A stretch of 57,461 nucleotides of DNA, taken from positions 1-57,461 of the forward strand of contig JAQBPN010000112.1 of the NCBI GenBank assembly GCA_028287505.1, written 5' to 3'. The stretch's first letter is position 1, and every line of letters begins with the position of its first letter. This stretch comes from Fibrobacterota bacterium (lineage in GTDB: Bacteria; Fibrobacterota; Fibrobacteria; UBA11236). The notes beneath the pieces were generated by a model that saw only the letters and a list, made by a program, of their open reading frames with translations, was not told the origin of the DNA and made no database searches. Shown one piece after another: positions 1 to 57,461 of the stretch. Both the position numbers and the translations under genes were made by a program.

Positions 1-974
1 GTGAGGCCGTTGACCATGGCGGCGCGGCGGACCAGCACGGAATCGAACCAGCCGCAACGGCGTTCGCGGCCGGTGGTGGCCCCGTATTCATGGCCGATCA
101 GGCGCAATCGCTTGCCGACCTCGCCCACTTCCTCGGTCGGGAACGGGCCGTTGCCCACGCGGGTGGTGTAAGCCTTGACCACGCCGATCACCTGTTGGAT
201 GGCGGTAGGTCCCACGCCGGAGCCGATGCAGGCGGCCGCGGCCACCGTGTTCGACGAGGTGACGAACGGATAAGTGCCGTGATCCACGTCCAGGACCGTG
301 CCCTGCGCGCCCTCGAAGATGAGGCGCTTGCCCTGCTTGAGGGCGGAGTTGATGAGAGCGACCGTGTCGGCGACATAGGGGGCCAGGCGCCGGCCGTATT
401 CCCGGTATTCCTCGAAGATCTTTTCCGCCGACAAAGGCTCGGCGCCGAACATCTTCTGGATGAGCTCATTGCGATCGGCCACTTGCGCGTGGATCTTGAT
501 CTTGAGGGCGGCCTCTTCCAGGAGATCGCCCACGCGGATGCCGCTGCGGTTGACCTTGTCGTAATAGGCCGGTCCGATGCCGCGTCCGGTGGTGCCGATG
601 GCGGCCTTGCCCGCGGCCTTTTCCTTGAGCTGGTCCAGCACCTTATGATAGGGCAGAACCACCTGGGCGTTCTCGGCCACCCACAGGCGGCCGTCCATGT
701 CCATGCCCTTGGCCTGGACTTCTTCGATTTCGTTCAGGAACTGCAGGGGATCCAGCACCACGCCGTTGCCGATTACGCATTGCTTGCCCGGGTGCATGAT
801 GCCGGCGGGAATCAGATGGAAGATGAACTTCTGATCGCCCACTTCCACCGTGTGGCCGGCATTGGCGCCGCCCTGGAAACGGATCACCAGATCCGCCTCC
901 TCGGTCAGAAAGTCCACGATCTTGGCCTTGCCCTCATCACCCCATTGGGCGCCCACTACGACTCGATTCGGCAT
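1..974 (-). CDS. purA: Adenylosuccinate synthase (partial, C-terminus beyond window)
   Basis: Catalyses the GTP-dependent joining of IMP and aspartate to adenylosuccinate, the first committed step from IMP to AMP, in the cytoplasm. Reading the minus strand from the ATG at 974 gives MPNRVVVGAQWGDEGKAKIV, then the IMP-binding NAGHT motif and, later, TTGRGIGPAY and FEGAQGTVLDVDHGTYPFVTSS, all typical of PurA. About 324 residues are present; the family is usually about 430, so the C-terminus runs off the left edge. The N-terminal loop reads GDEGKAK rather than the commoner GDEGKGK, a variant I recall from spirochaete enzymes. The identity is secure. Confidence 0.97.
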   Translation of the reverse strand, partial: MPNRVVVGAQWGDEGKAKIVDFLTEEADLVIRFQGGANAGHTVEVGDQKFIFHLIPAGIMHPGKQCVIGNGVVLDPLQFLNEIEEVQAKGMDMDGRLWVAENAQVVLPYHKVLDQLKEKAAGKAAIGTTGRGIGPAYYDKVNRSGIRVGDLLEEAALKIKIHAQVADRNELIQKMFGAEPLSAEKIFEEYREYGRRLAPYVADTVALINSALKQGKRLIFEGAQGTVLDVDHGTYPFVTSSNTVAAAACIGSGVGPTAIQQVIGVVKAYTTRVGNGPFPTEEVGEVGKRLRLIGHEYGATTGRERRCGWFDSVLVRRAAMVNGL

Positions 975-1150
975 TGTATTCCCGCACCATGGCCCTTTGG
1001 GCCATATTAATTCATGAGGGCCCGGGGGACCCTGTTTATTTCACCAGGCCCAACGGGCCAAAGACCCGACAGGGCCAGGGGCGAAAGGTAAAAACAAGGC
1101 CGGTCGCCCACAATGGGGGAATGGGTCTACGCGGGCCTTACTTTGGGGTC

Positions 1151-1316
1151 TCTCGTCGGGCGTACGGGCAGCCCCCGAGGCCTGCCGCTGCGCCCCTCGG
1201 CGTCGGGCGTCGGGCGCAAATCCAAGAAAATGCACGCATTTTGCATTTGCGCCCGACGCCAAAGGGCGAAGCCGTGAAAGCGGAGGGATGGCCTGTACGC
1301 CCGACGCCCGACGACG
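1151..1316 (-). repeat. GTCGGGC-type dispersed palindromic element, copy A
   Basis: This fills the gap between purA and the next gene. It contains tandem GTCGGGC units and a perfect 16-bp inverted repeat: GGCGTCGGGCGCAAAT at 1206-1221 and its complement at 1245-1260. On the minus strand, the stretch GCCCGACGCCCGACGCCGAG, then GGGCG, then a CCCGTACGCCCGACG segment recurs in the same order at 48989-49161. No coding gene is convincing here; overlapping reading frames are repeat-derived. Confidence 0.75.
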
Positions 1317-1339
1317 TCAGCTTTGCAAACAGGGAGCTT

Positions 1340-1819
1340 TTACTCGTCCTCTTCCTGGGCGAACAAAGCCGACCAGGAGGGATTGATGCCGGCCTGTTCC
1401 ACGGCCACGCGCCATTCGTTCCCGAGGATTTCGCGGGCCACGGAGCAATGGGCCAATTGAAAGCAGGATTCGCAAGCGCTGTCGCAACCGTCCACGTGGG
1501 TGATCTTGTAGGAAGAGGCGTCCATTTCGAGGGGGGAATCCAGAAGCTGGAGGATGCCGCGGTAGGCCACGCGGACGGGAAGCGTATCGAGGAAATCCAC
1601 CTGCACCTGGCGTTGTATCAGATCGAATTCGATTTCGTTGAGGAGACCGATGAGGTCGGTTTCGCTCAAGGCCTCCGCCTCCGGAAGCTCGCGCCCCTGC
1701 AGCAACCGCCGCAGGGAGGTGAATGCGGGCGCGATGCGTTCGCGATCGTTTCCGCAGGTCCAATCGAAATGATTCCGGGTAAGGTCTTCGTCTGAATGGC
1801 GCTTTAGCATATTCCCCAT
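1340..1819 (-). CDS. Hypothetical protein with C-terminal Cys cluster
   Basis: About 159 residues, no family recognised. The body is acidic and predicted soluble, without signal peptide or membrane segment. Near the C-terminus sits CDSACESCFQLAHC, four cysteines spaced 3-2-4, a pattern suited to binding zinc or an iron-sulfur cluster. The start is uncertain. An upstream TTG at 1837 is possible, but the ATG at 1819, or the one at 1810 preceded by GGGGA, is more plausible. A TACAAT-like -10 box lies at about 1843-1848 on the minus strand. It stands alone between a repeat element and a divergent lipoprotein gene, so context gives no function. Confidence 0.6.
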   Translation of the reverse strand: MGNMLKRHSDEDLTRNHFDWTCGNDRERIAPAFTSLRRLLQGRELPEAEALSETDLIGLLNEIEFDLIQRQVQVDFLDTLPVRVAYRGILQLLDSPLEMDASSYKITHVDGCDSACESCFQLAHCSVAREILGNEWRVAVEQAGINPSWSALFAQEEDE

Positions 1820-2057
1820 GTTCGTGAACGTTGGCAAGAGCTATTGTATCAGGGCCGGTTTTGCGCGATCCAGTTTAAAATCAACAGGTTAGCTTATAAA
1901 AACCCAAGCTGCTCAAAGAGGCTGGATAACCCTCAAAAGCGAAATTGGACTTGAGGTTTCCTTGACTTTCCGTCTATCCGTTGCAATGCGGATCCCAAGT
2001 CAAGGCGCCGCCGGGCTTTGGCGAGCGCACCCATAGGGCAAAAGCTATCTTCGCAGA

Positions 2058-2780
2058 ATGCCAATGCGGTCAGCGCCTCGAATTTCGAAAATCGCCGCCG
2101 CCTTTGCCGCCCTTCTTCTCGCCGCCTGCGCCGGCAACGAAACCCAGATCTCGAAAGAATTCTCGGGCCGATCCCTGGAAGGCAAAACCCTGGCGATGGT
2201 GCTTCCCGAAACCTCCCAGGTGGAGGTGATGAACCCGGATGATTTGGAGATCGCGTTTCCCGGTCCGCAGATTATGTCCGCCAACGCCGTTCTCGCGCGC
2301 GAGTTCAACGAATACTTCTATAACGAGATGGCGCAGAGCATCGATTTCGTCAAGCCGCTCCGGGTTCCGGACACCTTGCCCAGGCCCGCGGAAGACCAGC
2401 GCATCGCCTACTCCCGCAAAGCCACTCTGAATTTCCCCGGCTTCACCTACGCCATCCCCAGCCGCGAATTCCTGCGCTCCCATGGCGTGGAGGCGGACGT
2501 GGTGCTGGTGGTGGCCGGTTTGAAATCCTCCCAGGGCAAAACCGAAATCATCTCCCCGAAAACCGGCGGCTCCCTCCAGGAGAAATTCCTGGTGCTGGAA
2601 GGCTGGTACATCATCTGGGACTATGCCTCCGGCAAGCCCATCGCCAACGGACGCTTCCGCCCGACCCGGGAATACCGATTCAAGCCCGAGACAGGGGATT
2701 GGATGAAGTCCTTCGAACTTGCGGTGCAAAAGGTGATGGAGTCCTCGCCGTTCCGCGGGGCGAAGTGGTACAAGCGCTAG
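2058..2780 (+). CDS. Hypothetical lipoprotein
   Basis: 240 residues. An N-terminal signal sequence ends in the lipobox LLAAC with the acylated Cys at residue 24, so the product should be anchored in a membrane facing the periplasm. The mature part has no motif I recognise; it carries a conserved-looking segment LEGWYIIWDYASGKPIANGR near residue 180 and a basic C-terminal end. A start at the in-frame ATG at 2064 is also possible. It converges tail-to-tail with the outer-membrane protein gene on the minus strand only 16 bases away. Function unknown. Confidence 0.75.
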   Translation: MPMRSAPRISKIAAAFAALLLAACAGNETQISKEFSGRSLEGKTLAMVLPETSQVEVMNPDDLEIAFPGPQIMSANAVLAREFNEYFYNEMAQSIDFVKPLRVPDTLPRPAEDQRIAYSRKATLNFPGFTYAIPSREFLRSHGVEADVVLVVAGLKSSQGKTEIISPKTGGSLQEKFLVLEGWYIIWDYASGKPIANGRFRPTREYRFKPETGDWMKSFELAVQKVMESSPFRGAKWYKR

Positions 2781-2796
2781 TCCCGGCTCCCTACAG

Positions 2797-4101
2797 CTAG
2801 AATTCCCAACCCGCGTCCAAGCCATAGATCAGGCTGAGATCGCGGTTGAAGTTCCCCTTGCGCCAGCCCAGGCCGTCCAGGAAATGCAGGTCGTAGAAGA
2901 CGGCTCCCAGATGGGCGCCGATCAGGGTATGCGGCGATACCTTCGCCTCCACGGCCATGCGCGATTTGCTGATCCAGCCGATGGACGCGTGGTCGGAGGT
3001 TCCGTTCAGGAATTCCAGGTTGAAGGAAAAGGGATCGTTCCCGCCGAAGCGGAGCAAGGGGCCGGCCACCAGGTAACCGCCCTCGAAATCGAAGCTGCGG
3101 CTGGGATCGGAGATGCCGCGCAAGCGCACGTCGATATAGCCGCCCTCCACCGTCAGGCCCAGGCCCATCCCCGGCTTGTCCAATCCGATGGCGAAACGCA
3201 GGCCCGCCAGATAGGCGTCGCGATACAGGTCCGAGCCGCCGTCGGGATCCTTGAGAGCCTTCCCGGAATAGGAAACCCTCACGCCCGCTTCCATGAAAAC
3301 GGGATAGTCCTCCTGGTTGGTGGCCAGATCATACAGGGTCTGTGCGCCGTACAGGATGAAAGCGCCCACCACCACCACGCCTATCACCACGTAGATGACG
3401 GCGGCCAATTCGTGCGCGTCCCATCCCCCGCCGCCGCCGTCGGTCACGTCCGCGAAGAAATTCACGAACCAGCCTTTGGCCCGGTCTTTTTCGATGGCGG
3501 TATGATCGGCTTCCGCATCTTCATCCGCTTCCCGCCCGGGTCCGGCGATCAGGCTGTCCGCATGGGCGCGGGGTTCCGGATCCCCCGGGAGGTACAACCC
3601 GCCGGAATTCCGCGCTCCCTGGCGCAGCAGGGAATCGCGGTCGAAATCGTCCTGGCGCGCGGCGGAGTTGCTTTCCGGTTCCCGACGGACGCCCGAGGCC
3701 CGGTCCGCGGCCGAATCCGCCTTGGGTAACTTTTGAGTTACGGTATCGGCGCGGGGAACCGCGTTCTTCAGGGGTTCCGGAGCCGATGCGGCCAACGTCG
3801 CCGCCAGGGCGGGTCCCGTCAGCAGGCGGCCATGGCGGGCATTGGCCAAGGCCAGCCGCTGGAATTCCAGAGGATCGACTTGGCGCAGGGTGCGCCCGGG
3901 GAAGGCGGCGCGCAGGTCTTGAACGGTGGGGCCCTGGGCTTCCGGGGAGAAATCCTTGTCGACGGGATGCGGAAGATGCCCGGGCTCCGCGGCCTGGGCC
4001 GCCAGCGCCGCCACCAGGGTCCAGGCAATCAGGGAAAGCAGGCCGGTGGCCCTGCCGGATCGAGAACGAGGACAATGGGCTTTTCGGAATTGGCGCGGCA
4101 T
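2797..4101 (-). CDS. Putative outer-membrane protein with internal membrane segment
   Basis: About 434 residues from the ATG at 4101 (MPRQFRKAHCP); the open frame extends upstream into repeat sequence, which I exclude. A signal-like segment (LLSLIAWTLVAALAAQA) is followed by a long, low-complexity Ala/Arg/Asp-rich linker, then a hydrophobic helix AAVIYVVIGVVVVGAFILYG near residue 250. A C-terminal part of amphipathic, Gly- and aromatic-rich strands follows and ends in Phe (GWEF), as in outer-membrane beta-barrels. The alternation of a transmembrane helix and a barrel-like domain is unusual. No family recognised. It lies downstream of gyrB on the same strand but is separated by a repeat hairpin. 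Confidence 0.65.
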   Translation of the reverse strand: MPRQFRKAHCPRSRSGRATGLLSLIAWTLVAALAAQAAEPGHLPHPVDKDFSPEAQGPTVQDLRAAFPGRTLRQVDPLEFQRLALANARHGRLLTGPALAATLAASAPEPLKNAVPRADTVTQKLPKADSAADRASGVRREPESNSAARQDDFDRDSLLRQGARNSGGLYLPGDPEPRAHADSLIAGPGREADEDAEADHTAIEKDRAKGWFVNFFADVTDGGGGGWDAHELAAVIYVVIGVVVVGAFILYGAQTLYDLATNQEDYPVFMEAGVRVSYSGKALKDPDGGSDLYRDAYLAGLRFAIGLDKPGMGLGLTVEGGYIDVRLRGISDPSRSFDFEGGYLVAGPLLRFGGNDPFSFNLEFLNGTSDHASIGWISKSRMAVEAKVSPHTLIGAHLGAVFYDLHFLDGLGWRKGNFNRDLSLIYGLDAGWEF

Positions 4102-4269
4102 ATCACTCCGGCGTAGGGACCGATGCCTTCCGCCTACCCTGAAACGCACGGCAGCGGGGGAACCGCTATGCCCGGATTTGCGGCCGGAAAAGGGACTGGA
4201 ATGGCCACCGGGCCATAGCTCTGCCCAAAAAAGGGAGGAGCGCAGCGACGAACCGGTAGGCCTATTCAA

Positions 4270-4314
4270 GCGACGAGCGTGGAGTTTGCAAAGCAAACTC
4301 CAGAGCGAGAAGCC
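4270..4314 (-). repeat. Dispersed hairpin repeat, copy 1 (after gyrB)
   Basis: Begins at the base after the gyrB stop codon. On the minus strand: GGCTTCTCGCTC, then the stem TGGAGTTTGC / GCAAACTCCA with loop TTT, then CGCTCGTCGC. It belongs to a family with copies at 35888, 35960, 36035, 39957, 45075 and 45137. The remaining gap to the next gene (4102-4269) shows nothing else I can name. Confidence 0.85.
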
Positions 4315-6264
<1,950 letters not shown>

Positions 6265-6301
6265 CTAAAGATCGAAATACAGCAAGACCGAAATACCGGA
6301 C

Positions 6302-6601
6302 TCAAACCAACTGGATTTCCTTCACAAGATCCGCGCCCAGTATTTCATTGGCGCGCTTGCGGATGGCATCCCTTTGGAAATGCAACTCGTTGCGCCAGGT
6401 GGCGCTTTCCACCCGTACCTTCAGGGTCCAACCCTTCAGACTTTCGAGCTTGGCGATGGCGGAGGCTTTGGGGCCCATCAGGGTGGCCCAGTTCCCGCGC
6501 AGCTTTTCCTCGTAGATGAGGTGGCCCAGTCCGGCGCGATCCAGCAATCCGCCCAGAACCTGGGAGATGCCCGCCAACTGTCTTCCCGCGCGTTTTGCCA
6601 T
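6302..6601 (-). CDS. dciA: DciA-like DUF721 protein
   Basis: 99 residues. The pattern GxxIYEEKLRGNWATLMGP...A, followed by LKGWTLKVRVESATWRNELHF and a C-terminal helix, fits the DUF721 family. In bacteria lacking DnaC this family (DciA) helps load the replicative helicase DnaB; that role is family knowledge, not shown here. Its position between recF and gyrB is the usual one. An alternative frame upstream (to 6617) is a shadow. Domain call fairly confident, functional transfer less so. Confidence 0.85.
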   Translation of the reverse strand: MAKRAGRQLAGISQVLGGLLDRAGLGHLIYEEKLRGNWATLMGPKASAIAKLESLKGWTLKVRVESATWRNELHFQRDAIRKRANEILGADLVKEIQLV

Positions 6602-6740
6602 CGATTATGCCGGCCACTCTCGCCCGATAATACGCCCGAATTTCCGCCCTTGGCGGTCGCGGGAAAGCCCCTTGCCGAACGTTGTGATTATACCGCTTGG
6701 CGAGGGGTTTCCGCTTGCTTTTTCCAGGCTATGAAAGGTA

Positions 6741-6764
6741 GAAAAATAGCCCGTTCCGGGCTAT
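6741..6764 (-). terminator. Rho-independent terminator after recF
   Basis: On the minus strand, immediately after the recF stop: ATAGCCCG, loop GAA, CGGGCTAT, then TTTTTC. An 8-bp perfect stem with a T run. It implies that dciA-gyrB is transcribed mainly from its own promoter in 6602-6740. Confidence 0.85.
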
Positions 6765-7868
6765 CTAAACGACCACCCTGCCGCGCTGCAAAGTGATGAT
6801 TTTTTCGGCTTGGAAAGGCAGATCCGCGGCCCGGGGATTGGCTATGAAAACCTGGCCTTTGCCCCGGATCATTTCGCCGATGCGGAGCCGCCGGGCCTCG
6901 TCCAGTTCCGCGAACACATCATCGAGAAGCAGGATGGGCGGACGGTGGTTTTTTTGCTCCAGGAGCTCCGCGGAAGCCAGCTTGAGGGAGAGGGCCACCG
7001 AGCGCTTTTGTCCCTGGGATCCGAAGTCCCGCACCGGCTTGCCGGAAAGGAAAAAGGCCAGGTCCTCCCGGTGCGGCCCCGCCAGGGTGAGGCCGGCCTC
7101 GCGTTCTGGGACGCGCATGGCCATGAGCTTGCGCTGGAAATCCTCGCGGATGGCAGCCTCGTCGCCGGCTTCCGAGACGCAACCGGACAGACTCAGGCTC
7201 AAAGCTTCGCCTCCGTCCGAGATGGACCGGTAGCAGGCCTCCGCCAAGGGCGCCAGGTCCGCCAGGGCGCCCCGCCGCATCACGGTGATGCGCGCCCCCG
7301 TTTCCACCAAAGGCGCGTCATAAGCGGCCAGCACGTCGCCGCCGAAGTCGCGGGAGCCCGCGCCCATCTGCTTGAGCAGGCTGTTGCGCTGTTTGAGGGC
7401 CTGGTTGTAATGCCGCAGGGTATCCAGGTAATCCAGGGAAAACTGGCACAGGAGGATGTCCAGGTAGCGCCGGCGGATCTGGGGGCCGGAACGGATCAGA
7501 TCCAGGTCCTCGGGGCTGAAGGAGACCACTTCGAAATGCCCGATCAGGTCCGACAGGCGCTTGCTCTCGCGTCCGTTCACCTTCACGCGCTTGGCCCCCG
7601 TCTCCGTGTACTCCACCGACTGGGCGTGCTCCTGCCCGCCGATGCGGCCCATGACGCGCAATACGAATGCGGTCTGGTTCCACTGGATCAATTCCTTGTC
7701 CTTGCGCGTGCGCTGGGAATGCGCCAGGCACGCGTAATGGATGGCCTCCAGAAGGTTGGTCTTGCCATGGCCGTTGGGACCGGAAAGCAGGTTGAGGCCG
7801 GGACAGAAGGAGATTTCCTGGCTTTCATAATTGCGGAAATGCGTGAGGGAAACGGTCTCGAGATGCAT
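6765..7868 (-). CDS. recF: DNA replication/repair protein RecF
   Basis: SMC-like ATPase that helps load RecA at single-strand gaps. 367 residues from the ATG at 7868. Walker A GPNGHGKT at residues 30-37, ABC signature region FGSQGQKRSVALSL, Walker B ILLLDDVFAELD followed by the D-loop. The start is fixed by overlap: TGATG joins the upstream lipoprotein stop to this ATG, suggesting translational coupling. The long open frame that continues upstream to 8519 is a shadow of that lipoprotein gene. Separation from dnaN, which lies 24 kb away, departs from the classic dnaA-dnaN-recF order. Confidence 0.96.
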   Translation of the reverse strand: MHLETVSLTHFRNYESQEISFCPGLNLLSGPNGHGKTNLLEAIHYACLAHSQRTRKDKELIQWNQTAFVLRVMGRIGGQEHAQSVEYTETGAKRVKVNGRESKRLSDLIGHFEVVSFSPEDLDLIRSGPQIRRRYLDILLCQFSLDYLDTLRHYNQALKQRNSLLKQMGAGSRDFGGDVLAAYDAPLVETGARITVMRRGALADLAPLAEACYRSISDGGEALSLSLSGCVSEAGDEAAIREDFQRKLMAMRVPEREAGLTLAGPHREDLAFFLSGKPVRDFGSQGQKRSVALSLKLASAELLEQKNHRPPILLLDDVFAELDEARRLRIGEMIRGKGQVFIANPRAADLPFQAEKIITLQRGRVVV

Positions 7869-8587
7869 CAGAGCGCCGAGCCTTCGAAAGTCAGCTTCAC
7901 GTCCGCCACCCCGTCTTCGCTCAGGGTCAGGGTCTCTTCTCCCGGGGTCCCTGCAAGGGAACCGTCGGCGCTCTGGGACCAGAGTTCCTTCCACGTGAAG
8001 GATTTTCCGCCCAGGCGCACGCTGGCCGTCATCCCGGGCTGGAGGCCGCTGAAAGTGAATTCCCGGCGCAGGGCGATGTCGCCGTAGTGGTCGTCGTAGG
8101 CGGGATGTTCTTCTACGCGGAGGGTCTTTCCCCCCGGCAGATCCAGGGAGTAGCGGAGGATCAGATAGCCCAGGGAATCCTGTTCGAAGCCCAGGAACAT
8201 GGGTTTCAAGGGCAGGGTTTCTCCCCCGGCATCCACGTGCCACAAGGTGTCGGCTTCCTGAAGGTGGTAGAGGGGGCCTTGGGGGACATAGGCACTGTCC
8301 GTCGCGCTTGCATTGCCCGGGACGGGACCCCGCCACGCCATGTACAGTCCGCAACGCGCGGTGTCGTAAACCAGGGTCATGGCCGCTGCAGAGGCGGCGA
8401 AGAAGAGGAGGCCCTGTCTGCCGTTCAAGGCTCCTCGATAGAGTCCCCGGCCAATGGATACGGGTTCGCCGTTTCCGGGCGGCCCCATCGTCCCCTCCGC
8501 GCTTTTCCCGCGGCCGCATCCCGGCAGCAGGGAGGCGGCCAGGAAGAGCGCAAGGATGAGCTCCGGGCGGGTGGGGGTTTGCGGCAT
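7868..8587 (-). CDS. Hypothetical lipoprotein
   Basis: 239 residues. Signal peptide with lipobox LLPGC (Cys at about 24). The segment LVYDTARCGLYMAWRG resembles a short motif seen near the start of some secreted heme- or sugar-associated proteins of Planctomycetes-type bacteria, but there is no CxxCH here and I would not transfer function. The rest is beta-rich with SxDLPGGKTLRVEEHPAYDDHYGDIALRREF-type strands. It sits between a glycoside hydrolase-like gene (41 bases upstream) and recF (1-base overlap), so all three may be co-transcribed. Confidence 0.7.
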   Translation of the reverse strand: MPQTPTRPELILALFLAASLLPGCGRGKSAEGTMGPPGNGEPVSIGRGLYRGALNGRQGLLFFAASAAAMTLVYDTARCGLYMAWRGPVPGNASATDSAYVPQGPLYHLQEADTLWHVDAGGETLPLKPMFLGFEQDSLGYLILRYSLDLPGGKTLRVEEHPAYDDHYGDIALRREFTFSGLQPGMTASVRLGGKSFTWKELWSQSADGSLAGTPGEETLTLSEDGVADVKLTFEGSAL

Positions 8588-8628
8588 GGCCTAAAGGTAA
8601 AAAGGCGAGCGGCCGCCGTCCGCGCCCA

Positions 8629-11262
8629 TCAAGGACCTTGCGGCTCGATCCGGTAAAGGCGCGACTCCGCGCCCTCCAGGCGGATGGTCATGCCCGGGAC
8701 CAGGGGAATGCGGGATTTCGTCCACAGATCGTAAAGCTGGTAGCCGCGCGCGCCGGAGAGCCCCAGGCGCGCCGGGGACAAGGTCTTCACGGCCGCGGTG
8801 GTATCGTAGTTGAATATCGCCGCGTGGACATCGCCTTTGTCCTTGTCTTCCAGCACGAAGACGTCCGCGGCCCGTGTGCCGGTGTCGTTCTCGGCGGGGC
8901 GGAAACTTTTCCCCCGCGAAGCCAGCGCGTTGACCTCGGCATTCTTGAGCAGCAGGCGGTAGCGGTCCTGGGCGGCGGCGTCGCGCAGGTCGTCGGCCAT
9001 GAGCATCATGGTCCCGGAAATCACGGTGGCGTTCAGGCGGGTGCGCGCCACCCTTTCCGTGGAGGCGGGCTCGTTGAAGGGCTTGGAGAGCACGGTCGCA
9101 TCCGGATCGTTGAAGGCATACAGGGTGCGGTGCTGCCACCAGGCTCCGGTCAGGGCGTTGAGCAGGTATTCCGTCGCGCTGATGCTGCCGTAGACATCGC
9201 AGGAGATGCGGCGGGCATGGGCGTACTGGTGCGGGAAAAGGGGCGCGATGGACAGGTGGATGAAAAAGGGACGCCCGATCCGGTTGGGATCCAGACGATC
9301 GCGGATGCGCTTCATGCCCACGTTGTAGGCGCCTATTCCCGTGGTCACGTTCTTGTCGAAATGGACGCCTTCGATGGCCCCGTAGGTCACGAAGTCGAGC
9401 TTTACGAAGTCGAAACCCCAGTCGATGAACCGCTGCAGCTCCCAATCGATGCGGGCCAAGGTTGCGGGATGGGTGGGATCCATCGCCACGCCGCCCGCCG
9501 GAGCCGGAACGGGGACTCCCTTGGAGTTGCGCAGGTAGGTTGCGCCGTACAGGTATTGACCGCCCGTCCCCTCCACCGGCTGGGTCTCATGCCAGGGCGT
9601 GTCGCCCCAATAGGTGAAGGGAGCCCAGTAGATTCCCGCCTTCTGTTTGTTGGCATGGATGCGCCGCACGGCTTCCTTCAGGCCCGTCTCGTCCAGGTTG
9701 TCCCAATAGGAGTCCATGTTCACGTAGACCTCGCCGGCGGAGGCCGCCGGTCCGCCGCCGAATCCCACCTGCTTGTCCATCAGTTCGGTCTTGAGGAAGT
9801 CGGAGGCGGCCATGACGTTGTCCATGCTCAGGGCGGTGCCCACCGCGGCCCAACTGTTCCAGCCGAAGGGCACGCCCTTGTCCCAGACCAGGGGCGGCGC
9901 GACGATGGCGCAGGCGCGCCCGTATTCCTCCAGGCCCGCGCGCCAGTCCGGAAAGGACCCCACCAGGATGCGGGGCGAGGCCACGGCCGTGCCGCGCACC
10001 ATGCCATGGGGTTCGAAGTCGCGGGTATCCACCCCGGCCGCGCCGCCGTACACGCGCACCTGCGCCACCTTGCTCCCGGAAATGCCCTGGAGGCGCAGGC
10101 CGGTTTTCCACACATCATGATCGACCGCTCCCAGGACCAGTCCCTGCCGCGAGAGGTTGTCGAAAACGGCCGCGGCCCCGTAGCTTTCCCGGGCGTCCCC
10201 GCCGCCGCTCACCGCATGGCGGAGGTATTTGTCGTTGTCCCAGGGCATGGACAGGACCCGCGCCGAAGCGCCCGCGCCCAGGTCCAGACCGGCTCCCGGC
10301 CCGGGAGCGATGGTCAGGGGCGAGATGGAATTCGTGCCCAGGGCCTGGGCCGCGGAGACTTCCACTTGCACCATGAAATATGGTTTTTCCTCGTAAAGGA
10401 AGAACCGCTCCTTGAGGGTGGGAAGCGCGGCGGTGCGATGCTCCACGGAAACCTTGAGCCCCTTTCCGAATCCGTCCGCGAGGGGTTCCAGGAACGCCCG
10501 GCCGGACAGATGCGTTGCGTACGCGGGTCCTTGGAGCCGGCGTCCGTCCTCCAGCAGAACGTCCGAAAAGGCCTGGTTGATCACCCGCCGTCCGCCCGCC
10601 TGGACATGATAGACGCCCTTGGCCAAATCGATCCAGACGGTATAGGCGGAACCGCGCAGGCTCACCTGCGTGCCGTTCTGACGGACCTCCAGCGAACCGG
10701 AACGGTAGAGGACGGTGTCATCGGAGGCGGCTTCGCGGGCCAGTTCGATGCGGCCCAGGGATTTGCCGTAGGCGTCCAGGATCACGCTCTTGGAGGCGAA
10801 CCCCGCCGCATTGAGAGTCAAGGTATCTACGGCGGCGGCGGCTTTGGCCAGGGCTATTTTCCTGGCTTCGGCCCGGGCGGCCCGGGTCGGGAAGGACCAG
10901 GCGAAGCGGAGACGGGGTACGGTGCGGCCGCGCAGGTCGAGGCCCGGGACCGGACCGAGGGGTTCCGATCGGAGTGTCGGACCCGTTGGAACGGGAAACA
11001 GCAGCGCGGCGTCCGGACCGATGCGAAAAGCCCCATCGCTCCCGGAGACGGCGGACAGTTTGGCCTTGGATAGACCGGCCAGGACTCCGGCCAAGGGCTT
11101 GCCGTCCGGATCGACCACGGTGCCTTCCACCCATGTTCCGGAAGCTTGGCTCCAACCCAGGGACGCGGCCATGGCAATCAGGGCGGCCCCCCGGCGGGCG
11201 CGGCGTATAAAGAGGCCCGGGAGCGCCCTTTCCGACATCACGTATTTCAGCAGAGCCCGCAT
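8629..11262 (-). CDS. Alpha-galactosidase-like glycoside hydrolase with N-terminal CarboxypepD_reg-like domain
   Basis: About 877 residues. A signal-like N-terminus (ending near GWSQA) is followed by a carboxypeptidase-regulatory-type fold (GTVVDPDGKPLAG...SGSDGAFRIG). A beta-rich N-terminal domain then precedes a TIM-barrel region. Barrel motifs include PFGWNSWAAVG, GIYWAPFTYWGDTPW, WGFDFVKLDFVTYG (D of KLDF is the likely nucleophile, as in GH27/GH36) and RRISCDVYGS (D a candidate acid/base), plus LNATVISGTMMLMADDL. A secreted or periplasmic enzyme acting on alpha-galactosides or related glycans is likely; exact substrate unknown. Start chosen at 11262 (MRALLKYVM); 11238 or 11316 are alternatives. 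Confidence 0.8.
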   Translation of the reverse strand: MRALLKYVMSERALPGLFIRRARRGAALIAMAASLGWSQASGTWVEGTVVDPDGKPLAGVLAGLSKAKLSAVSGSDGAFRIGPDAALLFPVPTGPTLRSEPLGPVPGLDLRGRTVPRLRFAWSFPTRAARAEARKIALAKAAAAVDTLTLNAAGFASKSVILDAYGKSLGRIELAREAASDDTVLYRSGSLEVRQNGTQVSLRGSAYTVWIDLAKGVYHVQAGGRRVINQAFSDVLLEDGRRLQGPAYATHLSGRAFLEPLADGFGKGLKVSVEHRTAALPTLKERFFLYEEKPYFMVQVEVSAAQALGTNSISPLTIAPGPGAGLDLGAGASARVLSMPWDNDKYLRHAVSGGGDARESYGAAAVFDNLSRQGLVLGAVDHDVWKTGLRLQGISGSKVAQVRVYGGAAGVDTRDFEPHGMVRGTAVASPRILVGSFPDWRAGLEEYGRACAIVAPPLVWDKGVPFGWNSWAAVGTALSMDNVMAASDFLKTELMDKQVGFGGGPAASAGEVYVNMDSYWDNLDETGLKEAVRRIHANKQKAGIYWAPFTYWGDTPWHETQPVEGTGGQYLYGATYLRNSKGVPVPAPAGGVAMDPTHPATLARIDWELQRFIDWGFDFVKLDFVTYGAIEGVHFDKNVTTGIGAYNVGMKRIRDRLDPNRIGRPFFIHLSIAPLFPHQYAHARRISCDVYGSISATEYLLNALTGAWWQHRTLYAFNDPDATVLSKPFNEPASTERVARTRLNATVISGTMMLMADDLRDAAAQDRYRLLLKNAEVNALASRGKSFRPAENDTGTRAADVFVLEDKDKGDVHAAIFNYDTTAAVKTLSPARLGLSGARGYQLYDLWTKSRIPLVPGMTIRLEGAESRLYRIEPQGP

Positions 11263-11652
11263 CCTCCCGCCCGCACCGAAACGAATATATGCAAACCCGC
11301 CGCAATCCACCCGCATGGTTCCCGGGTATTTCCGGGATTTCCGAGGCTTTCCCAGTAGTTCCGCCACGTTCCGGATCCCGGCCTTTTGTCCTCGTCATGC
11401 CTCCGGCTCCGGCCGCGCCCTGGACCGATTCCGTTTTGCGCCAGAAAACACCCTAAAACCCGGATCCCCACTGGCTACGGCCTTTCCGGGACCTCAGGTT
11501 GAAATTCCCTCAATCGAAAATGGTGTTTACGAGGAAACAGCCGGGGTGCAATTCCGGGACTGGTATTATGTTTAGTCCGCCCCTTGAAATGGCGGCCAAA
11601 AAGCCGGTCAATAGCAGACTTTTCCGGCCCGGCCCTGAGGGGGCGAAGGATC
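11263..11652. other. Intergenic region between divergent genes
   Basis: 390 bases between the glycoside hydrolase (leftward) and the TIGR02147 regulator (rightward), so it must hold at least two promoters. A CATATATTCG box lies at about 11282-11290 (minus-strand reading), and GGTATTATG at about 11562-11570 is a candidate -10 for the regulator. A good ribosome binding site (GGGGGCGAAGG) precedes 11653. I see no further gene. Confidence 0.4.
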
Positions 11653-12480
11653 ATGATCGACATCTATCAGTATTTCGACTATCGCAAGTTGCTTAAGGAG
11701 CTTTACCAGGAACGCAAAGGCCGGGATCCCAAGTTTTCCTATCGGTATATCTGCCTCAAGACCGGCATCCGTTCGGCGGGATACTTTTCCAACGTGCTGG
11801 CCGGCAAAAGCAACATCTCCCTGAAAGTGGTCCTGAAGCTGTCCCAGCTCTTCGCCCTCAAAAGGGCGGAAGCGGACTACTTCGAATTGCTCGTGCTCTT
11901 CAACCAGGCCAAGACCCACGACGAGAAGAACCTGCTCTTCGATCGCATCCTCAAGGTCAAAAAGTCCAAGATGAAAACCCTGGACGCCAGCTATTACGAA
12001 CTCTTCAGCCATTGGTATTACGTGGCCATCCGCGAAGTGCTGGACTTCTATCCCTTCCGCGGCGATTACCGCGAGCTGGCGCAAATGGTCTCTCCGCCGG
12101 TCACGGCCAAGGAGGCGGAACGTGCCGTGGTGGTGCTGGAAACCCTGGGCCTGATCGGCAAGAACGCCAAGGGCGTGTACGAACGGGTGGAAGCCTTGGT
12201 GACCACGGGCGAGGAAACCCGCTCCATGGCCATCGTGCAATTCCAGAAAACCACTTTGGACCTGGCCAAGCGCGCCTTCGACGCCTTTCCCCTGGAAGCG
12301 CGGGACATTTCCACCCTGACCATCAGCGTTTCCCGCCGCAACTTTCCGAGGATCAAAGAGAAGATCCGCGCATGCCGCCGGGAGATCCTGGAACTGGCCA
12401 AGGCCGATGACGATACCGACACGGTGTTCCACCTGAACATCCTGGCCTTTCCCCTGAGCAAGTGGACTCCCATCGAATGA
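11653..12480 (+). CDS. TIGR02147-family regulator
   Basis: 275 residues starting MIDIYQYFDYRKLLKELYQE, preceded by the ribosome binding site GGGGGCGAAGG, which decides this start over the upstream in-frame ATG at 11584. The N-terminal part is a helix-turn-helix-like region: FSYRYICLKTGIRSAGYFSNVLAGKSNISL, then KVVLKLSQLFALKRAEADYFELLVLFNQA. The remainder is an all-alpha domain including the SxYYELFSHWYYVAIREVLDF motif typical of TIGR02147. The family is a large paralogous group known mainly from Fibrobacter, with a putative DNA-binding role. It overlaps the next gene by ATGA, so it may control or sense that lipoprotein. Confidence 0.9.
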   Translation: MIDIYQYFDYRKLLKELYQERKGRDPKFSYRYICLKTGIRSAGYFSNVLAGKSNISLKVVLKLSQLFALKRAEADYFELLVLFNQAKTHDEKNLLFDRILKVKKSKMKTLDASYYELFSHWYYVAIREVLDFYPFRGDYRELAQMVSPPVTAKEAERAVVVLETLGLIGKNAKGVYERVEALVTTGEETRSMAIVQFQKTTLDLAKRAFDAFPLEARDISTLTISVSRRNFPRIKEKIRACRREILELAKADDDTDTVFHLNILAFPLSKWTPIE

Positions 12481-14357
12481 GAGTTTTTCCCGCATTCACC
12501 GCGGCGTTCGCCGCGCCATTCACCCTGGCTTCGGCCCTGCTGCTGTCCGCCTGTTTCGAAAACAAGCCGGATCAGGTCGCCGGAGGCGGCATCGAAACCG
12601 GAAATACCGGTTCCCTGACGGGCCGCGTGCTGACGGATGCGGGCCGCCCCATCACCCATGCGGACATGATCCTGGCGGAGGTGAAGCTCACCGCCGACGG
12701 GCCGGTAAGCCTGTCCGAGAAGGTCGTGGCCACGGACGATTCCGGCCGCTACCGGTTCGACTCCATGCCGGAAGGACGATACGCCGTCTACGCCCCCGGA
12801 AGGACCGATGGCATGTCGGCGCTCCTCACGCGCATCCACAAGCTCTCGGGAGACCTGGGGCTCCCGGACATGACGGCGCGCGGCACGGTAACCTTGGTGG
12901 GACGTATCCTTCCGGCGGCGGACGAGGACGTGCGCAACACCATGGCCTGCATTCCCGGCGTGGGCCTGTGCGCGCGGCCGGGCCCGGACAGCATTTACCG
13001 CATCTCCGGCGCCCCCCTGGGCAGCTATGAAGCCGTGGTCTTTTCCCGCAGCTCGGTGCAATACGTGGCCCTGGACGTCCGGCCTTCCAACTCCGCCGCC
13101 ACCGGCGGCAGCGACACCGCCTTCATCCGGGACATCGCCGTGGGCGAATCCGCCGAGGACGGCCGGCTTCCCTACACTTTCTATCCCACCGAAATCGAAC
13201 ACAGTTTCACCGGCCTGCCGGTGGCCTATCCGGACAATGCCCAGCCCGCCTGGTACAACAGCAAAGCCTTCGACAGCGTCCGCTACTTCATCCTCAACGA
13301 CGGCAACGCATTCAAGGAGGCGCAGCCGGAGGATTACCTGGCCCAATGGCGCTATTCTTCCGCCTTGCAGGGAGCCTTCGTGGCGGACGCGCCGGATCTG
13401 GCCGCCCCCCTGGCGGGCTTCCCGGTCCCCATCCGTCTCACCGCGCCCCGTTTCGACTTCTCCAAGGCCGCCGCCGACGGCAGCGACCTGGCGGTCTCGG
13501 ACGGCAAGGGCCGCCTGCTTCCCATCGAGATCGAAAGCTGGAATGCCGCCCTCGGCAAAGCGGTCATCTGGGTGCGCCTGGACAGCCTGGCCGCCCGGAA
13601 AAGCGACCGCAACCTGGTGCTGCATTGGGGCCGCGCCCAACCGCTTCCCTTGTCCCAGGGCTCGGGCGTGTTCCGCGCCGACAACGGGTTCGTGGGCGTA
13701 TGGCACTTGGCCGAACGGGGCGACGGCTTCAAGGCCTTCGACGCGCGCGGCGTATTCACGGGCTTCCTGATGGCCATCGGGGATGCGAATCCGGCCACGG
13801 TGCGGTCCGGCGAAGGCGTCTTGGGCGGAGGCTATGCCTTGGACACCACCTCCGGATACGTGAACGTACGGCAACAACCCAGCCTGGACGTGAGCAAGTC
13901 CTTCACCCTGTCCCTGTGGGCCCGGGCCCTCAAGGCGAATCCCGGGCGCGAGCAGGTGCTAGTCTCCAAATGGGAGCCCAACGCGCGGGAATGGCACTTC
14001 CGCGTGCTCCCCAGCGGCGTGCTCGAGCTCGAATTCGGGGATGGCATGGGCCAGATCCAGGGTAACGTCAACAGTACCCAGGCCGTGCCCAACCTCGATC
14101 AATGGCATCACTACGCCGCCGCCTACAACCAGGGTTCCATCCACCTGTACCTGGACGGCAAGGAAGTCTCCGTGCACGTCGCCCAGGGCAGCATACCCCG
14201 GAACGTCCATCTCTTCGAATCGGACATCCATATCGGATCCGACCAGGATCCGGGCATCAGCTGGAAGGGCGATCTCGACGAGTTCGAATACCTGTCGGTG
14301 GCAAAGACCGCGGATTGGATAGCCTCCGTGTACGCCACGCAAAAGCCCGCCCAGTAG
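12477..14357 (+). CDS. DUF2341/LamG-domain surface lipoprotein
   Basis: 626 residues. Lipobox LLLSAC near residue 25. Next comes a CarboxypepD_reg-like domain (TGRVLTDAGRPITHADM...DDSGRYRFDSMPEGRYAVY). A central DUF2341-like segment includes FPVPIRLTAPRFDF...DGSDLAVSDGKGRLLPIEIESW...NLVLHWG. The C-terminal LamG/concanavalin-like domain has SFTLSLWARALK...NLDQWHHYAAAYNQGSIHLYLDGKEV and HIGSDQ. This layout suggests binding of a carbohydrate or cell-surface ligand at the outer membrane. ATG at 12477 overlaps the regulator stop by 4 bases. Fibrobacter genomes often pair such lipoproteins with TIGR02147 genes, from memory. Confidence 0.85.
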   Translation: MRVFPAFTAAFAAPFTLASALLLSACFENKPDQVAGGGIETGNTGSLTGRVLTDAGRPITHADMILAEVKLTADGPVSLSEKVVATDDSGRYRFDSMPEGRYAVYAPGRTDGMSALLTRIHKLSGDLGLPDMTARGTVTLVGRILPAADEDVRNTMACIPGVGLCARPGPDSIYRISGAPLGSYEAVVFSRSSVQYVALDVRPSNSAATGGSDTAFIRDIAVGESAEDGRLPYTFYPTEIEHSFTGLPVAYPDNAQPAWYNSKAFDSVRYFILNDGNAFKEAQPEDYLAQWRYSSALQGAFVADAPDLAAPLAGFPVPIRLTAPRFDFSKAAADGSDLAVSDGKGRLLPIEIESWNAALGKAVIWVRLDSLAARKSDRNLVLHWGRAQPLPLSQGSGVFRADNGFVGVWHLAERGDGFKAFDARGVFTGFLMAIGDANPATVRSGEGVLGGGYALDTTSGYVNVRQQPSLDVSKSFTLSLWARALKANPGREQVLVSKWEPNAREWHFRVLPSGVLELEFGDGMGQIQGNVNSTQAVPNLDQWHHYAAAYNQGSIHLYLDGKEVSVHVAQGSIPRNVHLFESDIHIGSDQDPGISWKGDLDEFEYLSVAKTADWIASVYATQKPAQ

Positions 14358-14393
14358 CCCGGTACCCCGGGAGACTTTTTTTAAATTGAGTCC

Positions 14394-14996
14394 GTGGGGA
14401 CCTTCTTGCGGATTTGCCTGGCATACGGCGCGGCCCTGATCCTCGCTTGCGACGGGAATCTGGACTCCAAAGACTTGACGGCCGTGACCGCGATACCGCA
14501 GGCGGGTCCCAATTGCGCCGGTTGCCATCCCTATCCCGATATCGACTACCAACATTACTCCCACCTCCTCCAGATCGGCCGCAACCACGCCGACAACAGT
14601 CCGGTCACCTGCCTGGACTGCCATGCCACCGCCATCGCATTCACGGAAAGCCCCATCATCGATTCCATTTTCCTGGATTCTTTCGGCGACACCTTGTCCC
14701 TGTTGAATAATCCCTATGACCCTTCCATCCACGGCTATCCCATGCTTCGCGCGGATACGCTACGCCGGCAACTCCCCATCCTCATGCCGGCGCGATCCGG
14801 GGCGATGCCCGGGATCCGGGAGTACGTGACGGCTTTGGCTCATCTCAACATGGTCGTGGACGTGGCTTTCGATTGGCGCTCTTCGGATACGGCGAGGTTT
14901 TCCGGAACCTTCGCCGGTTATGATCGTGAGGAGCAAACCTGTTCCGCCGTAGCCTGCCATGGCGGAAGGCGTATTTACCGCTGGCGGGACCTTTAA
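14394..14996 (+). CDS. Multiheme c-type cytochrome lipoprotein, paralog 1
   Basis: 200 residues with a GTG start. Lipobox LILAC (Cys 19), then heme-attachment motifs CAGCH (41-45) and CLDCH (73-77), and a C-terminal CSAVACH (183-189), a CX4CH type of site known from some multiheme cytochromes of metal-reducing bacteria. Between them lie HYSHL and LAHLN, whose histidines are conserved in all four paralogs and could be distal heme ligands. Likely a periplasm-facing electron carrier. No Shine-Dalgarno is visible; a TAAATTG box ends 5 bases before the GTG, suggesting a very short leader. It is 64 bases ahead of paralog 2 and may be co-transcribed. Confidence 0.85.
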   Translation: MGTFLRICLAYGAALILACDGNLDSKDLTAVTAIPQAGPNCAGCHPYPDIDYQHYSHLLQIGRNHADNSPVTCLDCHATAIAFTESPIIDSIFLDSFGDTLSLLNNPYDPSIHGYPMLRADTLRRQLPILMPARSGAMPGIREYVTALAHLNMVVDVAFDWRSSDTARFSGTFAGYDREEQTCSAVACHGGRRIYRWRDL

Positions 14997-15045
14997 AATC
15001 CCCGTTTCCGTAACATGTTCGGGCGGACAAAGACCAAGCAATTAG

Positions 15046-15053
15046 TAATTTTG
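15046..15053 (+). promoter_or_regulatory. TAnnTTTG-type -7 box before cytochrome paralog 2
   Basis: TAATTTTG matches the Bacteroidota-type -7 consensus TAnnTTTG exactly and ends 8 bases before the ATG at 15062. If used, the transcript would be leaderless or nearly so. Similar but poorer boxes precede the paralogs at 14394 (TAAATTG, 14382-14388) and 20551 (TAATTTTA, 20531-20538). Confidence 0.4.
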
Positions 15054-15061
15054 GGATCGAG

Positions 15062-15745
15062 ATGAACTTCATGCTTTCCGCACGCCGGATCCTCGCCGTC
15101 TCCTTCGGCCTTTTCGCGCTGACGGGCTGCGGCCAATGGAAGGTGGATTCCTCGGAATTGACCGCGCGCTCCGCCTCCACCGGCGCGGGTCCCGACTGCG
15201 CCGGTTGCCACGCATACCCTCTCATGGATCGCAACCACGATTACCATCTGAACAAGACGGCAGTCAACCAGGAGCTGAACGGCAAAATCACCTGCATGGA
15301 TTGCCACAGCCAATCCATCCGGTTCCACGCCATAACCGCCTTCGATTCCGTCTATGAGGATACCACCGGCGAGAGATGGGGAACCCTGGCCCATCCCGGA
15401 CCGGGTGACACCACCGCCGGCGGGACCGTGATCCGCAGCATGGTTTTCGTCAGGGTGGATACGTTGCCGCAGCACCAACCGATTCCCATGGAAGACCGGC
15501 CGGGAGCCGCCCCGAAATTCCAGGAATACATCACGGGCCTGGCGCATATGAACAACAAGGTGGACGTGGTTTTCGACAGCCGTAATTCGCGGCCGGATGA
15601 ATTCGAAGGGGATTCGGCTTCTTACAATCCGACCCAGGAAACCTGCTCCGCGGTGGCATGCCATCCCGGTCCCAAGATCTATAGCTGGGGCTCCGTCGCC
15701 AAGGGCCTGCCGGAACTGAAAGACAAAGACCCGGGGAATCCATGA
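15062..15745 (+). CDS. Multiheme c-type cytochrome lipoprotein, paralog 2
   Basis: 227 residues. Lipobox LTGC (Cys 23) followed by GQWKVDSSELTA, a post-lipobox motif shared with paralogs 3 and 4. Heme motifs CAGCH (46-50), CMDCH (78-82) and CSAVACH near residue 195. Conserved histidines lie in NHDYHL and LAHMN, and QHQPIP and a VDVVFD strand are also shared. The stop overlaps the DUF4266 gene by ATGA, and that gene overlaps the DUF3570 gene, so three products are translationally coupled and probably work together at the cell envelope. Function as an electron carrier is inferred from the heme sites; the partner is unknown. Confidence 0.88.
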   Translation: MNFMLSARRILAVSFGLFALTGCGQWKVDSSELTARSASTGAGPDCAGCHAYPLMDRNHDYHLNKTAVNQELNGKITCMDCHSQSIRFHAITAFDSVYEDTTGERWGTLAHPGPGDTTAGGTVIRSMVFVRVDTLPQHQPIPMEDRPGAAPKFQEYITGLAHMNNKVDVVFDSRNSRPDEFEGDSASYNPTQETCSAVACHPGPKIYSWGSVAKGLPELKDKDPGNP

Positions 15746-16002
15746 CCATGAAACGCATCCCTTTAGAAATCCTCCTCCGCTTGTTCCTCTCCGGCATTTT
15801 TCTTTCCGGCCTGTTGATGGCCGCGGGCGCCGCTCTTTCCGGCTGCGCCATGGTCCACCAGAAGGATCGCGAATTCCTCAGCGACCCCATCATGCAACGC
15901 ACGCCCGATCCGTTGGGCGCCTCCATGGAAGGCCATAATCTTCCGCGACGGGAAGGCTCGTCGGGCGGAAGCTCCGGCTCCGGCGGCGGATGCGGATGCT
16001 GA
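15742..16002 (+). CDS. DUF4266 small lipoprotein, copy a
   Basis: 86 residues. Signal peptide with lipobox LSGC (Cys 35), then KDREFLSDPIMQRTPDPLGA, the family's hallmark, a short linker with HNLPRREGSSGG, and a Gly/Ser-rich tail ending CGC. DUF4266 proteins are known to neighbour DUF3570 outer-membrane proteins, thioredoxins and often ApbE flavin transferases; their role is not established. The two terminal cysteines could bind metal or form disulfides with the TlpA encoded downstream. Overlaps the upstream cytochrome by 4 bases and the DUF3570 gene by 7 or 13 bases. Confidence 0.88.
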   Translation: MTMKRIPLEILLRLFLSGIFLSGLLMAAGAALSGCAMVHQKDREFLSDPIMQRTPDPLGASMEGHNLPRREGSSGGSSGSGGGCGC

Positions 16003-17174
16003 AGTTCCTTGCGGTCCTTTTATGCGGACTTGCCGCCGTTCCCCCGGCCGTGCTCGCCTCCGAATCCGACAACGGTCTGGACTTCAAGTACCTGTACTAC
16101 TGGGATCGCAACGGCGTCTGGAACCATACGCCCGCCTTCGCCTATTTCCGGAAGATAGCCGCGAACTGGAAACTCCAATGGGATCAGGAATTCGACGGGG
16201 TTTCCGGCGCATCCCGACGGCTCGGCTTGCGGAACATCGGCCGCCTGGCCGACAATGATCTGAAATTGGACGGCATCAGCGGCGCGTCCAAACGCGAAAT
16301 CAGGCATTCCGAACAGGCCACGGCCGCCTATGCCAACCAGGGCCGCAATGCTTCCGCCTCCTTTTATTTCAGCGATGAAAACGATTACCGATCCTACTCG
16401 CCTTCCGTGTCCGGATCGATGGACTTCAACGAACGCAATACCACCTTGAGCGGCGCCGCGGCCGAGTTTTTCGACGACCTGCATCCCACCGGCCCCTTTA
16501 CGGGACTGGGCGGCAAACGGAATATCCTTTCCCTCACCGGTTCTTTGGCCCAGATTTTCACGCCCTTGACCCTGGGCGCCGTCACCGCCAACGTGATCCA
16601 CAGCTCCGGACGCCTGGGGCATCCTTACAATCCCGTCCTCACCTCGCAAGGGACCTTGTTGCTGGAAAACCTACCGGATAGAAAGACCAGCGTCGCCCTG
16701 TCCGGGCAGATCATCCAGGGCTTCCATATCCTGGACCGCCTGGGCTCGGTGCGCCTCGACGCGCGTTATTATCGCGACGATTGGCAGCTCGTATCCGGCA
16801 CCGCCGACTTCCAGTGGTACCAATACATTCTGGAAAATACCTACCTGAGATTGCGCGCGCGCGGGTACCGGCAGGGTGCCGCCGCCTTCGCGAAAGCGGC
16901 CTATGAAGGCAATGAAGTCTATCGCACTCCGGATATCCGTTACTTCGATTTTTCTTCGCTCACTTTGGGCCTCAAGATCGGATCCGTTTTTCCGGAAAGC
17001 TGGGGCGGATCCGCCCTGCTTCCGGATCGATGGGATATCAGTTATGATCACGGCATGACCGATACCCAAGGGGAGGAGGACGGCGTCCGTCCCGCATACC
17101 ATTATCAATTGTTTCCGAACGACGAGTATTACGTCCAGGGAACCCTGATGGTGGGTCTCTCCTTCGACCTGTGA
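15990..17174 (+). CDS. DUF3570 outer-membrane protein, copy a, with twin DxxSGAS motifs
   Basis: 394 residues. Signal peptide (cleavage near VLASES) and a beta-barrel-like body with many Tyr/Phe-rich strands, ending FDL. The sequence DGVSGAS at 69-75 and DGISGAS at 94-100 repeats with a 25-residue period. Both match the D-x-x-S/T-G-A-S/T consensus at which ApbE attaches FMN in other proteins, so flavinylation is possible (inference). Conserved blocks FSDENDYRSYSPSVSGS and YHYQLFPNDEYYVQGT recur in copy b. The ATG at 15990 or 15996 overlaps the DUF4266 stop; 15996 aligns with the GTG of copy b. Confidence 0.88.
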   Translation: MRMLKFLAVLLCGLAAVPPAVLASESDNGLDFKYLYYWDRNGVWNHTPAFAYFRKIAANWKLQWDQEFDGVSGASRRLGLRNIGRLADNDLKLDGISGASKREIRHSEQATAAYANQGRNASASFYFSDENDYRSYSPSVSGSMDFNERNTTLSGAAAEFFDDLHPTGPFTGLGGKRNILSLTGSLAQIFTPLTLGAVTANVIHSSGRLGHPYNPVLTSQGTLLLENLPDRKTSVALSGQIIQGFHILDRLGSVRLDARYYRDDWQLVSGTADFQWYQYILENTYLRLRARGYRQGAAAFAKAAYEGNEVYRTPDIRYFDFSSLTLGLKIGSVFPESWGGSALLPDRWDISYDHGMTDTQGEEDGVRPAYHYQLFPNDEYYVQGTLMVGLSFDL

Positions 17175-17192
17175 CCTGCCGGCCCGCGCTTT

Positions 17193-17879
17193 TCAGCGCA
17201 GGGACATCCACGTATGCGTTTTGACCTGATCGCCCGCCCTGAGCTTGAACACCAGGGATCCGGAGGCTGCGCCCAGGCGGTTTGAGAATACCGACAGCGA
17301 GTGGGTGCCGGAACCGTAGTTCCCCTGGATCAAGGTGGCCAGGAGCCGCCCCTGGGTATCGAAGGCCTGGAGCAGGACGGCCCGGCTTTCAGCCAGACCA
17401 AACGTTACATCCACGTTACGGGTTTCCGGATTGAAATCCAGGGAGATCGGGTCCGTTGCGCCGGCAGGGGACGCGATGGCCGTGGAAGCCTTGACCGTGA
17501 GGGCGCCGCTAACCAGGATCCAGGGAGACTCGCCTCCGGGTTTGGATGCGTTCTGATCCGTGCATGGGCCGCTTTGGCAAATCCGGAATTTTCCATTGGC
17601 CGTCGCCATGGTGCCGGGAACGGTCCATTTGAACATGTCGCTTTTCTGGGTATCGGTGAAACCGGTTTTGATGTTGGTCCAGGTGCTTCCCCCGTCCTTG
17701 GAAAAAGCGATATCGATTCCCTTGCCATGGGTTTCTTCGACATTCCAGGTGATCGACACCGATTGCCCCACCGTCAGGGTTTCACCGCCGGCGGGCAGCA
17801 GGGATCCCGCGCTGAGATGCGCATGCGTCATCCCGGCGGCCAGAAAAACGAGACCCGAAAGATTTTTCCAGTTCATCAT
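17193..17879 (-). CDS. Secreted protein with predicted mature N-terminal His, paralog a
   Basis: 228 residues; SD AGAGGAG before the start. The signal peptide ends GMTHA at residue 20, leaving mature His1-Leu-Ser-Ala-Gly. The N-terminal domain carries GGETLTVG, His31, FSKDGGSTWT, FKWTVPGT and RICQSGPC, an Ig-like beta fold vaguely like Kre9/KNH1-type modules. The C-terminal part (ETRNVDVTF...LLQAFDTQGRLLATL...HSLSVFSNRL...FKLRAGD) resembles FlgD-like or type IX secretion tails. His1 and His31 are conserved, without gaps, in the three paralogs, a pattern compatible with a copper histidine brace (inference). A TATATTGG box lies about 60 bases upstream of the start. Confidence 0.8.
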   Translation of the reverse strand: MMNWKNLSGLVFLAAGMTHAHLSAGSLLPAGGETLTVGQSVSITWNVEETHGKGIDIAFSKDGGSTWTNIKTGFTDTQKSDMFKWTVPGTMATANGKFRICQSGPCTDQNASKPGGESPWILVSGALTVKASTAIASPAGATDPISLDFNPETRNVDVTFGLAESRAVLLQAFDTQGRLLATLIQGNYGSGTHSLSVFSNRLGAASGSLVFKLRAGDQVKTHTWMSLR

Positions 17880-18021
17880 GCTATGCTCCTCTTTCGAAAT
17901 CCGGACGATCCATGCTGACGGGGCACGGAGTCCTCAGGCACCCAATATATCCCATCGGAATGGGATTCGCCCGTTGCCGGGCCATCTTTTAGTTCACAGG
18001 TGAGAACTTCGCTTCTTCCCA

Positions 18022-18055
18022 GAAAACAAAAAAGGGACGCCCATGGCGTCCCTTT
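18022..18055 (-). terminator. Rho-independent terminator for the 18084-18797 gene
   Basis: On the minus strand: AAAGGGACGCC, loop ATG, GGCGTCCCTTT, followed by TTTGTTTTC. An 11-bp perfect stem with a strong T run, 28 bases beyond the stop codon. Confidence 0.9.
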
Positions 18056-18083
18056 CACATGCTTTGAAAAAAGCGGGGTTCGT

Positions 18084-18797
18084 TCAGCGGATTCCGTTCC
18101 AGGTATGGGATTGGACCTGATTGCCGACCTTGAGCTTGAAGATCAGGGAGTTCCCCGAAGCGTCCAGCCGGTTGGAGAACAGGGAAAGCTTATGGTTCCC
18201 GGCCGCGAAGTCACCTTGGACCAGGGTCGCCAACAGGCGGCCTTGGGTGTCGAAGGCCTGCAGCAGGACCGGCTTGCTTTCGGAAAGGCCGAAAGAAACA
18301 TCCACGTTACGGGTCTCGGGGCGGAAGTCCACCGTAAAAGCTCCCGATGCGGCGGAAACGGAATGGATGCCGGTGCTCGACCCAATGGTGAATGCGCTGG
18401 TGACCAGCACATAATTGCCATTGGGGGCGCTGGTGAGCGAATTGGTGTTGTCCGCGTCCGCGCAGGCTTTCACGGTGCCGCCGTCGTGCTGGCAGATGCG
18501 GATTTTCGCGGTCGCGGTGGCGGTTCCGGCAACGGTCCAGTTGAAGCTGTTGTCGCCCTGCGCGTCGTTGAAATTCTCCTTGATGGTGGTCCAAGTGCTG
18601 CCGCCATCGGTGGAAAGGTCGATGTTCGTACCCTTCGCGTGGTTGAACTGTTCCTTCCAGGTAATCTTATAGGTGGCGCCAACGCTCAATGCTTCGCCCG
18701 CAGTAGGCTTCAGTCCGTCCGCGAACAAATGCGCGCTCGCCATGCCGGCGGCCGTCATTACTACCAAACCTGCCCGAAGCCAATTCTTATTCAACAT
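18084..18797 (-). CDS. Secreted protein with predicted mature N-terminal His, paralog b
   Basis: 237 residues; SD AAGGAG 8 bases before the ATG. The signal peptide ends AGMASA at residue 22, so the mature chain starts HLFADGLKP. His31 falls in FNHAKG, at exactly the same mature position as in the other paralogs. Shared blocks: GEALSVG, STDGGSTWTTIKENF, FNWTVAGT, RICQ with a second Cys after a 9-residue insert (KAC), and the C-terminal tail PETRNVDVSFGLSES...LLQAFDTQGRLLATL...LFSNRLDASG. Predicted to be exported; surface delivery by a type IX-like route is possible but unproven. Its own terminator follows, so it is probably monocistronic. Confidence 0.82.
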   Translation of the reverse strand: MLNKNWLRAGLVVMTAAGMASAHLFADGLKPTAGEALSVGATYKITWKEQFNHAKGTNIDLSTDGGSTWTTIKENFNDAQGDNSFNWTVAGTATATAKIRICQHDGGTVKACADADNTNSLTSAPNGNYVLVTSAFTIGSSTGIHSVSAASGAFTVDFRPETRNVDVSFGLSESKPVLLQAFDTQGRLLATLVQGDFAAGNHKLSLFSNRLDASGNSLIFKLKVGNQVQSHTWNGIR

Positions 18798-19046
18798 AAT
18801 CCCGTCTCCTTTTCAGTGGGTTTTCCCCGGCACTCCGACTCGCAAATTGAACCATTTGCCAGCCCCTCCCCGGCTTTATCCTGGCTCGCGATCAGGTCAA
18901 ATCGACCCCACCGCAATCGCATTTGTCTCCCGTGGCGGAAAAGCGTTACAGTCGATTTCGCTTTTTTCCATCCGGCTCCGACGCGCCCAATCCCCCGGTA
19001 CCGCGGAAATCCGGCGTCCCGGGCAAAGGTTTTTAGCTTTTATCCA

Positions 19047-19685
19047 ATGCGGGGTTTTCTGAGGCACATCCTATTCGCGGCATGCGTAAGCCTGGTTTTC
19101 GCTTGCGGCGAGTGGAAAATGGGTTCCACGGAGCTAACGGCCCATTCCACGGCTGCGCAAACGGGTCCGGATTGCGCAAGCTGCCATGGTTACCTCCTTA
19201 ACGATTCCAACCACTTGTTCCACCTGCTCAAAGCCGACAGCAATAAGGCCGTCAACGGGTCGGTCACCTGCCTGGATTGCCACTCCACCGCCATCGCCTT
19301 TCGGGTGTCGCCTATCCTGGACTCGATCTTTGTCGATTCGTTCGGCGGCACATGGTCTTCCCTGGACTATCCCAAAAGCGCCGGCATCCGGGCCTTCCGG
19401 CTGGAGCGGGTGGATACCGTGCAGCAACACCGGCCCATCCCTTTGCCCGCCAGACCGGGCGCGAAACCGCTCTACCAGGAATACGTCACGGCTTTGGCGC
19501 ATTGCAACAATGTGGTGGATGTGGTCTTTGATTCCCGGATAACGGATTCGGTGAAGTATTCCGGCGCTCAGGCGCGGTACGACGCGAAACAGCAGACCTG
19601 TTCCGCGGTAGCCTGCCACGAGCGGGAGAACCCCTATCGATGGGCGGCGCCATCGAAGGGATTATCGGGGTTGAAAGGGGATTAG
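19047..19685 (+). CDS. Multiheme c-type cytochrome lipoprotein, paralog 3
   Basis: 212 residues from the ATG at 19047; the frame stays open far upstream (to 18000) but that part is antisense to paralog b. Lipobox LVFAC (Cys 20), then GEWKMGSTELTA, CASCH (43-47), CLDCH (75-79) and CSAVACH near residue 189. NHLFHL and LAHCN carry the conserved non-motif histidines. QQHRPIPLPARPG matches paralog 4 closely. It stands alone, flanked by two minus-strand His1 genes, without its own DUF4266/DUF3570 partners, so it looks like a detached third copy. Its stop overlaps the 3' end of the convergent gene at 19682 by 4 bases. Confidence 0.87.
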   Translation: MRGFLRHILFAACVSLVFACGEWKMGSTELTAHSTAAQTGPDCASCHGYLLNDSNHLFHLLKADSNKAVNGSVTCLDCHSTAIAFRVSPILDSIFVDSFGGTWSSLDYPKSAGIRAFRLERVDTVQQHRPIPLPARPGAKPLYQEYVTALAHCNNVVDVVFDSRITDSVKYSGAQARYDAKQQTCSAVACHERENPYRWAAPSKGLSGLKGD

Positions 19686-20362
19686 CGCAGGGTGTTGAAC
19701 AAGCGCGTGTAGGTCTCGCCGCCCACGGTAAGCTTGAACATCAAATGCCCGGATGCCGCGTCCAGCGCGTTGGAGAACAGGGAGAGGTGGTGGACGCCGG
19801 CTTCCTGAGAGCCGTCCAGCAGGGTGGCCAGGACTTGGCCGCGCGCATCGAATACCTGCAAGGTCACCTTTTCCGCCGAACTCAGTTCGAATGAGGTTTC
19901 CAGGCTGCGGGTTTCGGGGCTATAAGTCATAGAGGGGGCGGTCGCCGAAGCGGTTCCGACCGCGCCGATGCCGGTGCCCGCCGCTACGACGGTGAATGCG
20001 CCGCTTTTAAGAATGTAGATGGGATCGGTGCATTCCCCGCCGGCCAATTGGCAAGCCCGGAACATCCCCTGGGCGGTCACCGAATTGGGCACGGTCCAAT
20101 TGTAGGTAACCGTCGCGCCGTCTTCCTTCGGTCCCTGGAAGTTGCCGATGATTTCCGTCCAGGCGGTCCCGTTATTTTTGGAGAAATAGAAATCGTATTT
20201 CCCGTTATTGTGCCCTACAGTCTGCACGAGGGTCACTTTGACGATCTGGCCGACCGTAAAGGTTTCGCCGCCATGGATGCTCAATGAGCCTTGCTCCAAG
20301 TGGGCGGCGGCGAGCGATGCGATGGAGAGAGTGACGATCAGGCAAGATTTCAGATAGTTCAT
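19682..20362 (-). CDS. Secreted protein with predicted mature N-terminal His, paralog c
   Basis: 226 residues from the ATG at 20362, preceded by SD AGGAAA; an upstream in-frame start at 20413 is less likely. The signal peptide ends SLAAA at residue 20, giving mature HLEQGSLSIHGGETFTVG. His31 is conserved (VGHNNG), then FSKNNGTAWTEI, YNWTVPNS and RACQ...C. The C-terminal tail (YSPETRSLETSFELSSAEKVTLQVFDARGQVLATLLDG...HHLSLFSNALD) matches that of paralogs a, b and the 24489 protein. It is the most diverged of the three. A TATATTC box near 20426-20434 may be its promoter. Confidence 0.8.
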   Translation of the reverse strand: MNYLKSCLIVTLSIASLAAAHLEQGSLSIHGGETFTVGQIVKVTLVQTVGHNNGKYDFYFSKNNGTAWTEIIGNFQGPKEDGATVTYNWTVPNSVTAQGMFRACQLAGGECTDPIYILKSGAFTVVAAGTGIGAVGTASATAPSMTYSPETRSLETSFELSSAEKVTLQVFDARGQVLATLLDGSQEAGVHHLSLFSNALDAASGHLMFKLTVGGETYTRLFNTLR

Positions 20363-20550
20363 ATTTGTTTCCTGGATAGGGATTCGAACCAAGGGTAACC
20401 CACCGAAACCCATGCGGTTGCCCTAGAATATATTCCCAAACAGGCCGTTCCACCATGCACCAGAAGGAAAACCGTTTCAAAGAAAGAAATGCCGGCTTCC
20501 GGTTTCCGCTTGAAGAACGGCCGGATTTGTTAATTTTATAGCTTTTCCCC

Positions 20551-21216
20551 ATGGATCCGGGATACCGCATCATTGCCATCGCCTCGCTGACAGGCCTACT
20601 GATGGCCTGCGGCGAGTGGAAAGCCGATTCCTCCGGGTTGACCGCCCGTACCGCTGCGCCCGTCGAGAGCGCCAATTGCGCCAGTTGCCATGGGTATCCC
20701 CTGCAGGATACCAATCACGTTTTCCATTTGTTCCATACCGATGAGAACAAGCGCTTCAATGGGCCGATTACCTGCCTGGACTGCCATAACCGATCACTCC
20801 AGTACGACATCGTAACCCTGGTGGATACCATTTACGTCGATACCACGGACTCCTTTCCCGGCAATTGGTCCACCGTCGACTTTCCCGACCGGGACCCGCG
20901 CCTCACCTTCGAGGACACCATCCGTACCTTCACGATCAAGCGCATCGATACCTTGCATCAGCACCGGCCCATTCCCCTTCCCGAGCGACCCGGCCCGCCC
21001 ACCAGCTTCACCGAATACGTGACCGGGCTTGCCCACTTGAACGGCGCCATCGATGTCGAGTTCGATCCCAAAATCTCCGATGTCGCGCGCTTCGGTGGAG
21101 AGAAGGCCGGGTTCAACCCCACGGAAGAAACGTGCTCGGCGGTAGCCTGCCACCCCGGAGACAAACCGTATCGCTTCGCCGCGCCTTCCAAGCACTTGCC
21201 CGAGATGAAAGAATAG
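20551..21216 (+). CDS. Multiheme c-type cytochrome lipoprotein, paralog 4
   Basis: 221 residues. Lipobox LLMAC (Cys 20), GEWKADSSGLTA, CASCH (43-47), CLDCH (75-79) and CSAVACH near residue 190. Conserved histidines lie in NHVFHL and LAHLN. It opens the second complete cassette: nine bases separate it from the DUF4266 gene, and the DUF3570 and tlpA genes follow. Heme attachment and lipid anchoring are read from the motifs; the reaction served is unknown. No convincing Shine-Dalgarno precedes the ATG. Confidence 0.88.
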   Translation: MDPGYRIIAIASLTGLLMACGEWKADSSGLTARTAAPVESANCASCHGYPLQDTNHVFHLFHTDENKRFNGPITCLDCHNRSLQYDIVTLVDTIYVDTTDSFPGNWSTVDFPDRDPRLTFEDTIRTFTIKRIDTLHQHRPIPLPERPGPPTSFTEYVTGLAHLNGAIDVEFDPKISDVARFGGEKAGFNPTEETCSAVACHPGDKPYRFAAPSKHLPEMKE

Positions 21217-21225
21217 GAGACGGAT

Positions 21226-21456
21226 ATGATCCATCGCATCCTCTCCCTCGCATTGGCGGGGACTTCCGTTCTGATGCTCGGCGCCTCCTTGCAAGGTTGC
21301 GCCGCAGTGGCCCAAAAGGATCGGGAGTACCTCAGCGATCCCATCATGCAGCGCACTCCGGACGAATTGGGATCGGGGATGGAAAGCCATAACCTGCCCC
21401 GCCGGGAAGGATCTTCGGGGGGCAGTTCAGGGTCGGGCGGAGGCTGCGGGTGCTGA
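21226..21456 (+). CDS. DUF4266 small lipoprotein, copy b
   Basis: 76 residues. Lipobox LQGC (Cys 25), KDREYLSDPIMQRTPDELGS, HNLPRREGSSGGSS and the terminal CGC. The C-terminal 50 residues are nearly identical to copy a at 15742, whereas the signal peptides differ, showing selection on the mature part. SD AGGAG overlaps the upstream stop codon. The stop overlaps a GTG start for the DUF3570 gene (GTGCTGA), the same arrangement as in copy a (ATGCTGA). Confidence 0.88.
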   Translation: MIHRILSLALAGTSVLMLGASLQGCAAVAQKDREYLSDPIMQRTPDELGSGMESHNLPRREGSSGGSSGSGGGCGC

Positions 21457-22646
21457 GATCCATGGGCGCCAGATCCTTGCTCGTCGTCTGCGGCTTCATG
21501 GCCGTGGCGCCACCAAACCCCGCCGCCGCTTCCGGCGCCGACAACGGCCTGGAAATGAAATACATGTATTACTGGGATCGCAATGGCGTCTGGAACCATA
21601 CCCCCGCGATTGAGTTCTTCAAGAAGCTATCGACCACTTGGAAGTTCCAGTGGAACCAGGAACTGGACGCGGTTTCCGGAGCATCGCGGCGCCTGGGTCT
21701 GCGCAACATCGGCCGCCTCGGCGATCATGACGCGGAATTGGACGGCATTTCCGGCGCCTCGAAGCGGGAGCTCCGCCATTCGGAGCAGGCAGCGGCTGTC
21801 TATTCCAATCAGGGACGCGTCGGTTCCGGGTCCCTCTACTTCAGCGACGAAAACGATTACCGGTCCTATTCGCCCTCCTTCTCCGGTTCCTGGGACTTCA
21901 ATGATCGAAACACCACCTTGGGGGGCGGCGCCGCGTTCTTTTTCGACGACTTCAGGCCCCGCGCCCCGTTCCAGGGACTGGGCGGGAAACGCACTATCGC
22001 GTCCTACACCGCCACCATTGCCCAAGCGGTTACGCCTCTCTCGCTGGCCGGCCTGACCGTGAACGCCATTCACAGTTCCGGTTACCTGGGACACATGTAC
22101 AATCCCGTCATCACGTCCGGGGGATCCGCCATTCAGGAAAACCTCCCGCGACTCAAGAACAGCGTGGCCGTTTCAGGGCAATTCATCCAAGGTTTCCACA
22201 TCGGCGAACGGCTGGGTTCCGTCCGGCTGGAAGCGCGGCACTACCGCGACGATTGGAAATTGGTTTCAAACACCGCGGATTTGCAATGGTACCAATACCT
22301 GACGGAAGGAACCTATTTCCGGCTTCGCGCCCGCGGCTACCGTCAGGACGCGGCCGCCTTCGCCAAAGATGCCTACGCGGGCGATGAGATCTACCGCTCG
22401 CCGGATGTCAGATATTACAAATTCTCAGCACTCACCTTGGGTCTCAAAGTGGGTTCGGTTTTTCCGGACAGCTGGGGCGAGTCGGCTTTACTGCCGGATC
22501 GCTGGGATATCGGCTATGACCATGGGGTTCGGGACACCAAGGGCGAAATGGATGGCGTTAACCCCCTGTACCATTACCAACTTTACTCGCCGAATGAGTA
22601 TTATATCCAAGGCACCTTCATGGCCGGACTCGGTTTCGATTTTTGA
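21450..22646 (+). CDS. DUF3570 outer-membrane protein, copy b, with twin DxxSGAS motifs
   Basis: 398 residues from GTG 21450; the ATG at 21462 is an alternative. A signal peptide is followed by a barrel-like body closely matching copy a throughout. Motifs DAVSGAS (73-79) and DGISGAS (98-104) keep the 25-residue spacing seen in copy a, so both potential FMN-attachment sites survive in both copies. Other shared blocks are YYWDRNGVWNHTPA, FSDENDYRSYSPSFSGS and LGLKVGSVFPDSWGESALLPDRWDI. The stop is followed 11 bases later by tlpA. No apbE gene is in the window; it would have to lie elsewhere if flavinylation occurs. Confidence 0.88.
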   Translation: MLRSMGARSLLVVCGFMAVAPPNPAAASGADNGLEMKYMYYWDRNGVWNHTPAIEFFKKLSTTWKFQWNQELDAVSGASRRLGLRNIGRLGDHDAELDGISGASKRELRHSEQAAAVYSNQGRVGSGSLYFSDENDYRSYSPSFSGSWDFNDRNTTLGGGAAFFFDDFRPRAPFQGLGGKRTIASYTATIAQAVTPLSLAGLTVNAIHSSGYLGHMYNPVITSGGSAIQENLPRLKNSVAVSGQFIQGFHIGERLGSVRLEARHYRDDWKLVSNTADLQWYQYLTEGTYFRLRARGYRQDAAAFAKDAYAGDEIYRSPDVRYYKFSALTLGLKVGSVFPDSWGESALLPDRWDIGYDHGVRDTKGEMDGVNPLYHYQLYSPNEYYIQGTFMAGLGFDF

Positions 22647-22657
22647 AAAGGAAGCAA

Positions 22658-23155
22658 ATGCGTTCGATCGTATCCACCCTAGGCCTCTCCGTCTTCCTGG
22701 CCGCGGCCCTTTCCGTATCCGCCGCCGAACCGAAATCCATTCCCGCGTTCTCGCTTCCCGATCTCGAAGGCAAAATCCATGACTCCAAGGAGTGGAAGGG
22801 CAAAGTGGTCGTCCTCGATTTCTGGGCCACCTGGTGCACGGGATGCCGGGCCACCATCCCGGTCATGGAGCGTTTGCAGGAAAAGTTCGGACCGCAGGGA
22901 CTGGTGGTCAACGGAGTGAGCGTGGACAAAGGGCCCAAGGAGAAGGTCGCCAAGTTCGCCCGTAAAATGAAGATGGGCTATCGGATCCTTTGGGACTCGG
23001 AGGACACCTTATCCAAACAGCTCGGCTTCCAAGGCCTACCCTCCGTCTACGTGTTCGGACGGGACGGCGCCCTGCTCAAGGCCATGCCGGAATACACGCC
23101 CGCGCAGGAAAAGGAAATGGAAGCCCTGGTGGAAGGCCAGTTCCAGGCCAAATAG
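22658..23155 (+). CDS. TlpA-family thioredoxin-like protein
   Basis: 165 residues from the ATG at 22658, preceded by SD AAGGAAG; an in-frame TTG at 22643 is less likely. Signal peptide ending near SVSAAE, then a thioredoxin fold of the TlpA/ResA type with active site FWATWCTGCRATIPVM (CTGC near residue 55) and cis-Pro region GLPSVYVFGRDG. Such proteins reduce disulfides in the periplasm, including apocytochrome CxxCH sites and copper-site cysteines. Directly downstream of DUF3570 copy b, it is the expected thioredoxin partner of DUF3570/DUF4266 clusters. Target could be the cytochromes, the CGC tails, or both. Confidence 0.9.
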   Translation: MRSIVSTLGLSVFLAAALSVSAAEPKSIPAFSLPDLEGKIHDSKEWKGKVVVLDFWATWCTGCRATIPVMERLQEKFGPQGLVVNGVSVDKGPKEKVAKFARKMKMGYRILWDSEDTLSKQLGFQGLPSVYVFGRDGALLKAMPEYTPAQEKEMEALVEGQFQAK

Positions 23156-23196
23156 CCTGCCGCTGACCTGGCGGCCAAGGCCGCTTCGGGTTGCGC

Positions 23197-24333
23197 CTAG
23201 GGCGCCACCGCCGCCACTCCGGCGAACGCCCGCAACCCGGGCATCATCCGCTTTCCGTCCACTCCCACCAAACCGCGCCACTCCCCATAGGTAGCTTTAA
23301 GGTTACCCTGGGACCAGACCAGCACCCGGGCCCGGGCCGCTCCCATGTCCGGCTTCCCCCGGTTCCAATCCAACAGCGCCGAAGTGGCGGTAGGCAAGGT
23401 TGCCGCGGGCGGGCTTTTCCGGTAGGCGTCGTAATAGCCTTGCAGGGCCGCCTGATCCAGTTTGGGATATTTCGCCATGTCGAAGACCAGGAAGCGCTCC
23501 CAGATCTTCATGGGGGTTTCCGGCGTGATCACGGCGCCCTTGTCCCCGTAGTATGCGCCGATGCGGCCGTATCCCTTGAAGTTCTGTTTGGTGGGGCGCG
23601 GGCTGGCCGGATGATCCATCGCCAGCACGCCGTACCGGCTGGTCTTCACGTTGAAGCTCTCGAACACCCAGGAATTGCTGTCCTTGACGGCGATGACGTC
23701 GGCCGGTTGCAGGACGGCGTCCTTGGGCAGGATGGCGGTGGCGGTATCGTCCTGGGAGTCGCTGCGGAATTGCAGGCCGCCATGGGCGGGCGTGGCCTTG
23801 ACCGTCATTTCCCCTTTGGGCGAAATCACCTGGGCCGCGAAGTCCAGCGCCAGCATGCCGTCAGCGGGAAACCAGGCCGTCACCTCGCGGATATCCTGGC
23901 CCATGAGCGTTCCCGCCGCGTCGATCCAATCGGTCTGGGATGCGCGCCGGGCGAACACCCCGTTGGCGGCCTCCCGCTCGGGCAGATAGCGGTTGTGGGA
24001 TTGATGGTTGCCGTCCGGGCATTCCCAGAAGTTATCGGTCTTGCCCTGGGAGGTCACGTCGGACCAGCCCAGCCAGATGCCGCGGTGGTGCCCCCAGAGA
24101 CGGCCCGCCCCTTTGGTGATGAACCCTTCCCCGTGGAAGCCGTAGACGTGGTGGAACACTTTCTTCGTGGAGTCCTTGCCGTCGTACCGGGTCATGAGGC
24201 GGTAGACCGGCTTGTCTCCATAGAGCAGATCCAAATCCCCTGCGGCATCCTGGAACTTGAAGGTGTCGGCGGCGAGCGCGCCTCCGAAAGCGATGGATAT
24301 CGAAAGCATGGCCATCCGCAACAAGCTTCGCAT
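23197..24333 (-). CDS. DUF6807 (PmoA-like) secreted protein
   Basis: 378 residues from the ATG at 24333, preceded by a strong SD (AGGGGAGGG). Signal peptide ending GGALAAD. The motif FHHVYGFHGEGFITKG...HHRGIWLGWSD is the hallmark of the family annotated as PmoA/DUF6807. Despite the PmoA label, these proteins are not particulate methane monooxygenase subunits; they are common near carbohydrate-active genes in Planctomycetes, Bacteroidota and relatives, and may be sugar-modifying enzymes. It converges with the tlpA gene and precedes nothing obvious downstream. Confidence 0.8.
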   Translation of the reverse strand: MRSLLRMAMLSISIAFGGALAADTFKFQDAAGDLDLLYGDKPVYRLMTRYDGKDSTKKVFHHVYGFHGEGFITKGAGRLWGHHRGIWLGWSDVTSQGKTDNFWECPDGNHQSHNRYLPEREAANGVFARRASQTDWIDAAGTLMGQDIREVTAWFPADGMLALDFAAQVISPKGEMTVKATPAHGGLQFRSDSQDDTATAILPKDAVLQPADVIAVKDSNSWVFESFNVKTSRYGVLAMDHPASPRPTKQNFKGYGRIGAYYGDKGAVITPETPMKIWERFLVFDMAKYPKLDQAALQGYYDAYRKSPPAATLPTATSALLDWNRGKPDMGAARARVLVWSQGNLKATYGEWRGLVGVDGKRMMPGLRAFAGVAAVAP

Positions 24334-24488
24334 AAACCCTCCCCTGGTGATGCGCAACTCCCGTCGGAAACGGGTGCAGATCCAGTATACGGCAGGCGGG
24401 CGCGTTCGCGCAGGAGGCCCGCGCACGAATGGGGCTTCCAGCGGGGCCATTCCGGCCCCCAAAATTCCTCAAGAGGAAAGGCGTTTGT

Positions 24489-24902
24489 TCAGCGGGGGCG
24501 GGAATGCGTCTCGGCCAGCACGGCCTGTCCGGCCCGCAGCCGGAAAATCACGTGGCCTTGATAGCCTTGGAGGCGATTGGAAAAAAGCGAGAGATGGTGG
24601 AATCCCGATCCCTGGTTTCCGTCCAACAGGGTGGCCAAGAGCTTGCCCTGGGTGTCGAATGCCAGCAGGGAGACGCGCGCGCCCTCTTCGATCCCGAAGG
24701 TAACCTCCAAGCTACCTGCTCCCGCGTCGAACCGCATGCTGGGGGCGAAATACGCTCCGTGATCGGCGGGCGCCGAAATGGAACCTGCCGAGGCCGGAAG
24801 GCTCGTTCCCGTGTTGAGGGCCAGCAATCCCGGGACCTCATCGGCTGCGGCCATCCCCGCGGTTCCAAGCAAAATCAGGATCCACGATTTGAAGCTGGGC
24901 AT
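24489..24902 (-). CDS. Small secreted protein consisting mainly of a secretion-type tail
   Basis: 137 residues: a signal peptide (ILLGTAGMAAAD), a short linker of about 50 residues, then the same C-terminal domain as the His1 paralogs (LEVTFGIEEGARVSLLAFDTQGKLLATLLDG...HHLSLFSNRLQGYQG...FRLRAG). The His1-type N-terminal domain is absent. SD GGGGAGG precedes the ATG, and a TATATTTG box (24956-24963 region, minus strand) fits the FCB -7 consensus. It may be a degenerate paralog, an adhesin stub or a separate small surface protein; function unknown. Confidence 0.7.
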   Translation of the reverse strand: MPSFKSWILILLGTAGMAAADEVPGLLALNTGTSLPASAGSISAPADHGAYFAPSMRFDAGAGSLEVTFGIEEGARVSLLAFDTQGKLLATLLDGNQGSGFHHLSLFSNRLQGYQGHVIFRLRAGQAVLAETHSRPR

Positions 24903-25049
24903 CGGAAAACCTCCCCAAAGCGACCGTCCCGGAACCGGGTCACCGCCGCCAATTTCAAATATATCGCTAAACCCATGATTTTACCGGACATTTGGGGGAT
25001 TGTCCTTGGGGGGCGGAAAAATCCCGTTTTTGCCGAAAACGAAGGAAAT

Positions 25050-27170
25050 TCAGGCCATGGAAATCATTTTTTCGGCCGAAACCTCGTCGACGGGCTTGGA
25101 GAAATAAAACCCCTGACCGAACTCGCAACCCATCTCCTTCAGGAAATGGAGATGCATGGGCGTCTCGATCCCCTCGGCGATCACCTGCATCCCCAGATTG
25201 TGGGCCATGGTGATGATGGTGGAAGAGATCTCCGCGTTCTCGCCCTCTTGGCCGATCATGTTGACGAAGGATCGGTCGATCTTGAGGGCCTGCATGGGGA
25301 ATTTGTGCAGGTACCCCAAGGAGGAGAAGCCGGTCCCGAAATCGTCGATTTGCAGGCTGATGCCTATCTCCCGCAATTCGAGCAGCATTTTCGCCGCCGC
25401 ATTGGGATCGTCCATGATGGCCGTTTCCGTGACTTCCAGCTTCAGGCATTTCGGATCCAGTCCCGAAGCGGAGAGGATTTGATCGATCTGGCGGATGAGA
25501 TCCTGTTGCTTGAACTGTTTTCCCGATACGTTCACGCTGATGGTCAGGTCCTGCCTTTGCGGAAATCCGCGCTGCCAGGTTTTCATCCGCGTGCAAGCTT
25601 CTTTCAAAACGATTTTTCCAATTTCGTTGATGAAGTGGCTTTCCTCGGCGAATGGAATGAACTCCATGGGCGGGACCAGTCCGCGCGTGGGGTGCTGCCA
25701 GCGCACCAGGGCTTCGAAGCCGGTGATTTTGTCCGAAGCCAGGGAGAGGATGGGCTGATAATGCACCCGGAATTCATTCCTCTCGATGGCGCGCCGGAGA
25801 TCGGTTTCCAATTTCAGAACCGCCAGAGCCTGGGCGTGCATGCCCGGATCGAAGACGGTGAAACCGGATTTTCCCTGGGACTTGGCTTTGCCCAAGGCGA
25901 TTCCGGCATCCCGAAGGATGTGCTCAGGGGCTTGATAGCTATCCGTCCCGTTCACGATGCCGGCGCTGATAGTCAGGAAAGCCTCGCTGTCATCCGCCAG
26001 GAAAGCGGTCTGGAACTCCTCCTGGATGCTTTGCACCATGCGGATAGTATCGCTCTGGGAGCGCGCGTCCTCCATCAGGATCGCGAATTCATCCCCGCCC
26101 ATCCTGGCCAAGGTGTCCCCGGGACGCATCGTCTTTTCTATGCGCCGCGAGGCTTCTTTCATGATGAGATCGCCCACCTCGCGGCCCAGGCCGTCGTTGA
26201 TTCCCCCGAACCGGTCGATGCCCAGCAGGAGCATGGAGAATTGGATGCTGTCCTTCCGCTTGGCCACCCACAGCAACCGCTGCAGGCGATTGAGGAACAG
26301 GCTGCGGTTGAACAGGCCCGTCAGGGAATCATGGAATGCATCGTAGAGCAACTGCTCTTCGGCCCTTTTCCTTTCGGTGATGTCTCCCTGGGATCCGGCT
26401 ATCCGGTACGCGACGCCTTCCGCGTCCTTGACCGCGATGCCCCGGCAAAGCACCCACAGGTATACGCCCCGCTGGGTACGGATCCGGTATTCGCACTCCA
26501 GCTTCGCGCTGTTCCCTTTCAGGTGGCGGTCTATCTGGAGCCTGACGATTTCCGCTTCCTCCGGATGGATGAGCTTGAGCCATTCCTCCGGATCCGATCC
26601 GATTTCCTCTTCCCTGTATCCCAGCATGGTTTTCCAGCGGGTGGAAAAGAAGATCGTTCCGGTTTTCAAATCCCAATCCCAAAGTCCGTCGTTCGCTCCC
26701 AACGCGGACAGAGCGTATCGCTCCTCGCTGATCCTGAGCGCCTCTTCAGCCCTTTTCCGTTCCTTGCTCTCGTGCTTCTCCTTCAGGGCGCGGGTTATGG
26801 CCGGCAGCAACCGCGAAGTGCGCGACTTGAGGATGTAATCGGTGGCTCCGTTTTTCAGGGTTTCGATGGCCGCTTCCTCCCCTATGGAACCGGACAGGAA
26901 GAGGAAAGGCAGATCCGGTCTCTTGGCCTTCGCCATGGCGAGGGCCTCTATCCCGTTGAACCCGGGCAGGGAGTTGTCGCTCAGGATCAAATCGAACCTG
27001 GGACCGGATTTCGATAAGGCGGCCTGGAAGGCTTCCCGGTTCTGCGCCAAGGTTATATCGCATTGCAGGCCGGCCCCCCGCAGGGCGTCCGCGAAGTATT
27101 CGGCGTCTACGGCATCATCTTCCAGATGGAGGATGGAAATCCGTTCGTCCTTTGATTGAATCGAGGTCAT
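25050..27170 (-). CDS. REC-PAS-GGDEF-EAL cyclic di-GMP signalling protein
   Basis: 706 residues. Receiver domain (1-125; acidic EDD, phospho-acceptor Asp in LILSDNSLPG, Lys in DYILKS), a PAS/PAC domain (about 150-270, ending GSQGDITERKRAEEQL), GGDEF domain with intact RMGGDEF, and EAL domain with FEALVRW, LEVTETAIM, DDFGTG and KIDRSFV. The protein could make and degrade cyclic di-GMP; both catalytic motifs look intact, but one may be regulatory only. Last gene of a three-gene minus-strand run, 18 bases after the HD-GYP gene. Signal input via phosphorylation of the receiver and via PAS is inferred. Confidence 0.93.
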   Translation of the reverse strand: MTSIQSKDERISILHLEDDAVDAEYFADALRGAGLQCDITLAQNREAFQAALSKSGPRFDLILSDNSLPGFNGIEALAMAKAKRPDLPFLFLSGSIGEEAAIETLKNGATDYILKSRTSRLLPAITRALKEKHESKERKRAEEALRISEERYALSALGANDGLWDWDLKTGTIFFSTRWKTMLGYREEEIGSDPEEWLKLIHPEEAEIVRLQIDRHLKGNSAKLECEYRIRTQRGVYLWVLCRGIAVKDAEGVAYRIAGSQGDITERKRAEEQLLYDAFHDSLTGLFNRSLFLNRLQRLLWVAKRKDSIQFSMLLLGIDRFGGINDGLGREVGDLIMKEASRRIEKTMRPGDTLARMGGDEFAILMEDARSQSDTIRMVQSIQEEFQTAFLADDSEAFLTISAGIVNGTDSYQAPEHILRDAGIALGKAKSQGKSGFTVFDPGMHAQALAVLKLETDLRRAIERNEFRVHYQPILSLASDKITGFEALVRWQHPTRGLVPPMEFIPFAEESHFINEIGKIVLKEACTRMKTWQRGFPQRQDLTISVNVSGKQFKQQDLIRQIDQILSASGLDPKCLKLEVTETAIMDDPNAAAKMLLELREIGISLQIDDFGTGFSSLGYLHKFPMQALKIDRSFVNMIGQEGENAEISSTIITMAHNLGMQVIAEGIETPMHLHFLKEMGCEFGQGFYFSKPVDEVSAEKMISMA

Positions 27171-27188
27171 GGAATCCTGCTTCTTGCC

Positions 27189-28484
27189 CTAAGGGTTCGT
27201 TTGGGGTTTGGGCTCGCCCTGGTTGCGGAAGATGTGTATGCCGTCCAGGGATCGGCTGGCCTCCGGATAATCCTGGAGGGTCCTGACGATTTCCTCCGTG
27301 ACGACCGTGCCCGCGGGAATCAGCAGGACGCCCTGGGTGTTGCGGACGTCCCTGGAAAGCCTCATCCCCGCCTTCAGGTCCCGGTCCTTGATTTCGAGTT
27401 CCGAAGCCTCCTGGGCAATCCTGTCCCCTTCCCGCAGGAAGAGCCCCAGGGCTTCCAGGACCTCGGGATCGAACTCGCCGGGCGATCGCGCGACCATCTG
27501 CTGGAAAATCCTTTCCGGCAGGTTCGCCTGGTACTCGGACCGGATATTCAGGGCGTTGTCATAGGCGTCGGCCACGGCGATGATCCGCGAACCCAGGGGT
27601 ATCTCCTGGCCCTTGAGCCGATCGGGAAATCCCCCGCCGTAAAACCGTTCATGGTGATGGCGCACCAGGCGCGCGGCGGTTTCCATGTTGGGCACCATGC
27701 GGACCAGGGCTTCCCCCATGACGGGATGGCGCTTGAGCCGTTCCCGTTCCTCGGGTTTGAGCGCATGCTCGGCCTTGTTCAGGACTTCCGAAGGCAGCAT
27801 GGTTTTTCCAACGTCATGCAGCAGGGCGGCCACCTCCACCTGAACGGCCTCCTCCCGGGACAGTCCCATCTTCTTGGCCATCCCCTTGGACAGGGCCGCG
27901 ACCCGGCGCGAGTGGCTTCCGATCACGGCGCTATGCACTTCGGCCAGGCCGGCCATCACCCGCACGGATCCCAGGAAGCTTTTTTCCAGCCGCTTGTTCA
28001 ACTCTTCGACTTCCTGGGTCCTTTCCCGGACCTTGTTCTCGAGATTTTCGTTCAGACCCTGCAATTCCTGGTTCTGCCTGAAAGTAAGCTCGGTGAGCCG
28101 GATGTTTTCCGTCACCAACGCATAGTGGGCTGCCGCCTGCTTCAGGACGGCGCGCAATTCATCGTCGTCCCAGGGTTTCAACAGGAACCGGAAAACCGAT
28201 CCGCGATTGATGGCCTCCATGGCGATGTTCATGTCGGCGTGCCCGGTGAGCAGAATGCGGACGGTTTCCGGAGAGGCCTTCTTGACTTCCTCCAGGAATT
28301 GGATCCCGGTGAGGGTAGGCATACGCTGATCGGAAACCGCGACGGCGATCCTTTCCTTGGACAGACGTTCCCGCGCCTCCTCAGGAGAGGTGGTCAGGAT
28401 GACGGAATGATCCTCATCCTTGAAAACCCGCCGCAGAGCGTTCAAAACGTTCTGTTCATCGTCCAGGAATAAAATCTTTTCCAT
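27189..28484 (-). CDS. Response regulator with HD-GYP-like output domain
   Basis: 431 residues. N-terminal receiver (phospho-acceptor in AVSDQRMPTLTG; Lys in FLLKPW), a coiled-coil (TFRQNQELQGLNENLENKVRERTQEVEEL), then an HD domain (SHSRRVAALS...ALLHDVGK). The following HHERFYGGGFPDRLKG replaces the canonical HHExxDGxGYP. Thus the GYP motif is GFP and the Asp of DG is Tyr, so cyclic di-GMP phosphodiesterase activity may be altered. A C-terminal segment (LKAGMRLSRDVRNTQGVLLIPAGTVVTEE) resembles an add-on found in HD-GYP regulators. It sits between the kinase and the GGDEF-EAL gene in one operon. Confidence 0.9.
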   Translation of the reverse strand: MEKILFLDDEQNVLNALRRVFKDEDHSVILTTSPEEARERLSKERIAVAVSDQRMPTLTGIQFLEEVKKASPETVRILLTGHADMNIAMEAINRGSVFRFLLKPWDDDELRAVLKQAAAHYALVTENIRLTELTFRQNQELQGLNENLENKVRERTQEVEELNKRLEKSFLGSVRVMAGLAEVHSAVIGSHSRRVAALSKGMAKKMGLSREEAVQVEVAALLHDVGKTMLPSEVLNKAEHALKPEERERLKRHPVMGEALVRMVPNMETAARLVRHHHERFYGGGFPDRLKGQEIPLGSRIIAVADAYDNALNIRSEYQANLPERIFQQMVARSPGEFDPEVLEALGLFLREGDRIAQEASELEIKDRDLKAGMRLSRDVRNTQGVLLIPAGTVVTEEIVRTLQDYPEASRSLDGIHIFRNQGEPKPQTNP

Positions 28485-28508
28485 CAGGTTCCCTTTTCCC
28501 CGCCGCCG

Positions 28509-30167
28509 CTAGGACGGAGTCCAATCCTGGCCGGGGAGAGTGATGATGAAAGTCGTCCCGTGATCGACCCTGGAGCGGACATCCATCTGCCCATGGTGAT
28601 TCTGGATGATGCCATAGGATATGGGCAATCCCAGGCCCGTTCCCTGGCCCACCGGTTTGGTGGTGAAAAACGGCGTGAACAGCTTGGGGAGGTTCTCATC
28701 CGTAATGCCCGAGCCAGTGTCCTCGATTTCGACGGTGATGGCTTCCTTTTCCATGAAGGTGCGGATGGAAATGACGCCCTTTTCCGGGATGGCCTGGGCC
28801 GCGTTCACAAGCAGGTTGATGAAGACCTGTTTCAATTGGCCCGGATGCCCTTGCAGCATGGGCAGGGGGCTGAGATTCTTTTCCACCGTGCATTTGTACT
28901 TGAGTTCGTTCCAGGCCAGCTTCAGCGCGTCGTCCAGGCACTTGTTGACGTCCGTGGGCTGCAGGGAGATATCGTCGACGCGGGCCATGCTCTTCAGGCT
29001 GTGAACGATTTCATTCACGCGCTGGGCCCCGTCCAGGGATTCCGCGATGATGCTCTCGAGGTCGTCCAGGATGGATTGGAATTTCTTTTCCCGGACCAGC
29101 TTTTCAACCTTCTCCGTCGCCTCACCGAGTGCGGACCCGGGAACGCCATGGATCGCGGCCAGCAATCCCCCGTATCCGGCCGCAATCTCCTTGATGCTTT
29201 GGGCATAGTCGGCGAGCGTGCGCAGGTTGCTGGTCACAAAGGCCATGGGATTGTTGATCTCGTGGGCCACGCCGGCCGACAATTGCCCCAGGGAGGCCAG
29301 CTTTTCGGATTGGATGAGCTGGGCCTGGTTTTCCACCAGGCGGGTGTTCACCTTCTCCAATTCGTCGCGCTGCTTGAGGATTTCCCGCTCGGCCTTTTTC
29401 CGCTCCGTCATATCCCGGGTGAAGATGGCCACGCCGGTGATGGTCCCGTCGGCCCGGATGGGATTGATGGAAAGCTCCATTTCCATTTCGAGGCCCGGTG
29501 TGCTGTAGGAAAGTTCCACATGGAAGTCCTCCCCGGACATGGCCCGGGCGAACCACCCCATCCATTTGGACTTCTCCTCGGCCACCATAAGCTCATCCAT
29601 CCGCATGCCCAGTTGCAGGATGACCCCGCGAGCGCCCCAGAACCGCGCGGCGGCGACGACGTTGAAGGTCATAAGACGCAGGCTGCTATCCACGGACCAG
29701 ATGGAATCCTTGGAGTTTTCGATGATCACGGCCAGCTTTTCCTGGGTTCTGCTCAACTCCGCTTCGGCAATGGCCTTTTCCTTCTTCGCCTGCGCTTCCT
29801 TAAGGGCCCGGGTCACGGCCGGGGCCAGACGGGAAAGGAAATTCTTGAGGACGTAATCCATGGCGCCCTGTTTCAGGGATTCCACGGCCAAATCTTCGCC
29901 CATTTTTCCGGAGACGAAAATGAACGGCAGCTCGGGGCGGATTTTCTTCGCCAGGTCGAGGGCCGCCGGGCCGTTGAAAGTAGGCAGGGAATAATCCGAC
30001 AGGATCAAATCGAACCGGTCCGCGCCAAGCGCCTCGATAAAGGGCGCCCGTTCCTGCACCCTTTGCACGGAGACGTCCAGGCCTTCGGATTGCAAGGTGT
30101 GGGTTATCAGTTCCGCGTCCTGGTCATTGTCCTCCAGGTGCAGAATGCGGATGCGCCTATCCATCAT
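28509..30167 (-). CDS. Hybrid REC-PAS sensor histidine kinase
   Basis: About 552 residues from the ATG at 30167; SD GGAGG lies 6 bases upstream, so the longer frame to 30248 is rejected. Receiver domain first (HLEDNDQDAEL; phospho-acceptor in LILSDYSLP; DYVLKN), closely similar to that of the 25050 protein. A PAS domain (about 150-270) leads into a coiled-coil with KKAEREILKQRDELEKVN. A HisKA-type region follows with SLGQLSAGVAHEINNPMAFV (phospho-His), then the ATPase with INLLVNAAQAI (N box), DTGSGI and GQGTGLGLPISYGI (G boxes). First gene of the signalling operon; likely cytoplasmic, as no membrane segments are visible. Confidence 0.93.
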   Translation of the reverse strand: MMDRRIRILHLEDNDQDAELITHTLQSEGLDVSVQRVQERAPFIEALGADRFDLILSDYSLPTFNGPAALDLAKKIRPELPFIFVSGKMGEDLAVESLKQGAMDYVLKNFLSRLAPAVTRALKEAQAKKEKAIAEAELSRTQEKLAVIIENSKDSIWSVDSSLRLMTFNVVAAARFWGARGVILQLGMRMDELMVAEEKSKWMGWFARAMSGEDFHVELSYSTPGLEMEMELSINPIRADGTITGVAIFTRDMTERKKAEREILKQRDELEKVNTRLVENQAQLIQSEKLASLGQLSAGVAHEINNPMAFVTSNLRTLADYAQSIKEIAAGYGGLLAAIHGVPGSALGEATEKVEKLVREKKFQSILDDLESIIAESLDGAQRVNEIVHSLKSMARVDDISLQPTDVNKCLDDALKLAWNELKYKCTVEKNLSPLPMLQGHPGQLKQVFINLLVNAAQAIPEKGVISIRTFMEKEAITVEIEDTGSGITDENLPKLFTPFFTTKPVGQGTGLGLPISYGIIQNHHGQMDVRSRVDHGTTFIITLPGQDWTPS

Positions 30168-30423
30168 GTGAGGCCTCCGTTTCGTTTCCCCGCATCTGAA
30201 AAAAAGGCGAGACTGGTTTTCGGTCCATGACTTCAGACATGCTTGCACCTGATGAATACAGCAGAAACGGTTTCCCTGAATTTTACCATCCGGAAATAGC
30301 GCCAGGGTATGCCAGGTTTAGGGCACGGAACCCATTTCAGTACAAACTGTACGTACCCGGCGACCCCGGCGCTATGTACGGAAATGGGCCTGGAAATCCA
30401 GGATTCGCGAAAAGGAGGGAGCT
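30168..30423. other. Non-coding region with interleaved inverted repeats
   Basis: 256 bases between two minus-strand genes; it should hold the promoter of the kinase operon. TAGCGCC (30297-30303) can pair with GGCGCTA (30368-30374). CCCATTTCAGTAC (30331-30343) can pair, with one mismatch, with GTACGGAAATGGG (30376-30388). The two pairings interleave (A-B-A'-B'), so they are either mutually exclusive or form a pseudoknot. A small CCTGGAAATCCAGG palindrome follows at 30389-30402. No coding gene or known riboswitch recognised. Confidence 0.4.
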
Positions 30424-31860
30424 TTATCGGGCCGAGGCCCCTATTTCGAGCAATTGCCAGGCAGTCACGCCCCGGTTTCCCGCCAAATCCATCGCATCCA
30501 GGCGGAAGGAGTAGAAACCAACCGGTAACCTTCCGCCACTCGCATCGACGGCATCCCAGCGGATGACCCTCGGGGGCAAATCCCGGCCATGGAAGGTCTT
30601 TACCTCCGGGCCGGCCACGCCATCCGCCCCCACCGCACGGATGATCAAAGTCCATTCCTTGATCCCTCCCTCGGACAAGGTGCGGCCTTCATCCAAGGAC
30701 GCTTGGCGGCCTGCCCAATGGGCGGCCCCTCCCTTATTCCGCCCCCCCTCGCTTTCGCTGCGGCCGGGAACCAGGGTTTTGTCGGTGGCGGTCAGACGGA
30801 AATCCACCTGGGCCGGAAACGAACTGTCCCGCGGCACGGCCAGGGCTGTGTCCGCGCTGTCGATGTCGGGCCGGACACTCTCCGCCCGGACAGGGTCCGC
30901 CCGGACTTCCACCTTGGGCGGAATCGGATCCAGTTTGCTGCCCAACCGGAAATTGATCGAGATGGAGTGGGAGGCCAGTTCTTCGCCGGTCTCTTCGGAT
31001 CCGCCGGTCTGGAATGTGTAGGCGCATCCCAGCGCGCTGCGGCCCAGGGGCAGGTTCAGGAAAGTGCCCAGGGCGAGTCCCGGTTTGCCGGAAGGGGGTA
31101 ACAGGAACGTTCCCCTGAATCCCAGCTTGCCTCCGGGAGTGAAAGCGGAAGCCAGCGAGAATGCCTGCGACAAGCCACCGGCAAAGGGCGGGCCCGCGGA
31201 TCGGAATTCATAGTAGGCATCGGGATCATGGAAGGTTATCCCGATCAAATGCATGTCCGCCAGACCGGAGCCCAGGGACGCCGCGTAATTCCGGCGCGTC
31301 CGGAATCCTTCCGGCTCCTGTCCCACGCCGGATTCCTGCAGATTGTGCGCCGCCAGGCCCAGCCATAAGGCGCTCCACGGGTGCAGCAAGGCTCCGGCAT
31401 CCTCGTCTATGCCGAATCCATCCATGCCCACTCCCGCCCCCGTGCCTGTGCTGTGCACGGAGGCTCCGAGCACGGCCCAGGACAGCGCTTCCCAGGAGGC
31501 CCCGACGATCATGCCCTGTCGGGGAGGGACGGGATCCGGGGGATTGCCAGGCCGGGCGTCGTAGAAATAGCCGAATGAATAGGAGGATTTTCCGGCTCCC
31601 TTGGATCCCAACAGGACATAGGGCGACAAACCGCCCGACAATCCCATCATGCCCGTTTCCACCTGCAAGGCATCGCTGATGGAAAGGGCCGCGGGGTTGC
31701 CGAATACGGCGTTGACTCCGGAGGCATGCGCGGCCCCGCCTCCGGCGAACGAGGCGGAACCCGTGCCCAGCGGCGGTTCCGGCAGCAGGGGCCGGGAAAG
31801 GGCGCATAGCGGAAAAAGGGCCGGCCAAAGGCAGGCCCCCAAGCGGGAGAGGAGCTTCAC
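30424..31860 (-). CDS. Putative outer-membrane beta-barrel protein with FlgD-like C-terminus
   Basis: 478 residues. Signal peptide (LWPALFPLCALS), then GTGSASFAGGGAAHASGVNAVFGNPAALS, reminiscent of the PorV/UPF0164 type of outer-membrane barrel, followed by Gly- and aromatic-rich strands to about residue 310. The C-terminal 150 residues look like an Ig-type repeat (DLPPRVIRWDAVDASGGRLPVGFYSFRLDAMDLAGN) of the FlgD kind. In FCB bacteria PorV-like barrels accompany type IX secretion, but the match here is loose and I call it only an outer-membrane protein. Its start follows the dnaN stop by 12 bases on the same strand, so it may be co-transcribed with dnaN. Confidence 0.65.
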   Translation of the reverse strand: MKLLSRLGACLWPALFPLCALSRPLLPEPPLGTGSASFAGGGAAHASGVNAVFGNPAALSISDALQVETGMMGLSGGLSPYVLLGSKGAGKSSYSFGYFYDARPGNPPDPVPPRQGMIVGASWEALSWAVLGASVHSTGTGAGVGMDGFGIDEDAGALLHPWSALWLGLAAHNLQESGVGQEPEGFRTRRNYAASLGSGLADMHLIGITFHDPDAYYEFRSAGPPFAGGLSQAFSLASAFTPGGKLGFRGTFLLPPSGKPGLALGTFLNLPLGRSALGCAYTFQTGGSEETGEELASHSISINFRLGSKLDPIPPKVEVRADPVRAESVRPDIDSADTALAVPRDSSFPAQVDFRLTATDKTLVPGRSESEGGRNKGGAAHWAGRQASLDEGRTLSEGGIKEWTLIIRAVGADGVAGPEVKTFHGRDLPPRVIRWDAVDASGGRLPVGFYSFRLDAMDLAGNRGVTAWQLLEIGASAR

Positions 31861-31872
31861 CCAGGGATTATA

Positions 31873-32991
31873 TTATTGTCCGTCTTTCAGAATCCGCAAC
31901 GGCATCACGATGAAGAAGTAGTTCGGCTTTTCCATCACCGGTTCCACGATGATGGCGCCCAGGGGATTGTTGAACTTGAATTGGACTTCCTCGGTATGGA
32001 TGAGGCGGAACACTTCCAACACGTAGTTGGCGTTGATACCCACCTCCACCGCCTCGCCGGTGTATTCCACGGGCAGGGATTCCTCGGAGTCGCCGCCCAG
32101 ATCCTGGTTCTTGGCCGAGAGCGCCAATTGGCGCTCCTGGAAACCGAAAACCACCAGCTTGGTCTTGGCATTGGCCATGGTGGCCACGCGGCGGATCACG
32201 GAGCCGAGATGTTCGCGGTTTCCCTTCATCTTCTTGGAGAAGTCCTTGGGAATCACGTTCTCGTAATTCGGGTAAGGGCCTTCGATCAGTTTCGTGAAGA
32301 TGACGATCGTTTCCGTGGAGAAGCGCGCGTTGGCGGGGCCGATTTCCACCTGGATGATCTGTTCCGGGTCCTCGGACATGCGCAGTATTTGCGACAAGGC
32401 CTTGGGCGGCAGGATTACGCCGGGCTGGGTAGGCAGGCCGGAAGCGGCCGTCCAGGCCTTGCCCAGGCGGTGTCCATCGGTGGCGACCATTTGCAGGTTG
32501 CCTTCCTTGAACTCGCAATAAGCCCCGGTCAGGCTCATGCGGCTGTAATCGGTGGAGACGGCGAAGGTGGTCTTCTCGCCCAGGAAACGGAAATCCTTGA
32601 TGGGGATGTTGAAGGATTTGGCCGCCCCCAGATCCGGAAGGGCCGGATATTCGCTGGCATCGAAACCGGTCAGATTGCACTGGAAGCCGGATTCGGATTT
32701 GATGGTCACGATGTATTCGTCGACGGAGAGCAGGACCGGGAAATCGGGGAGCTCTTTGACCACTTCCAGGAGCTTTTTGGAATTGATGACGATTTCGCCG
32801 TCCTCATGGCCTTCCACCTGCAAACGCAGCACGATGGTCATGTCCAGATCCGTGGCCCGGATTTCCAAGGTGTTGCCTTCCAGCTTCAGCAACAAATTGT
32901 ACAGGATCTGCAAGGTGGTTTTGGTGGGCGACGCATTGCTGGCCATTTGCAGGGCGTCCAGGAAAACCGGCTTGTTGGCTTCGAACTTCAT
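31873..32991 (-). CDS. dnaN: DNA polymerase III beta sliding clamp
   Basis: 372 residues from the ATG at 32991 (MKFEANKPVFLDALQMASNA); SD AAGGGACGG upstream. The frame that continues to 33198 is rejected because it would overlap the fabV start and the homology begins at MKF. Clamp hallmarks: RATDLDMTIVLRL, FPVLLSVDEY, LTGAYCEF, VATDGHRLGKA and the C-terminal YFFIVMPLRI. It encircles DNA and tethers the replicative polymerase. dnaA is not adjacent, and fabV lies divergently upstream. Confidence 0.97.
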   Translation of the reverse strand: MKFEANKPVFLDALQMASNASPTKTTLQILYNLLLKLEGNTLEIRATDLDMTIVLRLQVEGHEDGEIVINSKKLLEVVKELPDFPVLLSVDEYIVTIKSESGFQCNLTGFDASEYPALPDLGAAKSFNIPIKDFRFLGEKTTFAVSTDYSRMSLTGAYCEFKEGNLQMVATDGHRLGKAWTAASGLPTQPGVILPPKALSQILRMSEDPEQIIQVEIGPANARFSTETIVIFTKLIEGPYPNYENVIPKDFSKKMKGNREHLGSVIRRVATMANAKTKLVVFGFQERQLALSAKNQDLGGDSEESLPVEYTGEAVEVGINANYVLEVFRLIHTEEVQFKFNNPLGAIIVEPVMEKPNYFFIVMPLRILKDGQ

Positions 32992-33157
32992 ACCGTCCCT
33001 TCCTGCCGGATGTGCGCACGCCTGGTTGGGCGGCGGAAAACCCGGTCGGGCCCAAAAAGATAGTCTCTGGAAATCCCCTCCCAAGGCTTCCAGTGCCGCC
33101 GGGCGTCCATAGTGTTTGGAATTCGATCGGGGGGTAGCTACTTTTTCCCCTACCCAT

Positions 33158-34339
33158 ATGATTATTGAACCGAAAATCCGCGGCTTTCTCTGTACCACCT
33201 CCCATCCCGTCGGCTGCGAGGCGGGCGTGTTGGAACAAATCGACTACGTCAAATCCCATGGCCCCATCCCCAAGGGTCCTAAAAAGGCCTTGATCATCGG
33301 CTCCTCCACCGGGTTCGGCCTTTCCTCCCGCATCGCGGCCGCCTTCGGCAGCGGCGCCGGAACCCTGGGCCTCGCCTTTGAACGCCCGCCGGAAAAGGGC
33401 CGCACGGCCTCGCCCGGATGGTATCAGACCCAAGCCTTCGAAAAGGCCGCCCACAAGGCCGGCCTTTGGGCCAAAAGCATTAATGGGGACGCCTTCTCGG
33501 AAGCCATCAAAACGGAAGCGGTGGCCTTGCTCAAGGAACTCGGCCCCGTGGACCTGGTGGTCTACAGCGTGGCCGCTCCCCGCCGCACGGATCCCAAGAC
33601 CGGCGAGGTCTACAAGTCCGTGCTGAAGCCCATCGGCAAGTCCTATACCAACAAGACCCTGGACTTCAACACCGGCGCGGTCACCACCATCACCTTGGAT
33701 GAAGCCACCTCGGAAGAAGTCCGGCAAACCGTAGGCGTTATGGGCGGGGATGACTGGGAGCTCTGGATGGATCTGCTTCAGAAGGAGGGCCTGCTGGCCC
33801 CCGGCGCCGTCAGCATGGCCTATTCCTACATCGGCCCCCAGGTCACCCAAGCCGTCTACCGCCACGGAACCATCGGCACCGCCAAGGACCATCTGGAAAA
33901 GACCGCCAGAAAGCTGGACGAACGCCTCAAGAAAACCGGCGGTCGCGCTTTCATCTCGGTCAACAAGGCCCTGGTCACCCAGGCCAGTTCCGCCATTCCC
34001 TTCATGCCCCTCTACATCAGCCTGCTCTACAAGGTGATGAAGGCCAAGGGCATCCATGAGGGCACGTTGGAGCAGATGGATCGCCTCTTCCGCAGCAAGC
34101 TCTATAGCGGCAAGCCCGTTCCCGTGGACGCGGAGAACCGCATCCGCATGGACGATTGGGAATTGCGCGAGGATGTGCAGCGGGAAGTGGATTTCCTCTG
34201 GCAACTCGTCAACACGGACAATGGTCCCGGCCATGCGGACATCGCCGGTTACCGGGGCGATTTCCATCGCCTGTACGGATTCGGCATGAAGGGCGTGGAC
34301 TACGCCGCGGACGTGCCCGACAGCCTGATCGGCGGATAA
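33158..34339 (+). CDS. fabV: Trans-2-enoyl-CoA/ACP reductase FabV
   Basis: 393 residues from the ATG at 33158 (MIIEPKIRGFLCTTSHPVGC). FabV-type NADH-dependent enoyl reductase that completes each cycle of fatty-acid elongation. The nucleotide-binding loop is ALIIGSSTGFGLSSRIAAAFG; the active site Y-x8-K is YRHGTIGTAK near residue 235; the family block WYQTQAFEKAA and the C-terminal FGMKGVDY are present. A member of this type is intrinsically resistant to triclosan in several bacteria (family knowledge). Twelve bases separate it from the Crp/Fnr gene, suggesting co-transcription. Confidence 0.95.
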   Translation: MIIEPKIRGFLCTTSHPVGCEAGVLEQIDYVKSHGPIPKGPKKALIIGSSTGFGLSSRIAAAFGSGAGTLGLAFERPPEKGRTASPGWYQTQAFEKAAHKAGLWAKSINGDAFSEAIKTEAVALLKELGPVDLVVYSVAAPRRTDPKTGEVYKSVLKPIGKSYTNKTLDFNTGAVTTITLDEATSEEVRQTVGVMGGDDWELWMDLLQKEGLLAPGAVSMAYSYIGPQVTQAVYRHGTIGTAKDHLEKTARKLDERLKKTGGRAFISVNKALVTQASSAIPFMPLYISLLYKVMKAKGIHEGTLEQMDRLFRSKLYSGKPVPVDAENRIRMDDWELREDVQREVDFLWQLVNTDNGPGHADIAGYRGDFHRLYGFGMKGVDYAADVPDSLIGG

Positions 34340-34351
34340 GCGGGAACGGGG

Positions 34352-34945
34352 ATGGAATGGCCCCGCCTCCGCAGCGCCCTTTCGCCCTTGGTGGAAATGG
34401 GCGAAGCCGAATATGCCACCCTGTGCGGATATATCCGACCCCGCCGCCTTCTCCCCAGGCAACACCTTTTCAAACAGGACGAAGTCTGCCGCTGGGTCGG
34501 CTTCGTCGATTCCGGTTGCCTACGCTATTACATGCTGGACCATCAGGCCGAAGAGCGCATCATCTATTTCGCCGTCGAGGACTGGTGGGTAGGCGACCTG
34601 GGCAGCTTCAACGGCGGCACCCGCAGCCTTTACAACCTGCAGGCCCTGGAGGCCGCCCAACTGCTGCTGTTCGAACGGGAAACCTTTCCCGAGCTTTGCC
34701 GCCTCTGTCCCGCCTGGGAAAGGTTCTACCGGCTCAAAACCCAGCAAGCCTACAGCGCCATCACCGATCGCTACATCCAATTCCAGGCCCTATCCGCGGA
34801 AGAGAAATACCTGCAGTTGGCCAGGAAATCCCCGTCCCTGTTCCAACGCGTGCCCCAGCATTACATCGCTTCCTACCTGGGCATCAAGCCGCAATCCCTG
34901 AGCCGCATCCGTAAGAAACTCTCCGTAGAGGGTCCCGCTTCTTAA
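34352..34945 (+). CDS. Crp/Fnr-family transcriptional regulator
   Basis: 197 residues; SD ACGGGG before the ATG. N-terminal cyclic-nucleotide-binding-like barrel (LLPRQHLFKQDEVCRWVGFVDSGCLRYYM...RIIYFAVEDWWVGDLGSF) and a C-terminal winged helix (VPQHYIASYLGIKPQSLSRIRKKLS). The barrel lacks the Fnr cysteine set, so iron-sulfur sensing is unlikely; the effector is unknown. Similar short regulators are common in Bacteroidota. It follows fabV closely and might regulate that gene or its neighbours. Confidence 0.88.
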   Translation: MEWPRLRSALSPLVEMGEAEYATLCGYIRPRRLLPRQHLFKQDEVCRWVGFVDSGCLRYYMLDHQAEERIIYFAVEDWWVGDLGSFNGGTRSLYNLQALEAAQLLLFERETFPELCRLCPAWERFYRLKTQQAYSAITDRYIQFQALSAEEKYLQLARKSPSLFQRVPQHYIASYLGIKPQSLSRIRKKLSVEGPAS

Positions 34946-35019
34946 CTTAGGTGAATGAAACGGGCCGGGTCCTCGGAGTATCTTCTATCCAACCAGGCAC
35001 CAAAACACAGGAGGCAGCC

Positions 35020-35298
35020 GTGGAAAAGATAGTCGTCGTGTTCAATGTCAAAGGCATGTCCAACCCCCAGTACCGTCAGGTCATGAAGGACCTGGACCAG
35101 TCCGGCGAAAAAACTCCGGAAGGACGCTGCAACCATTTCGCCTCGGATCAGGAAGGGGGCATGGTGGTGGTGGATGTTTGGGAGTCGCAACAAAAGCTGG
35201 AACGCTTCGCGGGCGTACTCATACCCATCCTGGTCAAGAATGGCGTGCAACCCCCTGCCCCGCAAATCCATCGCCTCCTCAAAGAAGTGAGAGGCTGA
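35020..35298 (+). CDS. Small dimeric alpha/beta-barrel-like protein
   Basis: 92 residues from GTG 35020, favoured because CAGGAGG precedes it by 5 bases; an in-frame start at 34951 lacks this. The sequence VVVFNVKGMSNPQYRQVMKDLDQSG...CNHFASDQEGGMVVVDVWESQQKLERFAGVLIPIL fits the ferredoxin-like fold of antibiotic-biosynthesis-monooxygenase or stress-responsive barrel proteins. These act as homodimers, often as heme-degrading or monooxygenase enzymes, but many have no known activity. No catalytic residue can be assigned here. Confidence 0.7.
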   Translation: MEKIVVVFNVKGMSNPQYRQVMKDLDQSGEKTPEGRCNHFASDQEGGMVVVDVWESQQKLERFAGVLIPILVKNGVQPPAPQIHRLLKEVRG

Positions 35299-35449
35299 AT
35301 ACGATGGAATGCGCCGGGTCCGTGACGCAACCGCCCGCGCCGAACGTTCAATTTCTACTTAAATATGGTATAGCCCGAACAACCGGAAGGCGGAGCGTCC
35401 GGAAAGCCTGCCGCTCCGCCATCCCCTCACCTCAACCTGGAGAAAGCCC

Positions 35450-35887
35450 ATGGAATCCCCCACCTTACCCCAACTCACCGATCGCCTCAATCGCCTGGAC
35501 CCCAACGCCAAGGCCCTTTGGGGCAAGATGAACCTGGCTCAGATGCTTGTGCATTGCCGCATGCCCCTGGAAGCCGGCATGGGCGAAAGGACCGTCACCC
35601 TCAAAGGCAATTTCTTCATGCGCCGGGTAGTGTTTCCCTTGCTCATGAAACTGCCTTGGCCCAAAGGCAAGGCGGAAACCCATGTTGAATTCAACGTGCT
35701 GAAAATGAGCCTGCCCGTGCGCAGCGTTCAGGAAGAGGCGGCCGCTTTGGCCGGAAAGCTGAAGGCTTTCCTGACGGGCGGGTTTCAGCTCAAGGACCAT
35801 CCCCTCTTCGGTGATCTGTCGATGGCGCAATGGCTGCAATTGCAGCGCAAGCATCTCGATCATCATTTCCGGCAATTCGGGATATAG
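35450..35887 (+). CDS. DUF1569 (DinB-like) protein
   Basis: 145 residues. NAKALWGKMNLAQMLVHCRMPLEAGMG near the N-terminus and a C-terminal WLQLQRKHLDHHFRQFGI are characteristic of DUF1569, a family related to the DinB/YfiT four-helix bundle. Such bundles often bind a metal via three histidines; HC, HLDHH and others are candidates. Role unknown. The stop codon TAG runs straight into a copy of the dispersed hairpin repeat. Confidence 0.8.
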   Translation: MESPTLPQLTDRLNRLDPNAKALWGKMNLAQMLVHCRMPLEAGMGERTVTLKGNFFMRRVVFPLLMKLPWPKGKAETHVEFNVLKMSLPVRSVQEEAAALAGKLKAFLTGGFQLKDHPLFGDLSMAQWLQLQRKHLDHHFRQFGI

Positions 35888-35930
35888 GCTCCTCGCTCTG
35901 GAGTTGCTGTGCAACTCCACGCTCGTCGCG
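35888..35930 (+). repeat. Dispersed hairpin repeat, copy 2
   Basis: Starts at the base after the stop codon of the DUF1569 gene: GCTCCTCGCTC, stem TGGAGTTGC / GCAACTCCA with loop TGT, then CGCTCGTCGCG. Followed by a TTTATGATGGACTAGGC spacer that also occurs near copy 4. The stretch 35931-36158 holds two further copies and nothing else recognisable. Confidence 0.85.
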
Positions 35931-35959
35931 TTTATGATGGACTAGGCATTTCGGGAGCT

Positions 35960-36003
35960 AGACTCTTTGTTCCAGAGTTGCTGCGCAACTCTACGCTCGA
36001 TGC
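35960..36003 (+). repeat. Dispersed hairpin repeat, copy 3 (diverged, compensated stem)
   Basis: GACTCTTTGTTCC, then stem AGAGTTGC / GCAACTCT, then ACGCTCGATGC. The outer stem pair is A-T where other copies have G-C (GGAGTT / AACTCC), a compensatory change preserving the hairpin although the flanks have decayed. Confidence 0.7.
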
Positions 36004-36034
36004 ATTTTAGATGGACTAGGCTCCTCGGGAGATA

Positions 36035-36078
36035 GGCTCCTCGCTCTGAAGTTGCTTCGCAACTCCACGCTCGTCGCG
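36035..36078 (+). repeat. Dispersed hairpin repeat, copy 4
   Basis: GGCTCCTCGCTC, stem TGAAGTTGC / GCAACTCCA with loop TTC, and flank CGCTCGTCGCG. One A-C mismatch in the stem. Followed by GTTATGATGG, as after copy 2, showing that copies 2-4 arose as tandem units. Confidence 0.8.
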
Positions 36079-36158
36079 GTTATGATGGATTCGGTGGATC
36101 GCTTCGGGGGTGCTTGGAGCACGCTAAGGAGGATCGGGGTTTGGAGAGAAGGAAGAAA

Positions 36159-36235
36159 TGGTAGCGGGTCAGGGATTTGAACCCCGGACAAAAGGATTAT
36201 GATTCCTCTGCTCTAACCAACTGAGCTAACCCGCC
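36159..36235 (-). tRNA. tRNA-Met(CAT)
   Basis: Reading the minus strand gives a 77-base cloverleaf: acceptor GGCGGGT with ACCCGCT (a G-T pair at the end), D-arm GCTC/GAGC, anticodon stem GAGGA/TCCTT with loop ATCATAA, T-loop TTCAAAT and encoded CCA. The anticodon CAT and overall sequence resemble elongator tRNA-Met; an Ile2 (lysidine) tRNA is possible and cannot be excluded by eye. It lies between two hairpins and the DUF1569 gene. Confidence 0.93.
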
Positions 36236-36245
36236 CCAAAATCAA

Positions 36246-36268
36246 GGCTTCAGCGAGGCGCCGAAGCC
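36246..36268 (-). terminator. Hairpin between tex and the tRNA
   Basis: On the minus strand: GGCTTC ... GAAGCC with an inner GGCGCC, followed by TTGATTTTG. It could end transcripts from tex before the tRNA. The T run is interrupted, so confidence is moderate. Confidence 0.5.
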
Positions 36269-36289
36269 GGGGAAAAAACCTGAGAAGCA

Positions 36290-36332
36290 AAATTAATCAG
36301 CTTGGGCCGTCATTTCAATGGCGGCCCAAGCT
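36290..36332 (-). terminator. Putative tex terminator hairpin
   Basis: On the minus strand, 44 bases after the tex stop: AGCTTGGGCCG, a 12-base loop, CGGCCCAAGCT, then GATTAATTTTG. An 11-bp perfect stem; the downstream tract is AT-rich but not a pure T run. Confidence 0.65.
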
Positions 36333-36376
36333 TTCGGCCCCGGAGGCGCCTGGGCCTACCGGCCCGACCTCGGCGC

Positions 36377-38764
36377 TCAGCGACCTGAGCGCATCAACGC
36401 TTTGAGGGAGAAGGCCAATTTCACATTGTTCTTCTTCTGTTTTTCGTCGCCGGCGAACTTGTCCTTGAGCTGATCCACGGTGGCATGGGGCTTCTTGGGC
36501 GCCCTTTGGGCTTGTCCTTGGCCCTGTCCGCCACGGCCCTGACCGCCGGGTCCTTGACCCGCCTTTCCGCCCTGGCCCTTCTGCGGTCCGCCTTCGCGCT
36601 GGCCGCCCGCCTGCGCGGTCGATTCCTTTTTCATGGACAGGGAAATCCGCTTCTGGCCCACGTCCACGTCCAGCACGCGCACCTGCACGATTTGGCCCGC
36701 GGCCACCAGCTTCTTGGCATCGTCGATGAACTTGTCGGCCATCTCGGAGATGTGCACCAGGCCGTCCTGATGGACGCCGATGTCGATGAAGGCGCCGAAA
36801 TTGGTCACGTTGGTGACGATGCCTTCCAGCCACATTCCCTGGGTCAGATCCTTCAGGCCCTGCACCTTGGCGTCGAAGCGTGCGTACACGAACTCGGCGC
36901 GCGGATCGCGGCTGGGCTTTTCCAATTCCGCGGCGATGTCGAGCAGGGTGGGCAATCCCACGTCTTCGCTCACGTACTTGTTGAGATCGATCTTGGTGAT
37001 GACCTCTTTGTTGCCGATCAGTTCCTTGAGGGGCGTGCCCGTGTCCTCGCAGATGCGCTTGACCAGGTCATAGCGCTCGGGATGCACGGCGGAAGCGTCC
37101 AACACGTTGTCGGAACCCTGCACGCGCAAAAAGCCCGCGGCCTGCTCGAAGGCCTTGGGTCCGAACAGGGACACCTTCACCAGGCCGGAGCGGCCGGAAA
37201 AGGCGCCGTTGGCGTTGCGGTGATCGACGATGTTCTTGGCGAGCGACTTGTTGATGCCGGCCACGTATCCGAGCAGGGCTTCGGAAGCGCTGTTGACGTC
37301 CACGCCCACGGAGTTCACGCAGGACTCCACCACCTGCTCCAGCTTGCGCTTGAGCTCGTTCTGGTTCACGTCGTGCTGGTACTGTCCCACGCCGATGGAC
37401 TTGGGATCGATCTTCACCAGTTCCGCCAGGGGATCCTGGATGCGGCGCGCGATGGAGGCGGCGCTGCGGATGGTGGCGTCGAGATCGGGGAATTCCTTGC
37501 CGGCCAGGGGCGAGGTGGAATATACGGAAGCGCCGGCTTCGCTGACCACTACCTTGATGGGCGCCTTCTCCAGCTGCTTGAAGGCTTCGCCGATGAATTC
37601 ATCCGTCTCCCGGGAGGCGGTGCCGTTGCCGATGGCGATGATCTCGACCTTGAAGCTTTCGATCATGGCCAACAGAATCGTCGTCGAGGCATCGGTCTGG
37701 TTCTGCGGGGGCATGGGGTAGATGGTGCGATGCTCAAGGAGCTTGCCGGTACCGTCGATGACGGCCAGCTTCACGCCCGTGCGGAAGCCCGGATCCACGC
37801 CCATCACCACTTTGGAGCCGCCGGGCGGGGCCAGCAGCACGTCGCGCAGGTTCTTCTGGAACACCACGTAGGCTTCGCCGTCGGCGCGTTCCTTCAGCGC
37901 CATGCGCACTTCGGTTTCGATGGAGGGCTTGATCAGACGATCATAACTGTCCTTCACCATCTTCTCCAGTTCCACCTTGTAAGGGGAACCCGTCTTGATG
38001 GCCTTGGCGGCGAGCCCGCCCACAATCTTGTCGTCCTCGAGCACCAGTTCCGTGCGGAGCACTTCTTCCTTCTCTCCGCGGCGCATGGCCAGGATGCGGT
38101 GGGAAGGCAAGGCGCTCACCTTCTCGCTGAAGTTGTAATACATCTCGAACTTGGTGCGCTTGCCTTCATGCTCTTTGCGCACCTTGGCCGTGTAGAGGCC
38201 CGTCTTCATTGCCGTCTCGCGGATCTGGCCGCGGATAGCGGCGTCTTCGGAGAGTTCCTCGGCAAGGATATCGAGCGCGCCCTGCAAGGCCGCGGCCGCA
38301 TCGGCCACGTTCAGTTCCGCGTTCACGTAGGCTTGCGCCAATTGTTCCGGGGTCTGGCCGGCGACGGGCGCTTCCTGCGCTTGCAGTATGCGGGCGAGCG
38401 GCTCCAGTCCGGCTTCTTTCGCGGCCATGGCGCGCGTGCGGCGCTTGGGCTTGTAAGGCAGGTAAAGATCCTCGAGCACGGTCTTGGAATCCGTGGCGTC
38501 GATCCTGGCCTTCAATTCGGGCGTGAGCTTGCCCTGGGTTTCGATGCTCTTGAGGATCGTCTCTTTGCGATCCGCCAGTTCCTTGTGGTAGATGTACCGC
38601 TCCTCGATCAGGCGGAGCTGGTTTTCATCCAAGGAGCCGGTGACTTCCTTGCGGTAACGGGTGATGAACGGGACCGTGGAACCCTGGTCGAAAAGAGCCA
38701 GGGTATTACGGACCTGCTCGGCCCTGAGTTTGGTTTCGGATGCGATCAGTTCGACAAAGGACAC
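36377..38764 (-). CDS. tex: Tex-family RNA-binding transcription accessory protein
   Basis: 795 residues, near the family norm. Helical N-terminal region (MSFVELIASETKLRAEQVRNTL...VPFITRYRKEVTGSLDE), YqgF-like RNase H-fold domain (VVMGVDPGFRTGVKLAVIDGTG), helix-hairpin-helix segment (SASEALLGYVAGINKSLAKNIVDHRNANG) and a C-terminal S1 domain (GMWLEGIVTNVTNFGAFIDIGVHQDGLVHISEM). A Gly/Gln-rich linker follows S1 and a basic helix closes the protein. Tex binds nucleic acid and affects transcription; exact function is debated. Confidence 0.96.
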   Translation of the reverse strand: MSFVELIASETKLRAEQVRNTLALFDQGSTVPFITRYRKEVTGSLDENQLRLIEERYIYHKELADRKETILKSIETQGKLTPELKARIDATDSKTVLEDLYLPYKPKRRTRAMAAKEAGLEPLARILQAQEAPVAGQTPEQLAQAYVNAELNVADAAAALQGALDILAEELSEDAAIRGQIRETAMKTGLYTAKVRKEHEGKRTKFEMYYNFSEKVSALPSHRILAMRRGEKEEVLRTELVLEDDKIVGGLAAKAIKTGSPYKVELEKMVKDSYDRLIKPSIETEVRMALKERADGEAYVVFQKNLRDVLLAPPGGSKVVMGVDPGFRTGVKLAVIDGTGKLLEHRTIYPMPPQNQTDASTTILLAMIESFKVEIIAIGNGTASRETDEFIGEAFKQLEKAPIKVVVSEAGASVYSTSPLAGKEFPDLDATIRSAASIARRIQDPLAELVKIDPKSIGVGQYQHDVNQNELKRKLEQVVESCVNSVGVDVNSASEALLGYVAGINKSLAKNIVDHRNANGAFSGRSGLVKVSLFGPKAFEQAAGFLRVQGSDNVLDASAVHPERYDLVKRICEDTGTPLKELIGNKEVITKIDLNKYVSEDVGLPTLLDIAAELEKPSRDPRAEFVYARFDAKVQGLKDLTQGMWLEGIVTNVTNFGAFIDIGVHQDGLVHISEMADKFIDDAKKLVAAGQIVQVRVLDVDVGQKRISLSMKKESTAQAGGQREGGPQKGQGGKAGQGPGGQGRGGQGQGQAQRAPKKPHATVDQLKDKFAGDEKQKKNNVKLAFSLKALMRSGR

Positions 38765-39088
38765 ATTAGACTCCTGGAAATGCCGGTAAGGATCCCTGAA
38801 AAGGACGGGAGGATGGGAAAAGTAGGAATTTGCCGCGGGCTTCGGGGCCCATTGCCGCTTCCGGTTCCCGGATAAATACGCATCCCTCCAATCGCTTCAA
38901 ATAAGGCGGGGAGTTTGTAGGATGGAATGGAGGTACTTCCAACGATTTCCTGGAAGAAACCGGCCAAATTCGCGCAAAAAGCATGAAAATAGCGGGGCTA
39001 AACAAGTACGGAGGCATGACACAACCGTGACAAAACCTCTAAGGGCCGGGGGTATTATTGATACAGGAACTCAACAGGGAAGTAAGCC
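38765..39088. other. Intergenic region upstream of tex and the sigma factor gene
   Basis: 324 bases between divergent genes. TATTATTG (39053-39060) is a possible -7 box for the sigma factor, and AGGGAAGT is its ribosome binding site. I see no gene, no strong hairpin and no repeat here. Confidence 0.4.
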
Positions 39089-39946
39089 ATGACTCATCAA
39101 TCAGTAGAATCGTGGGACGGAGCCTCACTCTACTATCAATATATCAAGGACATCTCGAAGTACCCACTTCTGAAGAAGGATGAGGAAATCGCGGTCCTCC
39201 AGAAAATCCAGTCCGGTGACCAGAAGGCCATCCATAAGCTGGTCTGCGCGAACCTTAAGTTCGTCATCAATGTGGCTTTTATGTACAAAAATCAGGGTTT
39301 TTCGCTCCCTGAGCTGATCAACGAAGGCAATATCGGCCTGATAGAAGCCGCCAAGCGCTTCGACGTGAACCGCAAGCTGAAGTTCATTTCCTATGCCGTC
39401 TGGTGGATCCGCCAGGCCATCACCCGCGCCATCGCGGAACGGGCCCGCATGGTCCGCATCTCGGCCGAAAAAGAGCTGATTTTGCGTCGGTTCTCCAAAT
39501 ACAACGTTCCCATGCGCCAGGTTATCGGCGGCGGGGCGCAAATCGATACCGACGCCTTGGGCGGCAAAATGGGATATTCGGGACGCCAGATCGAGAAGAT
39601 CATGGAGATGGGCCTGCGCCACTCCTCCTTGGACGAGCCCATCAATGGCGAAGAAGGCAGCTCCATCATGGACGTCATCGAAGACGGCCATACGGAAGCC
39701 CCGGACACCATGACCACCCAGACGTCCCAGAAGAAGTTCGTCGCCCGCTTGCTCCACAAGCTGAACGACCAGGAACGCACGGTGCTCAGCATGTATTTCG
39801 GCATCACGCACCATGAACCCCTGAACCTGGAAGAGATCGGTGAAATCATCGGCCTCTCCAAGGAACGGGTGCGTCAGATCAAGGAAAAGGGCCTGGCCAA
39901 TCTCCGGTCCATGGAAGATATCCAAGAGCTGACCATCGCGAGCTAA
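39089..39946 (+). CDS. RpoD/SigA-type RNA polymerase sigma factor (short form)
   Basis: 285 residues. Region 1.2 (SLYYQYIKDISKYPLLKKDEEIAVLQKIQSGD), region 2 (ANLKFVINVAFMYKNQGFSLPELINEGNIGLIEAAKRFD, YAVWWIRQAITRAIAE), region 3 and region 4 (LNDQERTVLSMYFGI...NLEEIGEIIGLSKERVRQIKEKGLANLR). Region 1.1 is missing, as in the primary sigma of Bacteroidota, which reads TAnnTTTG -7 boxes. Whether this is the primary or an alternative sigma here is unknown. SD AGGGAAGT precedes the ATG. Confidence 0.92.
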   Translation: MTHQSVESWDGASLYYQYIKDISKYPLLKKDEEIAVLQKIQSGDQKAIHKLVCANLKFVINVAFMYKNQGFSLPELINEGNIGLIEAAKRFDVNRKLKFISYAVWWIRQAITRAIAERARMVRISAEKELILRRFSKYNVPMRQVIGGGAQIDTDALGGKMGYSGRQIEKIMEMGLRHSSLDEPINGEEGSSIMDVIEDGHTEAPDTMTTQTSQKKFVARLLHKLNDQERTVLSMYFGITHHEPLNLEEIGEIIGLSKERVRQIKEKGLANLRSMEDIQELTIAS

Positions 39947-39956
39947 GCGCCTTTCC

Positions 39957-40003
39957 GCGAGGAGCGTGGAGTTTGCCCCAGGCAAACTCCATAGCGACGA
40001 GCC
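39957..40003 (-). repeat. Dispersed hairpin repeat, copy 5
   Basis: Ten bases beyond the sigma factor stop, in the opposite orientation: GGCTCGTCGCTA, stem TGGAGTTTGCC / GGCAAACTCCA with loop TGG, then CGCTCCTCGCG. The stem is one pair longer than in copy 1. Confidence 0.85.
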
Positions 40004-40100
40004 ACTGACAATCTCCCCACGAGATGTTGAACCGGATGGGCCTGCCCCCGTCCGGATCAACAAAGAGGCCACCCAGTTCTCCCGGGTGGTCTCTTTAATT

Positions 40101-40478
40101 TCAGGGTTTGAAAACCTTGAGCTCCAAGTCCCGGATGGGTTTGAAGTGCTTCGCATTGGAAGTGCTGAGCGTCAGGTTGTTTTCCGTCGCGGTCGCTGCT
40201 ATCAACGCGTCGCCGGCCTGAATGCCATGGCTGAGGGAATATTCTTCGATATAGATGGAGGCACGGTGTCCGATCCTCTCCGTCAAGGGCAGGATTGTGA
40301 AATTGAATTCGGTCAGGAAATCGCGCACGTCCCGGATCTGTTTTTTGTTGCCCGCGTTCTGGATCAATTCCATATAGGACTGGATGGAAAGAAAGCGGGT
40401 TTCCGCAGCGTATACCCACTCGGCCGCAGCCTCGTTCCCGCGCTGCATCCAGATGATGATATCGGTATCAAAGATCAT
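40101..40478 (-). CDS. PIN-domain toxin, VapC-like
   Basis: 125 residues. PIN ribonuclease fold with the acidic active site: MIFDTDIIIWMQRG (Asp4), YMELIQ (Glu), GDALIAATA (Asp) and the C-terminal STSNAKHFKPI. VapC-type toxins cleave RNA, often tRNA. The gene starts 11 bases inside the antitoxin gene, the usual arrangement of a type II toxin-antitoxin pair. Confidence 0.88.
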   Translation of the reverse strand: MIFDTDIIIWMQRGNEAAAEWVYAAETRFLSIQSYMELIQNAGNKKQIRDVRDFLTEFNFTILPLTERIGHRASIYIEEYSLSHGIQAGDALIAATATENNLTLSTSNAKHFKPIRDLELKVFKP

Positions 40479-40707
40479 GATATCGGCCCCGGCGCAATTC
40501 CCGCATGACCTCCTCCACCGGACGCTTGTCTTTGCGGTACATGCCGAACAATGGATGATCCTGGATCCGTCTGGTGGGTTTTGAATCCACGGGGATTATC
40601 GTTCCCTTCACCTTGCCGTGATACAGAATCCGCACAGATTCCCGTCTCTCCAGGGCTTTCAGCACGTCCTTCATCTTGTAGCGCAGATCGAGGATGGAAG
40701 CGTCCAT
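40468..40707 (-). CDS. Antitoxin (Phd/YefM or VapB-like) of the PIN pair
   Basis: 79 residues from the ATG at 40707; an upstream in-frame start at 40743 would lie within the operator and is less likely. MDASILDLRYKMKDVLKALERRESVRILYHGKVKGTIIPV is the N-terminal DNA-binding and dimerisation pattern of Phd/YefM-like antitoxins; the C-terminal basic region (DHPLFGMYRKDKRPVEEVMREL) should wrap the toxin. Transcription repression of its own operon is inferred from the palindrome directly upstream. Confidence 0.82.
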   Translation of the reverse strand: MDASILDLRYKMKDVLKALERRESVRILYHGKVKGTIIPVDSKPTRRIQDHPLFGMYRKDKRPVEEVMRELRRGRYHDL

Positions 40708-40719
40708 GGTTTTTTCCTT

Positions 40720-40746
40720 AAAATGTCTACCTAGTATATACATTTT
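40720..40746 (-). promoter_or_regulatory. Putative operator palindrome of the toxin-antitoxin operon
   Basis: AAAATGT at 40720-40726 mirrors ACATTTT at 40740-40746, with TAC/GTA pairs inside, enclosing the minus-strand -10-like TATACT. The location, 13 bases before the antitoxin ATG, suits autoregulation by the complex. Confidence 0.55.
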
Positions 40747-40850
40747 GCGACCTCAGAAGAATGGATTGTACAATTTGAACCCTTCAAAAGAACGTAAAAA
40801 CGGGCAAATTCGCCATGGATTGTGTGTCCGTGGCATTCTACAATAGTGTG

Positions 40851-42293
40851 ATGGATTCCACCGAACTCTTGTCCCGCTTCGCCTCCCAGACCATTCTGGT
40901 TCTGGGGGATGTTTTCCTGGATGAATTCCTGAGCGGGGATTGTTCGCGGCTTTCGCCGGAGGCGCCGGTTCCGGTGCTGAAGGTGGACGATCTGAAAACC
41001 CGGCGGGTTTTGGGCGGGGCCGCCAATACCGCGGCCAATGTCGCGTCCCTGGGGGCGAAAGCGGTTTTGATCGGGATCGACGGGGACGATTGGCATGGGA
41101 CCCTTTTCCGGGACCTGGTGGAAAAAAACGGGATCCTGTACGCGCCCATCCGGGATGGCCGGCCCACGATGCGGAAGACGCGCTTGGTGGGTCAGGGGCA
41201 GCAATTGCTCCGTCTCGACTATGAGGAAACGCCCACGGTAAGCGACTCGAAGGCGGAGGAAATCCTGGCCATGTTCCGAAAGCACCTGCCGGCATGCGGC
41301 ATCGTGGTCCTTTCGGACTATGCCAAGGGGTTGTTCACGGAAGCCATGACGCAGACCATCATCAAGGAATCGCATGCGGCCGGCAAGGAAGTGCTGGTCG
41401 ATCCGCGGCCCCAGCATGCGTCCTATTACACGGGCTGCGATTACGTGACCCCCAACTGGAAAGAGTCCCAAGGCCTGCTGGGCCAGACCGAAAGCGATCC
41501 CACCGAATCTTTGATCCTGGAAAACGGCGCGGCCTTGCGCGATGCCCTGCATACCCATGTGATCCTGACCCTGGGCGCGCGCGGCATCACCTTCTTCGAT
41601 CGCGACGCAAGAACCCATTTCAATCTGCCGACCCAGGCGCGGGAAGTCTACGATGTGAGCGGCGCCGGCGACACGGTGGTGGCCACCTTCGCCCTGGCGC
41701 GCGCCGCCGGCGGGGGCCTGGAAGACTCCGTGCGCTTGGCCAACAAGGCGGCCGGCGTGGTGGTGGGAAAGTTCGGCACGGCCACGGTCACGCGCGAGGA
41801 ATTGCTCGATGCGGAACCGGGGGAAGCCCGCATGCTTTCCCGTTCCCAACTCGCCCCTTTGGCCCAATCCCTGAAAGCCCAGGGCAAACGCATCGTCACC
41901 CTGAACGGTTCCTTCGACCTGCTGCACGCCGGACACGTCCACATCCTGGATGAGGCCCGCGCCCAAGGCGATGTCCTAATCGTGGGGCTCAACAGCGACG
42001 CTTCCGTGCGCGCCTATAAGGGCGCCCATCGCCCCATCATCCCGGAAGCCCAACGCGCCACCATGCTTTTGGCCATGCGCGCCGTTGACTTCGTGCATAT
42101 ATTCGATGAAACCGAACCCATGCCGTTCCTCGCCGAAATCAAACCGCAAGTGCACGTGAACGGATCCGAGTACGGACCCGATTGCATCGAAGCGCCTTTA
42201 GTCCAGGCCAACGGTGGCCGCATCCACATCATCGAAAAGATCCCGGGCCTTTCCACTTCGGAAATCCTGTCCCGCGTTCGTTCACTGGAATGA
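40851..42293 (+). CDS. hldE: Bifunctional heptose kinase/adenylyltransferase HldE
   Basis: 480 residues from the ATG at 40851. An N-terminal PfkB-type kinase domain (ILVLGDVFLDEFLSGDCSRLSPEAPVPVL, GGAANTAANVASLGA, catalytic DVSGAGDTVVATFALA) is joined to a C-terminal nucleotidyltransferase (TLNGSFDLLHAGHVHILDEARAQGDVLIVGLNSDASV). It makes ADP-heptose precursors for lipopolysaccharide core, so the cell is probably diderm with LPS. The stop overlaps the next gene by ATGA. Start could also be 40815 (MDCVSV), but the PfkB homology does not need it. Confidence 0.95.
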   Translation: MDSTELLSRFASQTILVLGDVFLDEFLSGDCSRLSPEAPVPVLKVDDLKTRRVLGGAANTAANVASLGAKAVLIGIDGDDWHGTLFRDLVEKNGILYAPIRDGRPTMRKTRLVGQGQQLLRLDYEETPTVSDSKAEEILAMFRKHLPACGIVVLSDYAKGLFTEAMTQTIIKESHAAGKEVLVDPRPQHASYYTGCDYVTPNWKESQGLLGQTESDPTESLILENGAALRDALHTHVILTLGARGITFFDRDARTHFNLPTQAREVYDVSGAGDTVVATFALARAAGGGLEDSVRLANKAAGVVVGKFGTATVTREELLDAEPGEARMLSRSQLAPLAQSLKAQGKRIVTLNGSFDLLHAGHVHILDEARAQGDVLIVGLNSDASVRAYKGAHRPIIPEAQRATMLLAMRAVDFVHIFDETEPMPFLAEIKPQVHVNGSEYGPDCIEAPLVQANGGRIHIIEKIPGLSTSEILSRVRSLE

Positions 42294-42733
42294 CCCCACC
42301 CAAGGCATCGGGCCCAGCCCGATCCAAAACCCTGATCACCGCCTTCTACCGCGGCGATTCCGACTCCCGCAGCAGTTCCCAGGTTACCGAGGAGGAGGGG
42401 AAATTCGTCGTTCTCACCAAAGGCAAAGGCATCCATCTGGTGCTGTCCCCGGTAACGCTTACGCCCTATCATGCCAACATCGTCTATCAATACCTCCAAG
42501 TGGAAGGGCGCGGCGACGTGGAGGCGGTGAGCAGCAGCGGGTGCCACATCCTGTCCAAGGAGTGGAAGGTGCACGGAGGCGGATACTACACGGTGCAACA
42601 TTGGCTGCACAACCTCATCCTGCACGGGAAGTCGACCGCGTTCGGGAAATATGACAAAAGCCTGCTGGCCCGATTCATGGAGGAAATTCCGGAGAGGCTG
42701 GACCTGGCTGCCTATACCCTGGAGTTCAAGTGA
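42290..42733 (+). CDS. Hypothetical protein downstream of hldE
   Basis: 147 residues, start fixed by the ATGA overlap with hldE. No signal peptide or membrane segment. Segment KGKGIHLVLSPVTLTPYHANIVYQYLQ and a central GGGYYTVQHWLHNLILHGKST stand out, but I recognise no family. Translational coupling to hldE and to the papain-like gene after it (TGATG overlap) suggests an envelope-related role; that is inference from position only. Confidence 0.72.
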   Translation: MTPPKASGPARSKTLITAFYRGDSDSRSSSQVTEEEGKFVVLTKGKGIHLVLSPVTLTPYHANIVYQYLQVEGRGDVEAVSSSGCHILSKEWKVHGGGYYTVQHWLHNLILHGKSTAFGKYDKSLLARFMEEIPERLDLAAYTLEFK

Positions 42734-43377
42734 TGCGCGCCGACCATCAGCGTCTTTTCATGGCTGCCGCGCTCTGCGCCCTGCTTTCCGCCGCTCCGGG
42801 CCGCGCGGCCGGGAAGGATTTCGATCCGGGGATTTTGAAAAACGGAGACATCATTTTCCAGACCTCCCGTTCCGGCCAAAGCCAGGCCATCCAAGCGGCC
42901 ACCCATTCCCCATACAGCCATTGCGGGTTGATCTTTATCCATTCGGGATCGATCTACGTCTTCGAGGCCAGCACCAAGGTCAAACGCTCGCCCTTCAAGA
43001 GGTTCGTCGGCAAAGGGGAAGGAAAAAAGTTCGTCATCAAAAGATCGCGGAACGCGGACAGCCTGCTGACTCCGGAAAACCTGGGGAAGCTGGCGGAGGC
43101 GGGGAAAAAATTCAACGGCCTCCCCTACGATTCATACTTCGGCTGGAGCGATGAAAAAATCTATTGCTCGGAGCTCATCTACAAGATCTACCGCAACGCC
43201 CTGGGAATCGAAATCGGCAAGACCGCCAAGCTGCGCGACTTCGACCTCACCGAACCCCACGTCACCGCCAAGCTGCGGGAGCGCTACGGCCAAAACATCC
43301 CCCTGGACGAAACCGTCATCTCCCCCGCCGCCCAATTCACAGACTCCAATCTGGTAGAAGTCTTCAACAACTATTGA
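42733..43377 (+). CDS. YiiX/YebB-like permuted papain-fold hydrolase
   Basis: 214 residues from the ATG at 42733, overlapping the preceding stop by one base. Signal peptide (MAAALCALLSAAPGRAAG). The motif GDIIFQTSRSGQSQAIQAATHSPYSHCGLIF is the His-containing part, and IYCSELIYKIY the Cys-containing part, of the YiiX-type NlpC/P60 group. Related enzymes hydrolyse amide or thioester bonds on lipids or murein; the target here is unknown. It ends a three-gene operon with hldE. Confidence 0.85.
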   Translation: MRADHQRLFMAAALCALLSAAPGRAAGKDFDPGILKNGDIIFQTSRSGQSQAIQAATHSPYSHCGLIFIHSGSIYVFEASTKVKRSPFKRFVGKGEGKKFVIKRSRNADSLLTPENLGKLAEAGKKFNGLPYDSYFGWSDEKIYCSELIYKIYRNALGIEIGKTAKLRDFDLTEPHVTAKLRERYGQNIPLDETVISPAAQFTDSNLVEVFNNY

Positions 43378-43735
43378 TCTTTCTCCCCTCTTCTATTCCC
43401 CGAAGGTACCCCTAGCTCCAACCCCGTATTCTCTTCCTCTTCGTATTGTCTCCTATCCTTGTCTTCGAATTAGCCCGTCGCATTGGTTTTAGTTTCGCCC
43501 CGCCGGTCGTTGGGGTGGCTGGGGTGCGGGGGGCCGTATCAGGCGAGCCAAGCAAACGAGCCGACCCGAAGGCCCGGGGACGCGGCTGCGCGACCGCAGG
43601 AGTCGCGGCGTCCATCTGCGGCCCAGGGCCATCGACTTCAACTACTGAAAGGGTCGACTCAGAAACCCCACCGCCTGGAGCCCCGGGACCAAAGCGAGCC
43701 TGCTCCTAGGCCCCCCGCACCCCAGCCACTCTACG
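43378..43735. other. Structured element between convergent genes
   Basis: Perfect 21-bp inverted ends: GTGGCTGGGG+TGCGGGGGGCC at 43517-43537 and its complement at 43709-43729. Inside, CAGGC pairs with GCCTG, CCCGGGG pairs with CCCCGGG, GGACGC pairs with GCGTCC around a CTGCG/CGCAG tip, and TCGAC pairs with GTCGA. The nested stems predict a compact 213-base RNA or cruciform. It lies between the hydrolase gene (rightward) and mnmE (leftward), so a two-way terminator, a non-coding RNA or a MITE are all possible. I do not recognise a known RNA family. The first 140 bases hold nothing clear. Confidence 0.6.
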
Positions 43736-45130
43736 TCACTTCCCGATGCAGAATCCCGAAAAAATCTTCCCCAGAATCTCATCGGTGGAAATCTCCCCCA
43801 ACAATTCCTGAAGATGCCCCGCCGCCTCGCGGATTTCAAAGGCCAGGATCTCGATCGCCGGCTTGCCCCGCATCCCCTGCAATGCGGCGTCCACGCGCTC
43901 CCGGGCCGCCTCCACCGCCCGGAACTGCCGTTCCGTGGTCAGCACAATGTCTTCTCCCACGCCGCGGTCCTGAAAAACCAGGGCGTCCAACCTTTCCCGG
44001 AACGTCTGCAATCCCGCCCGGGTCCGGTTTGAAACCGCGACGAAACCGTCCGCGGATGCGAAGCCGGGCAAATCGGATTTGGTCAGCAGCTTCAGGGCGA
44101 ACTCCCCTTCCAGGGTTGCGCCCGGCGCGGCCGTCCCGTCCTGGACCCAGACCCGCACGTCCGCCTGTTCCCATTGCCGGCGCGTCCGCTCCATCGCCAA
44201 TTCATCCAGGCCGTCCACGGGCCGGCCCAGACCGGCGGTATCCACCAGCTGCACCAGCCCCCTGGGTAACCTTAATGTTACCTCCACGTAGTCCCGGGTG
44301 GTCCCGGGGATATCGGAAACCAGCAGGCGATCCTCTTCCACCAGGGCGTTGATGAGGCTGGACTTGCCCGCATTGGGGGCGCCCAGGATCACCACCCGCG
44401 GGGACCGGGCCAGGTTGCGCCCCTTTTCAAAGCCGGCGGCGAGCTTGATCAGCGCGGCCCGCACGCCTTCCAGGCGCGGCGCCCAGGACGCATAATCGGG
44501 ATCGGCCTCCTCTTCCGAGAAGTCCACGTCCAACTCCAGGCGGACCGACAAATCCACCAGGGAGTCCCGGAGTTCTTTGAGGGGAATGCTCAAGCCGCCC
44601 GCCGCGATGCGCTGGGCGTTGCGCAGGGCTTCCACGGTCTGGGCGTGGATGAGCTGGCCCACGGCCTCGGCCTGGAGCAGATCGATTTTCCCGCCTTCGA
44701 AAGCGCGCCGCGTGAACTCGCCGGGACCGGCCAGGCGCACGCCCGGAAAATCGAGGAGGGTCTTGAGCAGGCGGTCCACCAGCAGCATGTTGCCGTGGGG
44801 ATAGAGTTCCAGCACGTCTTCGCCGGTGGAGCTGGCGGGACCCTGGAAGAAAACGAAGTTCAAACGGTCGAGGATTTCACCGGAAGCGGCCTCCGGCCGT
44901 CCGGCCGGGGGGCGGGTCCGGAAGGCGCCGTAATAGACATGCCGGAGCTCAAGCGCGGCGCGGCCCAGGTGGGTCTGGGCTACGGAACGGCAGGCCGGGC
45001 CGGACAGGCGGAGAATCGCCAGGCCCGATGTGCCCGGGGGCGTGGAAAGCGCAACGATAGTATCGCCATAGTTAGGCTCCTCGCTCTGGAGTTTACTTGC
45101 GTAAACTCCACGCTCGTCGCGTTGCATCAT
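43736..45130 (-). CDS. mnmE: tRNA modification GTPase MnmE, N-terminus partly repeat-derived
   Basis: 464 residues. Partners with MnmG to place 5-carboxymethylaminomethyl groups on U34 of certain tRNAs. N-terminal DTIVALSTPPGTSGLAILRLSG, G-domain loops GAPNAGKSSLINAL (Walker A), DIPGTTRDYVE (switch), DTAGLG and TKSD, and C-terminal FCIGK, all canonical. The only in-frame ATG codons (45130, 45127) lie before a copy of the hairpin repeat, so about 18 residues (QRDERGVYASKLQSEEPN) are encoded by the repeat. Either this extension is real or an unrecognised start is used. Confidence 0.93.
   Translation of the reverse strand: MMQRDERGVYASKLQSEEPNYGDTIVALSTPPGTSGLAILRLSGPACRSVAQTHLGRAALELRHVYYGAFRTRPPAGRPEAASGEILDRLNFVFFQGPASSTGEDVLELYPHGNMLLVDRLLKTLLDFPGVRLAGPGEFTRRAFEGGKIDLLQAEAVGQLIHAQTVEALRNAQRIAAGGLSIPLKELRDSLVDLSVRLELDVDFSEEEADPDYASWAPRLEGVRAALIKLAAGFEKGRNLARSPRVVILGAPNAGKSSLINALVEEDRLLVSDIPGTTRDYVEVTLRLPRGLVQLVDTAGLGRPVDGLDELAMERTRRQWEQADVRVWVQDGTAAPGATLEGEFALKLLTKSDLPGFASADGFVAVSNRTRAGLQTFRERLDALVFQDRGVGEDIVLTTERQFRAVEAARERVDAALQGMRGKPAIEILAFEIREAAGHLQELLGEISTDEILGKIFSGFCIGK
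45075..45120 (+). repeat. Dispersed hairpin repeat, copy 6, inside the start of mnmE
   Basis: GGCTCCTCGCTC, stem TGGAGTTTAC / GTAAACTCCA with loop TTGC, and CGCTCGTCGC. It is read in reverse by the mnmE frame. Copy 7 lies 16 bases further right with near-identical flanks, so the two form a recent tandem duplication. Confidence 0.85.
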
Positions 45131-45136
45131 TTTCCA

Positions 45137-45183
45137 GGCTTCTCGCTCTGGGGTTTACTTGCGTAAACTCCACGCTCGTCGCG
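45137..45183 (+). repeat. Dispersed hairpin repeat, copy 7
   Basis: GGCTTCTCGCTC, stem TGGGGTTTAC / GTAAACTCCA (a G-T wobble replaces G-C), loop TTGC, flank CGCTCGTCGCG. It lies in the gap between the yidC stop and the mnmE start. A partial unit (CCATCATTTTCCAGGCTCG) continues to about 45205. Confidence 0.85.
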
Positions 45184-45218
45184 TTCCATCATTTTCCAGG
45201 CTCGCCGCGTCCAAATCT

Positions 45219-47030
45219 TCAGGTCTTCGCCGGCTTGCGGGGCGGCGGGATCTTCTTGCCGGACTGATCTCCGGAAGCGACCGCCGGCTTCAGCCGATTG
45301 GTGTAGAAATGGGTCTGGCCGATGGTGAACAGATTGGACACCGTCCAATAGAGCACCAGTCCCGACGGGAAGGAGCAGGAGAAGATGAACATCATCACCG
45401 GCATCATCCAGACCATGAACTTCTGATTGGGATCCTTGATGGTCGCCTTCATCTGGAAGAACATCGTCGCCGCCATGAAGAAGGGCAGGATGGTGACGCC
45501 CAGGGGGAAGACGTAGGGGATCTTCAATCCTTCGTAGACCACGTCCGGCAGGGCCAGATCCTTGACCCAGAAAAGGAAGGGCGCGCCTTTCAATTCCACC
45601 GAGCGGCCGAGCACGTTGAACAGGGAGATGAAGATGGGCATCTGCAGGACCACGGGGAAGCAACCCATCACGCCGGACAGGGGGTTCACGCCTTCCTTCT
45701 TGTAGTACTCCATGATTTCCATGTTGGCCTTCTGGGGCTGGCCCTTGTGCTTTTCACGGATCTTGGCGATGGCGGGCATGTGCTGTTGCATCTTGACGCC
45801 CTGCTTGGTCTGGGCGATGGTGAGAGGGAAGGTGATGGTGCGGACCAACAAGGTCAGCAGGATGATGGCCACGCCGTAGTTGTGGACGAACCCGTAGAAG
45901 AACTTCAGGAGATGCAGAACCATCCCGCACAATGCCACGTACCAGACATCGGCGCGGAAAAAGGACTCCCAACCGGAGAAGATGATCTTCTCGTAGTTCT
46001 GATGGTAGGTCAGCAGTTGGTCATAGGAAAGGGGCAGGACCAGGAAGTCGAAATCCAGCGTCTTCTCGTCCACGTTGTTCCCGACGATCCGCATCTCGTA
46101 TTCATGGGGATAGCTCTTCTCCTCGCCCTCGGGAATCTTGCCGATCGCCACCACCTTGTTCGTGGTCTCGCGGTTGAAATTCACAACGGCGGCCACGTAG
46201 CGGCGGCGTAGGCCGGCCCATTTGAGCACGCCGCTTTCCTCGTTGAAAGTCTTGCTTCCCACGAAAGCGGTCCGTTCCACGTTCACGCCGTCGTCGAGCA
46301 CCACTTCGCTGAAAAACGTGTTCATGAGGCCAACGCCCTTGCCGTGGGCGATCTTCTCGGTTTCCGACAGGCCCGAGAGCCAGTTTATGGAGTAGGTGGT
46401 GATGGGCGCCGAGGCTTCCAGGTGTTGGCCGATCTTGGTGCTGTCCGGGAAGAAGGTGAAGGTGCGGACCAGGGTCTTTTTGCCGTCCGGGGTGGCGCCC
46501 TTGAAGGTGACGGTGGCCGTCTCGGAACCCTTGACGGCGACGCTGTCCTGTCCGTCCACCTGCCACAGTACCTTGGAAAGATCCTGGTTGTCGATGGAAA
46601 GGGAAAGGGCCCCTCCGTCCTCGGGGATGATGACCGGATTGTAGGGCTTGTGTCCGGCGAGGTCCTTGAGATAGACCGTCGCAATCTTGGCGCCCTGGTT
46701 GTCCAACCTCACCACGAATTTGTTGGTTTCCACGGTGATGATCCGGTGGCTGACCGAGGGAATGGAATCGACCTTGGCTCCGGCTTTCGCGCCGGGGGCG
46801 GAAGGCGCCTCCCCGAGGGTGGCCGGGGAGCGGTTGGCGGCCGCGGCGATGGCGGCGGAATCGGAAGCGGTGACAGGCGCCGGCATTTTGGCGGCGTTCT
46901 CGACCGAATCCTTTTTCTGCTGTTCGACCTTCTTATTGTGTTCGGTGGTGGCCTGCTTTTGCTTGTAGTTGGTCCAGACAAACATCAGTCCCAGCAGCAG
47001 GACCCAAGCCATAAGGCTATTTCTATTCAA
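45219..47030 (-). CDS. yidC: Membrane protein insertase YidC
   Basis: 603 residues from a TTG start at 47030, supported by AGGAGA 7 bases upstream and by overlap with the yidD stop (TTGA). N-terminal membrane helix (NSLMAWVLLLGLMFVW), a large periplasmic beta-sandwich (about 80-330), then five core helices with FYGFVHNYGVAIILLTLLVRTITFPL, the conserved positive residue in this helix, VNPLSGVMGCFPVVLQMPIFISLFNVLG and FKFMVWMMPVMMFIFSCSFPSGLVLYW-type segments. It inserts proteins into the inner membrane with or without Sec. Long periplasmic domain typical of diderms. Confidence 0.96.
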   Translation of the reverse strand: MNRNSLMAWVLLLGLMFVWTNYKQKQATTEHNKKVEQQKKDSVENAAKMPAPVTASDSAAIAAAANRSPATLGEAPSAPGAKAGAKVDSIPSVSHRIITVETNKFVVRLDNQGAKIATVYLKDLAGHKPYNPVIIPEDGGALSLSIDNQDLSKVLWQVDGQDSVAVKGSETATVTFKGATPDGKKTLVRTFTFFPDSTKIGQHLEASAPITTYSINWLSGLSETEKIAHGKGVGLMNTFFSEVVLDDGVNVERTAFVGSKTFNEESGVLKWAGLRRRYVAAVVNFNRETTNKVVAIGKIPEGEEKSYPHEYEMRIVGNNVDEKTLDFDFLVLPLSYDQLLTYHQNYEKIIFSGWESFFRADVWYVALCGMVLHLLKFFYGFVHNYGVAIILLTLLVRTITFPLTIAQTKQGVKMQQHMPAIAKIREKHKGQPQKANMEIMEYYKKEGVNPLSGVMGCFPVVLQMPIFISLFNVLGRSVELKGAPFLFWVKDLALPDVVYEGLKIPYVFPLGVTILPFFMAATMFFQMKATIKDPNQKFMVWMMPVMMFIFSCSFPSGLVLYWTVSNLFTIGQTHFYTNRLKPAVASGDQSGKKIPPPRKPAKT

Positions 47031-47326
47031 GGGAATCTCCTAAGTGTGGAAAGGCGCAAAAGTGGTACTCGGGCGAAAGGCGGGAGCCGATCCCGTTTCG
47101 CCGGGGCGGGTGGAACAGGGTCCCAGCCTCCCTTGCAAAATGGCTGACAGCGCGCGATACGGAATGCGGCGAGCAGAATGCCCTTGGCGACGCCGCGCGT
47201 CTCGATGGCTTCCACCGCATAGTGGGAGCAGGAAGGTTCAAAGCGGCAACAGCCCATATAGAAGGAGCCGTGCAAGGCCTGGTACATGCGGATGATGAAG
47301 ATAGCGATCTTTTTCACGACGAACAT
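47027..47326 (-). CDS. yidD: YidD membrane-insertion efficiency factor
   Basis: 99 residues. IRMYQALHGSFYMGCCRFEPSCSHYAVEAIETRGVAKGILLAAFRIARCQPFCKGGWDPVP is the complete family signature, with paired cysteines. The C-terminal 25 residues are a basic, non-conserved extension. ATG at 47326 lies one base past the rnpA stop; its own stop overlaps the TTG start of yidC, so rnpA-yidD-yidC are coupled. Confidence 0.95.
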   Translation of the reverse strand: MFVVKKIAIFIIRMYQALHGSFYMGCCRFEPSCSHYAVEAIETRGVAKGILLAAFRIARCQPFCKGGWDPVPPAPAKRDRLPPFARVPLLRLSTLRRFP

Positions 47327-47327
47327 G

Positions 47328-47702
47328 TCAGGCCTGTTTCTCCATGGCCTGATTTCCGATCCCCGGTCCGCCCACGGTAGCGAGCATCTTGTCGGCCTGG
47401 GCCTTCAGCTCCCCGCGGGTGGCTTGGGAAGCATGGTTGGGAACGTCGAAAATGATCCACATGCCTTCCGGGAAGCGGGGCAGGGCGGCCACGAAGCATT
47501 GGCGCAAGGTGCGGCGGATGGAGTTTCGCATGGGAGCGTTGCCGACTTTTTTCCGGATGATGAAACCGAGGCGGGAGCATTCCTGATCCACATGGAAATA
47601 GCGGACCGTCAGCGGGGTGCTTCTCAGCACCCTCCCGCCCTCGAAGACCTTTTTATACATATACGGCTTGTTGAGCCGGCGTCTATTGAGCGGGAATTTC
47701 AT
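47328..47702 (-). CDS. rnpA: Ribonuclease P protein component
   Basis: 124 residues from the ATG at 47702 (MKFPLNRRRLNKPYMYKKVFEGG); an in-frame upstream ATG at 47744 is possible but adds only a Pro/Thr-rich stretch. RNase P protein assists the catalytic RNA in 5' maturation of tRNA. The family signature SRLGFIIRKKVGNAPMRNSIRRTLRQCF matches the conserved RNR region. Standard neighbour of rpmH upstream and yidD downstream. Confidence 0.94.
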   Translation of the reverse strand: MKFPLNRRRLNKPYMYKKVFEGGRVLRSTPLTVRYFHVDQECSRLGFIIRKKVGNAPMRNSIRRTLRQCFVAALPRFPEGMWIIFDVPNHASQATRGELKAQADKMLATVGGPGIGNQAMEKQA

Positions 47703-47783
47703 GGGCCGGGTCTGCCCCGGCCGCGGGGTCGAGCTTGCGTTCAAAGGCGAAACTCCCCCCGGTCAAAAGCAGAGTTTGAAAGC

Positions 47784-47945
47784 TCAGATGTCCTTGTAGG
47801 TCATGGTGTCGCTGACCGTAAGCTTGTGACGGCCCTTGGCGCGACGACGGGCCAGGACATTGCGACCATCTTTGGTAGCCATGCGGGTCCGGAAACCGTG
47901 CTTGTTGACTCTTTTCCGATTGCGAGGCTGAAACGTTCTTTTCAT
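47784..47945 (-). CDS. rpmH: Ribosomal protein bL34
   Basis: 53 residues, too short to stand out as an open frame. The minus strand from the ATG at 47945 reads [20 protein letters not shown], then [20 protein letters not shown] and [13 protein letters not shown]. This is the complete bL34 signature with a longer C-terminal tail. Upstream, CCCTTGAA and TTCAAGGG form an 18-bp palindrome at 47993-48010 that could be a regulatory site. Confidence 0.97.
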
Positions 47946-48077
47946 GATGGAAAATCCATTTTGGATGTGAGGGGATCAATTTAGTTTTCATCCCCTTGAA
48001 AATTCAAGGGTTAGGCCAATTCAGTTGATGTTTTCCTAAGGATATTACTCAAAAGTCTAAAATAAGCCAAAAATATA
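47946..48077. other. AT-rich region between rpmH and the acyltransferase gene
   Basis: Strikingly AT-rich (about 48031-48110) against a GC-rich genome. In many bacteria dnaA and oriC sit exactly here. I find the palindrome CCCTTGAAAATTCAAGGG (47993-48010) but no TTATCCACA-like DnaA boxes, so origin function is not supported. It must contain the promoter of rpmH and probably that of the acyltransferase gene. Confidence 0.4.
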
Positions 48078-49046
48078 TTGTTAAAGAAATATCTATATAA
48101 ACTGTACATCGGGGGGTTAACCCTACCCTGGATTTTGAGCCTTATTATAATAAGCTGGAAACGGGACAAGCTTCGGATCAACACCGCGCTTTGTGGACTC
48201 CCCTATTCCTTCGCGTTTCGCATTCGCTTCTACCATGCCGCCGTGACCGATCTGTTGAAGTTTCTCCATGGGCGATATGGAGAGGCCATTGTTTCCCGAT
48301 CCCGGGATGCCGCCAAGCTGCAAGCACTGCGAACCGGGCCGTCACTTTATCTGACAGCCCACTTTCACAACTGGGAGCTGATGGGAGCCTGGATGACCCG
48401 GGAAGGCATCCCGCTTTTAAGCGGAGCCCAGCCAATGGCCAACCCTCTCAGTCAGGCACTGCTCCTTTGGTTTCGTAGGCGGCTTGGAATGAGGGTGGTA
48501 TTCAAGGCGGTCCCCCGTAATGCGGTTCGCCATCTGAAAGCAGGGAGTTGCTTCGCTCTGCTTTGGGATCAGCGCGCGGTAGGCTCCCCCATTTCCGCGC
48601 CTCTCTTTGGACATAACCTTCCCGTCGATCCCATCCCCCACTTCCTGGTCAGCCATGTGACCGTCCCGGTTTTCTTTGGGGCTCTGCTTCCCGGCGGGCA
48701 ACTTCGCTTAATCCAAATTGCCAATCCCAATCGCGCGAGCGATCCTTATCGGCATCTTGCCCGACGTTATCACCGGGTCCTGGAACTTTTGGTACGAGCC
48801 CATCCGAATCTTTGGTACGGGCTTGCCCACGGGCGCTTTCAGAATCATGTCGAGTCTAAGGGGCCAACTCATGTTTCACGTGAAACATCGGTGCCATCAG
48901 GGGTTATGGTTTCACGTGAAACCAAAGAGAGAAGAGTGGTCGGACTGAGTGAGGCGAAGGATGAAGCGGAGGAGGACGTGGCTAGATCCCGTCGGGCGTC
49001 GGGCGTCGGGCGTCGGGCGAAAAATCCGAAAGAGTCTACGACCTAG
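48078..49046 (+). CDS. LpxL/HtrB-like acyltransferase with repeat- and parS-encoded C-terminal tail
   Basis: 322 residues from a TTG with no clear Shine-Dalgarno; the start is uncertain. Contains the HxxxxE catalytic motif HFHNWE in SLYLTAHFHNWELMGAWM, plus GMRVVFKAVPRNAVRHLKAGSCFALLWDQR, as in lipid A lauroyl/myristoyl transferases. The N-terminal membrane helix (LPWILSLIIIS) fits. The domain ends near residue 262. The remaining 60 residues are encoded by two parS sites (HVSRETS, MVSRETKE) and a GTCGGGC repeat (RRASGVGRRAKN), so the tail is a by-product of DNA signals and probably not functional. Confidence 0.8.
   Translation: MLKKYLYKLYIGGLTLPWILSLIIISWKRDKLRINTALCGLPYSFAFRIRFYHAAVTDLLKFLHGRYGEAIVSRSRDAAKLQALRTGPSLYLTAHFHNWELMGAWMTREGIPLLSGAQPMANPLSQALLLWFRRRLGMRVVFKAVPRNAVRHLKAGSCFALLWDQRAVGSPISAPLFGHNLPVDPIPHFLVSHVTVPVFFGALLPGGQLRLIQIANPNRASDPYRHLARRYHRVLELLVRAHPNLWYGLAHGRFQNHVESKGPTHVSRETSVPSGVMVSRETKERRVVGLSEAKDEAEEDVARSRRASGVGRRAKNPKESTT
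48872..48887. promoter_or_regulatory. parS site 1 (ParB binding)
   Basis: TGTTTCACGTGAAACA, a perfect 16-bp palindrome identical to the canonical chromosomal parS. ParB, encoded 1.8 kb downstream, should nucleate here. It lies inside the 3' part of the acyltransferase frame. Confidence 0.95.
48908..48923. promoter_or_regulatory. parS site 2 (ParB binding)
   Basis: GGTTTCACGTGAAACC, the parS core with the outer bases changed symmetrically. It lies 20 bases from site 1. Two sites this close to parAB imply an origin-proximal segregation centre. Confidence 0.9.
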
Positions 49047-49161
49047 ATTTTTCGCCCGGAAGCACCCAAGATCATCTTCCTCCTTTCCCCTCTTTACGCC
49101 CGACGCCCGACGCCGAGGGGCGAAGCGGCCGAACCAGAGGGAGGCCCGTACGCCCGACGGG
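48989..49161 (+). repeat. GTCGGGC-type dispersed palindromic element, copy B
   Basis: Four tandem GTCGGGC units, a hairpin CGGGCGAAAAATC (49013-49025) with GATTTTTCGCCCG (49046-49058), then GCCCGACGCCCGACGCCGAG, GGGCGAAGCGG and GCCCGTACGCCCGACG. The last block matches copy A (1151-1316, minus strand) almost base for base over about 65 bases, while the hairpin tips differ. The left part is translated as the tail of the acyltransferase frame. Confidence 0.75.
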
Positions 49162-49280
49162 ACGCTGCTACAAAGCTCTCAAACCACTCTCAGTGCGCAG
49201 CCCTCAACTCCACGGATCTTCCTTCCCTGCGGTCGATAGTCATTGAAATCCGAAAAGTTTATGATACATTTACCTACCCT

Positions 49281-49880
49281 ATGGAAAACCTTTTACAGGA
49301 TCCGTCAAAATTTGACGACAAAACCCTTCAAAAACTGAGGGAAGTGGAACATTTCCTGCGGAAATGGAACAAGAACATCAATCTGGTGAGCGAAGCGGAT
49401 GAGCCGACCGTCTGGGAGCGGCACATCGTGGACTCGGTTCAATTGATGCCATTTTTCAAGGAAGTCAACAAACTGGCGGATATGGGAAGCGGCGTCGGAT
49501 TGCCTGCGGTCCCCCTCGCCATCGCCTGCCCGGACATCGATGTCTTCGCAATCGAACCCCGCCAGAAAAAATCGGCCTTGATGGCGGAGCTGATCCGGGA
49601 GATCCGCATTCCCAACCTGCACGTCCTCTCCGAACGGGTCGAGAAGGTTTTTCTATCTCATATGGACGTCGTTTGCTGTCGCGCTTTCGGTGAATTCACG
49701 CGCGATGCCCGGCTTGCCTATAAGATGTTGAAACCCGGCGGTCTCTTCATGACCTTCAAGACGGCGGAAGAAAACAACATCCCCCAAGGCTATGATAAGG
49801 TCGACAACTACCCGTATCATCTGCCCGGCAATACCCGCAAGTACTACATCGTCATCGCCACCAAAACTGGAGAGATGTGA
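49281..49880 (+). CDS. rsmG: 16S rRNA m7G527 methyltransferase RsmG
   Basis: 199 residues, usual length. SAM-binding loop LADMGSGVGLPAVPLAIACPD, acidic EPRQKKSALMAELIREI, and FRKWNKNINLVSEADEPTVWERHIVDSVQLMPFF at the N-terminus, matching RsmG (GidB). It methylates G527 of 16S rRNA at the decoding site. Its stop overlaps the GTG start of parA (GTGA), the common rsmG-parA-parB order. Confidence 0.95.
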   Translation: MENLLQDPSKFDDKTLQKLREVEHFLRKWNKNINLVSEADEPTVWERHIVDSVQLMPFFKEVNKLADMGSGVGLPAVPLAIACPDIDVFAIEPRQKKSALMAELIREIRIPNLHVLSERVEKVFLSHMDVVCCRAFGEFTRDARLAYKMLKPGGLFMTFKTAEENNIPQGYDKVDNYPYHLPGNTRKYYIVIATKTGEM

Positions 49881-50656
49881 ACCGGATTATCGCCGCCTGC
49901 AACCAGAAGGGTGGAGTAGGCAAAACCACGACTTGCGTGAACACCTCCGCAGCGCTGGCCGCAATGGAGAAGAGGGTGTTGTTGGTGGATATGGATCCCC
50001 AGGCCAACGCCACCCAAGGTCTTGGCTTCAGTCCCCAGGATTTCGAAGACGATATCTATGATATCCTGACCCAGGCGGAAGGCGAAGTCACCAAGGCGCA
50101 GGTCCGTAATTATATCAAGCCGACCACGATGCCTTTCCTGGAAGTGCTCCCCTGCTCCCGATCCCTCGCGGGCCTGGAAGTGCAACTCATCACCCAGCCC
50201 TTGAGGGAAAAGCGCCTGACCCGGGTCCTGGAAAAGGTCCGGGAAGATTACGACTTCATCTTCATCGATTCGCCCCCGTCCCTGAGCATGCTGACTTTGA
50301 ACGTGCTCACCGCCGCGGACACGGTAATGATTCCCATCCAATGCGAGTACTATGCATTGCAGGGTCTCGCCGAACTGCTGAACACGATCCGCCTGGTGCA
50401 GCAGAACCTGAATCCCAAGCTCTCCATCGAGGGGGCTTTGCTCACCATGTACGATAGCCGGCTGAACCTGTCCAAGCAGGTTGCCGAAGATGTGCAGAGC
50501 ACCTTTTCCGAAAAAGTCTTCAAGACGATCATCCCGCGCAGCGTCAAGCTGAGCGAGGCTCCGTCATTCGGCCAGCCGATCATTCTTTACGATGCCTTGA
50601 GTTCCGGAGCCATGCGCTACATGGAGTTGGCCAAGGAGATTATCCAGAATGACTAG
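49877..50656 (+). CDS. parA: Chromosome-partitioning ATPase ParA (Soj)
   Basis: 259 residues from GTG 49877. Deviant Walker A motif NQKGGVGKTTTCVN at about 9-22, Walker A' VDMDPQANATQGLG, Walker B YDFIFIDSPPSL. Drives ParB-parS complexes apart by binding non-specifically to the nucleoid in its ATP form (family knowledge). Overlaps rsmG by 4 and parB by 8 bases, so all three are coupled. Confidence 0.97.
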   Translation: MNRIIAACNQKGGVGKTTTCVNTSAALAAMEKRVLLVDMDPQANATQGLGFSPQDFEDDIYDILTQAEGEVTKAQVRNYIKPTTMPFLEVLPCSRSLAGLEVQLITQPLREKRLTRVLEKVREDYDFIFIDSPPSLSMLTLNVLTAADTVMIPIQCEYYALQGLAELLNTIRLVQQNLNPKLSIEGALLTMYDSRLNLSKQVAEDVQSTFSEKVFKTIIPRSVKLSEAPSFGQPIILYDALSSGAMRYMELAKEIIQND

Positions 50657-51512
50657 GAAAGCGCTGGGCAAAGGCCTGGAAGCCATTTTCGGGAATCTGG
50701 GCCAGGAAGTCGTGCATCCCAAGACGGGATCCACAACCCTGGAAATTGAAATTTCCAAAATAGCTCCAAATCCTTTCCAGCCGCGCACGGATTTCGGTCA
50801 GGAAGAAATCCAGGAGCTGGCGAACTCGATCCGGGAGAAAGGGCTGTTGCAGCCCATCCTTCTCCGCAAGCATCATCAAGGCTACCAGATTGTAGCCGGC
50901 GAACGCCGCTTCCGCGCCATGCAGCTTTTGGGCCGCCCCCTGATCGCGGCGTTGGTGCGCGACCAGCTCTCCGATCGCGACATGATGGAAATGGCCCTGA
51001 TCGAGAACATCCAGCGCGTCCAGCTGAATGCCATCGAAGAGGCCATCGCCTTCGAACAATTGATCAACAATTGCGGCATCACCCACGATGAGCTGGCCCA
51101 GAAGCTTGGGAAGAGCCGCTCCGCCATCACCAATACCTTGCGCCTTCTCAAGCTGGACGATGAGCTGAAGGCGATGATCAAGGACGGCAAGCTGACGGCC
51201 GGCCACGGTCGCGCCTTGTTGCAAACCGATCCGAAAAAACGCGCCAAGCTGGCCCAGAAAATAGTGGACGACCATTTGAACGTGCGGCGCGCGGAAAAGT
51301 CCGGCGGCCGCAAAGGCGAGGGGCTGAAAGCCCTAAACCCCAATGCCCAGGCCTTCCTGGAAAAACTGCGTTTCCTGCTGGGGACCAAGGTCACCCTCAA
51401 GGGGAATGAGAACCGGGGCGTGCTGGAAATCCATTACATGAGCCGCCAGGATCTGGAAACGCTGGCGGACACGCTCGAGAAGGGCCAAGAAGCCAAGAGC
51501 GCGGCGGGCTGA
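50649..51512 (+). CDS. parB: Chromosome-partitioning protein ParB (Spo0J)
   Basis: 287 residues. CTPase/clamp motifs NPFQPRTDF, GYQIVAGERRFRAMQLLG (box with GERRFRA) and MEMALIENIQRVQLNAIEEA, helix-turn-helix region THDELAQKLGKSRSAITNTLRLLKL for parS, and a C-terminal dimerisation domain. It loads at the parS sites at 48872 and 48908. The linker before the C-terminal domain is basic and Gly-rich. Confidence 0.97.
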   Translation: MTRKALGKGLEAIFGNLGQEVVHPKTGSTTLEIEISKIAPNPFQPRTDFGQEEIQELANSIREKGLLQPILLRKHHQGYQIVAGERRFRAMQLLGRPLIAALVRDQLSDRDMMEMALIENIQRVQLNAIEEAIAFEQLINNCGITHDELAQKLGKSRSAITNTLRLLKLDDELKAMIKDGKLTAGHGRALLQTDPKKRAKLAQKIVDDHLNVRRAEKSGGRKGEGLKALNPNAQAFLEKLRFLLGTKVTLKGNENRGVLEIHYMSRQDLETLADTLEKGQEAKSAAG

Positions 51513-51559
51513 AAGCCGCGCCGGAGATTTTTGGACCTTAATAGCACGGTCCGGGTTCC

Positions 51560-52378
51560 ATGTCTAAGAAGCGTTACATTACCATCCAAATCCTGCCGGA
51601 CGACTCGAGCGACGCCTGGACCATCAAGCTGCGCTATCGGTTTTTCGAGTTCCTCTTCTATGCTATTATTATCGCACTGTTCGCCATAGCCCTTGCGGCG
51701 GTCAAGATCACGGAAATCAACGGCAAGGTGCTCACCGCCTCCCATCTGGCCGCCATCAACCGCCAATTGATGGATAAGCAGGAAAAGATGACCCTACTGG
51801 AAATGGAACTGGGAAGGATTGCCGAACAGGAGCAGAAGATCCGCGGCATCGTCCAGACCTTCATCACCGAACAGGGAGCCGATTCGTCCAAGGATTCCGA
51901 TCGGGGAAGCCGCCTCTCCCAAGCGGACCTGGACAAGTTCATCGCCGACGTGAGGGCGATCGAAAAGCGGAAACGCGGACCATCCCTGTTCCCGTCCCGG
52001 GAGGAAATCCCCGACATCTGGCCCGTGGCCGGAATCATCAGCCAGCCCTTCAACAACGGCGGCGCTCCTGAAGCCCGGCACGAAGGCATCGACATCATCG
52101 CCGAAAGCAACGCCCTGGTTTTGAGCGCGGCGCGCGGCATCGTCATCCAGGCCGGACAGGATCGGGACCTGGGGCGGTTCGTCAAGATCGACCACAATCA
52201 CGGTGTGCAAAGTCTCTATGCGCATTTGAGCCGGAGCTTTGTCCAAGCCGGGGACCACGTGGAAAAGGGAACCAGCATCGGAGCGGTGGGAAACACGGGA
52301 AACAGCTTCGGGCCGCATCTCCATTACGAAATCCTGGTCAAAGGCAAGTCCGTCGACCCGGAACAATACTTAAAGTAA
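51560..52378 (+). CDS. M23-family (LytM-like) peptidoglycan endopeptidase, membrane-anchored
   Basis: 272 residues. N-terminal transmembrane helix (FYAIIIALFAIALAAVKI, about 33-50), a coiled-coil (LAAINRQLMDKQEKMTLLEMELGRIAEQEQ), then the peptidase: zinc ligands RHEGID (H, D) and GPHLHYEI (HxH), with SLYAHLS between. Such enzymes cut cross-links in murein. It precedes the bactofilin gene by 13 bases, the same pair that shapes cells in Helicobacter and Caulobacter-type bacteria, so a role in morphology is likely. Confidence 0.93.
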   Translation: MSKKRYITIQILPDDSSDAWTIKLRYRFFEFLFYAIIIALFAIALAAVKITEINGKVLTASHLAAINRQLMDKQEKMTLLEMELGRIAEQEQKIRGIVQTFITEQGADSSKDSDRGSRLSQADLDKFIADVRAIEKRKRGPSLFPSREEIPDIWPVAGIISQPFNNGGAPEARHEGIDIIAESNALVLSAARGIVIQAGQDRDLGRFVKIDHNHGVQSLYAHLSRSFVQAGDHVEKGTSIGAVGNTGNSFGPHLHYEILVKGKSVDPEQYLK

Positions 52379-52391
52379 CCAGAGGAACCTT

Positions 52392-52739
52392 ATGTCCAAA
52401 ACCGTAGCCGCCGCCTCCCAGACGTACATTTGCGATGGAGCCAACTTTCTGGGGGATATCAAGGTAGAACACGACCTGAGGATAGATGGTTACTTCAAAG
52501 GAACCATAGAGGTTGCCGGGATCCTTATTCTTGGTCCCACGGGAAAAATCGAAGGCCAGGTGCAAGCGCGCGCCGCCACCATTGCCGGGAAAATCATCGG
52601 GAACATCAAAGGGATCGATAAAATCGTCCTGGAATCCAAGTCCACCTTGGTCGGAGACCTTCAGACTCGGGAACTCGTAATCAACGAGGGGGCGATTTTC
52701 CAGGGCAATTGCTCCATGCAGATGGATGAAAAAAAGTAA
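52392..52739 (+). CDS. Bactofilin
   Basis: 115 residues. A short disordered N-terminus, then repeating beta-helix rungs: FLGDIKVEHDLRIDGYFKGTIEV, ILILGPTGKIEGQVQARAATIAGKIIGNIKGIDKIVLESKSTLVGDLQTRELVINEGAIFQG. Bactofilins form filaments at the membrane that position murein enzymes; the neighbouring M23 peptidase is the probable partner. SD AGAGGA precedes the ATG. Its 3' end overlaps atpZ by 14 bases. Confidence 0.94.
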   Translation: MSKTVAAASQTYICDGANFLGDIKVEHDLRIDGYFKGTIEVAGILILGPTGKIEGQVQARAATIAGKIIGNIKGIDKIVLESKSTLVGDLQTRELVINEGAIFQGNCSMQMDEKK

Positions 52740-52980
52740 TCCCGAGGGAACCCAAACCGACGGGGCCAACCAATGGATGGCCCTGCTCAATCTTGGCTGG
52801 CTGATTGTCGGCAACATGCTGCTGTTCGTAGGCGGCGGATTGTGGCTGGACAAGCATTTCAATACCGCGCCGATTCTATTACTGATAGGCGTGTTTTTGG
52901 GATTCTTCGGGAGCGGCTATACCATATATCTGGCCGTGAAAAAACTCGAACGTGACGAAGCCGGCAAGCCCCATCCCTAA
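52726..52980 (+). CDS. atpZ: AtpZ-like ATP synthase accessory membrane protein
   Basis: 84 residues. Two hydrophobic helices: WMALLNLGWLIVGNMLLFVGGGLWLDKHF and APILLLIGVFLGFFGSGYTIYLAVKKL. The WLDKHFNTAP turn is typical of AtpZ/AtpI-type (F0F1-ATPase_gene1/AtpZ) proteins. These assist assembly of the c-ring and may carry Mg or Ca. The gene starts within the bactofilin coding sequence, so the ATP synthase operon is translationally linked to the cell-shape pair. Confidence 0.85.
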   Translation: MKKSNPEGTQTDGANQWMALLNLGWLIVGNMLLFVGGGLWLDKHFNTAPILLLIGVFLGFFGSGYTIYLAVKKLERDEAGKPHP

Positions 52981-53038
52981 CTGCCCAAATCAGGTTTTGC
53001 CAGGCCGCCCGGCCTTTAAAGGTGAGGTGGATTTTGCT

Positions 53039-53485
53039 ATGATTCCCTCGCGTAAAAAACCCCCGGCAAAATCTTTTTCGGGGAAAACGGATCACTCTGT
53101 TTTGTCCATCTACTCCAAAAAAATCGCACTCGTCATGGTCCTGTTGGCCGTGGCCGCCGGCCTGGTATCCTCCCGTATCGAGGGATACCCCGTTGCGTTC
53201 GCGACCGGAGCCGTGGTCTTCATGGCCTTGAACGCCTTGGCCGCGATTTACCCCCTCTACCGCTTCCGCGGCAAAATGAATCCCTTCAATGTTTATGTGG
53301 CGGGCATGGTGGTCCGCATGGCCATCATCGGCATGGTCCTGATCGCCGTCATCCTGGCGGGAGGCCTGAGCCAATCCGCCTTGCTCGCCGTCACCCTGAC
53401 TGCCATGGTATCCTTTGTCGCCTACCTGGCCGTGGAAATCCACCATTTCCTCCGCCATAACGCCAGCCTGATGAGCCCAACCTGA
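53039..53485 (+). CDS. AtpI-like membrane protein of the ATP synthase operon
   Basis: 148 residues from the ATG at 53039 preceded by GGTGAGG; a longer frame from GTG 52952 is possible. Four predicted helices: IALVMVLLAVAAGLVSS, YPVAFATGAVVFMALNALAAIYPL, VYVAGMVVRMAIIGMVLIAVILAG and SALLAVTLTAMVSFVAYLAVEIHHFL. Size, topology and position just before atpB fit ATP synthase subunit I, though sequence similarity is not obvious by eye. Stop overlaps the atpB start by one base. Confidence 0.7.
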   Translation: MIPSRKKPPAKSFSGKTDHSVLSIYSKKIALVMVLLAVAAGLVSSRIEGYPVAFATGAVVFMALNALAAIYPLYRFRGKMNPFNVYVAGMVVRMAIIGMVLIAVILAGGLSQSALLAVTLTAMVSFVAYLAVEIHHFLRHNASLMSPT

Positions 53486-54342
53486 TGCACTTGAAAAAGA
53501 CGCTTTTCGCCGCCATCCTCCTCCTTTCCGGATTGCCCCTGCGCGCCGAAGAAGGCCTGGGCGAATTCCTCACCCACCATATCTCCAACTCCCATGAGTG
53601 GAAACCCATCCCTTTCCTGCCCGCCCTCCATCTGCCGACCGGATGGATACTCTTCGGGGTGGACGTCTCCCCCAGCCAGCATGTGCTGATGATGTTCATC
53701 GCCGCCGCGCTGCTGATCGTCCTGTTCGCCTTCGGCTCCCGTCGCAAGCGCAATGCTCCGGCCTCCAAGCTGGGCCACGCCTTGGAAGCCATGGTCATTT
53801 ATGTCCGGGATGAAGTGGTGGAACCGAACCTGGGCAAACACGATACCCCGGCCTGGATGCCTTTTTTCCTGACCATCTTCTTCTTCTTCCTGGCGCTCAA
53901 TCTCATCAGCCTCGTCCCGGGGTTCTCCGCCGCCACCGGCAACGTGAATTTCACCGCCGCCATGGCCGTGCTCATTTTCATCACGTACAATGTGGCCGGC
54001 ATCATCCACAACGGCCCCGTCAATTACGTGCTGAACCTGTTTCCCAAAGGCGTGCCCTGGCCGATCATGATCATCCTGGTTCCCATCGAGCTCCTTGGCC
54101 TGGTCACCAAGGCCGCCGCCCTCTGCATCCGTCTTTTCGCCAATATGACCGCGGGCCATATCCTGCTGTTGTCCCTGACGGGCCTCATCATCGTCTTCAA
54201 GACCACCCTGGTGGCGTTCGGTTTCGTGCCCATGACCCTCTTCATCTATCTGATCGAGGTCCTGGTCGCCTTTCTGCAAGCGTACATCTTCACTTTGCTT
54301 TCGGCCCTGTTCGTGGGAATGGCCCTCCACCAAGAGCATTAA
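53485..54342 (+). CDS. atpB: ATP synthase F0 subunit a
   Basis: 285 residues. Signal-like N-terminus (FAAILLLSGLPLRAEEG), unusual for E. coli but common in FCB bacteria. Helices include MPFFLTIFFFFLALNLISLVPG and PWPIMIILVPIELLGLVTKAAALCIRLFANMTAGHILLLSL. The essential Arg of the proton path is in LCIRLFANM. Provides the half-channels for ions entering the c-ring. Confidence 0.96.
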   Translation: MHLKKTLFAAILLLSGLPLRAEEGLGEFLTHHISNSHEWKPIPFLPALHLPTGWILFGVDVSPSQHVLMMFIAAALLIVLFAFGSRRKRNAPASKLGHALEAMVIYVRDEVVEPNLGKHDTPAWMPFFLTIFFFFLALNLISLVPGFSAATGNVNFTAAMAVLIFITYNVAGIIHNGPVNYVLNLFPKGVPWPIMIILVPIELLGLVTKAAALCIRLFANMTAGHILLLSLTGLIIVFKTTLVAFGFVPMTLFIYLIEVLVAFLQAYIFTLLSALFVGMALHQEH

Positions 54343-54368
54343 TCAAACCAGTACACAAGGAGCAACAA

Positions 54369-54602
54369 ATGGCTTTGGAATCTGCAAGCATGGGTTTTCT
54401 TTCCGCCGGCATCGGCGCCGGCCTCGCCGCAATCGGCGCGGGCATCGGAATCGGCCGCCTGGCCGGCTCGGCATTGGAGGGCATCGCCCGCCAGCCTGAA
54501 GCCGTGGGCGTTCTCCGCACCACCATGCTTATCGCAGCCGCCCTCGTGGAAGGCGTAGCCCTGTTCGCGCAGGTCATCTGCCTTATCGTGGCCTTCAAGT
54601 AA
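54369..54602 (+). CDS. atpE: ATP synthase F0 subunit c
   Basis: 77 residues, two helices with the polar loop ARQPE. The ion-binding carboxylate is the Glu in AALVEGVALFAQ. The Gln of TM1 and the Ser after Glu that mark sodium-binding rings are replaced by Ile and Gly, so the enzyme is probably proton-coupled. SD AAGGAG precedes the ATG. Confidence 0.97.
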   Translation: MALESASMGFLSAGIGAGLAAIGAGIGIGRLAGSALEGIARQPEAVGVLRTTMLIAAALVEGVALFAQVICLIVAFK

Positions 54603-54656
54603 TCCGGTTATGGAATCGGGACGGCATTTGGCCTTCCCATGGGAGAGGATGAGAGA

Positions 54657-55262
54657 ATGAGCGCCGAACTGAACGGGCAGCAATATGCGCAAGCCGCCGA
54701 GGCCGCCCCGGGGGAAACCCACAGCGAAGTCGGAACTGCGTCCCACGCGGAAAGCGGGAAACTGCCTCCGTTCCTTCAATTCGATCCGGGCGTATGGATG
54801 TGGACCTTCCTGGTCTTCGTGCTGCTGCTCCTCGTCTTGAAGAAGATGGCCTGGAAACCCATCATCGACGCCCTCGAAGAGCGCGACAGGACCATCAACG
54901 AGAGCCTGGATCAGGCCGCGCGCATCCAAGAGGAATCCAAGCGCATCACCGAGGAACAGAACAAAATCCTGTCCGCGGCGCGGCACGAAGCCAGCTCCCT
55001 GTTGCAGTCCTCCAAGTCGGCCGCGGAAGACCTCCGCCGCAAACTGGAACAGGCCGCCCAGGAAGAGAAGGCCCGCATCATCGCTTCCGCCACCCAGGAA
55101 ATCGACGCGTCCAAGCGCGCCGCCATGGCCGAACTCAAGCGGACCACGGCGGATCTGTCCATCCGCATCGCCGAAAAGCTGATCCAGGCCAGCCTGGACG
55201 ACTCCAAGCAGCGCGCCTTGGTCGATCAGCTCATCACCGAAGTCTCGGCGGCGAAAGCCTAA
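54657..55262 (+). CDS. atpF: ATP synthase F0 subunit b
   Basis: 201 residues from the ATG at 54657; an in-frame ATG at 54639 is also possible. A 45-residue polar N-terminal extension (AAEAAPGETHSEVG) precedes the single membrane helix (VWMWTFLVFVLLLLVLKKM). A long coiled-coil then follows (ALEERDRTINESLDQAARIQEESKRI...AAEDLRRKLEQAAQEEKARI). Forms the peripheral stalk. The extension is longer than usual. Confidence 0.95.
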   Translation: MSAELNGQQYAQAAEAAPGETHSEVGTASHAESGKLPPFLQFDPGVWMWTFLVFVLLLLVLKKMAWKPIIDALEERDRTINESLDQAARIQEESKRITEEQNKILSAARHEASSLLQSSKSAAEDLRRKLEQAAQEEKARIIASATQEIDASKRAAMAELKRTTADLSIRIAEKLIQASLDDSKQRALVDQLITEVSAAKA

Positions 55263-55278
55263 GGGAAACGCAAGGATC

Positions 55279-55815
55279 ATGAAAAAGGAAAAAGCCGCCG
55301 CCATTTACGCCCGCATGCTGCTGCAGGCCGCGGAAGATCACAAGGCCGCGGATGCCGTCTCCTCGGACATGCACGCCTTGGCGGAAACCTTCCGCAAGCT
55401 GCCGGCTTTGCACAAGTTCCTCACGAACCCGGTGCGCAAGTCCGACGAGAAGGCCAAGCTCATCGCCACGGCGGCCGTCAAGCTCGCTCCGCTCTCGCAA
55501 CAGTTCCTCAAGCTGTTGCAGACCAAGAACCGCTTCGCGTTGTTGCGCGCGATCGCGGACGAATACATCGCCCTGGAAGAGGCCCGCCAGAACATCCTGC
55601 GCGCCAACGTGGTGAGCGCAAGGCCCCTGACCCAGGACCAGATCGAAAAGCTGACGCGCGGCCTGGAAGCCAAGCGCCCGGGCAAGAAATACATCCTGAC
55701 CAATCAAATCGACGCGTCCCTGATCGCCGGATTCCGCATCGTCCAAGGCGACACCATCACCGACGCCAGCATCAAGCATAAACTCGATCTGCTCAAGCAG
55801 AAATTAGCCGCATAG
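55279..55815 (+). CDS. atpH: ATP synthase F1 subunit delta
   Basis: 178 residues. AAIYARMLLQAAEDH at the N-terminus, LHKFLTNPVRKSDEKAKLI, a central FLKLLQTKNRFALLRAIADEY and C-terminal GFRIVQGDTITDASIKHKLDLLKQ fit the family. Connects F1 to the peripheral stalk. Sixteen bases after atpF. Confidence 0.95.
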   Translation: MKKEKAAAIYARMLLQAAEDHKAADAVSSDMHALAETFRKLPALHKFLTNPVRKSDEKAKLIATAAVKLAPLSQQFLKLLQTKNRFALLRAIADEYIALEEARQNILRANVVSARPLTQDQIEKLTRGLEAKRPGKKYILTNQIDASLIAGFRIVQGDTITDASIKHKLDLLKQKLAA

Positions 55816-55833
55816 GAAGGCATAGGATCAATC

Positions 55834-57360
<1,527 letters not shown>

Positions 57361-57369
57361 GACTGAACC

Positions 57370-57461
57370 ATGCCGACAATCAAAGAATTACGCCTTCGGA
57401 TCAAGTCGTTACAGAACACGAGCAAGATCACGTCGGCCATGAAAATGGTTTCGGCCGCGCG
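57370..57461 (+). CDS. atpG: ATP synthase F1 subunit gamma (partial, N-terminus only)
   Basis: Thirty residues before the window ends: MPTIKELRLRIKSLQNTSKI then TSAMKMVSAAR, the conserved N-terminal helix of gamma, which forms the rotor shaft. Nine bases after atpA. The rest, and presumably atpD and atpC, lie beyond the right edge. Confidence 0.95.
   Translation, partial: MPTIKELRLRIKSLQNTSKITSAMKMVSAA

Follow-up and report, generated by a model that had tools for sequence, protein, structure and literature searches.

The locus at positions 14394-23155 of a Fibrobacterota contig (GCA_028287505.1, contig JAQBPN010000112.1, positions 1-57,461; this whole stretch of 57,461 nucleotides is referred to as the window) probably encodes, at a rough probability of 0.7, a module for electron transfer outside the cytosol, an ApbE/DUF3570-type system that in the Fibrobacterota has gained a multihaem lipoprotein. 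It holds two cassettes of the order trihaem lipoprotein-DUF4266-DUF3570, two extra trihaem lipoproteins and three secreted N-terminal-His paralogs on the minus strand, here called His1 (Table 1).

Gene content and age of the two cassettes

An earlier note on this DNA had listed two cytochrome-DUF4266-DUF3570 cassettes, two more cytochromes, a TlpA protein and three minus-strand paralogs, and all of these genes are present at the places it gave, TlpA belonging to the second cassette only. The overlapping codons described for the first cassette are there as well: the cytochrome and DUF4266 genes share an ATGA, and DUF4266 and DUF3570 overlap by 7-13 nt. Just beyond the locus as described lies a fourth His1-family gene that encodes the C-terminal domain only. 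A scan for sigma-70 promoters found none.

Table 1. Genes of the locus and its flanks
Gene or product	Position	Strand	Features
TIGR02147/DUF4423 regulator-like gene	11653..12480	+	TIGR02147 288 bits
cytA, trihaem c-type cytochrome lipoprotein	14394..14996	+	CAGCH, CLDCH, CSAVACH; GTG start; TIGR01904 27.5 bits (cut-off 27)
cytB, lead trihaem lipoprotein, cassette 1	15062..15745	+	ATGA overlap with DUF4266
DUF4266 lipoprotein, C-terminal CXC, cassette 1	15742..16002	+	PF14086 50.2 bits (cut-off 27), E 5e-13
DUF3570, predicted outer-membrane protein, cassette 1	15990..17174	+	PF12094 105 bits (cut-off 25), E 5e-30; DGVSGAS and DGISGAS
His1a, secreted; predicted mature N-terminal His, Ig-like domain with second His, C-terminal FlgD_ig/sorting-type domain	17193..17879	-	
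His1b, His1a paralog	18084..18797	-	
cytC, trihaem lipoprotein, stand-alone	19047..19685	+	
His1c, His1 paralog	19682..20362	-	
cytD, lead trihaem lipoprotein, cassette 2	20551..21216	+	TIGR01904 28.8 bits (cut-off 27)
DUF4266 lipoprotein (CXC), cassette 2	21226..21456	+	PF14086 E 3.4e-13
DUF3570, cassette 2	21450..22646 (ATG alternative 21462)	+	PF12094 at 21513-22475, E 2.8e-30; DAVSGAS and DGISGAS
TlpA/ResA-type thioredoxin (WCTGC), cassette 2	22643/22658-23155	+	PF00578 E 1.7e-23
His1-family gene, C-terminal domain only, without His domain	24489..24902	-	Kept at the same locus in sister genomes

The description of the cassettes as a duplicated module holds for an old duplication and fails for a recent one. 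In a DUF3570 tree the two copies fall apart from each other, that of cassette 1 clustering with the protein of one sister genome (75% identity) and that of cassette 2 with the protein of another (78%). This topology rules out a recent tandem duplication; judged by the tree, the two cassettes are old paralogs.

A double flavinylation motif in DUF3570

Both DUF3570 proteins have two D-x-x-S-G-A-S motifs, which the earlier note had missed. The two sites are nearly invariant among 18 DUF3570 homologs, with no exception for the D and GAS of site 1 or the D and A of site 2. In the DUF3570 protein of C. luteolum (Chlorobium), the same double site was shown to be flavinylated by ApbE (PMC8238504). A single ApbE gene is encoded in the whole genome, on contig 126, outside the window (47% identical to the ApbE of G162, a relative of the same family), and the genome has no FMN_bind protein that could be another ApbE substrate. 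Because of this Chlorobium-type double site, and with one ApbE and no FMN_bind protein in the genome, we place the core of the locus in the known ApbE/DUF3570/DUF4266/thioredoxin electron-transfer system. The predicted sites also support, and make more specific, the earlier suggestion of electron transfer in the outer envelope.

Gene clusters of ApbE, DUF3570, thioredoxin, DUF4266 and DsbD have already been published (Meheust et al. 2021, PMC8238504), and the core fits them; the earlier note had also called such neighbourhoods known. Shared features are the DUF3570 protein with two [S/T]GA[S/T] sites, the DUF4266 CXC (both lipoproteins end in GGGCGC) and a thioredoxin-like protein. The last is assigned to PF13899 in that paper; the cassette-2 thioredoxin is of the TlpA/AhpC-TSA type (PF00578 and PF13905, with no PF13899 among the matches listed). 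The gene order also differs, being DUF4266-DUF3570-TlpA here and TlpA-DUF4266-DUF3570-ApbE in the published clusters, and here a multihaem lipoprotein comes first, two cassettes and two extra cytochromes lie side by side, and neither ApbE nor DsbD is found in the locus or elsewhere in the window.

The missing components occur in the same or related genomes. Contig 90 of this genome carries cyt-DUF4266-DUF3570-TlpA-DsbD-NusG_II-Gx, and G162 has the complete set in one cluster, cyt-DUF4266-DUF3570-TlpA-DsbD-ApbE-NusG_II-Gx. DsbD is optional in the published system, 316 clusters without it having been counted (PMC8238504). As the only ApbE lies on contig 126, we claim membership for the DUF3570/DUF4266/thioredoxin core rather than for a complete ApbE-bearing cluster. 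In G157, a genome of the same genus that is 95% complete, no ApbE was found despite the presence of four DUF3570 loci.

A multihaem lipoprotein heads the Fibrobacterota clusters

Each of the four cytochromes has three haem motifs, two CX2CH followed by CSAVACH (CX4CH). The name "CX4CH cytochrome lipoproteins" used before is thus correct for the third motif and leaves out the first two. Three further histidines, H56, H59 and H162, are invariant in 21 cytochrome homologs and would suffice to give each of the three haems two His ligands. Lipobox-type N-termini are seen in the sequence, and the genome encodes cytochrome c assembly proteins.

The CX4CH motif is shared with the CxxxxCH/CxxCH c-type cytochromes of Geobacter (TIGR01904), from which the proteins of the locus differ as lipoproteins with two CX2CH and one CX4CH motif and three invariant extra histidines. 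Of cytA, cytB and cytD, which were scanned with this model (it spans the C-terminal part only), cytB stays below the curated cut-off at 21.1 bits. An AlphaFold model of the cytochrome was too poor to use (mean pLDDT 57). When the cytochrome profile was run against the PDB, nothing came up beyond weakly matching segments of nitrite reductases and of cytochrome b562 designs.

Across 168 Fibrobacterota genomes, all 10 that have the cytochrome are among the 13 that have DUF3570 (naive P 8e-14, relatedness ignored). This co-occurrence is not chance. In Fibrobacterota clusters of the cassette order, the multihaem lipoprotein lies directly upstream of DUF4266 in 22/23, the exception being a cluster without cytochrome on contig 47 of G158. 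Outside the phylum, none of 10 clusters examined has a multihaem lipoprotein; there, and in a second type of Fibrobacterota cluster, thioredoxin-DUF4266-DUF3570 is seen without one. A scan of genome contigs with a single peptide pattern, which reaches close relatives only, matched the cytochrome only in Fibrobacterota MAGs.

The text of PMC8238504 on the DsbD/ApbE/DUF3570 system names no multihaem cytochrome partner, and what appears to be new here is this lipoprotein as the near-constant head of the Fibrobacterota clusters. In the same source the function of DUF3570/DUF4266 systems is called uncertain. For the question of their electron acceptor, the multihaem protein that leads the operon almost constantly across the phylum is a concrete candidate for a downstream component, and the locus gives uncultured Fibrobacterota a testable function.

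A proposed path for electrons

From features read in the sequence, namely the genes present and their order, the paired flavinylation motifs, the haem motifs and invariant extra histidines, the lipobox-type N-termini, the one ApbE without FMN_bind, and the phylum-wide co-conservation, we infer how the module might work. A DsbD-type protein, encoded at another cassette copy in the same genome, would take reducing equivalents out of the cytoplasm, and the TlpA-type thioredoxin, then the DUF4266 lipoprotein through its C-terminal CXC, would carry them on. Two covalently attached FMNs of DUF3570, presumably in the outer membrane, would receive the electrons. The trihaem lipoproteins, likely placed at the same membrane with their haems attached, would take them from DUF3570 and pass them on to an acceptor located either at this membrane or beyond it.

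In a different and rather improbable reading, TlpA, together with the DsbD encoded at the other copy, has a ResA/CcdA-like role in maturing cytochrome c, keeping the CX2CH/CX4CH cysteines reduced for haem attachment instead of feeding flavins. The closest NCBIfam model to TlpA is indeed ResA (73.8 bits, below cut-off), and the module itself contains three-haem substrates; against this role stand the thioredoxin-DUF4266-DUF3570 clusters described above, which lack such a substrate both in other phyla and in the second type of Fibrobacterota cluster.

His1 proteins as probable metal binders beside the cassettes

A small-x-A↓H cleavage site, or one similar to it, was recognised by eye in 14/15 His1 family members. 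The same 14 keep both this N-terminal His and a second His, and the remaining member has lost both; such paired retention and loss is what a histidine-brace metal site predicts. From this pattern, His1 are probably metal-binding (histidine-brace-like) secreted proteins, and they look made for binding copper or some other metal through the first residue. The coupled conservation gives indirect backing to the metal handling that had been suggested for the locus.

The predicted N-terminal His, second His and Ig-like beta-sandwich are features that His1 share with AA11 LPMOs (AfAA11A, 7p3u, PMC8668981), CopC (PMC7529816), and DUF6702 and Ang-1/2 (PMC12537917). The His1 domain differs from these in being small (~115 aa) and weakly Kre9/KNH-like, within a large adhesin-type superfamily, and in being followed by a FlgD_ig/sorting-type domain. 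Since Foldseek with a His1 model gave generic two-domain Ig matches only (antibody light chains), we assign no fold beyond Ig-like.

The earlier note would have been refuted if His1 and cytochromes did not accompany DUF3570/DUF4266 in related genomes. Co-occurrence is found for the cytochromes across the phylum and for His1 within the genus, where His1 flanks the cassette in 5/6 genomes; 13/15 full members have a cytochrome-DUF3570 cassette only a few kb away. In no genome outside the genus was His1 found beside the cassette, and a phylum-wide His1-cassette link is rejected on this ground. A substantial possibility, somewhat short of even, is that His1 are mere neighbours: adhesin-like surface proteins held beside dnaN by gene order and functionally unrelated to the cassette. 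Their genes lie on the opposite strand, their Ig domain comes from the adhesin-type superfamily, they do not accompany the cassette beyond the genus, and in the sixth congeneric genome, G155, dnaN has a His1 neighbour while the cassette is missing; the 13 members close to a cassette in five genomes speak against it. It is compatible with the electron-transfer module as the best explanation of the cassettes.

If His1 did belong to the module, they might capture copper (or nickel) at the cell surface in the way of CopC, DUF6702 and the "anglerases", and the flavin-haem chain might reduce Cu2+ or Fe3+ so that the metal can be taken up or detoxified. The two-His pattern, published Ig-fold metal binders with an N-terminal His (PMC12537917) and an iron transporter in some DUF3570 clusters elsewhere (PMC8238504) are in line with this idea. 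We consider it unlikely, as no metal transporter or sensor was recognised in the locus and the association of His1 with the cassette stops at the genus.

Bolder still, and very doubtful, would be a single outer-envelope relay of DUF3570 flavins, trihaem lipoproteins and histidine-brace copper proteins, by which cellular thiols drive extracellular copper chemistry. If His1 bind copper, the locus would unite extracytoplasmic flavin, haem and copper redox sites in one gene cluster. In its LPMO-like version, a long shot in its own right, the chain would feed secreted His1 acting as copper oxygenases. Such a bacterial system would do what cellobiose dehydrogenase does for LPMOs, with parts unrelated to it. 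Among PDB entries, the His1 Ig-domain profile matches AfAA11A best (7p3u, E 3.8e-5), with the second His falling on the copper ligand His71, and O2 chemistry is possible because the genome has haem-copper oxidases. A precedent is Cellvibrio japonicus Cbp2D, whose c-type cytochrome CjX183 reduces bacterial LPMOs (PMC8981238); the likeness is in the idea of an extracellular haem protein feeding a copper protein, with no sequence kinship claimed and no flavinylated DUF3570 in that case. AA11 kinship is weakened, however, by a control: a profile built from related Ig domains that lack the His also matches 7p3u (E 0.026), an SxDxGxTW Asp-box contributing to both scores. Moreover, a single His1 sequence finds no match to 7p3u, the domain is small for an LPMO, and the genome has no LPMO_10 protein.

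As a separate observation, homologs of the TIGR02147/DUF4423 regulator-like gene upstream of the locus also adjoin other copies of the cassette.

Cassettes of the locus as a probable envelope electron relay

The genes that the earlier note had grouped as a duplicated envelope redox module were all found where it had placed them (see table). Above the Pfam cut-off, the window yielded two DUF4266 matches, one DUF3570 and one TlpA/AhpC-TSA thioredoxin, while its second DUF3570 was identified by a profile search of the genome (6.07 Mb, 98.7% complete). The best-supported reading is that the cassettes encode an envelope electron relay, in which electrons would pass from thiols to flavins and on to haems.

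Features of the window and their positions
Feature	Position	Strand
gyrB-, recF-, dnaN-like, then mnmE/yidC/rnpA/rpmH- and parA/parB-like genes (named from sequence reading)	4315-7868, 31873-32991, 43736-51512	
TIGR02147 regulator and LamG lipoprotein pair	11653-14357	
cytA	14394-14996	+
cytB	15062-15745	+
cytC	19047-19685	+
cytD	20551-21216	+
Cassette 1	15062-17174	
Cassette 2, with TlpA	20551-23155	
His1 genes	17193-17879, 18084-18797, 19682-20362	-
Fourth His1-family gene, C-terminal domain alone	24489-24902	
TAnnTTT(G)-like elements (cytB, cytC, cytD)	15042-15061, 19030-19046, 20530-20550	
GGAGTT...AACTCC palindromes	4281-4301, 35877-36089, 39968-39990, 45074-45203	

As for the flavins, both DUF3570 proteins carry two D-x-x-S-G-A-S motifs, 25 residues apart, which the earlier note had missed; across 18 homologs, the first site always keeps its D and GAS, and the second its D and A. 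This is the same double site as in Chlorobium luteolum DUF3570, whose flavinylation by ApbE was shown by Meheust et al. (PMC8238504). The genome encodes a single ApbE, on contig 126, and no FMN_bind protein was found in it, so DUF3570 is a likely ApbE substrate. Among the compared ApbEs from outside the genus, that of a same-family genome, G162, is the closest (47% identity).

In the clusters described in PMC8238504, ApbE and DUF3570 are joined by a thioredoxin-like protein, by a DUF4266 protein ending in a CXC tail and, in many cases, by DsbD. The core of our locus is a member of this system as judged by DUF3570, DUF4266 and the motifs, with its ApbE and DsbD encoded elsewhere. In a literature search covering few subscription journals, DUF3570 or DUF4266 was mentioned in PMC8238504 alone. 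Three features set our locus apart as a variant of the published system: a lead cytochrome that recurs throughout the phylum, the order of the genes and the doubling of the locus.

Trihaem cytochromes

The four cytochromes are paralogs with 56 invariant alignment columns. All have an N-terminus of lipobox type, and each carries three haem motifs, CX2CH twice and CSAVACH once. Beyond the haem-binding Cys and His, H56, H59 and H162 are invariant in 21 homologs and, judging by the alignment, would suffice as second axial His for each of the three haems; the structure model was too poor for use. Of the three scanned against NCBIfam TIGR01904, cytA and cytD scored barely above the cut-off and cytB below. 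Cytochrome c assembly proteins are encoded in the genome. A search with a single peptide pattern, which reaches close relatives, matched Fibrobacterota MAGs in every named record.

Upstream of cytB, cytC and cytD, a TAnnTTT(G)-like element begins 12 to 16 bases 5′ of the ATG. It looks like a Bacteroidetes-type -7 element, and the leader would be very short. These regions lack a clear Shine-Dalgarno sequence, unlike the His1 genes with their purine-rich Shine-Dalgarno-like sites.

Cassette orders and age

Our own ORF and HMM scan, on which, rather than on curated annotation, all cluster counts rest, found DUF3570 in 13/168 Fibrobacterota genomes; 10 of these 13, and no other genomes, have the trihaem cytochrome (naive P 8e-14, treating genomes without regard to relatedness). 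The clusters follow two main orders. In order A (multihaem lipoprotein-DUF4266-DUF3570, often then TlpA), 23 clusters show which gene precedes DUF4266. In 22 of them it is a lipoprotein-like ORF that bears two to five haem motifs (nearly always three, the distant genera aside); contig 47 of the congeneric G158 is the exception. The fullest, in G162, reads cyt-DUF4266-DUF3570-TlpA-DsbD-ApbE-NusG_II-Gx transporter, and contig 90 of the window's genome has the same series minus ApbE. Order B (TlpA-DUF4266-DUF3570) is without a multihaem lipoprotein of this type; it occurs once per genome within the genus and accounts for 8/10 clusters read outside Fibrobacterota, in several of which ApbE comes next.

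In the DUF3570 tree, the two window copies do not pair up: copy 1 falls with G158, G157 and G156 and copy 2 with G159, all congeneric. The duplication thus seems older than these species, its copies having been retained differentially.

Order-B clusters of the genus (L033:9184-13338; relatives at loci L042, L043, L047 and L052) mostly adjoin a large dihaem lipoprotein, with CxxCH present twice; in the one that was scanned, at L033, this lipoprotein has a match to the middle domain of hydrazine synthase alpha. A third, divergent DUF4266...DUF3570 cluster (L034:7749-10730 on contig 58; L053 in G159) has an extra gene between the two and a single SGAS motif. Further trihaem cytochromes of this protein family lack their own DUF3570 (L123, L124, L125, L126 and L048:8093-8908); three adjoin a secreted protein similar to the one with an fn3 domain in the contig-90 cluster, and one a TIGR02147-like pair.

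His1 proteins

The three minus-strand His1 proteins are paralogous, and the mature form of each is predicted to begin with His. Their structure model has two beta-sandwich domains, the first weakly Kre9/KNH-like and the second FlgD_ig or sorting-domain like; Foldseek matched generic Ig pairs. The N-terminal His and a second His, in most members about 30 residues away, are both present in 14/15 full members, while the remaining one (L041:12016-12657) has Q and R instead, and related Ig repeats elsewhere mostly lack the two. Such paired retention and loss are as predicted for a histidine-brace metal site. The best PDB match of the domain profile is the AA11 LPMO AfAA11A (7p3u, E 3.8e-5), the second His aligning to residue 71 of the chain, a copper ligand. 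However, a control profile of His-less Ig repeats also matches 7p3u (E 0.026), an SxDxGxTW Asp-box adds to both matches, and a lone His1 sequence gives none; we therefore predict a probable metal site and do not claim LPMO membership. No LPMO_10 protein was found in the genome, which encodes haem-copper oxidases.

Of the 15 full members, 13, spread over five genomes, are found near a cytochrome-DUF3570 cassette; the other two are both in the congeneric G155, one beside dnaN without a cassette and one elsewhere. The association is real, yet it may reflect common position, not common function. Of the module proposed earlier, the cytochromes kept their tie to DUF3570 (10/10 genomes); His1 flanks the cassette in five of the six genomes of the genus and was not found beside cassettes outside it.

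Genomic setting

Given the gyrB-, recF-, dnaN-, mnmE/yidC/rnpA/rpmH- and parA/parB-like genes in the window, the locus lies within the replication-origin region; recF/gyrB and dnaN flank it in this genome and in G156, G157, G158 and G159. Like the TIGR02147 gene adjoining this locus, similar genes stand next to order-A cassettes, both on other contigs and in related genomes, a recurrence that suggests a regulator. Dispersed palindromes, of which two sit within longer tandem units that have CTCCACGCTCGTCGCG in common, are possibly a REP-like repeat near replication-origin genes.

Follow-up and report, generated by a model that had tools for sequence, protein, structure and literature searches.

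The window, i.e. the complete stretch of DNA analysed here (57,461 nucleotides), is contig C70, one of 130 contigs of a 6.07 Mb genome. It harbors three paralogous genes, named KHB1, KHB2 and KHB3 in the following, that encode proteins of 228, 237 and 226 residues, respectively (Table 1). KHB2 shares 53% and KHB3 shares 44% identity with KHB1. The three paralogs are real, with coordinates and motifs as given in the initial annotation of this DNA, and all three reading frames are located on the minus strand. In each case, the tripeptide THA, ASA or AAA of a typical Sec signal peptide directly precedes a histidine, so that, following the AXA rule, the first mature residue is His, as had been proposed. 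The proposed second histidine is found at mature position 31 of all three proteins, without any gap, and the cysteine pair said to follow the RICQ motif (RICQ or RACQ) is likewise present (C81 and C86 in KHB1 numbering). Signal cleavage in all members of the family was judged by the AXA rule, hence all N-termini discussed below are predicted N-termini. A crude, rule-based scan of 29 stretches around KHB genes and related gene clusters identified 96 candidate signal peptides, nine of which place a histidine at position +1; all nine belong to the KHB family.

Table 1. The KHB genes and annotated neighboring features, in coordinates of the window.
Feature	Position	Strand	Details
cyt1, putative lipoprotein c-type cytochrome	14394..14996	+	heme motifs CAGCH, CLDCH, CSAVACH
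cyt2, triheme lipoprotein cytochrome	15062..15745	+	heme motifs
DUF4266 small lipoprotein, CGC (CXC) end	15742..16002	+	PF14086, 50.2 bits
DUF3570 protein, two SGAS flavinylation motifs	15990..17174	+	PF12094, 105 bits
KHB1	17193..17879	-	secreted, two domains; mature H1 codon 17817-17819, H31 codon 17727-17729
KHB2	18084..18797	-	secreted, two domains; mature H1 codon 18729-18731, H31 codon 18639-18641
cyt3, triheme lipoprotein cytochrome, between KHB2 and KHB3	19047..19685	+	Cytochrome_C7, 26.1 bits
KHB3	19682..20362	-	secreted, two domains; mature H1 codon 20300-20302, H31 codon 20210-20212
cyt4, triheme lipoprotein cytochrome, divergent to KHB3	20551..21216	+	TIGR01904, 28.8 bits
second DUF4266 small lipoprotein, CGC end	21226..21456	+	
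second DUF3570 protein, two SGAS motifs	21450..22646	+	PF12094, 118 bits
TlpA/ResA-like thioredoxin	22643..23155	+	AhpC-TSA/Redoxin and ResA-like matches
secreted stand-alone protein, a copy of the KHB C-terminal domain that lacks the His-bearing Ig domain	24489..24902	-	

The neighboring genes constitute a redox module. The four cytochromes of the cluster (cyt1 to cyt4) are triheme proteins with two CxxCH motifs and one CSAVACH motif, and are lipoprotein-like. Genes for DUF3570, DUF4266 and thioredoxin-like proteins are known to form flavinylation-linked clusters, and motifs of the type found here have been shown to be flavinylated in a DUF3570 protein of Chlorobium (PMC8238504). The source genome encodes one ApbE as well as the SprA/Sov translocon of a type 9 secretion system (T9SS); among the cluster genes examined, neither ApbE nor DsbD is present. 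Genes related to a substrate that would define a polysaccharide target were not found. In five of the six genomes that harbor KHB genes (the source genome of the window, G156, G157, G158 and G159), KHB is located beside the cytochrome, DUF4266, DUF3570 and TlpA genes. The sixth genome (G155) has an intact KHB gene apart from the module, and the module closest to it is devoid of KHB. Other cytochrome-DUF4266-DUF3570-TlpA modules of the genus do not contain any protein with an N-terminal His. We therefore regard KHB as an extra component of one module sub-type; the assumption that KHB is part of every DUF4266 module was rejected for the same reason. Heme-copper oxidases were found in all six genomes, indicating that oxygen is part of the life of these bacteria.

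When 167 genomes of the phylum were searched with a profile, strong relatives of KHB were confined to six, all belonging to the genus of the source genome. The resulting family has 15 members, namely the three proteins of the window and 12 homologs from the five other genomes. His1 and the loop histidine are both retained in 14 of the 15 members, and the single exception lacks both, rather than one of them. An alignment of the 13 closest sequences (35-50% identity to KHB1) has only six invariant columns, H1, H31, S40, G44, C81 and C86. Since the two histidines account for two of these six columns, their conservation is unlikely to be due to chance. For comparison, the loci collected in this analysis provided about 260 further Kre9-type domains, which were aligned to the KHB profile as a control. 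His31 occurs in about 1% of them, corresponding to five matches that include one truncated KHB3 reading frame and the divergent family member of locus L061. Both H1 and H31 are missing from lipoproteins that are encoded in the same genomes and carry this type of domain. Beyond the genus, the matches listed for 198 Bacteroidota genomes comprise Kre9 domains only, none of which starts at His1. A scan of genome contigs mostly matched large Kre9-repeat proteins and yielded no His1-bearing relative in its 11 loci, and a tblastn search of plasmids returned zero matches.

The divergent L061 protein, the 14th sequence, retains H1 and the loop histidine and lacks both cysteines. The exceptional paralog of G156 (L058:13207-14169) starts with a glutamine (Q1), has a loop without His, and retains both cysteines. 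In the tree, the latter is nested within the well-supported KHB3 clade, and has therefore lost its two histidines. The His pair and the Cys pair are thus separable, as each is missing on its own in one member of the family.

The N-terminal domain of KHB (103-116 residues) was assigned by profile matches. KHB1 and KHB2 match the Kre9/KNH family (PF10342) with 18.8 and 19.7 bits, respectively, below the gathering cut-off of 24.6 bits, and KHB3 has no match; in total, seven of 13 family members match, with a best E-value of 1.7e-7. Judged by these matches, the domain is a bare and divergent Kre9/KNH-like Ig sandwich below the Pfam cut-off. The earlier description as a different sequence family is hence half right: the domain is divergent enough to fall below the cut-off, and is still of the Kre9/KNH type. 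KHB has no Pfam match to the Bim1/X325, CopC or YcnI (DUF1775) families. The Ig-like fold that had been suggested is supported by AlphaFold2, which models the Ig domain of KHB1 as an Ig-type beta-sandwich (pLDDT 77.7, pTM 0.75, with an input alignment of the three window sequences only). The model of the full-length, two-domain KHB2 is of lower confidence (pLDDT 71.3, pTM 0.51). In the strand order of the KHB1 model, H1 opens strand A and H31 lies in the loop that connects strands B and C. Ig topology places both of these elements at one end of the sandwich, and the model therefore suggests that H1 and H31 could meet. KHB1 and KHB2 have a long loop after the Cys pair that is absent in the KHB3 clade; by the same topology, this loop would border the site, and might set different partners for each clade. 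Position 100 is Y or W, once H, across the 13 sequences; the aromatic residue is a candidate axial neighbor of the site. The C-terminal domain has weak matches to FlgD_ig and to T9SS tails, located at the C-terminus in KHB3. The scores for the tail family TIGR04183 are 19.1 bits (KHB3) and 14.5 bits (KHB1), under the cut-off of 23. In the source genome, this domain is commonly found as a tail.

Structure searches with both models are dominated by antibodies, which we rejected as a common arrangement without functional meaning. The folds of Bim1, CopC and YcnI do not appear among the matches listed in these antibody-dominated searches. Foldseek ranks the AA11 lytic polysaccharide monooxygenase (LPMO) 7P3U 11th (probability 1.00, TMq 0.56), and the top 50 also include 4x29 (fusolin) and 3uam (chitin-binding domain).

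The AA11 LPMO is also recovered from sequence profiles. For the profile of the three KHB sequences, 7P3U is the single match in the PDB with an E-value below 0.01 (E = 0.0026). The profile of 13 KHB sequences matches it with E = 8.3e-5 and aligns H31 with residue 71 of the chain; the catalytic histidines of this protein, AfAA11A, are His1 and His71 (PMC8668981). 7P3U is the sole PDB chain that matches the KHB profile over a single stretch. Matches of the 13-sequence profile to sialidases were rejected, as they reflect repeated Asp-box motifs. We note that the match to 7P3U vanishes once the Asp-box stretch (positions 38-49) is masked in the KHB profile, and that 7P3U is not found at E-values up to 10 by a profile built from eight Kre9 domains without the brace, the majority of which share the Asp-box. 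At the level of sequence, the resemblance thus appears to need the Asp-box, yet the Asp-box alone does not seem to explain it. Because the match depends on this shared motif, it supports common descent but does not prove it. Five of 13 family members match NF043005 (SCE4755 polysaccharide monooxygenase-like; best E = 1.6e-4), with scores far below the cut-off of 75 bits (KHB3, 13.7 bits; a homolog from the genus, 18.7 bits). A genuine SCE4755 member was not found in searches of this phylum, of the Bacteroidota, and around G171.

Given the conserved His pair and the neighboring electron carriers, the KHB proteins look like a so far undescribed family of metal proteins, probably copper proteins, of the cell surface. 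The brace suggested in the initial annotation is partly supported, with two of the checks proposed there speaking in its favor. The reading we prefer, to which we assign a probability of about 0.5 as a whole, is that of a histidine-brace redox protein that is exported to the surface and reduced by a chain of neighboring proteins. Cleavage of the signal peptide would free the amine and the side chain of His1, which, together with H31 of the B-C loop, would hold a metal, copper being the foremost candidate. Export to the cell surface would probably be mediated by the C-terminal domain, which resembles FlgD and T9SS tails. At this location, the metal would be reduced via the TlpA-like thioredoxin, the CXC protein DUF4266, the flavinylated DUF3570 protein and the triheme lipoprotein cytochromes, and KHB would act on a substrate in the manner of a minimal LPMO-type copper redox protein. 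For reduction by a cytochrome there is a precedent: a c-type cytochrome is reported to reduce bacterial LPMOs (PMC8981238). Whereas the genes, the conservation of the histidines, the genomic surroundings and the Ig-type model are established, the individual steps of this reading are inferred and differ in their strength. That H1 and H31 form a histidine-brace metal site is highly probable; that the metal is copper is probable, and export to the cell surface is reasonably likely. Reduction by the neighboring module is an even bet, and for an oxidative function the odds are slightly short of even. The most specific version is rather unlikely. It holds that the KHB proteins form an undescribed family of minimal copper oxidases (about 110 residues), in which a bare Ig domain of the Kre9 type carries the histidine brace and is connected, at the bacterial surface, to a thioredoxin-flavin-triheme electron chain dedicated to it.

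The alternative that survives best accepts the brace and differs in its purpose. Here, KHB would only capture, store or hand over a metal, possibly nickel rather than copper, in the style of Bim1, CopC and YcnI or of DUF4198, and the redox module would reduce the metal prior to uptake. Several families with an N-terminal His bind metal without a clear enzymatic activity. For example, DUF4198 prefers nickel, which it binds at 18 nM, and its peroxidase activity is no more than weak; the remaining N-terminal-His families of the same study are described as metal-capturing proteins (PMC12537917). In some genomes, DUF3570 modules are linked to the assimilation of iron (PMC8238504), and the very small Ig domain of KHB lacks an insert resembling the binding surface of LPMOs. 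However, the annotated cluster genes do not include any recognisable transporter, TonB receptor or metal ATPase, and the KHB profile resembles an active LPMO as well as a polysaccharide monooxygenase-like family. A pure capture function is a serious possibility, if one with odds clearly below even.

It is improbable that KHB proteins are ordinary secreted Ig or adhesion proteins that retain H1 and H31 for a reason unrelated to metal, such as folding or export. Kre9-type domains are common and mostly without these histidines, the C-terminal domain is the widespread tail described above, and one paralog manages without both histidines. These observations are countered by the invariance of the residue that becomes N-terminal after cleavage, together with a loop histidine 30 residues away, and by the joint loss of both residues, neither of which is ever lost singly or needed by ordinary Kre9 domains. 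A third explanation regards C81 and C86 as the working part, with KHB serving TlpA and DUF4266 as a thiol partner and the histidines being secondary or binding zinc. It would account for the invariance of both cysteines in the 13-sequence alignment and for the co-encoded TlpA-like thioredoxin and CXC proteins, but is very improbable given that the L061 member has both histidines without the cysteines, that the double-loss paralog has both cysteines without the histidines, and that the two cysteines have the appearance of a structural disulfide.

Should copper be the metal bound by KHB, Kre9-type Ig domains, a fold that is abundant in bacteria and otherwise serves other purposes, would join the carriers of the histidine brace as a new and very small one. 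Versions with and without the brace are found side by side and a natural double-loss variant exists, and the steps from an ordinary Ig domain to a metal site would therefore be directly testable. The electron supply of bacterial brace enzymes is only partly known, and the conserved cytochrome-flavin-thioredoxin module would be a testable candidate for it. Conversely, KHB would provide the uncharacterised DUF3570/DUF4266 module with a possible client.

With respect to known systems, proteins with a histidine brace and metalloproteins with an N-terminal His are of an already known kind, and new bacterial families of them were still emerging in 2025 (PMC12537917). DUF4198, DUF6702, Ang-1 and Ang-2 are secreted by bacteria and, once the signal peptide is removed, begin with a His1 that chelates metal; these families differ from KHB, and Kre9-type domains are not mentioned in their description (PMC12537917). 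Our literature search found no link between Kre9 domains and the histidine brace. The Kre9/KNH domain (PF10342) is of the same type as the domain of KHB, whereas its ordinary members are without H1 and H31. The gene cluster shares with the flavinylation clusters of PMC8238504 the DUF3570 proteins with two [ST]GA[ST] motifs, DUF4266 with its CXC motif, a thioredoxin-like protein and an ApbE encoded elsewhere in the genome, and differs from them by the additional triheme cytochrome lipoproteins and the Ig proteins with His1 and His31. For the SCE4755 family, the matching stretch surrounds the second histidine of KHB where coordinates are given. The AA11 LPMO is a chitin-active protein of 201 residues with LPMO loop inserts, an axial Tyr and a second-sphere Glu/Asn, and its second histidine 71 residues along the chain, whereas the bacterial KHB proteins have this residue at position 31 of a domain of about half the length, without such inserts. 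In the alignment, which depends on the shared Asp-box, H31 coincides with the catalytic His71 of 7P3U. Both have in common His1 at the mature start, an Asp-box after the second histidine, and an Ig-like sandwich.

The half-module of cytochrome, DUF4266 and DUF3570 genes is present as a tandem duplicate in this genome, and the three KHB genes, encoding secreted paralogs with the His1 and His31 of a putative histidine brace, sit between the two copies. A single DUF3570 copy is found at the equivalent locus in three genomes of the same genus (G157, G158 and G159). DUF4266 occurs six times in the genome, spread over contigs C24, C47, C58, C70 (that of the window) and C90, with a DUF3570-like gene close to each copy examined, whereas DUF4266-bearing relatives outside the genus have one or two copies each. 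Both G157 and G159 conserve the flanking lipoprotein, possibly a surface carbohydrate binder, alongside their clusters (75-78% identity), and in G157 the secreted DUF6807 protein is conserved there too.

Locations of the features discussed
Feature	Location	Strand	E-value
Lipoprotein (CarboxypepD_reg, DUF2341, LamG)	window 12462-14357	+	
Half-module, first copy	window 15062-17174		
Half-module, second copy	window 20551-23155		
Secreted DUF6807 protein	window 23197-24462	-	2e-25
Secreted stand-alone KHB C-terminal domain	window 24489-24902	-	
KHB C-terminal domain, stand-alone or fused (listed jointly with the preceding)	L054:9503-10450		
mnmE and yidC	window 43736-47030		
KHB gene of G155	L056, around 7297-8025		
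KHB3-type paralog of G156	L058:13207-14169		

The KHB3-type paralog of G156 is a natural variant that has lost both histidines: residue 1 is Gln and the loop lacks His. It retains both conserved cysteines as well as the C-terminal domain. In four genomes the KHB C-terminal domain exists near the cluster as a stand-alone secreted protein. In G159 a His1/His31 Ig domain encoded next to TlpA carries a tail much like it, which suggests domain loss or gain. The KHB gene of G155 adjoins mnmE- and yidC-like genes. The window also has mnmE and yidC, but separated from the cluster by about 23 kb, and this suggests local rearrangement.
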